From IMG/VR virus record IMGVR_UViG_3300020463_000149, positions 1-22,563 of that record: 22,563 bases of DNA. The stretch is one strand, 5' to 3'. Both the position numbers and the translations under genes were made by a program. The notes below the pieces were generated by a model that had not been told where the DNA came from, ran no database searches, and saw nothing but the letters and a program-made list of their open reading frames with translations. Of the stretch, positions 1 through 22,563 are shown one piece after another (position 1 is the first letter of the stretch; each line of letters starts with the position of its first letter). The stretch is from a virus.

Positions 1-1
1 G

Positions 2-319
2 CAGTGTTATGATAACCCTCAATGCACATCCATGGAAGAGTTCATGGAAGACCTTAGAAGGTTTAGATATCTAAAACGACTGTTACGAAGATATTATAAA
101 AATGGTGAACTCAGAGAAAGATTAATTCTTAATCATCTCATCGTCATTTTCAATATATTTGGATTCGATAACACAGTAAAAATGTTAGAATTCAAAATTG
201 ACCAAGAGTACTGGCCTGTGCTCAAAACTTGTTTAATCTATATGGACTTAGTTGAAGAGGACTGGAAGACAGACATACCAATAGATATGGAAGTAGCAGG
301 AACATTAAGAGAATTATGA
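2..319 (+). CDS. Conserved T4-like phage hypothetical protein (5'-partial)
   Basis: The frame is open from base 2, before the first ATG at 32, so the gene probably begins upstream of the window. I keep the extra codons because the residues before the ATG (DNPQCTS) read like natural protein and, from memory, similar short proteins of T4-like marine phages have such an N-terminus. The visible product is about 105 residues, basic at its N-terminus (many Arg/Lys), with a helical hydrophobic middle (LILNHLIVIFNIFGF) and an acidic C-terminus. No catalytic motif or membrane segment is convincing. It overlaps the next gene by 4 bases, so the two are probably translationally coupled. Function unknown; a small helical adaptor or virion-associated role is only a guess. 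Confidence 0.75.
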   Translation, partial: QCYDNPQCTSMEEFMEDLRRFRYLKRLLRRYYKNGELRERLILNHLIVIFNIFGFDNTVKMLEFKIDQEYWPVLKTCLIYMDLVEEDWKTDIPIDMEVAGTLREL

Positions 320-900
320 CACAGGTACAATTAAAAGAAGGTGCAATGGGTGTAGTTGATACAGTCATTGTATTTCGTATTCTTAAAATGATGACCAGAA
401 AGTGGAGTGAAATGGATGCATTCAAACTTGGTCTTATTGATGATAATGGTAAAAGAATAAAAACTAAAAAACCTAAAACCTCAGAAGAAAAAAATTCATA
501 CACTTTACTACATAGATTAGTATTCAATTTAAAAAGAGTCTTGGAACTACTACCATTTGGTAGAACCAGACTTGCATCTTACGCTGCATCGTTAGCACTT
601 CTAAAAGAACATTTTGAAATAGATGGAAAGTATCTAGAAGAATCATTCTACACACACTTAAAAGAAAATGATTTAGTACTTGACTTATTAGAGGGTCATG
701 ATAATATGAATAATCTACAAAAAGGAAAAGAATACGAACTGAGACAATCAGTTTGGAATGAAGAAGATAACATAGGTCACAGAGGTGACTATGTTCAAGT
801 ATTAGGTAAAACTGATACTGTAATGGGAGTAGACATTTATCGTGTTTACAATAGGTCTCAAGACCAATCAATGTTAATAACAGGACATGATGTTAAATGA
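316..900 (+). CDS. Conserved hypothetical phage protein, 194 aa
   Basis: ATG overlaps the stop of the preceding gene and the 3' end overlaps the next start, placing it in the middle of a coupled operon. The protein has a helical N-terminal half (VDTVIVFRILKMMTRKW), a charged linker rich in Lys, then a segment with SYTLLHRLVFNLKRVLELL and SYAASLALLKEHF. From memory the latter resembles a conserved hypothetical protein of T4-like marine phages. The C-terminus is beta-like and acidic and could bind another protein. There is no signal peptide, transmembrane helix or recognised enzymatic motif. Family function unknown; a virion or assembly role is possible but is not shown by the sequence. Confidence 0.75.
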   Translation: MTQVQLKEGAMGVVDTVIVFRILKMMTRKWSEMDAFKLGLIDDNGKRIKTKKPKTSEEKNSYTLLHRLVFNLKRVLELLPFGRTRLASYAASLALLKEHFEIDGKYLEESFYTHLKENDLVLDLLEGHDNMNNLQKGKEYELRQSVWNEEDNIGHRGDYVQVLGKTDTVMGVDIYRVYNRSQDQSMLITGHDVK

Positions 901-1988
901 AAATAACTAAAACAGATAATCCACCAAAAGAAGATAAACTCTTTGAAGGTGCAAACTATCCAGTTGAACAAGAACTAAATCCAGAAGATGTGATAGAAAT
1001 ATTTCAAACACCTTTGACTGGTTGTTACAACTGGGATTACAAAGTACAAGATAATCGTATAAAAAAATTATATGAACTTGGTAAAGAATTAGAATGGAAT
1101 GTAGAAAAAGATGTAGATTGGAATCATCCTAAACCAGAAATTGATGACGAAGGTTTTGAATTCTTTAACAATGAATGGAAAGACCACAAACAATATTCAA
1201 AACTATCAAATGCAGAAAGAAAACAGTTTGTTAGGGATAGTCAAGACTGGACACTAAGTCAACTTATGCATGGTGAACAAGGTGCATTATTAGTTGCATC
1301 TCAACTTACAAGTTGTGCTCCTACATTCAATGCAAAACTATATGCAGCTTCTCAGACTTTTGATGAGGCAAGACATGTAGAAGCATTTAATAAATATCTA
1401 CAGACTAGAATGGGTAGAATTATGCCTATAGGGAAAAACTTAAAGGCATTATTAGATAAAGTTCTAACAGACCCAAGATGGGATTTTAAATTTATCGGAA
1501 TGCAAATTATAATTGAAGGACTTGCACTTGCAATCTTTAATACCATGAAAGAGTCTACTCAAGACCCAGTATTAAAAAGAATACTATCTTTAGTGATTAG
1601 AGACGAAGCAAGACATGTAACTTTTGGTGTAAATTATTTAACAAGTTTTGTTACCACATTAACTCCAGAAGAAAAAATAGAAAGAGAAGATTTTTGTTTA
1701 GAAGCATGTACAGTAATGAGAAATAGATTTAAACAATATGAAGTCTGGGAAAAGTATGGTTTTGATTTAGATTATACAGATGAGTATGTTAAAGAAAATG
1801 CATTTCAAGGAAGATTTCAACATCTTCTATTTACTAGAGTTATGCCTAACCTTAAGAAAATTGGATTACTTCCAGATAGACTTTTACCTAAATATGAACA
1901 GTTAGGTGTTTCAGAGTGGATTGACTTAGAATCAGATTATGAAACATCATGGGAAGAATTAAGTAAACCATTAGAGAGTGTAGCATGA
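897..1988 (+). CDS. Ferritin-like diiron protein (possible oxygenase)
   Basis: A 363-aa protein carrying two copies of the diiron four-helix-bundle signature. The likely iron ligands are E127 (HGEQGALL), E157 and H160 (first DEARH), then E207 (IIIEGLAL), E237 and H240 (second DEARH). It closely resembles, from memory, a widespread bacterial family of about 360-aa ferritin-like proteins of unknown substrate. The ligand spacing is also compatible with AurF/CmlI-type N-oxygenases or R2-like oxidases. It is unlike NrdB, whose own gene lies at 8781, and the sequence around the ligands gives no equivalent of the NrdB radical tyrosine motif HSRSY. The family is mainly cellular, so acquisition from a host is likely. 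An acyl carrier protein lies 1.3 kb downstream in the same operon, which raises the possibility of a carrier-bound substrate; this is inference. Start overlaps the previous gene by 4 bases. Confidence 0.85.
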   Translation: MKITKTDNPPKEDKLFEGANYPVEQELNPEDVIEIFQTPLTGCYNWDYKVQDNRIKKLYELGKELEWNVEKDVDWNHPKPEIDDEGFEFFNNEWKDHKQYSKLSNAERKQFVRDSQDWTLSQLMHGEQGALLVASQLTSCAPTFNAKLYAASQTFDEARHVEAFNKYLQTRMGRIMPIGKNLKALLDKVLTDPRWDFKFIGMQIIIEGLALAIFNTMKESTQDPVLKRILSLVIRDEARHVTFGVNYLTSFVTTLTPEEKIEREDFCLEACTVMRNRFKQYEVWEKYGFDLDYTDEYVKENAFQGRFQHLLFTRVMPNLKKIGLLPDRLLPKYEQLGVSEWIDLESDYETSWEELSKPLESVA

Positions 1989-3103
1989 AATTAAAAAGGT
2001 TCAAACAAGTATTCGAAGACGCACCAGTAAATTCAGCTGGGGTTGCAGTAGCAACTAATGAACCTATTGTTCGTAAAAAGAAAAAGAAAGAAGATGCATC
2101 TGGTAGAGAAGTAGGAACACCAGAACTTTTAAAAAGGTACAAAGAAGATACTCCAGGCCAATCAATGAGTGAAGCAAAAAAAGATATGACTGCAATATCT
2201 TCTTGGAAAAAGAAATTAAAAAATATTAAAGGTCTTCCTAAAGACACTATACAACATTTATCTACATTACCTACACCAGTTATTACATCTTTAATAAATC
2301 AAATAGGTATGATTGTTGCTGGTGATGATGAACATCCACCTCATGTAAAGGACAAAGAAAAAGAAAAGAAAAAAGAAGTTCTTAAAGGTTCACTTGCATC
2401 TGAGGAAAGAGAACTTGCATATCATCTTACAAATGTTCAAGAGGCAAGACTTATAGTAGATGGTAAGATAGTTACTAGTGTAGACCAAATACTTGGTATA
2501 ATTCTTAAAAAACTTAAGTCTGAAATGGGTAAGAAATACAAACAAAATGCAAAAGATGGTCTTGCATATATCAACAACATTGCAAGAATGGTAGGAATGA
2601 AAGCAACAGACCAGAAACAAACAAAAGGTAAATTATTTTTAAAATTAGGTGAAGACCTAGAAGAAGGACTTTGGGATAATATTAGAAAGAAAAAAGCAAG
2701 AATTAAATCTGGTTCTGGTGAAAAAATGAGAAAGAAGGGTGAAAAAGGAGCTCCTACTCCAGACCAAATCAAAAAAGCACAGGAAGAATGTTGTGCAGAA
2801 TGTCTTGGTCATTATGACCATATGATTACAGAAGCAGAGTATCAAGGTAAGAAAGTTAATTTAAATGACCCTATAAGGACTTCTGAGAACCCTAACAAGA
2901 AGTTTAAGGTATATGTTAAGGGTGAGAGTGGTAAGGTCGTAGTAGTTCGTTTTGGAGACCCTAAGATGGGTATAAACAGAGACAATGCAGAACGAAGAAA
3001 ATCATTTAGAGCAAGACATAATTGTGCAGACCCAGGCCCCAAATGGAAAGCAAGATATTGGTCATGTTACCAGTGGAGAGCAAGTGCAAAAGTGGATAAT
3101 TAA
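1985..3103 (+). CDS. Lys-rich protein with conserved C-terminal domain (DUF5872-like)
   Basis: A 372-aa, very lysine-rich protein. The N-terminal two thirds are low-complexity and helical with KKKKK-type runs. A central helical part includes DQILGIILKKLKSEMGKKY. The C-terminal 80 residues form a compact conserved domain with VNLNDPIRT, KFKVYVKGESGKVVVVRFGD, RRKSFRARHNCADPGPKWKA and RYWSCYQW. From memory this domain occurs in many marine phage proteins as DUF5872; I cannot verify the number. Conserved Cys/His/Trp residues suggest a small metal- or nucleic-acid-binding fold. The C-terminal domain uses AAG for Lys noticeably more than the AAA-dominated front of the gene. Start ATG overlaps the previous stop and is preceded by GAGAG. 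A prohead or virion role is possible but unproven. Confidence 0.75.
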   Translation: MKLKRFKQVFEDAPVNSAGVAVATNEPIVRKKKKKEDASGREVGTPELLKRYKEDTPGQSMSEAKKDMTAISSWKKKLKNIKGLPKDTIQHLSTLPTPVITSLINQIGMIVAGDDEHPPHVKDKEKEKKKEVLKGSLASEERELAYHLTNVQEARLIVDGKIVTSVDQILGIILKKLKSEMGKKYKQNAKDGLAYINNIARMVGMKATDQKQTKGKLFLKLGEDLEEGLWDNIRKKKARIKSGSGEKMRKKGEKGAPTPDQIKKAQEECCAECLGHYDHMITEAEYQGKKVNLNDPIRTSENPNKKFKVYVKGESGKVVVVRFGDPKMGINRDNAERRKSFRARHNCADPGPKWKARYWSCYQWRASAKVDN

Positions 3104-3335
3104 AATTTGGGACTGGATTAAATGTGCATTTTGGTGGTTCATAGACTTATTCAGAACAAGATATGAAGTAACAGTATCATTCAACAAAGAATGGGGTGAT
3201 GCAGATGATAGAAGTTATATAGCAAAAAAGATTAGTACACAAAAAGAAAAACATCTAAAATTCACAACTGAGGATAACGAAGTAGTTGAATATAGAAGTG
3301 CTGCAGGATTGAACTATATAATAAAGGAGTTATAA
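3084..3335 (+). CDS. Small Trp-rich membrane-associated hypothetical protein
   Basis: The frame is open from an ATG at 2985, but that start would overlap the preceding gene by 119 bases. I choose the GTG at 3084, which has a GGAGAG ribosome-binding site just upstream and gives an 83-residue protein. Residues 3-20 (QKWIIKIWDWIKCAFWWFID) are amphipathic and very Trp-rich, suggesting membrane-interface binding. The remainder is a small beta-type domain (YEVTVSFNKEWGD, SYIAKKI, KHLKFTTEDNEVVEYRSA). It resembles, from memory, a conserved small protein of T4-like marine phages of unknown function. It sits directly upstream of the acyl carrier protein gene. The start is the least certain part of this call. 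Confidence 0.65.
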   Translation: MQKWIIKIWDWIKCAFWWFIDLFRTRYEVTVSFNKEWGDADDRSYIAKKISTQKEKHLKFTTEDNEVVEYRSAAGLNYIIKEL

Positions 3336-3336
3336 A

Positions 3337-3555
3337 ATGTCAGTAGAAAAAATAATAGCAGAACATTTAAACATTGACGAATCATCAATCAGTGATGATA
3401 GTAAAATCGTTGAAGATTTAGGTGCAGATTCATTACATACAGTAGAACTTGTTATGAAGTTTGAAAATACATATGATATGGAAATACCAGATGAAGATAC
3501 AGATAATCTAATTACTGTAGGTGATGTAAAAAAATACATTGAGGAATATTCATAA
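3337..3555 (+). CDS. acpP: Acyl carrier protein
   Basis: A 72-residue acidic protein with the standard acyl carrier fold: helix 1 (VEKIIAEHLNI), the GADSLHTVELVM motif and a C-terminal helix (TVGDVKKYIEEY). S32 in the DSL motif is the expected 4'-phosphopantetheine attachment site. The length matches bacterial AcpP. A strong AAGGAG ribosome-binding site precedes the ATG. In cells ACP carries acyl chains for fatty-acid and lipid synthesis; after host phosphopantetheinyl transfer, the phage copy could alter membrane lipids or present a substrate to another enzyme. No other fatty-acid gene is nearby, apart from the unexplained diiron protein upstream. It overlaps the following spanin-like gene by one base. 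Confidence 0.93.
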   Translation: MSVEKIIAEHLNIDESSISDDSKIVEDLGADSLHTVELVMKFENTYDMEIPDEDTDNLITVGDVKKYIEEYS

Positions 3556-3950
3556 TGAACCAGATGTTTATGGGAATTATGTTGGTATTAGGTCTTGCAA
3601 CCTTTTATCTTTATAATCAAAACCAAACATTAACTGCAAACAACCTTGCACTTGAAGGTGCAGTACAAGAACAACAAATGGCTATGGATGCAATGAGAGA
3701 ATCCTTTGAAAAACAAGGTAAAGCTCTAAATAATCTTGCATCAAAAAATGCACAAATAGAACAAGAAATGAACTCATATCTTGATATATTTCGAAGACAT
3801 AATTTAAACCAACTTGCAGTTGCAAAGCCAGGAATGATTGAAAAAAGAATCAATGATTCAACAATGCAAGTATTTGAGAGCATAGAAAATGACAGTAAAG
3901 AATTGGATTCTTTGGACGACCCTTCCGCTGATATTAATCCTAACAACTAG
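3555..3950 (+). CDS. Rz-like inner-membrane spanin candidate
   Basis: A 131-aa protein with one N-terminal transmembrane segment (MGIMLVLGLATFYLY, residues 6-20) and then a long Gln/Glu/Asn-rich periplasmic helix from about residue 25 to 95 with coiled-coil character. This is the classical topology of an i-spanin, which with an outer-membrane lipoprotein fuses the two membranes at the end of the lytic cycle. The support is architectural: spanins are poorly conserved in sequence. The next gene, a lipoprotein, begins inside this one in another frame (62-base overlap), as in many Rz/Rz1 pairs. The acidic tail coincides with the overlap. Alternative: a membrane-anchored virion or host-takeover protein. 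Confidence 0.65.
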   Translation: MNQMFMGIMLVLGLATFYLYNQNQTLTANNLALEGAVQEQQMAMDAMRESFEKQGKALNNLASKNAQIEQEMNSYLDIFRRHNLNQLAVAKPGMIEKRINDSTMQVFESIENDSKELDSLDDPSADINPNN

Positions 3951-4422
3951 TTGTGCTAGTTTTGGGACTAAGAAAGTAGAAGTCGTATCCAAACCCCTAG
4001 AAATAGATATATTACAACCTACAATGCCTAGGAACATTGATTTGAAAGAACCTAGGTTTTATGTAGTATCTGAAGCTAAAATTGCAAATCCTTGTATCAA
4101 AAACGAAGAAGGAAAAAGACCTAGAACTAAACAAGAAGATGGAACTTGGGTATGTGATTTAGGTAAAGAAAATCCAGATTGGCCAGAAAATTATACCTAT
4201 CTTGATAGATTTATGGATGACATGAAAAAGATGAATAATGGTGATATTGTTTTCGTTGCATTTTCGGTCAGTGATTATGAACTCATGTCATATAATATGC
4301 AAGAACTTAGAAGATACATTCGTGAAGTACAAGAAGTTGTAGTTTATTACAGGAATGTTACTATTAAGAACCCAGATGGAAGCACAGAAGAAGGAAAGGC
4401 TGCAGTCATCAAGAAAAACTAA
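3889..4422 (+). CDS. Lipoprotein, o-spanin (Rz1-like) candidate
   Basis: A 177-aa protein beginning inside the upstream i-spanin-like gene in a different frame. The N-terminus is a lipoprotein signal peptide: charged start, hydrophobic core (WILWTTLPLILILTT), then lipobox TTSC with the acylated Cys at residue 22. The mature part is Pro-rich at first (LEIDILQPTMPRNIDL), then has a conserved domain with RFYVVSE and a helical part (MQELRRYIREVQEVVVYY). Similar lipoproteins occur, from memory, in T4-like marine phages and are interpreted as outer-membrane spanin subunits. It is longer than classical Rz1 (about 60 aa), so a joint lysis and envelope role is open. It is the last gene before a hairpin and promoter. 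Confidence 0.7.
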   Translation: MTVKNWILWTTLPLILILTTSCASFGTKKVEVVSKPLEIDILQPTMPRNIDLKEPRFYVVSEAKIANPCIKNEEGKRPRTKQEDGTWVCDLGKENPDWPENYTYLDRFMDDMKKMNNGDIVFVAFSVSDYELMSYNMQELRRYIREVQEVVVYYRNVTIKNPDGSTEEGKAAVIKKN

Positions 4423-4434
4423 AACCAATGTCTA

Positions 4435-4460
4435 AATATTTGTAAGAGAGAACAAATATT
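4435..4460 (+). repeat. Perfect 9-bp hairpin upstream of the primase promoter
   Basis: AATATTTGT (4435-4443) and ACAAATATT (4452-4460) are perfect inverted repeats around an 8-base purine loop. No T-run follows, so it is not a standard intrinsic terminator. It ends 3 bases before the -35 box of the promoter at 4464, so it could be an operator, an mRNA 3'-end stabiliser for the upstream operon, or a weak terminator. Confidence 0.5.
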
Positions 4461-4463
4461 ACC

Positions 4464-4491
4464 TTGACAAATCCCAGAAACATAGTATTAT
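4464..4491 (+). promoter_or_regulatory. Sigma70-type promoter for the primase-nrd operon
   Basis: TTGACA (4464-4469), a 16-base spacer, then TATTAT (4486-4491). The expected +1, seven bases after the -10 box, is 4498, which is the A of the primase ATG. No ribosome-binding site would then be present on the transcript, so the mRNA would be leaderless. This promoter lacks the TAGGTACA spacer block of the four other promoters at 11918, 12099, 13067 and 19840. Confidence 0.6.
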
Positions 4492-4497
4492 AGATAT

Positions 4498-5490
4498 ATG
4501 TCTTTGTGGATTGATAAAAAATACCTTAAACTGGTATCTCCTCGAATGAGAAATGTAAAATGGAAGGATGATAAAGTCCTTAACCATTCATGTCCTTATT
4601 GTGGAGACAGTTCTAAGAACCAGTTGAAAGCAAGAGGATATCACTTTCAACATAAGGATACCTATGTCTATAAATGTCACAATTGTGGACATTCTACTAA
4701 CATAGGAATCTTCCTCAAAGACCATGATGACATGTTGTATAAACAATGGGTTATGGAAAGGTTTGGTAAGAAAAATGATACCAGACCAGTTGCACAACAG
4801 AACTTTACTTTTGAAGCACCTAAGTTTAAAGACAACCCACTTGGTAAATATCCTAAGGCAAAAGATAATCAATTATGTATTGACTATCTTTCTAAAAGAG
4901 AAATACCAGAGAAATGGTGGGATGATTTTTACTTTGTTGAGTCTGCACAAAGTCTAAGTTCAGTAAATTATAAGTATAATAAGAGAGTTTTAGGTAATGA
5001 CCCAAGACTTGTAATTCCCTTCTATAATAGACAAAAAAATCTAATAGGGGTTACAGGTCGTGCATTAAATGCTTCAGAACTAAGATATTTAACACTACGC
5101 TTCGATGATAATGAACCACTTATATTCAATCTCGACAAAGTTGATTTCAACCAACCTCTTTATGTTGTTGAAGGCCCAATTGACTCTCTGTTTCTGGATA
5201 ACTGCATTGCAGTCGCAGGTTCAGACTTCTCCAAGGTAACTAATCAAATATCTAAGAGTAATTCAACTCTTATCTTTGATAATGAACCTCGGAATAAAGA
5301 AATCGTCAAGAAGATGAAGTCTATGTCTGAACAAGGATACAAAGTTTGTGTCTGGCCTGAAACAATATTGGAAAAAGATATCAATGATATGGTACTCAAT
5401 CGAATACCAGATATCAGTGGTGTGATTAAAGAGAATACAAAACAAGGTTTAGAGTTATCCCTTGCAATTAATAACTGGAGTAAAGTATAG
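4498..5490 (+). CDS. DNA primase, T4 gp61-like
   Basis: A 330-aa primase of the T4 gp61 type, making RNA primers for lagging-strand synthesis with the replicative helicase. The N-terminal zinc-binding domain has the pairs C32/C35 (SCPYC) and C60/C63 (KCHNC). The TOPRIM domain shows YVVEGPIDSLFL, with the catalytic Glu of EGPID, then STLIFDNEPRN supplying the second acidic site. The region between matches the gp61 pattern (RLVIPFYNRQKNLIGVTGRA). Length is typical of the family (T4 gp61, about 340 aa). The ATG coincides with the predicted transcription start of the upstream promoter. The stop overlaps the GTG start of nrdA. The helicase is not in the window. Confidence 0.9.
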   Translation: MSLWIDKKYLKLVSPRMRNVKWKDDKVLNHSCPYCGDSSKNQLKARGYHFQHKDTYVYKCHNCGHSTNIGIFLKDHDDMLYKQWVMERFGKKNDTRPVAQQNFTFEAPKFKDNPLGKYPKAKDNQLCIDYLSKREIPEKWWDDFYFVESAQSLSSVNYKYNKRVLGNDPRLVIPFYNRQKNLIGVTGRALNASELRYLTLRFDDNEPLIFNLDKVDFNQPLYVVEGPIDSLFLDNCIAVAGSDFSKVTNQISKSNSTLIFDNEPRNKEIVKKMKSMSEQGYKVCVWPETILEKDINDMVLNRIPDISGVIKENTKQGLELSLAINNWSKV

Positions 5491-7790
5491 TGAATGGTAA
5501 TGGTTTAAGTATTACGAAGAGGGATGGGTCAAAAGAAAATCTAAATTTAGATAAAATTCATAAAATGGTAGAAGCTGCATGTGATGGTATCAATGGAGTT
5601 TCTGCATCACAGGTTGAAATGAGTGCAAACTTATCTTTTTATGAAGGAGTAACAACTCAAGAAATTCAAGACACACTAATAAAATCTGCATCAGATTTGA
5701 TATCATTGGACACACCAAATTATCAATATGTAGCTGCAAGACTTTTATTATTTGCAATTCGTAAAGATGTCTTTAACACCAAATGGAAAGATAGTAAAAT
5801 ATATCCACCATTAAAAGAAATAGTAGAAAGAAATATAGAGATAGGTGTTTATGACAAAGAATTGATAAGTTATTATGATGATGAAGAATGGAGTAAATTA
5901 AACTCATTTCTGAATCATAATAGAGACATGTTGTTTGCATACGCAGGTCTCAGACAGGTAGTGGATAAATACCTTGTACAAGACAGGTCATCTGGTAAAT
6001 TGTATGAGTCTCCACAATTTATGTATATTTTGATTAGTGCAGTTCTTTTTAAGGACTACCCTAAAGAAACGAGGTTAAATTATGTTAAAAGATATTATGA
6101 CGCGATTAGTCAATTTAAAATCAATATTCCAACCCCAGTTATGGCAGGAGTCAGAACCCCTCTTAGACAATTTGCTAGCTGTGTTCTGGTGGATAGTGAT
6201 GATACTCTTCCAAGTATTTTCTCTAGTGACATGGCTATTGGTAGGTATGTTGCACAGAGGGCTGGTATTGGTATCAATGCTGGTAGGATTCGTGGAATCA
6301 ATTCTAAAATTAGGGGTGGAGAAGTACAGCACACAGGAGTTATTCCTTTCCTCAAGAAATTTGAATCCACAGTTAGATGTTGTACTCAAAATGGAGTCCG
6401 CGGTGGTTCGGCTACTGTCCATTTTCCAGTCTGGCATCAAGAAATTGAGGACATTATTGTTCTCAAAAACAATAAAGGAACAGAAGATAATAGAGTCAGA
6501 AAGTTAGACTACTCTATTCAATTATCTAAATTATTTTATGAACGATTTATCAAAGACGAGGATATCACTTTGTTTTCTCCTCATGATGTGCCTGACCTCT
6601 ACGATGCATTTGGAACAGAAGGGTTTGATGAACTTTACGAAAAGTACGAGAGAGCATATTCAATCCCTAAAAAGAAAATAAGTGCAAGAACACTGTTTAT
6701 GGATATTCTCAAAGAGAGAGCAGAAACAGGAAGAATTTACATACAAAATATTGACCATAGTAATAGTCATAGTTCATTTTTAGATAAGGTGAACATGAGT
6801 AATCTATGTCAAGAAATAACATTACCTACAACACCTATAAGTCATCCAGACGATGAAGAAGGTGAGATTGCACTTTGTATATTATCTGCAATCAATATAG
6901 GTTCTATTAAATTAGAAGAAATGGGAGAACTTTGTGATATTACAGTTCGTGGATTAGATGAATTAATTGATTATCAAAAATATCCAGTAAGAGCTGCAGA
7001 AATATCAACTAAAGCAAGAAGGAGTTTAGGTATTGGATACATTGGACTTGCACATTTTCTTGCAAAGAATAAAGTTAAATATGGTGATGCAGAAGCACAT
7101 AAATTAGTGCATGAACTTACAGAAAGTTTTCAATATAACTTATTAAAAGCATCAACTCAACTTGCATTAGAAAAAGGTAAATGTGATTGGTATGATAGAA
7201 CAAAATATGCAAAAGGATTATTACCAATTGATACTTATAAAAAAGATGTTGATGAAATTACAAAACCAGTTTACAAACAAGATTGGGAAAAATTAAGAAC
7301 TATAATTAAGGTGCATGGACTAAGACACTCAACATTGTCTGCACAGATGCCCTCAGAGTCCTCTAGCGTCGTTTCTAACGAGACAAATGGTATAGAACCA
7401 CCTAGAGACTATATTACTATTAAAAAGTCTAAGAAAGGGCCTCTAAAACAGGTTGTTCCATCATATCAAATATTGCAGAACTTCTATACATTATTATGGG
7501 ATATGCAAGATAATGATGGGTATATTAAAGTAGTTTCTGTTATGCAGAAATTCTTTGACCAAGGTATTAGTGGTAACTGGTCTTATAACCCAGAAAACTA
7601 TGAAAATAACGAAGTTCCTATCTCTGAGATGGCAACAGACCTTCTTAAAACTTATAAATATGGATGGAAAACTTCTTATTACCAAAATACATATGATATG
7701 AAGACAGATGAGGTTGTCGAAGTAAAAGACGAACCACTTCCTATACAGGAAGAATTAGATGATGAGGAATGTGACGCATGCGCCATTTAG
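5490..7790 (+). CDS. nrdA: Ribonucleotide reductase class Ia, large subunit
   Basis: The 766-aa catalytic subunit reduces NDPs to dNDPs for phage DNA synthesis, with NrdB supplying the radical. An N-terminal ATP-cone is visible (LSITKRDGSKENLNLDKIHK), suggesting dATP/ATP activity control. The active-site region contains FASCVLVD, the conserved NLCQEITLPT and the loop PSESSSVVSNETNGIEPPRD. The C-terminal shuttle ends DDEECDACAI, with cysteines at 761 and 764 only two residues apart, whereas E. coli NrdA has four between them. The GTG start overlaps the primase stop, and GGAG lies 9 bases upstream. The conserved segment at 6181-6420 is clearly richer in G+C (roughly 40-48% per 60-base line) than the rest of the gene (about 30%). 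Glutaredoxin at 10318 is a likely reductant. Confidence 0.96.
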   Translation: MNGNGLSITKRDGSKENLNLDKIHKMVEAACDGINGVSASQVEMSANLSFYEGVTTQEIQDTLIKSASDLISLDTPNYQYVAARLLLFAIRKDVFNTKWKDSKIYPPLKEIVERNIEIGVYDKELISYYDDEEWSKLNSFLNHNRDMLFAYAGLRQVVDKYLVQDRSSGKLYESPQFMYILISAVLFKDYPKETRLNYVKRYYDAISQFKINIPTPVMAGVRTPLRQFASCVLVDSDDTLPSIFSSDMAIGRYVAQRAGIGINAGRIRGINSKIRGGEVQHTGVIPFLKKFESTVRCCTQNGVRGGSATVHFPVWHQEIEDIIVLKNNKGTEDNRVRKLDYSIQLSKLFYERFIKDEDITLFSPHDVPDLYDAFGTEGFDELYEKYERAYSIPKKKISARTLFMDILKERAETGRIYIQNIDHSNSHSSFLDKVNMSNLCQEITLPTTPISHPDDEEGEIALCILSAINIGSIKLEEMGELCDITVRGLDELIDYQKYPVRAAEISTKARRSLGIGYIGLAHFLAKNKVKYGDAEAHKLVHELTESFQYNLLKASTQLALEKGKCDWYDRTKYAKGLLPIDTYKKDVDEITKPVYKQDWEKLRTIIKVHGLRHSTLSAQMPSESSSVVSNETNGIEPPRDYITIKKSKKGPLKQVVPSYQILQNFYTLLWDMQDNDGYIKVVSVMQKFFDQGISGNWSYNPENYENNEVPISEMATDLLKTYKYGWKTSYYQNTYDMKTDEVVEVKDEPLPIQEELDDEECDACAI

Positions 7791-8788
7791 AATTTGCAAG
7801 AGTAAATAGAGAAGAAAAACAAAAAAGAAAAGAACAACATCTTGAAAATGTAGAACAACTTCAAGAAAGAATTCTAAAAAACTATAATCTATCAGTTGAA
7901 GGAAGAAATGAAATCTTCAACCCAGAGACAGACCATCCAAAGGATGCACCAGAGATAACCAAGGAAGGTTATTCGTTTGCAAAAAATAGATTCTTTGTTG
8001 CAAGAAACTTTTTTAGTCAGTCTCACATTAATTGGACTGAACATATGTTTAAGTTCCAAGAACAACGAAAACAATATTATCGTGAAGAACATATTATTGG
8101 TGCAAATTTTGACGATAAAGGTAAAGGATTAGATACATGGGTTAGTAAAGGAATGCCTTTTCCAAATTATGGAGAAACAATTCTTTTAATGTATCAAAAG
8201 AAAATTGAAGACTTATTTGGTGTTCGATTAGTTCCAACATATTCTTATGGAAGAACTTATGATAGACATTCAAGGTTACTAAGTCATACTGATAGACCAT
8301 CATGTGAGATTAGTGCAACTTTTCCTATATCATATGATACTGATGATAATAAACCATGGACAATATGGGTTCGTAATGATATGAACTATTGTGGAATGGA
8401 TAATGATACATCATGGGATTTAACAATGGGAAGTCCTTTTGATGAAAGAGAAAATTGCATTCCAGTAAATCTTGAACCAGGCGATGCACTATTTTATCAA
8501 GGAAGTAATGTAATACATTGGAGAGAAAGACTTGCTGGAGATAGTGCAAGACAAATTTTTATACATTATTTACATAAAGATGGCCCAATGTATAGAGACT
8601 TTCCAATATTAAAATATGATGGTAGACCATCAATTTATCATGGAACAGGAAGTAAAGCAGATAGAGAATGGTCGAATGCAAATGGAATAATACAAAATGC
8701 AGAAACATACTGGACATATGGAAATTCTGCATTAACAGACCCTATCACAGGTAAACCATGTGGTAAAGGACACGAGAAATATGAGTAA
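7778..8788 (+). CDS. 2OG-Fe(II) oxygenase family protein between nrdA and nrdB
   Basis: A 336-aa protein with a charged coiled N-terminal region (RVNREEKQKRKEQHLENVEQL) and a C-terminal double-stranded beta-helix of the 2-oxoglutarate/Fe(II) dioxygenase type. Expected iron ligands are H170 and D172 (LLSHTDRPS) and H247 (VIHWRERL), with R258 (GDSARQIF) for the 2-oxoglutarate carboxylate. The tail after residue 265 (DGPMYRDFPILKYDGRPS) is unassigned. Substrate unknown; relatives in T4-like phages have been suggested to hydroxylate protein or nucleic-acid substrates. It overlaps nrdA by 13 bases and nrdB by 8, so it is inserted tightly in the reductase operon. It is not a close paralogue of the two oxygenases at 20197 and 21104. 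Confidence 0.85.
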   Translation: MRHLEFARVNREEKQKRKEQHLENVEQLQERILKNYNLSVEGRNEIFNPETDHPKDAPEITKEGYSFAKNRFFVARNFFSQSHINWTEHMFKFQEQRKQYYREEHIIGANFDDKGKGLDTWVSKGMPFPNYGETILLMYQKKIEDLFGVRLVPTYSYGRTYDRHSRLLSHTDRPSCEISATFPISYDTDDNKPWTIWVRNDMNYCGMDNDTSWDLTMGSPFDERENCIPVNLEPGDALFYQGSNVIHWRERLAGDSARQIFIHYLHKDGPMYRDFPILKYDGRPSIYHGTGSKADREWSNANGIIQNAETYWTYGNSALTDPITGKPCGKGHEKYE

Positions 8789-9881
8789 AGTTTTTAATAG
8801 AAACAAAGTAAATTTTTTAAAGAATCCAATCTTTTTTGGAGAGGAACTTAATACCCAACGATATGACGATTTTAAATATCCGATTTTCGATAAACTCACA
8901 CAAAGACAATTGGGTTATTTCTGGAGACCAGAAGAAGTTTCTCTTCAAAAAGATAGGAACGACTATAATGAACTTAGTAAAGCACACAAACATATCTTTA
9001 CTAGTAATCTAAAGTATCAAACACTTTTAGATTCAGTTCAAGGTAGAGGGCCTGCAACTGCACTACTACCCTTCTGCACTCTTCCAGAGTTAGAGGGATG
9101 TATCATTGCATGGGACTTTATGGAAACAATCCATAGTCGTTCCTACACTTATATGATAAAGAATCTGTATTCAGACCCAACAAAAATATTTGATACAATT
9201 CTTGATGACGAAAAGATTATTGCAAGAGCAGAATCGGTCACAAAAAGATATGATGAGTTCATTGACTATGCACAGAGATATAGTTTAGGATATGAAAAGG
9301 ATGAGTATGAACTTAAGAAAAGATTATATCTTGCACTGATAAGTATCAATATCTTAGAAGGTATTCGTTTCTTTGTATCATTTGCATGTACTTTTGCATT
9401 TGGTGAAATGAAAAAGATGGAAGGTTCTGCAAAGATTATCAGTCTGATTGCAAGAGACGAAGCACAACATCTTGCAATATCACAACACATTCTAAAATGT
9501 TATCAGAAAGAAGAAAAAGATAAAGTAATGTTAAAAGTCATGAAAGATTGTGAACCAGATGTTTATCAAATGTATGAAGAAGCAGTTGCAGAAGAAAAAG
9601 ACTGGGCAGAATATCTATTTAAATATGGTAGTATGTTAGGATTGTCAACTGCATTACTAAGTCAGTATGTAGAGTATATTGCAAATAGAAGACTTCGTGC
9701 AATTGGTTTGAATCCTATATATGATATCTCAAGTAGAACTAATCCATTACCATGGACACAACACTGGTTATCATCTAGAGGACAACAGAATGCACCACAG
9801 GAGACAGAGATTGAATCTTATGTTATCGGTGGTATTAAACAAGATATTAAAGAAGATACTTTCGAGGGATTTAAATTATGA
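8781..9881 (+). CDS. nrdB: Ribonucleotide reductase class Ia, small (radical) subunit
   Basis: The 366-aa diiron tyrosyl-radical subunit. Ligands fall at the same numbers as in E. coli NrdB: D84 (LLDSVQG), E115 and H118 with radical Y122 (METIHSRSYTY), then ILEGIRFF and ARDEAQH for the second set. The C-terminus (DTFEGFKL) is the likely NrdA-docking tail. A GTG at 8760 would give a 7-residue extension, but I prefer the ATG at 8781, which has AAAGGA upstream and matches the E. coli numbering. It overlaps the oxygenase gene by 8 bases, and the cytochrome c gene overlaps its 3' end by 4 bases. The radical-generating site and metal shell are complete, so the protein should be active if iron and oxygen are available. 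Confidence 0.96.
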   Translation: MSKVFNRNKVNFLKNPIFFGEELNTQRYDDFKYPIFDKLTQRQLGYFWRPEEVSLQKDRNDYNELSKAHKHIFTSNLKYQTLLDSVQGRGPATALLPFCTLPELEGCIIAWDFMETIHSRSYTYMIKNLYSDPTKIFDTILDDEKIIARAESVTKRYDEFIDYAQRYSLGYEKDEYELKKRLYLALISINILEGIRFFVSFACTFAFGEMKKMEGSAKIISLIARDEAQHLAISQHILKCYQKEEKDKVMLKVMKDCEPDVYQMYEEAVAEEKDWAEYLFKYGSMLGLSTALLSQYVEYIANRRLRAIGLNPIYDISSRTNPLPWTQHWLSSRGQQNAPQETEIESYVIGGIKQDIKEDTFEGFKL

Positions 9882-10321
9882 AGGAACTAGGAATGGTAAC
9901 ATTAGGAATAATGGTTTTTATGGGATTTTTTGCAACAGTAATATATCCAGACATGGAATATACAGGATACTCTAGTACTCATTCATGTTATGGTGAATGT
10001 TATGAAGAGTATGTCAGAGTAAATGGTACTGTAGTGGAAATAGAACAGAGAAAGAGAGAGATTGCAAATGCAGATGAATTTAGTTCAATCAGAGGATTAT
10101 GGGCTGGATGTGCAGCTTGTCATGGACAAGAAGGTCAAGGTATGGCAGTCTTTCCTAAACTTGCTGGTCAATCTCAAGATTATATCGTGGGTAGACTTAA
10201 TGCATACAAAAACAGAGAAACAGTAGGTGCAATGTCATCTACAATGTGGGGACAAGCTGCAATGTTGTCCGATAGTGAAATAGAATTACTAGGTGAATTT
10301 ATACAGGAGACCATGAAGTGA
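9878..10321 (+). CDS. Membrane-anchored cytochrome c
   Basis: A 147-aa class I cytochrome c. Residues 4-24 form an uncleaved or signal-type transmembrane helix (MVTLGIMVFMGFFATVIY) for export to the periplasm. The heme attachment site is C78-A-A-C81-H82 (WAGCAACHGQ), and the axial Met is M109 or M113 (GAMSSTMWGQ). KLAGQSQDYI and the C-terminal helix (SEIELLGEFIQ) are typical. An extra N-terminal part with C37 and C41 (SCYGECYEEY) resembles, from memory, cytochromes c of marine Gammaproteobacteria. Heme attachment needs the host maturation system. It overlaps nrdB and glutaredoxin genes by 4 bases each. It would carry electrons in the host respiratory chain; its partner is unknown. Strong candidate for a host-derived auxiliary metabolic gene. 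Confidence 0.92.
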   Translation: MKELGMVTLGIMVFMGFFATVIYPDMEYTGYSSTHSCYGECYEEYVRVNGTVVEIEQRKREIANADEFSSIRGLWAGCAACHGQEGQGMAVFPKLAGQSQDYIVGRLNAYKNRETVGAMSSTMWGQAAMLSDSEIELLGEFIQETMK

Positions 10322-10554
10322 TAGAAATATATGGAAAAACACAATGTCCTTATTGTGACAAAGCAAAACAACTTTGTGAAAGAGAAGGATACGAATTTAT
10401 ATATAAACAACTGGATACAGATTTTACAAGAGAAGAACTCTTTGAACAATTTCCAGGCGCAAGAACCTTCCCTCAAATAAAAGTGGAAGGTGAAAACATC
10501 GGTGGTTATGACCAGTTATATGCATGGCATAACAAGGATTGGAACGATAAATAG
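10318..10554 (+). CDS. Glutaredoxin
   Basis: A 78-aa protein with a complete thioredoxin-fold glutaredoxin: beta strand MIEIYG, active site C10-P-Y-C13 (TQCPYCDKA), TFPQIKVEGENIGGYDQL holding the cis-Pro and the GG motif. Length is typical of phage and NrdH-size glutaredoxins. It probably re-reduces the C-terminal cysteines of NrdA using glutathione. The GTG start overlaps the stop of the cytochrome c gene. T4-like phages usually carry such a gene close to the reductase genes, so this placement is ordinary; the cytochrome between them is not. Confidence 0.93.
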   Translation: MIEIYGKTQCPYCDKAKQLCEREGYEFIYKQLDTDFTREELFEQFPGARTFPQIKVEGENIGGYDQLYAWHNKDWNDK

Positions 10555-10566
10555 GAGATAACAATT

Positions 10567-10740
10567 ATGCAAGACCCAGAACAAGTAAGGTCTTTTTATT
10601 GTGGAGAATGTGGTGCAGAAGGTAATGTTGAATATGATTTGGGTGATGGATATGAAATTAAATTTTGCCCATTTTGTGGTTCAGACTTAGAAATAGAAGA
10701 TGAATTTGATATACAGGAACAATTAGATTTCGATGAATAG
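10567..10740 (+). CDS. Small zinc-ribbon protein, 57 aa
   Basis: A short ORF preceded by AGGAG nine bases upstream of its ATG. The protein has two CxxC knuckles, C12/C15 (YCGEC) and C34/C37 (FCPFC), spaced 18 residues apart, forming a zinc ribbon, followed by an acidic tail (EIEDEFDIQEQLDFDE). Zinc ribbons of this size in phages often bind protein or nucleic acid. The acidic tail suggests a protein partner, perhaps host RNA polymerase, but that is speculation. Its 3' end overlaps the next start by 8 bases. The good ribosome-binding site and coupling make it a real gene. Confidence 0.8.
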   Translation: MQDPEQVRSFYCGECGAEGNVEYDLGDGYEIKFCPFCGSDLEIEDEFDIQEQLDFDE

Positions 10741-10963
10741 AGCAGTAATACTAGATGCATTAAGAACATCTAAAGTAAAAATAGATTTTAGGTCTTTAAA
10801 TTCAGATAGAAATATCAGTGGGATTTATAAAGGTCATTCTGCAAAACAAAGTATCCAAAGTAATAAGGTTGTAGTTTGGGATACTATTAATGAAAAATGG
10901 GATGACATAGAATGGGATACAATTATATCATGGGAAAAATTAAGTGAAACCTCAGTCTGCTAA
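10733..10963 (+). CDS. Hypothetical protein, 76 aa
   Basis: Small protein beginning inside the end of the zinc-ribbon gene. It shows an N-terminal helix (MNRAVILDALRTSK) followed by beta strands and Trp-rich stretches (VVVWDTINEKWDDIEWDTIISWEK). This order resembles small SH3-like beta-barrel phage proteins such as DUF2693, but the match is weak and from memory. No catalytic residues are obvious. It overlaps the GTG of the nuclease gene downstream by 20 bases, so coupled translation is likely. Function unknown. Confidence 0.65.
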   Translation: MNRAVILDALRTSKVKIDFRSLNSDRNISGIYKGHSAKQSIQSNKVVVWDTINEKWDDIEWDTIISWEKLSETSVC

Positions 10964-11279
10964 AGCAAAAGGTCGTAATCTACAAAAGTGGACTAGAGAA
11001 AGACTAATAGAAGAATTAGATATCCATCCAGAGGATATTAAATCTACTTCTATGGGTGCTGGTGGTGAAGATGTTACCATGGCAAGAGCAGCTAGAATAA
11101 AGTTTCCATATTCAATAGAATGTAAGAATCAAGAAAAGTTAAATATTTGGTCTGCATACGAACAAGCAGAATCAAATTGTGGGGACTACGAACCACTTGT
11201 AGTCATTAAAAGAAATCGTCAAAAAGCATTAGTTGTTTTAGACGCAGAGGCATTCATTAAAATGCACAAGGATGAATAA
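10944..11279 (+). CDS. PDDEXK-type endonuclease candidate
   Basis: An 111-aa basic protein. The pattern GGEDVTMARAARIKFPYSIEC, with E42-D43 and E59-C-K61 (IECKNQEKL), matches the PDDEXK nuclease core, followed by the helix WSAYEQAES and a beta strand (PLVVIKRN). The N-terminus (KAKGRNLQKWTRERLIEEL) is typical of phage Holliday-junction-resolvase-like or restriction-like nucleases. Starting from GTG at 10944 it overlaps the preceding gene by 20 bases; the only other start choices lie well inside. It probably cleaves branched or damaged DNA in replication or recombination, but its substrate is not established. It overlaps the alternative oxidase gene by 8 bases. Confidence 0.75.
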   Translation: MKPQSAKAKGRNLQKWTRERLIEELDIHPEDIKSTSMGAGGEDVTMARAARIKFPYSIECKNQEKLNIWSAYEQAESNCGDYEPLVVIKRNRQKALVVLDAEAFIKMHKDE

Positions 11280-11850
11280 AATATCAGATTGGTTTGCAAT
11301 GTCAATGACGAAGTTTTTTCGTTTTGTTGCAGATACATTTTTTGCAAAGAGGTATGGACATCGTGCAGTTGTCCTAGAAACAGTTGCTGGTGTGCCTGGC
11401 ATGGTTGCTGGTATGTGGATGCATCTAACAAGTCTTAGACGAATGAAAACAGGTTATGGGCCAATGATAAGAGAACTTCTTGCAGAAGCAGAAAATGAAA
11501 GAATGCATCTTATGTTTTTCATAGAAATTACTAAACCAAATGTATTTGAAAGATGGTTAGTGTTATTTGCACAAGCAATCTTTTGGGTATTTTATTTTGT
11601 CTTATATGTTTTTTTTCCTAAAACTGCACATAGAATGATACATTACTTTGAAGAAGAAGCAGTAAAATCATATACAGAATACCTTAAGATGGTAGAAAGT
11701 GGTGAAGTAGAAAACATCCCAGCACCACAACTTTCAATAGAATATTATGGGATGAAGAAAAGTGCAAAGCTTTCAGACTTAATCAAAAAAGTCAGAGCTG
11801 ATGAAGCACATCATGCTAAAATCAATTACAAATATAGTGAGGGGCTGTAG
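11272..11850 (+). CDS. aox: Alternative oxidase (ubiquinol oxidase, AOX type)
   Basis: A 192-aa diiron quinol oxidase that passes electrons from ubiquinol to oxygen without proton pumping. All four signature motifs are present: LETVAGVPGM (E36), AENERMHL (E76, H79), YFEEEAV (E127-E129) and RADEAHH (E178, H181). Two hydrophobic stretches (FFRFVADTFF and WLVLFAQAIFWVFYFVLYVFF) bind the inner membrane leaflet. The sequence around the ligands follows the mitochondrial/proteobacterial AOX pattern and differs from the plastid-type PTOX of cyanophages. Length matches short bacterial AOX, so it is complete rather than truncated. The stop codon lies inside the tRNA-Ala gene: the reading frame overlaps it by 10 bases. 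Together with the cytochrome c gene it could redirect host electron flow. Host origin is likely. Confidence 0.95.
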   Translation: MNKISDWFAMSMTKFFRFVADTFFAKRYGHRAVVLETVAGVPGMVAGMWMHLTSLRRMKTGYGPMIRELLAEAENERMHLMFFIEITKPNVFERWLVLFAQAIFWVFYFVLYVFFPKTAHRMIHYFEEEAVKSYTEYLKMVESGEVENIPAPQLSIEYYGMKKSAKLSDLIKKVRADEAHHAKINYKYSEGL

Positions 11851-11916
11851 CTCAGTAGGGAGAGCGTCTGGTTTGCATCCAGAAGGTCGTAGGTTCGATT
11901 CCTATCAGCTCCACCA
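11841..11916 (+). tRNA. tRNA-Ala, anticodon TGC
   Basis: A 76-base cloverleaf including an encoded CCA. The acceptor stem GGGGCTG pairs with CAGCTCC (one G-T pair). The D-arm is GCTC/GAGC, the anticodon arm TCTGG-TTTGCAT-CCAGA with TGC, and the T-arm GTAGG-TTCGATT-CCTAT. All stems close. It overlaps the last 10 bases of the alternative oxidase gene. A single tRNA in a T4-like phage is common; the -35 box of the next promoter starts two bases after its CCA. Confidence 0.96.
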
Positions 11917-11917
11917 T

Positions 11918-11947
11918 TTGACAGATAGGTACACTTTTTGATATACT
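11918..11947 (+). promoter_or_regulatory. TAGGTACA-type promoter 1 (drives the small RNA)
   Basis: TTGACA (11918-11923), an 18-base spacer containing TAGGTACA, then an extended -10 box TGATATACT with the hexamer at 11942-11947. The predicted +1 is near 11954. It is one of four near-identical promoters in the window. It starts two bases after the tRNA and precedes no reading frame, only the structured RNA. Confidence 0.8.
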
Positions 11948-11953
11948 ACTACA

Positions 11954-12098
11954 GTAAGTTGGTTTGGAATAGAGGTTCGTTACCTTTCAACTAAAGTTGC
12001 TACAAGAACTGATAACGACAGTGAGTCAGAAATCCAACAACTAGAGACCCCAGTAAGACCTGCTGAAGAGTGAGATAGTGACTGGGGTTTTGTTTTAT
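11954..12098 (+). ncRNA. Probable small RNA with cloverleaf-like fold
   Basis: The segment has a strong promoter just upstream, an intrinsic terminator at its end and no credible reading frame. A 9-bp outer stem (GTTG 11958-11961 with CAAC 12038-12041, and TTGGA 11964-11968 with TCCAA 12033-12037, with a 2-base bulge) encloses three small hairpins: AGAGGT/ACCTTT (11971-11987), CAAC/GTTG (11988-11999) and CTGA/TCAG (12009-12029). This gives a four-way junction, then the terminator hairpin. I recognise no family. It lies between two copies of the same promoter. It may act as a regulator or protein-binding RNA; function unknown. The exact 5' end is inferred from the promoter. Confidence 0.7.
12047..12098 (+). 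terminator. Intrinsic terminator of the small RNA
   Basis: ACCCCAGT (12047-12054) pairs perfectly with ACTGGGGT (12081-12088), followed by TTTGTTTTA. The 26-base loop is longer than usual. The T-tract ends where the next promoter begins, so it separates the small RNA from the gene at 12154. Confidence 0.85.
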
Positions 12099-12128
12099 TT
12101 GACAGGTAGGTACATATTTTGATATACT
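12099..12128 (+). promoter_or_regulatory. TAGGTACA-type promoter 2
   Basis: TTGACA (12099-12104), 18-base spacer with GGTAGGTACA, extended -10 TGATATACT (hexamer 12123-12128). The predicted +1 is near 12135, giving an 18-base leader that holds AAGGAG for the TTG start at 12154. Nearly the same sequence as promoter 1, 181 bases away. Confidence 0.85.
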
Positions 12129-12153
12129 ACTTCTGTAATAAAGGAGTAATGCA

Positions 12154-12531
12154 TTGATAGAAAATTATATTAGAACAGAATACGAAATCCAAGACCCATG
12201 TTCTGGGTTCAGTGGTACATCTTTACAAGGTTATACAGACCCAGTAAGTTTCTATGATTTAATAGAACTTTTTGGTAAACCATCTGTTGACACTAATTTA
12301 GACGATAAAGTTAATGTTGAATGGTTGATTGAAGGTAAAAGATATTACATCGATGAATATGGTGATGAAGATTGGGATTATGTAAAAGCAACAATCTACA
12401 ACTGGAAAACTGGTGGTGTTCCAAGTGGTGAATACGATTGGCACATTGGTGGTAATGGTTGGGCTGCAATTGAAATGATTGAAGATATTATCAAAAATAA
12501 CATTAAACCAGAGTACAATTGGAATGATTGA
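12154..12531 (+). CDS. Hypothetical protein, 125 aa
   Basis: The product starts at TTG 12154: AAGGAG lies seven bases upstream, and the nearby ATG at 12149 reads into a stop after two codons. The 125-residue protein is acidic and Trp/Tyr-rich, with VEWLIEGKRYYIDEYGDEDWDY, ATIYNWKTGG and EYDWHIGGNGWAAIEMI. It resembles, from memory, small phage proteins with a common WHIGG-like motif, whose function is not known. It has no signal peptide or membrane helix. It is the first gene behind promoter 2 and overlaps the mini-protease gene by 8 bases. Probably expressed early or middle, given its host-like promoter. Confidence 0.75.
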   Translation: MIENYIRTEYEIQDPCSGFSGTSLQGYTDPVSFYDLIELFGKPSVDTNLDDKVNVEWLIEGKRYYIDEYGDEDWDYVKATIYNWKTGGVPSGEYDWHIGGNGWAAIEMIEDIIKNNIKPEYNWND

Positions 12532-12883
12532 TGTAACAATTATGGGGCCACGAGGTGGTCGTGTTAAAGATATAGATGAAGCATTAATCTATAATTATAT
12601 TATAGAAGCATGTAAAGAACTAAAAATTAGACAAGCAGACATAGAAGTCTTGGTATACAATAAGTTTCCAAGTGATTATGATTATGCAATAGGTTTTTGT
12701 TATGGTGATATTGAATCTGTAACAATTGAATTAACTAAAGAAGATGATAATATGTTTCTAACACTTGCACATGAAATGATTCATGTGAAACAATTTCTAG
12801 ATGATAGATATCCAAGTGAAAGAGAAGCAAAAAAACTAGAAGAAAAACTTCATAAAAAAGTAACTGCAAGGATGGGATACTAA
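12524..12883 (+). CDS. Small HExxH metalloprotease-like protein
   Basis: The frame is open upstream to a TTG at 12479, but I choose ATG 12524, giving a 119-aa protein whose first residues (MIDVTIMGPRGGRV) read as the true start and overlap the upstream gene by only 8 bases. The catalytic motif is H83-E-M-I-H87 (LAHEMIHVKQF), on a helix; a downstream Glu in SEREAKKLEEKLH may complete the zinc site, as in minigluzincins or SprT-like proteins. The front half is a small alpha/beta domain. The substrate is unknown; peptidase activity is inferred from the motif. It is a candidate to cleave a host or phage regulator soon after infection. Confidence 0.75.
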   Translation: MIDVTIMGPRGGRVKDIDEALIYNYIIEACKELKIRQADIEVLVYNKFPSDYDYAIGFCYGDIESVTIELTKEDDNMFLTLAHEMIHVKQFLDDRYPSEREAKKLEEKLHKKVTARMGY

Positions 12884-13077
12884 TGTACACATACTACAAA
12901 GAAATAACAGATTGGAGTGACTCTGGATGTAATGTTCCAAATCACACTTATATCTTTAATGAAAAAAATCAAAATGTAGGATATATCAAAACTGGAACTA
13001 AAAAAGAAATCATTTATAAATCTCCATCTAAACTATTTTCTAAATCAAGACGAAAATTTATAAAACTTGACAGATAG
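12883..13077 (+). CDS. Hypothetical protein, 64 aa
   Basis: ATG overlaps the last base of the protease stop (TAATG coupling). The product is basic at its C-terminus (KLFSKSRRKFIKLDR) and Tyr-rich at its N-terminus (MYTYYKEITDW), with a central beta-like stretch (HTYIFNEKNQNVGYIK). No family recognised. The stop codon lies inside the TTGACAGATAGG block of promoter 3, so coding and promoter sequence overlap. Could be a small host-takeover protein, judging only by size and location. Confidence 0.65.
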   Translation: MYTYYKEITDWSDSGCNVPNHTYIFNEKNQNVGYIKTGTKKEIIYKSPSKLFSKSRRKFIKLDR

Positions 13078-13096
13078 GTACACCTTATAGTAGAAT
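13067..13096 (+). promoter_or_regulatory. TAGGTACA-type promoter 3
   Basis: TTGACA (13067-13072), 18-base spacer with GATAGGTACA, -10 box TAGAAT (13091-13096). This copy lacks the extended TG. The predicted +1, seven bases after the -10 box, is 13103, the A of the next ATG. The -35 box lies within the 3' end of the upstream reading frame. Confidence 0.75.
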
Positions 13097-13102
13097 ACAA
13101 AT

Positions 13103-13264
13103 ATGACAAATATTAAACAATCTTGGAAAGATACTAGAATCAAAGAAATCAATGACATGGGTTACAAGTGTGATGATTCACATCCATGTTTTGAAGAGGT
13201 TCAAGCAATCTATGACAGTAAGGCAGAGTCTTACGAAGAGTTTGCAGAAACCTTTAAAGTATAA
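13103..13264 (+). CDS. Small hypothetical protein, 53 aa
   Basis: A 53-residue frame directly behind promoter 3. Its ATG coincides with the predicted +1 and no Shine-Dalgarno sequence precedes it, implying a leaderless mRNA. The protein (starting MTNIKQSWKDTRIK) contains C23 and C29 (KCDDSHPCF) and an acidic helical tail (AESYEEFAETFKV). Nothing shows a known fold. The dedicated promoter is the main reason to believe it. It is followed by the structured RNA at 13272. Confidence 0.65.
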   Translation: MTNIKQSWKDTRIKEINDMGYKCDDSHPCFEEVQAIYDSKAESYEEFAETFKV

Positions 13265-13271
13265 CAGTTTC

Positions 13272-13386
13272 GAAGTGACAACTCATAGCAGTTGTATATT
13301 GGGTGGGAGTCTGATTCTCCCTTAAAATCCCTAAAGGTGCTGATGGTAGGGTTTACTCTCTCCTTCCCCATCATCGTTGTCACTTC
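13272..13386 (+). ncRNA. Structured RNA element with 11-bp closing stem
   Basis: GAAGTGACAAC (13272-13282) pairs perfectly with GTTGTCACTTC (13376-13386). Inside are a hairpin GGGAG/CTCCC (13305-13321) and a hairpin GATGGTAGGG/CCCCATCATC (13342-13375; one A-C mismatch and one G-T). The arrangement is a three-way junction. Two alternative pairings compete: ACAAC (13278-13282) can also pair with GTTGT (13291-13295), and CCCTA (13329-13333) with TAGGG (13347-13351). No T-run follows. It lies in a 154-base gap between two small genes; there is no credible reading frame in it. It could be a processed sRNA, a 5' leader regulator of the gene at 13419, or a protein-binding element. Confidence 0.65.
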
Positions 13387-13418
13387 ACCTAATTAACGAG
13401 AGACTAACATGAGGAATT

Positions 13419-13580
13419 ATGGCAGTAAAAAGTAGAGGCTTCACTAGTGGTCATACAAAAACTAGGAAGTGTTCTTCTCAAGGACAAGGTGGTCGTAGTC
13501 GAAGGACTAAGATTGGAATGTCTACGATGAATAAAAGAAAAAAAATGTCTCACAAACCATATCGAGGACAAGGGAGATAA
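13419..13580 (+). CDS. Small basic Arg/Lys/Gly/Ser-rich protein, 53 aa
   Basis: A 53-residue protein with GAGG upstream of its ATG. It begins MAVKSRGFTSG and is rich in Arg, Lys, Gly and Ser, ending SHKPYRGQGR. From memory very similar tiny basic proteins occur in T4-like cyanophages and pelagiphages, commonly unnamed. The composition suggests nucleic-acid binding or an RNA- or head-associated role. Its leader contains the structured RNA at 13272-13386, so it may be controlled by it. Two bases separate it from the next ORF. Confidence 0.8.
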   Translation: MAVKSRGFTSGHTKTRKCSSQGQGGRSRRTKIGMSTMNKRKKMSHKPYRGQGR

Positions 13581-13582
13581 TA

Positions 13583-13702
13583 ATGGCACAACCACAACAA
13601 CAACAGAGTGAACTCAAAACACTCAAGGAATGGAAAGATTTTGAAAAAGAACTTAAAAAACAAGTTGCTGAATCTCAAAGAAAGAGCAAAGAAACAGTCT
13701 AG
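13583..13702 (+). CDS. Tiny hypothetical protein, 39 aa
   Basis: A 39-residue frame with GGGAG six bases before its ATG, a better start site than that of the overlapping larger frame. The product (MAQPQQQQSELKTLKEWK, then a helical KELKKQVAESQRKSKETV) is Gln-rich and charged. It overlaps the membrane-protein gene downstream in another frame by 95 bases if the latter starts at GTG 13608. The two could also be linked by a +1 shift near the TAG at 13700; this is untested. Confidence 0.55.
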   Translation: MAQPQQQQSELKTLKEWKDFEKELKKQVAESQRKSKETV

Positions 13703-13991
13703 TAGTTTTACTACAGAAGAGTTAAAAAAATCTACAAGGATTTTTAAATCTGCGACACCAAAATATACATGGGATTGGTATCTTAAGTGGGTATCATCTG
13801 CATTAGTATTAAGTGCAATGTCAATTCGTGGTATTCCAGAGTTACAACAACTGGATTTGATATTATCAATCTTCGGTATCGCAGGATGGGTTGGTGTTTC
13901 AATTGCATGGAAGGACAGAGCATTAATTATGTTAAACACTGTAGGATTGTTTTTCCTACTTAGAAATTTGATTACAATATGGGTACAATAA
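13608..13991 (+). CDS. Membrane protein, DUF6552-like
   Basis: The C-terminal 90 residues are well supported: SATPKYTWDWYLKWVSSALV with two or three membrane segments (ALVLSAMSIRGI, LILSIFGIAGWVGVSIAW, ALIMLNTVGLFFLLRNLI). From memory they match a conserved small membrane protein of T4-like marine phages (DUF6552). The start is uncertain: GTG 13608 gives 127 residues but has no ribosome-binding site; TTG 13641 has AAGGAA ten bases upstream; TTG 13665 is also possible. The conserved part begins about residue 45 of the longest form. A likely holin-like or envelope role is not shown. Confidence 0.7.
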   Translation: MNSKHSRNGKILKKNLKNKLLNLKERAKKQSSSFTTEELKKSTRIFKSATPKYTWDWYLKWVSSALVLSAMSIRGIPELQQLDLILSIFGIAGWVGVSIAWKDRALIMLNTVGLFFLLRNLITIWVQ

Positions 13992-14302
13992 ATTTAGGAA
14001 ACAGTTTAAGGTATGACATGTCTGGTCGTAAAAGAAAGACCAAAAGTCTTTCTACAAAGAAAAAGTGTCATACTGTGTCATACAAAAAGTATGTTCCAAG
14101 TCAATTGGAAATAGACAGACAAAAAGCAAAAGAAGAATTTGATAAGAAATATCCTTCATTGGGTGTTAATGCAAGACCAACTAAAAACATAGATAATTCT
14201 TGGAAACTAGAAGAATCTAAAAAGTTTACAGTTGCACCAGCATACAATAAAGGTGCTTATCAAGTAATACCAAAAGAGGATATAGAATGGATTGGGAAAT
14301 AA
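13979..14302 (+). CDS. Basic hypothetical protein, 107 aa
   Basis: ATG at 13979 overlaps the membrane protein by 13 bases. The N-terminal half is strongly basic (MSGRKRKTKSLSTKKKC), the rest contains YPSLGVNARPTKNIDNSW and a Tyr-rich C-terminus (APAYNKGAYQVIPKED). The internal ATG at 14018 (MSGRKRKT) is an alternative start. Composition suggests nucleic-acid or virion binding. A similar protein in T4-like phages cannot be named with confidence. Confidence 0.65.
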   Translation: MGTINLGNSLRYDMSGRKRKTKSLSTKKKCHTVSYKKYVPSQLEIDRQKAKEEFDKKYPSLGVNARPTKNIDNSWKLEESKKFTVAPAYNKGAYQVIPKEDIEWIGK

Positions 14303-14517
14303 TAATACAGATACTTTTACTTATTGGAGCTGGTATCTTTGCAATCGGTAGTACTATCATTGTTGCAGAAGATAAACAGAAGAAAAAAGTAAAAAATCAC
14401 ATTAATAACTTACCTAAGAAAAGAGAAGAAGGTTTCCCTTTTCAGAAAAAACCACTTACAAGTAAGGGTCAGTTTGATAAACAGAGAACCACTTACACTG
14501 ATGGGGACAATACTTAA
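14287..14517 (+). CDS. Single-pass membrane protein, 76 aa
   Basis: Short protein with one N-terminal transmembrane helix (IIIQILLLIGAGIFAIGSTIIV, about residues 5-26) and a cytoplasmic or periplasmic tail that is Lys-rich, with Pro and Phe (KKKVKNHINNLPKKREE, GFPFQKKPL). It overlaps the preceding gene by 16 bases. Function unknown; size and topology would also suit an accessory lysis or superinfection protein. Confidence 0.7.
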   Translation: MDWEIIIQILLLIGAGIFAIGSTIIVAEDKQKKKVKNHINNLPKKREEGFPFQKKPLTSKGQFDKQRTTYTDGDNT

Positions 14518-14529
14518 AATTTCAATTTT

Positions 14530-14537
14530 TATAAGTA
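14530..14537 (+). promoter_or_regulatory. Late-promoter-like TATAAGTA
   Basis: TATAAGTA, one mismatch from the T4-type late promoter TATAAATA, lies in the 26-base gap before the 370-aa gene. The expected start is within one or two bases of the ATG at 14544, so the leader would be essentially absent. AT-richness makes a chance match possible. Confidence 0.35.
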
Positions 14538-14543
14538 ATTTAG

Positions 14544-15656
14544 ATGAGAAATAAGAGAAATACAAAATCTCTTGATGAAATCTATTATGGTGTAGAACCA
14601 CATGCAGAAGATGACAGAGATAAAGCACGATGCATGAATTGGTATAACTACATGAGTGATAACAAATCATGTGGTGAATGGTTATCAACATGGATGTCTG
14701 ATAGGGATTATGAAGACAAATACATTAAAGGATTGAAGAGACTTAAATATGTCCCTAGAACTGCAGCTGCACTTGCAAGAATGCAAACTAATTCAGTTCC
14801 ATGTATGTTTGAAGGTGATTTATTAAGTCAATCTACAACTGAGTTCATAGAAAAACATGTTAATAAATGTATTGCAGATATAGACTCTCTCAAATCTCTT
14901 AAAGATGAAGAAAAGAAAAAGAAACCAGTTATCTCTATTCAAGAAAGAATTCTAAATAAGGCAAATGAATATGCTGGTGAAATAGAATATCAAATAGATT
15001 TATACTTTGACGACCCTAAAAATAAATTCGATGTCTTTGCATATCTAACAGATGAACAAGTATCAGGCCCAGTTGCAGTAAAAGTAGGTGACAATTTCCA
15101 CAATTTAGAAAAAGAATTAGAAGAAGCAGTTGAAGGTAAATGTCCACAACTAAAAGAAGCATACTCATTCTTATCTAAAAAAGGACTAAGGGATGCATAC
15201 AAATATATTTGTGGTATCAGAACAGATTGTGATAAGTATGCAAAAGGTAAGATAAATCAAAAAAGAAAACCAAGAAAGAAAAAAGTTTACACTGCACAGG
15301 AACAAACTAAAAAGATAAACTACAAGATAACAGATACAGAGTACCATCTAACCTCAGTTAATCCAGAGTTAATCGTTGGTGCAATGCAACTATGGACATT
15401 CAATACAAAAACCAAAGAGATTACCAAATATGAAGCAGAAGATAGAGCTGGTCTTGGAGTCAAAGGAACAACAATACAAAACTTTGGTAAATACAGTACA
15501 TCTAAAAAAATTGGAAACAAGACAGAATATTTCCTTGACAGAATCCAAGAAGGTGGTAAAATAGTATTAAGTAAAGTATTAGATGAAGTAAATACAAAAT
15601 CATCTAAACCTACAGGAAGAATAAACGAACACACTATATTATTGAGAACTGAATGA
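14544..15656 (+). CDS. Conserved phage protein of unknown function, 370 aa
   Basis: A 370-aa acidic and Lys-rich protein. A front domain contains NWYNYMSDNKSCGEWLSTWM, followed by LARMQTNSVPCMFEGDL, a long helical middle (ERILNKANEYAGEIEYQI and FDVFAYLTDEQVSGPVAVKVGD), and a basic Lys/Arg-rich linker (KINQKRKPRKKKVYT). The C-terminal third is beta-rich with LIVGAMQLWTFNTKTKEI, GLGVKGTTIQNF and GRINEHTILLRTE. From memory such a protein precedes the RNase H gene in marine T4-like phages. No catalytic motif is visible. It overlaps RNase H by 4 bases. A DNA-metabolism role is a guess from position. Confidence 0.75.
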   Translation: MRNKRNTKSLDEIYYGVEPHAEDDRDKARCMNWYNYMSDNKSCGEWLSTWMSDRDYEDKYIKGLKRLKYVPRTAAALARMQTNSVPCMFEGDLLSQSTTEFIEKHVNKCIADIDSLKSLKDEEKKKKPVISIQERILNKANEYAGEIEYQIDLYFDDPKNKFDVFAYLTDEQVSGPVAVKVGDNFHNLEKELEEAVEGKCPQLKEAYSFLSKKGLRDAYKYICGIRTDCDKYAKGKINQKRKPRKKKVYTAQEQTKKINYKITDTEYHLTSVNPELIVGAMQLWTFNTKTKEITKYEAEDRAGLGVKGTTIQNFGKYSTSKKIGNKTEYFLDRIQEGGKIVLSKVLDEVNTKSSKPTGRINEHTILLRTE

Positions 15657-16498
15657 TTATCGTAGACCTAACGCAGGTTCTAATTGCGTCACTGATGGCA
15701 TCGACCAGAGGTGGAACTGAACCAATAGATGAAGACCTAGTAAGACACATTGCACTTAAATCACTTGTAATGTATCGTAAAAAGTATGGTAAAACTTATG
15801 GAGAACTAGTTCTTGCAGATGATTCCTATAATGTCTGGAGAAAGGACATTTTTCCACATTACAAAGCAAATCGTAAAAAAAGTAGAGATAAAGATACCAA
15901 AGATTGGGGTCAAATATTTGATTGCATAACTGTAATTAGAAATGAATTAAAAGAGAATTTTCCTTATAAATACCTCTTAATATCAAAATGTGAAGCAGAT
16001 GATATTATAGGAACACTTTGTGAAAAATATGGTGATACAGAAAATATCATGATTATTAGTGGTGATAAAGATTTTCAACAACTTCAAAGGTATAAAAAAG
16101 TAAAACAATTCTCACCTATCACAAAGAGTAATATAAAACTAACACAGGAACAAGCTTTAGAGTATCTTACTGACCATATAATTAGTGGTGATACTGGGGA
16201 TGGTGTTCCTAACTGTTTATCTCAAGATGATGTATTTGTATCTGGGTTGAGACAGAGACCTTTGTCTAAGAAGAAAAGGACATCTATCAAAGACCCTCTT
16301 GTTATGAATGACAGTGAGGTAGACAGGAATTTATCTAGGAATAGAAGTCTTATTGATTTGACCTATATACCTAGTGAATACAAAAATCAAATCCTAGAAG
16401 AATTTGATAATGTAAAGGTTGCATCGAGAGGTGGACTATTAAATTACTTTATTAAGAAAAGACTTATGGATTTGCAAGAAAATATCGGAGACTTTTAA
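15653..16498 (+). CDS. rnh: RNase H / 5'-3' exonuclease, T4 Rnh-like
   Basis: A 281-aa member of the FEN1/T4 RNase H family, removing RNA primers from Okazaki fragments. The acidic active-site residues are visible: D5 (MIIVDLTQ), VLADDSYNVWRKD, KCEADDIIG, MIISGDKDFQQLQ and the helix-hairpin region HIISGDTGDGVPN. The order and spacing match the family. The bridge region FPHYKANRKKS binds DNA. The region 16200-16370 has less A-biased codons than the surrounding sequence. The C-terminal KKRLMDLQENIGDF could be a binding tail. It overlaps the previous gene by 4 bases and precedes DUF6433 by a few. Confidence 0.93.
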   Translation: MIIVDLTQVLIASLMASTRGGTEPIDEDLVRHIALKSLVMYRKKYGKTYGELVLADDSYNVWRKDIFPHYKANRKKSRDKDTKDWGQIFDCITVIRNELKENFPYKYLLISKCEADDIIGTLCEKYGDTENIMIISGDKDFQQLQRYKKVKQFSPITKSNIKLTQEQALEYLTDHIISGDTGDGVPNCLSQDDVFVSGLRQRPLSKKKRTSIKDPLVMNDSEVDRNLSRNRSLIDLTYIPSEYKNQILEEFDNVKVASRGGLLNYFIKKRLMDLQENIGDF

Positions 16499-16501
16499 AT
16501 T

Positions 16502-17203
16502 ATGGCAAAACGAGGAAGACCTAAAGGGTCATTAAATAAAAAAACTCTAGAGAAACAAGTTCAAAAAATTGAACAAGATGTAGCTTTAGAAACAGCAGAT
16601 GCAGTTTTAACAAAAGAAGAATTACCTTCTGCTGTTGATGATGCAGCTGATGTAATGTCCAAATATGAAAAACCTATTGGGGAAACTCAAAAGAAGGTTT
16701 TAGATGGGCCAGTGGGAGAATCAGTAAAACCTAGAAAGGTTTCAGATTTACCAAGGAATCCAAGTATAGTAGAAATACTTAAATTGGTTGAAGAAACTAA
16801 AGGTAAACAATCTAAGATTGCAATCTTAAAAGAATTTAGTGGAAGAGCAGATGTTAAGTATGCACTTAAAGCTGCATTCGATGAAAGAGTTCAGTTTACT
16901 TTACCAGAAGGATTACCAGAAGGAACTGTTATTGGAGACCCAGACACACCAGATGGTGCAATGGATATGGCTCCAGAAAGATTCATTCGTGTATTCAAAA
17001 GAATGCAATATTGGGTAAAAGGTGGTCTTGCAAACAGCACAAGCAAAGTTACAAAACAAGAAGAAATATTCTTAAACACTTTAAGGTCACTTGAGAAATC
17101 TGAAGCAGAGTTTTTACTTGCAATTAAAGATAAGACTATGCCTTTTAAATCTGTCACAAAAGAAATTTGTGAAGATGCTGGATTTGACCTAACTCCTAAG
17201 TAA
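16502..17203 (+). CDS. DUF6433-like protein
   Basis: A 233-aa protein with an AT-hook-like N-terminus (MAKRGRPKGSLNKKT) that could bind the minor groove. The C-terminal half is conserved in T4-like cyanophages, from memory DUF6433: SIVEILKLVEETKGK, AILKEFSGRADVKYALKAAF, RFIRVFKRMQYWVKGG and EAEFLLAIKDKTMP. The linker between is acidic and disordered. In other phages of this group the gene lies close to RNase H, consistent with this order. Function unknown; DNA binding through the N-terminus is inferred from the GRP core. It is followed by a late-like promoter. Confidence 0.85.
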   Translation: MAKRGRPKGSLNKKTLEKQVQKIEQDVALETADAVLTKEELPSAVDDAADVMSKYEKPIGETQKKVLDGPVGESVKPRKVSDLPRNPSIVEILKLVEETKGKQSKIAILKEFSGRADVKYALKAAFDERVQFTLPEGLPEGTVIGDPDTPDGAMDMAPERFIRVFKRMQYWVKGGLANSTSKVTKQEEIFLNTLRSLEKSEAEFLLAIKDKTMPFKSVTKEICEDAGFDLTPK

Positions 17204-17210
17204 GTATTGA

Positions 17211-17218
17211 TATAAATA
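17211..17218 (+). promoter_or_regulatory. T4-type late promoter TATAAATA
   Basis: Exact TATAAATA in the 20-base gap before the next gene. With the standard T4 spacing the predicted +1 is 17224, the A of the ATG. The short gap makes a leader-containing transcript from this site impossible. Confidence 0.55.
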
Positions 17219-17223
17219 CTACT

Positions 17224-17535
17224 ATGGAAAAGACAATTAATAGACTGGGATTAACCGATGAAGAACGAGCAATTACTTACACTAATAATGGTGTAACAAA
17301 GATTGCAGAGATTCGTCATTATGACCCAGTAATGGGATTGTTAAAGATTATAGACCCTATGAGTGGAGACATTCATGAAATGATTTACAATAGGGACTTT
17401 AGTAGATGGTTCGTGCCAGGCACAGACATTGTTTGTACCTATAATGCAGAAGAACCAGTAGTTAAACAGATTGATACTCAGGCAGGTGATGTCCCAGTAA
17501 CAATCAAAAGGTTTCCAAGTAATCCTTTAGATTAA
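17224..17535 (+). CDS. Hypothetical protein, 103 aa
   Basis: A 103-residue, beta-rich protein (EIRHYDPVMGLLKIIDP, DIHEMIYNRDFSRWF, VPVTIKRFPSNPLD) with a weak N-terminal helix (TINRLGLTDEERA). No cysteine motif. No family recognised. It sits just behind a TATAAATA element, which suggests late expression and therefore possibly a virion or assembly function, an inference only. It is separated by 28 bases from the following gene, which has its own GGAG. Confidence 0.7.
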   Translation: MEKTINRLGLTDEERAITYTNNGVTKIAEIRHYDPVMGLLKIIDPMSGDIHEMIYNRDFSRWFVPGTDIVCTYNAEEPVVKQIDTQAGDVPVTIKRFPSNPLD

Positions 17536-17563
17536 TTGGAATAAAATATAGTATGGAGATATT

Positions 17564-17875
17564 ATGGAACAAGTAGAAAAAGTTGATTTGATGCAAACAC
17601 AGATTTTAGGTCTGAAAGAACTTGCACAAATGGTTGCAGTTATTGATACTGCAGCGAGTAGAGGAACTTTCAAAGCAGAAGAGTTCTCAACAATCGGAAG
17701 ATTAAGAGAAATCATTATTGCAGAAAGTCAAACTCAAGCACAGATTAGACAACAAGTTGCACAACAACAAGAAGTCGAATCTACTCTTGATGGTGGTAAA
17801 ACAGAAGGTAATGAAACTGTAGAACCAGTTATTGATGCAAGGGAAAAAATAAAAAGAAGTAAAGGTAAAAAGTAA
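17564..17875 (+). CDS. Helical hypothetical protein, 103 aa
   Basis: Product of 103 residues, almost wholly helical: LMQTQILGLKELAQMVAVID, FSTIGRLREIIIAESQTQAQIRQQVAQQQE, then an acidic linker and a basic end (KIKRSKGKK). The middle has coiled-coil-like heptads. A GGAG ribosome-binding site lies before the ATG. It overlaps the next gene by one base and pairs well with it as a structural or assembly complex, but no family is recognised. Confidence 0.7.
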   Translation: MEQVEKVDLMQTQILGLKELAQMVAVIDTAASRGTFKAEEFSTIGRLREIIIAESQTQAQIRQQVAQQQEVESTLDGGKTEGNETVEPVIDAREKIKRSKGKK

Positions 17876-18294
17876 TGGTAGATAGTTTCGATTTTGGGTT
17901 TACTGCTGTAGACCAAGATGAACTTACAACTAAAACAGGGGAAAGTGCAGCTCTTAATGAAAAGATTGCAGAAGACCTTAAGAAAGTTGCAGAGTCGTCA
18001 AAGGGTGCAGTCAATTCTGAACAGATAGAAAACTTAGATGCAAAAGTTGATGTTCTCAACAAACTTGTATCTAATGCACTAGATGAATTAGATGAAGCAA
18101 AAACAAATGTAGGAAGTTCTACAGATGTTGCAGTATCAAAATTGAAATCAAGTCTTGCAGATGCAGAAGAACTTATCTTACCACTTTTACATAAGCTTAT
18201 GGAAAATGAGGACAAAGAATATATCTATTGGCCTAATCGTAAAGCAATTATTTCACAACAAATTGAAAGAGTTAAAAAAATAACTAGAGGTTAA
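17875..18294 (+). CDS. Coiled-coil hypothetical protein, 139 aa
   Basis: Acidic N-terminus (MVDSFDFGFTAVDQDELTT) followed by long amphipathic helices (AEDLKKVAESSKG, QIENLDAKVDVLNKLVSNAL) and a C-terminal segment ELILPLLHKLMENEDKEYIY with WPNRKAIISQQI. From memory the IYWPNR segment is conserved among small proteins of T4-like phages. No catalytic motif. Translationally coupled (1-base overlap) to the preceding helical protein; 2 bases separate it from the 372-aa gene. Confidence 0.75.
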   Translation: MVDSFDFGFTAVDQDELTTKTGESAALNEKIAEDLKKVAESSKGAVNSEQIENLDAKVDVLNKLVSNALDELDEAKTNVGSSTDVAVSKLKSSLADAEELILPLLHKLMENEDKEYIYWPNRKAIISQQIERVKKITRG

Positions 18295-18296
18295 TT

Positions 18297-19415
18297 ATGG
18301 CTACAGATGCAATTGGACAGACTATTCCTTCATGGGTAGAAGACAATTCATATGAACTAAAAAGTGTTGCAACATTCACATCAAATGAAGGTCATTTGAC
18401 ACCATGTTCAGAAACAGATTTTAGGTCACTATGGAAAACACATTACGAAGGTTCAATAGTTCGTGATGGTAAGATGAAAGACAATAGTTCATATGATGGT
18501 AAGTTTTGGATTGACCCTAATAGAAACTATAATAAAGTAGAAGAACTACCAGACCAACTTAATACAACTGGAGAAACAAATGCAGATGGTAAACCTATGG
18601 CAATGATTCCTTCACTTGCTGGTCAAGATGACAATGATACTTCGAACTATGGTGCAGCACAATGGGTAGGAAATTCTGGATTAGATGCATATGCACCACC
18701 ATGTACTTTTTGGATAGGTGATACAGAGGTCACTAAAGATGATGCATTTACTTCTACTAAAAAATATGTTTGTTGGAGATATGCATCTGATTATAAAAAA
18801 TCAATGTGTAATGAATACAATCCAATAGAAACAGTTGCAAAAAGAACTTTACCTCAACAAACCTCAGGCCCAGCTGAAACATCAAATACAGATTATGATT
18901 CTAAAAATATTTCATCTGATACCACTAATTCACCAACTTTAAGTAGTCCACATCTTACAGAAGAAGGAGCTGGAGAAACTTATGTAACCAAATTAACTTG
19001 TATGAATGATTATTTGGTATCTGGTGCTGGTATGAAATATAAAATGGAATGGGAAAAAAATGAAAATACTGCAATAGCAAGTGAAGTTGATACATGGTTA
19101 ATTTCAAATGGATATGGACGAAGCTCAAAACAAGATAATATTTGGGTTACACATTCACCACAGGTGTTAGGTCAAGCAAGAGTGATGAAAGAGTGCTATA
19201 ACTTTGTAGGTAGTGCAAGAGTAGATACTACTTTACAAGATATCGACAGTGGTGTTTTTGGATTACCAGCTGGACATCCAATTCTTTCTTCAACAATAGA
19301 ATTACAAGGTGCAATAGATTTTACACAGCATTTTCCAGATGCAACAGGATTTAATGATGGAACTCAAATAATACCAGATAATCAACAAGTAAAGTTTGGT
19401 AACGATACTGTTTAA
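18297..19415 (+). CDS. Unrecognised 372-aa protein, possible virion protein
   Basis: A Ser/Thr/Asn-rich, Trp- and Cys-containing protein with no signal peptide and no membrane helix. Local motifs are FRSLWKTHYEGSIV, YGAAQWVGNSGLDAY, KYVCWRYASDYKKSMC, and a C-terminal part with GSARVDTTLQDIDSGVFGL. Low-complexity stretches (about residues 180-225) are Ser/Thr-rich, as in spacer regions of fibre or receptor-binding proteins. I cannot assign it to a family. The C-terminal DATGFNDGTQIIPDNQQVKFG reads like a small beta structure. A late virion role is inferred from composition and surrounding order only. Confidence 0.7.
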   Translation: MATDAIGQTIPSWVEDNSYELKSVATFTSNEGHLTPCSETDFRSLWKTHYEGSIVRDGKMKDNSSYDGKFWIDPNRNYNKVEELPDQLNTTGETNADGKPMAMIPSLAGQDDNDTSNYGAAQWVGNSGLDAYAPPCTFWIGDTEVTKDDAFTSTKKYVCWRYASDYKKSMCNEYNPIETVAKRTLPQQTSGPAETSNTDYDSKNISSDTTNSPTLSSPHLTEEGAGETYVTKLTCMNDYLVSGAGMKYKMEWEKNENTAIASEVDTWLISNGYGRSSKQDNIWVTHSPQVLGQARVMKECYNFVGSARVDTTLQDIDSGVFGLPAGHPILSSTIELQGAIDFTQHFPDATGFNDGTQIIPDNQQVKFGNDTV

Positions 19416-19417
19416 TA

Positions 19418-19837
19418 ATGGTAGATAAAGAACATATTCTTAAACTCAAAAGAGGAGACATTGCATTGATTGTCAATAGTGATGATGGATGGTTTAAGAA
19501 AATGTCGATTGCATTTGCAGACGACCATGACGATTCAATTCAAATGAGTGGTGATTGGATATCACTTTACAAAGCAGTTACACATCTTTCAATGATATGT
19601 GACACTTATCTCAGAAGTAGACAAAACTTAATACAAGAAGATGGTCATGACTTACTTGCAGAACAAGAGTGGAATCAAGATATGTTAGACCCATATATTT
19701 TAGGTGATTATCTTAATAATTTAGGATATACCCTTCCACCAGAACTACAAAAAGAAATTGACGAACAAGACGAACAAGAATTAAAAAAAGAACCTATAAG
19801 TAAGGATAATGTTATTCAACTATTTCCAGAAAAATAA
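19418..19837 (+). CDS. Hypothetical protein, 139 aa
   Basis: A 139-residue acidic protein. An N-terminal domain (LKLKRGDIALIVNSDDGWF) is followed by two helices (WISLYKAVTHLSMICDTYL and LLAEQEWNQDMLDPYILG) and a charged tail ending VIQLFPEK. The last region resembles a peptide motif that binds another protein, but no family is known to me. It is the last gene of its operon, two bases after the previous stop; the promoter of the next unit begins within three bases of its stop. Confidence 0.65.
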   Translation: MVDKEHILKLKRGDIALIVNSDDGWFKKMSIAFADDHDDSIQMSGDWISLYKAVTHLSMICDTYLRSRQNLIQEDGHDLLAEQEWNQDMLDPYILGDYLNNLGYTLPPELQKEIDEQDEQELKKEPISKDNVIQLFPEK

Positions 19838-19839
19838 AT

Positions 19840-19869
19840 TTGATTTATAGGTACATTTTTTGATACAAT
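19840..19869 (+). promoter_or_regulatory. TAGGTACA-type promoter 4
   Basis: TTGATT (19840-19845), 18-base spacer with TATAGGTACA, extended -10 box TGATACAAT (hexamer 19864-19869). The -35 box is the weakest of the four copies, yet the TAGGTACA block is intact. The predicted +1 is near 19876, leaving a leader of about 29 bases before the ATG at 19905. Confidence 0.75.
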
Positions 19870-19904
19870 GGTTTAAATTTTTATATATTAGATAGGATTA
19901 TATT

Positions 19905-20237
19905 ATGGAAAAACTCAAGTCACCTTATGACATGACAGAACAGGAAATGTTATATGCAGAAATTGGTAGAGAAATCGCCAAGTATGCAGAAAAAAACAAA
20001 ACCACATCACTACGATTCAGTAGAAAAGAATTCGAAACAGATAGAAAAGGAAGTGCAGAAGATGATGTATGGAATCATATGTTAACTGCATGTGATAAAC
20101 TTACTAGGATAGGAACAACATGGGGGCCTAAGGATACCAGTTGTCTTAACAAGAAAGAAAAGATTATTGTCCAAGCACAACTAAGGAAAAGAGAAATTGC
20201 AAGAAAACGAAGAGAAAAAAGACTACAAAGTTCTTAA
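19905..20237 (+). CDS. Basic hypothetical protein, 110 aa
   Basis: First gene of the promoter-4 unit, with AGGA upstream of its ATG. The protein is helical and basic at the end (REIARKRREKRLQSS), with a front domain (MTEQEMLYAEIGREIAKYAEKN) and a conserved-looking WGPKDTSCLN. It looks like a small DNA- or RNA-binding protein, but no family is recognised. It overlaps the next ORF by 41 bases in another frame. Confidence 0.65.
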   Translation: MEKLKSPYDMTEQEMLYAEIGREIAKYAEKNKTTSLRFSRKEFETDRKGSAEDDVWNHMLTACDKLTRIGTTWGPKDTSCLNKKEKIIVQAQLRKREIARKRREKRLQSS

Positions 20238-21111
20238 TGCAGACAGTATGGGTAACGATATATTCGTTATCAGTGATATTGTAAATAATTCAGATACAGC
20301 TGGATGGTATCACTGTATGCGTTTATGGGGTAAATGGAGTAAAAACCAATTATTCTATAATCAAAACCCACCAATAGCTGCAATGGATTCACATATTGAA
20401 TCTGCAACAAAAGTAAATCATAATGTATTCCCACCTCAAATAGAGATAGATGGTACAGAAGTAACTGGAACAAAAGAAAGAACTTCATGGTTTATTAATG
20501 CATCTAAAATAGAAAACTGTAATGTTTATCAAAAAGCAGAAAACACAACTGTCATAAAAGGACTTACTGCTGATAATGTAAAAATTGAAGGAACTATACT
20601 TCCAGAACCATTTAAAGTTGGTAATTATGAAGTTACTCAAGAAATGATTGATGAAAATCCAGATGTATTTAAATCTATAGAGGTTGATGGTGGAAGACTT
20701 AGTTCTGGTGTATATGATATACATCCAGAGATTGCAAGAATAACTAAAGAAATATATGACATATATCTTCCATATTGTAATGAAATTATAGGTAAACCTT
20801 TTAAAAAAGAATTTACAAATGCATATATCAATAGAAATGCATTTGGTGACACATGTTGGACACATGCAGACCCTTTTGATTATAGTCTAGTTGTTTATCT
20901 CAATCCAGATACATATGATTTAAGAAAGTGGGGTGGTGAAACATTATTCTTTAATGATAATATTACATTAGGAAGAGGTGCAGTTTCACCAAAAGGTGGT
21001 ACTGCATGTTTATTTAAAAGTGATATACCACATAAAATTACAACTGTATCATGGGAAGCTGATTTTGACAGAATTGCAATAACTTATTTTTTGGAGCTTG
21101 AAGATGATTAA
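20197..21111 (+). CDS. 2OG-Fe(II) oxygenase family protein, first of a tandem pair
   Basis: A 304-aa prolyl-4-hydroxylase-like 2-oxoglutarate dioxygenase. Ligands: H223 and D225 (WTHADPFDY), H279 (DIPHKITTV), with R292 for 2-oxoglutarate (FDRIAITYF). The C-terminal half shares DLRKWGGETLFFND with the next gene. A central insert of about 40 extra residues (around VTGTKERTSWFINASKI to ENPDVFKSIEVDGG) distinguishes it. The TTG at 20197 is favoured over ATG 20248, since the residues before that ATG (KVLNADSMGNDIFVISD) align with the start of the next gene (MIKNIDTMNEEIFLIDD). Substrate unknown: collagen-like tails, tRNA or other proteins are family possibilities. Confidence 0.85.
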   Translation: MQENEEKKDYKVLNADSMGNDIFVISDIVNNSDTAGWYHCMRLWGKWSKNQLFYNQNPPIAAMDSHIESATKVNHNVFPPQIEIDGTEVTGTKERTSWFINASKIENCNVYQKAENTTVIKGLTADNVKIEGTILPEPFKVGNYEVTQEMIDENPDVFKSIEVDGGRLSSGVYDIHPEIARITKEIYDIYLPYCNEIIGKPFKKEFTNAYINRNAFGDTCWTHADPFDYSLVVYLNPDTYDLRKWGGETLFFNDNITLGRGAVSPKGGTACLFKSDIPHKITTVSWEADFDRIAITYFLELEDD

Positions 21112-21889
21112 GAATATTGATACAATGAATGAAGAGATATTCTTAATTGATGATGTCTTAAATCAAGGGCCAGAAGAATTAGTAACTACTACATGGTGGA
21201 CAAATTTTACCAATTATGGTTCATGGATAAAAGGATTTCTTGCATATGGTGGTAATCCACCACATATCAGTATGGATAAAACTGGTGACCCAGATATTCA
21301 AAAAAGACTTAGAGAAGAAGGTGGTTTTTCTCCATTTATAACTGGAACAGTAGAAAGAAATACTTGGTATATGAATGTATCTCAAAGTCAAGAAGCATTT
21401 ACAGAAGCAGCTTCAAAAGCATATAAACAAAAAGATGATGGTAATAAACCTTATTGGGATAAAGAAGACCAAGAGTGGGGATTAGACACAAATATATTTA
21501 AACATCATCCAATAGTGCATGTGTCGGTTGATGATATATGGAATACTTATAAACCACATTTTGAGGAAGCGTTAGGTCTTAAAGTAAAAGATTATAACAA
21601 CTGTTATGTTCATGCATTTCAATGTGGAGATAGTTCATGGACACATCAAGATTACATGGATTACAGTGCAATAGTTTATTTCAATCCTACAACACATTGG
21701 GATTTAAGAAAGTGGGGTGGAGAAACATTATTCTTTAATGATGATTTAGACTTTTGTCGTGCAATGACAACACCAAAAGGTGGTAGTGCAGTAGTATTTC
21801 GTGGAGATATTTTTCACAAAGTTACAGGTGTATCTTGGGAAGCTGACTTCCCTAGAAACTCTGCAACATTTTTCTTTGACAAAAAATAA
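21104..21889 (+). CDS. 2OG-Fe(II) oxygenase family protein, second of a tandem pair
   Basis: A 261-aa paralogue of the preceding protein. Ligands: H181 and D183 (WTHQDYMDY), H238 (DIFHKVTGV), R251 (FPRNSATFF). Shared landmarks include NPPHISMD (compare NPPIAAMD), DLRKWGGETLFFND and VSWEADF. GGAG seven bases upstream selects ATG 21104 over the TTG at 21098. Eight bases overlap the previous stop. Different inserts suggest separate substrates after duplication. Both gene copies retain full metal sets, so both should be active. Confidence 0.87.
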   Translation: MIKNIDTMNEEIFLIDDVLNQGPEELVTTTWWTNFTNYGSWIKGFLAYGGNPPHISMDKTGDPDIQKRLREEGGFSPFITGTVERNTWYMNVSQSQEAFTEAASKAYKQKDDGNKPYWDKEDQEWGLDTNIFKHHPIVHVSVDDIWNTYKPHFEEALGLKVKDYNNCYVHAFQCGDSSWTHQDYMDYSAIVYFNPTTHWDLRKWGGETLFFNDDLDFCRAMTTPKGGSAVVFRGDIFHKVTGVSWEADFPRNSATFFFDKK

Positions 21890-21904
21890 CTATGAGGTTA
21901 TAAT
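21876..21904 (+). promoter_or_regulatory. Consensus sigma70 promoter
   Basis: TTGACA (21876-21881), 17-base spacer, TATAAT (21899-21904): both boxes are perfect consensus with ideal spacing. The predicted +1 is 21911, the A of the next ATG, and no leader is left. The -35 box lies inside the last codons of the oxygenase gene. Confidence 0.8.
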
Positions 21905-21910
21905 TATATT

Positions 21911-22498
21911 ATGAATATTTTTTACTTACACAAAGACCCAAAAACATGTGCAGAAATGCATTGTGATAAACATGTATGCAAAATGATTATTGAGTATGCA
22001 CAACTCATGTGTACTGCACATAGAGTTATTGATGGTGAACATTATGAAGGTAGAACTGCAAACAATAGAAGGATTGCAAGATGGAAACATCCACTTGAAA
22101 ATCATGAGAAACTATTATACAAAGCATCACATATCAATCATCCAAGTAATCTATGGGTAAGAGAATCACAAAATCATTACAATTGGTTGTATGAAATGTG
22201 GGAACATTTGTGTTATGAATATACAAATCGTTATGGTAAAGTGCATATGACAGATTTAAAACTTCGTGGAATACTTGCATCATCACCTATGCAGATTGAT
22301 GTTAAACCATTTGTTGACCCATATCTTGCAATGCCTGATGATGTAAAACAAGAAAATGTAGTAGAAGCATACAGAGACTACTATATAAACTATAAGAAAG
22401 ATTTTGCAAAATGGACTAATAGAAAAGTCCCAGATTTTATGATAGGAACTATTCAAGAAATAAAAGATATAGAAACACACGCTGGATATGCTTCATAA
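21911..22498 (+). CDS. Conserved phage protein, 195 aa, function unknown
   Basis: A 195-aa protein with a conserved N-terminal pattern (MNIFYLHKDPKTCAEMHCDK, HVCKMIIEYAQLMCTAHRV) rich in His, Cys and Trp, then SHINHPSNLWVRESQNHYNW and a helical tail (EAYRDYYINYKKDFAKW). The His/Cys distribution would suit a metal site, but none is proven. From memory, similar proteins are common in marine T4-like phages and lack a tested function. The ATG coincides with the predicted +1 of a perfect sigma70 promoter. Its stop overlaps the next start by one base. Confidence 0.8.
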   Translation: MNIFYLHKDPKTCAEMHCDKHVCKMIIEYAQLMCTAHRVIDGEHYEGRTANNRRIARWKHPLENHEKLLYKASHINHPSNLWVRESQNHYNWLYEMWEHLCYEYTNRYGKVHMTDLKLRGILASSPMQIDVKPFVDPYLAMPDDVKQENVVEAYRDYYINYKKDFAKWTNRKVPDFMIGTIQEIKDIETHAGYAS

Positions 22499-22563
22499 TG
22501 CCAACATATACTTTAGAAGATAAAGAAACAGGTGAACAACATGATGTGCTGATGACTTGGAAT
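22498..22563 (+). CDS. Phage regulatory-protein-like gene (3'-partial)
   Basis: ATG overlaps the upstream stop (TAATG). Only 22 codons are in the window, beginning MPTYTLEDKETGEQHDVLMT. From memory this start resembles small FmdB-like or related proteins (MPTY-type N-terminus) common in T4-like marine phages. The assignment is tentative because the gene continues beyond the window and no cysteine knuckle is visible yet. Confidence 0.6.
   Translation, partial: MPTYTLEDKETGEQHDVLMTWN

Follow-up and report, generated by a model that had tools for sequence, protein, structure and literature searches.

A lineage-specific sequence block in the spacer of sigma70-type promoters of uncultured marine T4-like phages

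How marine T4-like phages time the expression of their early and middle genes without MotA and AsiA is an open question. Middle and late promoters could not be predicted in the pelagimyophages (PMC7029224), Melnitz yielded no middle promoter (PMC9004378), and cyanomyoviruses have been described as timing these genes by an unknown mechanism (PMC2984593). The question is raised here by four promoters lying in a 22.6-kb fragment of an uncultured marine T4-like myovirus from IMG/VR (22,563 nt, hereafter called the window). The window encodes a gp61 primase, a ribonucleotide reductase, a T4-type RNase H and a DenV-like protein. The best database matches of its NrdA and gp61 are found in cyanomyoviruses (75% and 42% amino-acid identity, respectively), and no match of the window to a cultured phage was found at the DNA level. 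A first-pass annotation had proposed that the four promoters share a conserved block inside the spacer, that this block is the binding site of a phage or host regulator, and that it occupies the position of a T4 middle-promoter activator box. Is the block more than a coincidence of four sites, and if so, what reads it?

The promoters announced at 11918, 12099, 13067 and 19840 are all present (Table 1). They share a single layout, which consists of TTGACA or TTGATT, 2 nt, TAGGTACA, 8 nt and the -10 box. The spacer is 18 nt long in all four, and three of them have a TG ahead of the -10 box, as the annotation had it. The block does lie within the spacer, but it begins 2 nt downstream of the -35 box and not right after it. 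A fifth exact copy of TAGGTACA, at 17434 on the minus strand, has no promoter context and looks like a chance occurrence. With TTGACA-like and TATAAT-like hexamers 16–18 bp apart, the sites have the organization of sigma70 early-type promoters. Box promoter 1 abuts the 3' end of tRNA-Ala and lies upstream of a putative untranslated RNA, whose 3' end forms an intrinsic-terminator-like hairpin (ACCCCAGT...ACTGGGGTTTTGTTTT). Relatives of this RNA occur in L017 (100% identical) and in L014–L016 (79%), with a box promoter ahead in each. The ATG of the 53-aa ORF is found 6 nt past box promoter 3, so that the corresponding message is probably leaderless.

Table 1. Promoters of the window and the genes and RNAs that surround them
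Feature	Coordinates	Strand	Sequence	Parts	Context
Family B promoter	4464..4491	+	TTGACA-aatcccagaaacatag (16 nt)-TATTAT
tRNA-Ala (TGC)	11841..11916	+			directly upstream of box promoter 1
Box promoter 1	11918..11947	+	TTGACA-ga-TAGGTACA-ctttttga-TATACT	-35 11918-11923, block TAGGTACA 11926-11933, -10 11942-11947
Putative small RNA	11954..12098	+			between box promoters 1 and 2
Box promoter 2	12099..12128	+	TTGACA-gg-TAGGTACA-tattttga-TATACT	-35 12099-12104, block 12107-12114, -10 12123-12128	before ORF 12154-12531
125-aa ORF	12154..12531	+			downstream of box promoter 2; restricted to the window's clade
Metallopeptidase-like ORF (DUF6782)	12530..12883	+			same gene run as the 125-aa ORF
Box promoter 3	13067..13096	+	TTGACA-ga-TAGGTACA-ccttatag-TAGAAT	-35 13067-13072, block 13075-13082, -10 13091-13096
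53-aa ORF	13103..13264	+			behind box promoter 3
Box promoter 4	19840..19869	+	TTGATT-ta-TAGGTACA-ttttttga-TACAAT	-35 19840-19845, block 19848-19855, -10 19864-19869	before ORF 19905-20237
110-aa ORF	19905..20237	+			behind box promoter 4; conserved in the box clade only

Relatives of the window were retrieved by protein, through its oxidase gene (11272-11850), without use of the motif. The window's clade comprises 14 loci (L004–L017, identity of at least 90%), and its longest record, G004 (146 kb), served as the working genome; most records are fragments, which makes absences provisional. In these protein-fetched loci, the junction between tRNA-Ala and the box promoter is kept in all nine close relatives in which the tRNA end was found, and the box before the 53-aa gene in all five that have the gene. 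The box precedes the 110-aa gene in nearly all of the loci, and most relatives retain both the box and TTGATT at their orthologs of box promoter 4. Several relatives also carry a box before the ortholog of the 125-aa ORF.

A matrix trained on the window's four sites alone scored these sites at 34.0 or above; 200 dinucleotide-shuffled versions of the window gave 18.6 at best. In G004, the same matrix picked out 11 sites scoring 19.9–35.6, the next best score being 14.3 and the best of 40 shuffles 20.5. Five shorter relatives yielded 3–4 sites each, and in 12 distant genomes (G015, G016, G020, G021, G024–G029, HTVC008M and C48C1) no score rose above noise. When the matrix was restricted to the 18 spacer bases, its seven best matches in G004 all fell between a -35-like and a -10-like hexamer. 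Moreover, when promoter-like spacers were clustered without supervision, the largest cluster of the window consisted of exactly these four sites, and the box family was again the largest cluster in G004. Finally, scanning IMG/VR with TTGACNNRTRGGTACANNNTTTNNTATA yielded 102 stretches, as against none when the letters of the block were permuted. Judged by the G004 sites and by the IMG/VR scan, the block is commoner elsewhere than chance would have it, and the family is confirmed as real and larger than the first four sites.

Sites from the new loci were collapsed to 25 non-orthologous promoter loci, whose consensus is TTGACNNATRGGTACANNTTTTNRTATAATA. Information is limited to 31 bp, from the -35 box through one base past the -10 box, the flanks mostly staying below 0.3 bit. 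The core of the block is RGGTACA, and the block extends from about -28 to -21 when the last base of the -10 box is counted as -7. Exact words are GGTACA in 22 of the 25 loci, TATAAT in 18 and TTGACA in nine; the individual positions of TTGAC are conserved in 21–25 loci, and the core is better conserved than the -35 box. Information in the core amounts to 2.3–2.6 bits at GG and C, similar to that of the TTG of the -35 box. Divergence within eight orthologous sets amounts to 0–6% of positions in the block and 26–68% in the flanks, figures that, like those for the 25 loci, are partly ascertained by a pattern requiring the block, which the four-site matrix and the protein-fetched loci are not. The promoters might resemble one another simply through recent descent, as copies of one mobile or recombining cassette: some members share a leader, ACTnTTGTAATAAAGGAG, besides the promoter, and several box promoters are located at tRNA ends. 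However, the similarity ends sharply at the -35 box and just past the -10 box across the 25 loci, and in diverged orthologous sites the block has been kept despite altered flanks. Because its boundaries are so sharp, the family is very unlikely to stem from cassette copying, an explanation that is mostly refuted.

The block is almost confined to phages. Across 257 Gb of genome sequence from bacteria and archaea, the box pattern matched four times. Three matches lie in contigs that belong to this phage lineage but had been assigned to a Synechococcus MAG (up to 95% identity with G004 proteins), and the fourth, in Flavobacteriales (L364), is isolated and at about chance level. None of the cultured phages of the collection searched carries the box; among cultured marine T4-like phages the best match, in Synechococcus phage ACG-2014g, corresponds to an intrinsic terminator and not to a promoter. 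The proposal that the block is a regulator site thus gains from its strong conservation, its lineage specificity (see below) and its near-absence from cellular genomes, but this same near-absence makes a host regulator an unlikely reader.

A sister lineage carries another block at the same place. In G015, G016 and G027, TTGACA, the 18-bp spacing and the T-run are kept, and the block is ATGACCCTCA or variants thereof, occurring also as ATGGGTnTCA. The sister form was found in 73 IMG/VR stretches, which reduce to 38 loci with the consensus TTGACAATGACCCTCACTTTTTAGTATACTA and the variant TTGACAATGGGTnTCACTTTTTG. Among 21 long records, ten contain the window block and the other 11 the sister form; since the presence of one block was the criterion for picking a record, the informative part is solely that the other is missing. 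The sole crossing is one loose match to the sister pattern in G004 (TTGACAATGTTTGGTACTTTTT), which counts against strict lineage specificity, and the two blocks are almost mutually exclusive between genomes. The window and sister families agree in their spacing (18 bp), in having CA at positions 15-16 and in a run of T near 19-22. In HTVC008M, the spacer is 17 bp long, ATTGTGA precedes the -10 box (extended -10 ATTGTGATATAAT) and RGGTACA is missing, while G020, C48C1 and cyanophage ACG-2014g have strong promoters with no shared spacer block.

The features common to the two families, together with the conserved extended -10 that HTVC008M has of its own, would suit a spacer selected for an intrinsic effect, such as DNA shape or contacts with the polymerase or a host-specific sigma factor, with no trans-acting factor involved. 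On the other hand, the core is as rich in information at GG and C as the TTG of the -35 box, the block changes between sister lineages while the spacing stays constant, and cellular genomes do without it. Given this swap, and since other strong promoters of marine phages, those of G020, C48C1 and ACG-2014g, also dispense with the block, I regard a purely intrinsic effect as quite unlikely.

A phage-encoded factor best explains the block because the latter is held in a fixed phase, is conserved like the -10 box, survives decay of the -35 box, is exclusive to phages and is swapped in a sister lineage. On this view the box promoters would be of the sigma70 early type, and their block would be recognized by a phage factor peculiar to the lineage, which probably serves as an activator or a specificity factor; I consider this reading evenly poised between right and wrong. 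Host RNA polymerase would recognize TTGAC and TATAAT at the fixed 18-bp spacing, and RGGTACA, at -28 to -21, would be the recognition site of the putative DNA-binding factor, which would most likely guide the choice of box promoters by the polymerase. The use of the same architecture with a different block in other lineages looks as if factor and site changed together.

The sign of the regulation is where the evidence divides. A positive role is favored because the block is kept at loci with a poor -35 box (TTGCAT, TTGATT). However, the -35 and -10 boxes are near consensus at most box sites and need no activator, which counts against the putative factor being one. The block could instead be the operator of a phage repressor that shuts off, later in infection, promoters fired at once by sigma70 RNA polymerase alone. 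A protein bound between the -35 and -10 boxes would obstruct the polymerase, and small accessory genes are what immediate-early genes would be expected to be. Against this, a block that stays intact where the -35 box is poor speaks rather for a positive role, and RGGTACA lacks the clear dyad symmetry of most repressor operators: by inspection, the consensus TTGACNNATRGGTACANNTTTTNRTATAAT contains no dyad beyond the 4-bp GTAC. A repressor, which keeps some weight because of the near-consensus hexamers at the other sites, appears unlikely but deserves to be taken seriously. No protein binding the block was found, which counts against a phage factor, and two candidates for a regulator were discarded. 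The 110-aa product of box promoter 4 gave a low-confidence model made of helices only (pLDDT 60), and homologues of gp190, the "transcriptional regulator" of HTVC008M, exist both inside and outside the clade and therefore do not track the box.

The suggestion that the block marks accessory genes and small RNAs was borne out, the transcription units being small accessory genes, tRNAs and small RNAs. In the window, the metallopeptidase-like ORF behind box promoter 2 matches DUF6782 with an E value of 4e-5 and 23.4 bits, below the Pfam cut-off of 27. In G004, box promoters precede small clade-specific ORFs, a peptidase gene, CobS, a nucleotidase operon, a non-coding RNA of ~300 nt that runs into tRNA-Asp, and an ORF-less stretch of more than 1 kb adjoining a glutamine riboswitch. 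Elsewhere they stand immediately ahead of tRNA-Asp (L305, L321) or directly 3' of a tRNA (L295, L297).

A second family, called B, consists of TTGACA, 16 nt containing AATACCAGTTT, and TATAAT, its characteristic word being AATACCAG. It serves other genes: G004 has family B promoters at uvsX, uvsY, gp55, gp61 and the gp45 operon, so genes of the T4-middle type (uvsX, uvsY, 55 and 61) carry family B, with its 16-bp spacer. In the window, a family B promoter lies 6 nt ahead of the ATG of the gp61 primase, at 4498. Since an ATG is likewise found 6 nt after the -10 box at most family B sites and at four of the ten main-strand box promoters, many messages from both families are probably leaderless. 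A late-type element, TATAAATA, was found separately, before other G004 genes. The box promoters, which have TATAAT and a -35 box, are not T4-type late promoters, which consist of TATAAATA without a -35 box.

Spacer sequence may thus separate expression classes, a task for which T4 uses MotA/AsiA, with replication and recombination genes assigned to family B. More generally, it is conceivable, if somewhat doubtful, that in marine T4-like phages devoid of MotA/AsiA the spacer word, which differs between lineages, assigns each promoter to an expression class. Accessory genes would have RGGTACA or ATGACCCTCA and an 18-bp spacer, replication genes AATACCAG and a 16-bp spacer, and a fast-evolving family of phage factors acting with host RNA polymerase would read these words. 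The recurrence of one word throughout a genome, as opposed to a different word in a neighboring lineage, points to a putative lineage-specific switch of gene timing. Two defined promoter families that can be told apart by the genes they serve, together with a block swapped between lineages, provide testable sequences and a handle on the missing factor.

How do the box promoters compare with known systems? Like the MotA/AsiA-dependent middle promoters of T4, they combine a sigma70 -10 box with a short upstream word repeated at many promoters of a T4-like phage. The proposed analogy nevertheless fails on several counts. T4 middle promoters have a GCTT core at -30 to -27 and little similarity to a -35 box, the MotA box being TGCTTtA, 11-13 nt before the -10 box (PMC1524935), whereas box promoters have an intact TTGAC, a spacer fixed at 18 bp and a block that lies further downstream than GCTT, with RGGTACA 8 nt before the -10 box. 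Furthermore, they serve accessory genes, tRNAs and RNAs and not replication and recombination genes, the T4-middle genes having family B instead, and no match above cut-off to MotA (PF09114) or AsiA (PF09010) was detected in G004 and seven other records, which may be incomplete. The early promoters of T4-type phages (T4, RB49, RB69 and Aeh1) are also near-consensus sigma70 promoters located before small, novel and tRNA genes. Their consensuses center on -35, UP-like and -10 elements, and, unlike the box promoters, none of those in PMC1524935 shows any specific block within the -35-proximal half of the spacer. The pelagimyophage HTVC008M, another marine T4-like phage, likewise possesses a genome-wide sigma70-like family that serves some of the same genes (peptidase, CobS), but differs in the length of its spacer, in having its conserved word next to the -10 box and in the lack of RGGTACA. 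Lastly, promoters of the MerR/SoxR type harbor dyad regulator sites in over-long spacers of 19-20 bp. Box promoters would resemble them in accommodating a regulator site, putative in their case, inside a sigma70 spacer, but their block is asymmetric and their spacer is 18 bp long.

Comparison of 10 members of the clade (the window's phage and its close relatives) revealed compensatory changes in 5 of the 33 base pairs of the structured RNA, whose inner helices are enclosed by the closing stem GAAGTGACAAC/GTTGTCACTTC; a search of Rfam returned no match for this RNA. In G004, a 146-kb relative, the box promoter (a sigma70-like promoter with an RGGTACA block in its 18-bp spacer) that diverges from the glutamine riboswitch leads into more than 1 kb devoid of ORFs.

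Features located in the window or, for the riboswitch, in locus L119
Feature	Position	Strand	Details
Structured RNA, conserved	13272-13386		11-bp closing stem, inner helices, compensatory changes
Glutamine riboswitch	L119 16084-16211	minus	divergent from box promoter
Third strong promoter type, TTGACA-17 nt-TATAAT	21876-21904		6 nt before DenV-like gene
Family-B-like site	15535-15562		within end of ORF 14544-15656
Alternative oxidase, phage-encoded	11272-11850		Pfam AOX, E 8e-70
c-type cytochrome, phage-encoded	9878-10321		CAACH haem motif
Acyl carrier protein	3337-3555		PP-binding, E 7e-11
AurF-like di-iron N-oxygenase	897-1988		E 7e-11

The spacer of the third promoter type is kept in most orthologues and is not common to other promoters. 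The site resembling family B, the promoter family found before uvsX, uvsY, gp55 and gp61, lies about 90 bp ahead of the start of a T4-type RNase H gene and is also found in G004, a conservation that could be that of the coding sequence.

The acyl carrier protein and N-oxygenase genes were observed near each other. Glutaredoxin and the oxidase are both encoded downstream of the cytochrome gene, and the co-occurrence of cytochrome and oxidase suggests manipulation of host respiration. Within the phage collection, the sole relative of the oxidase is a protein of the distant Phage C48C1, 60% identical.
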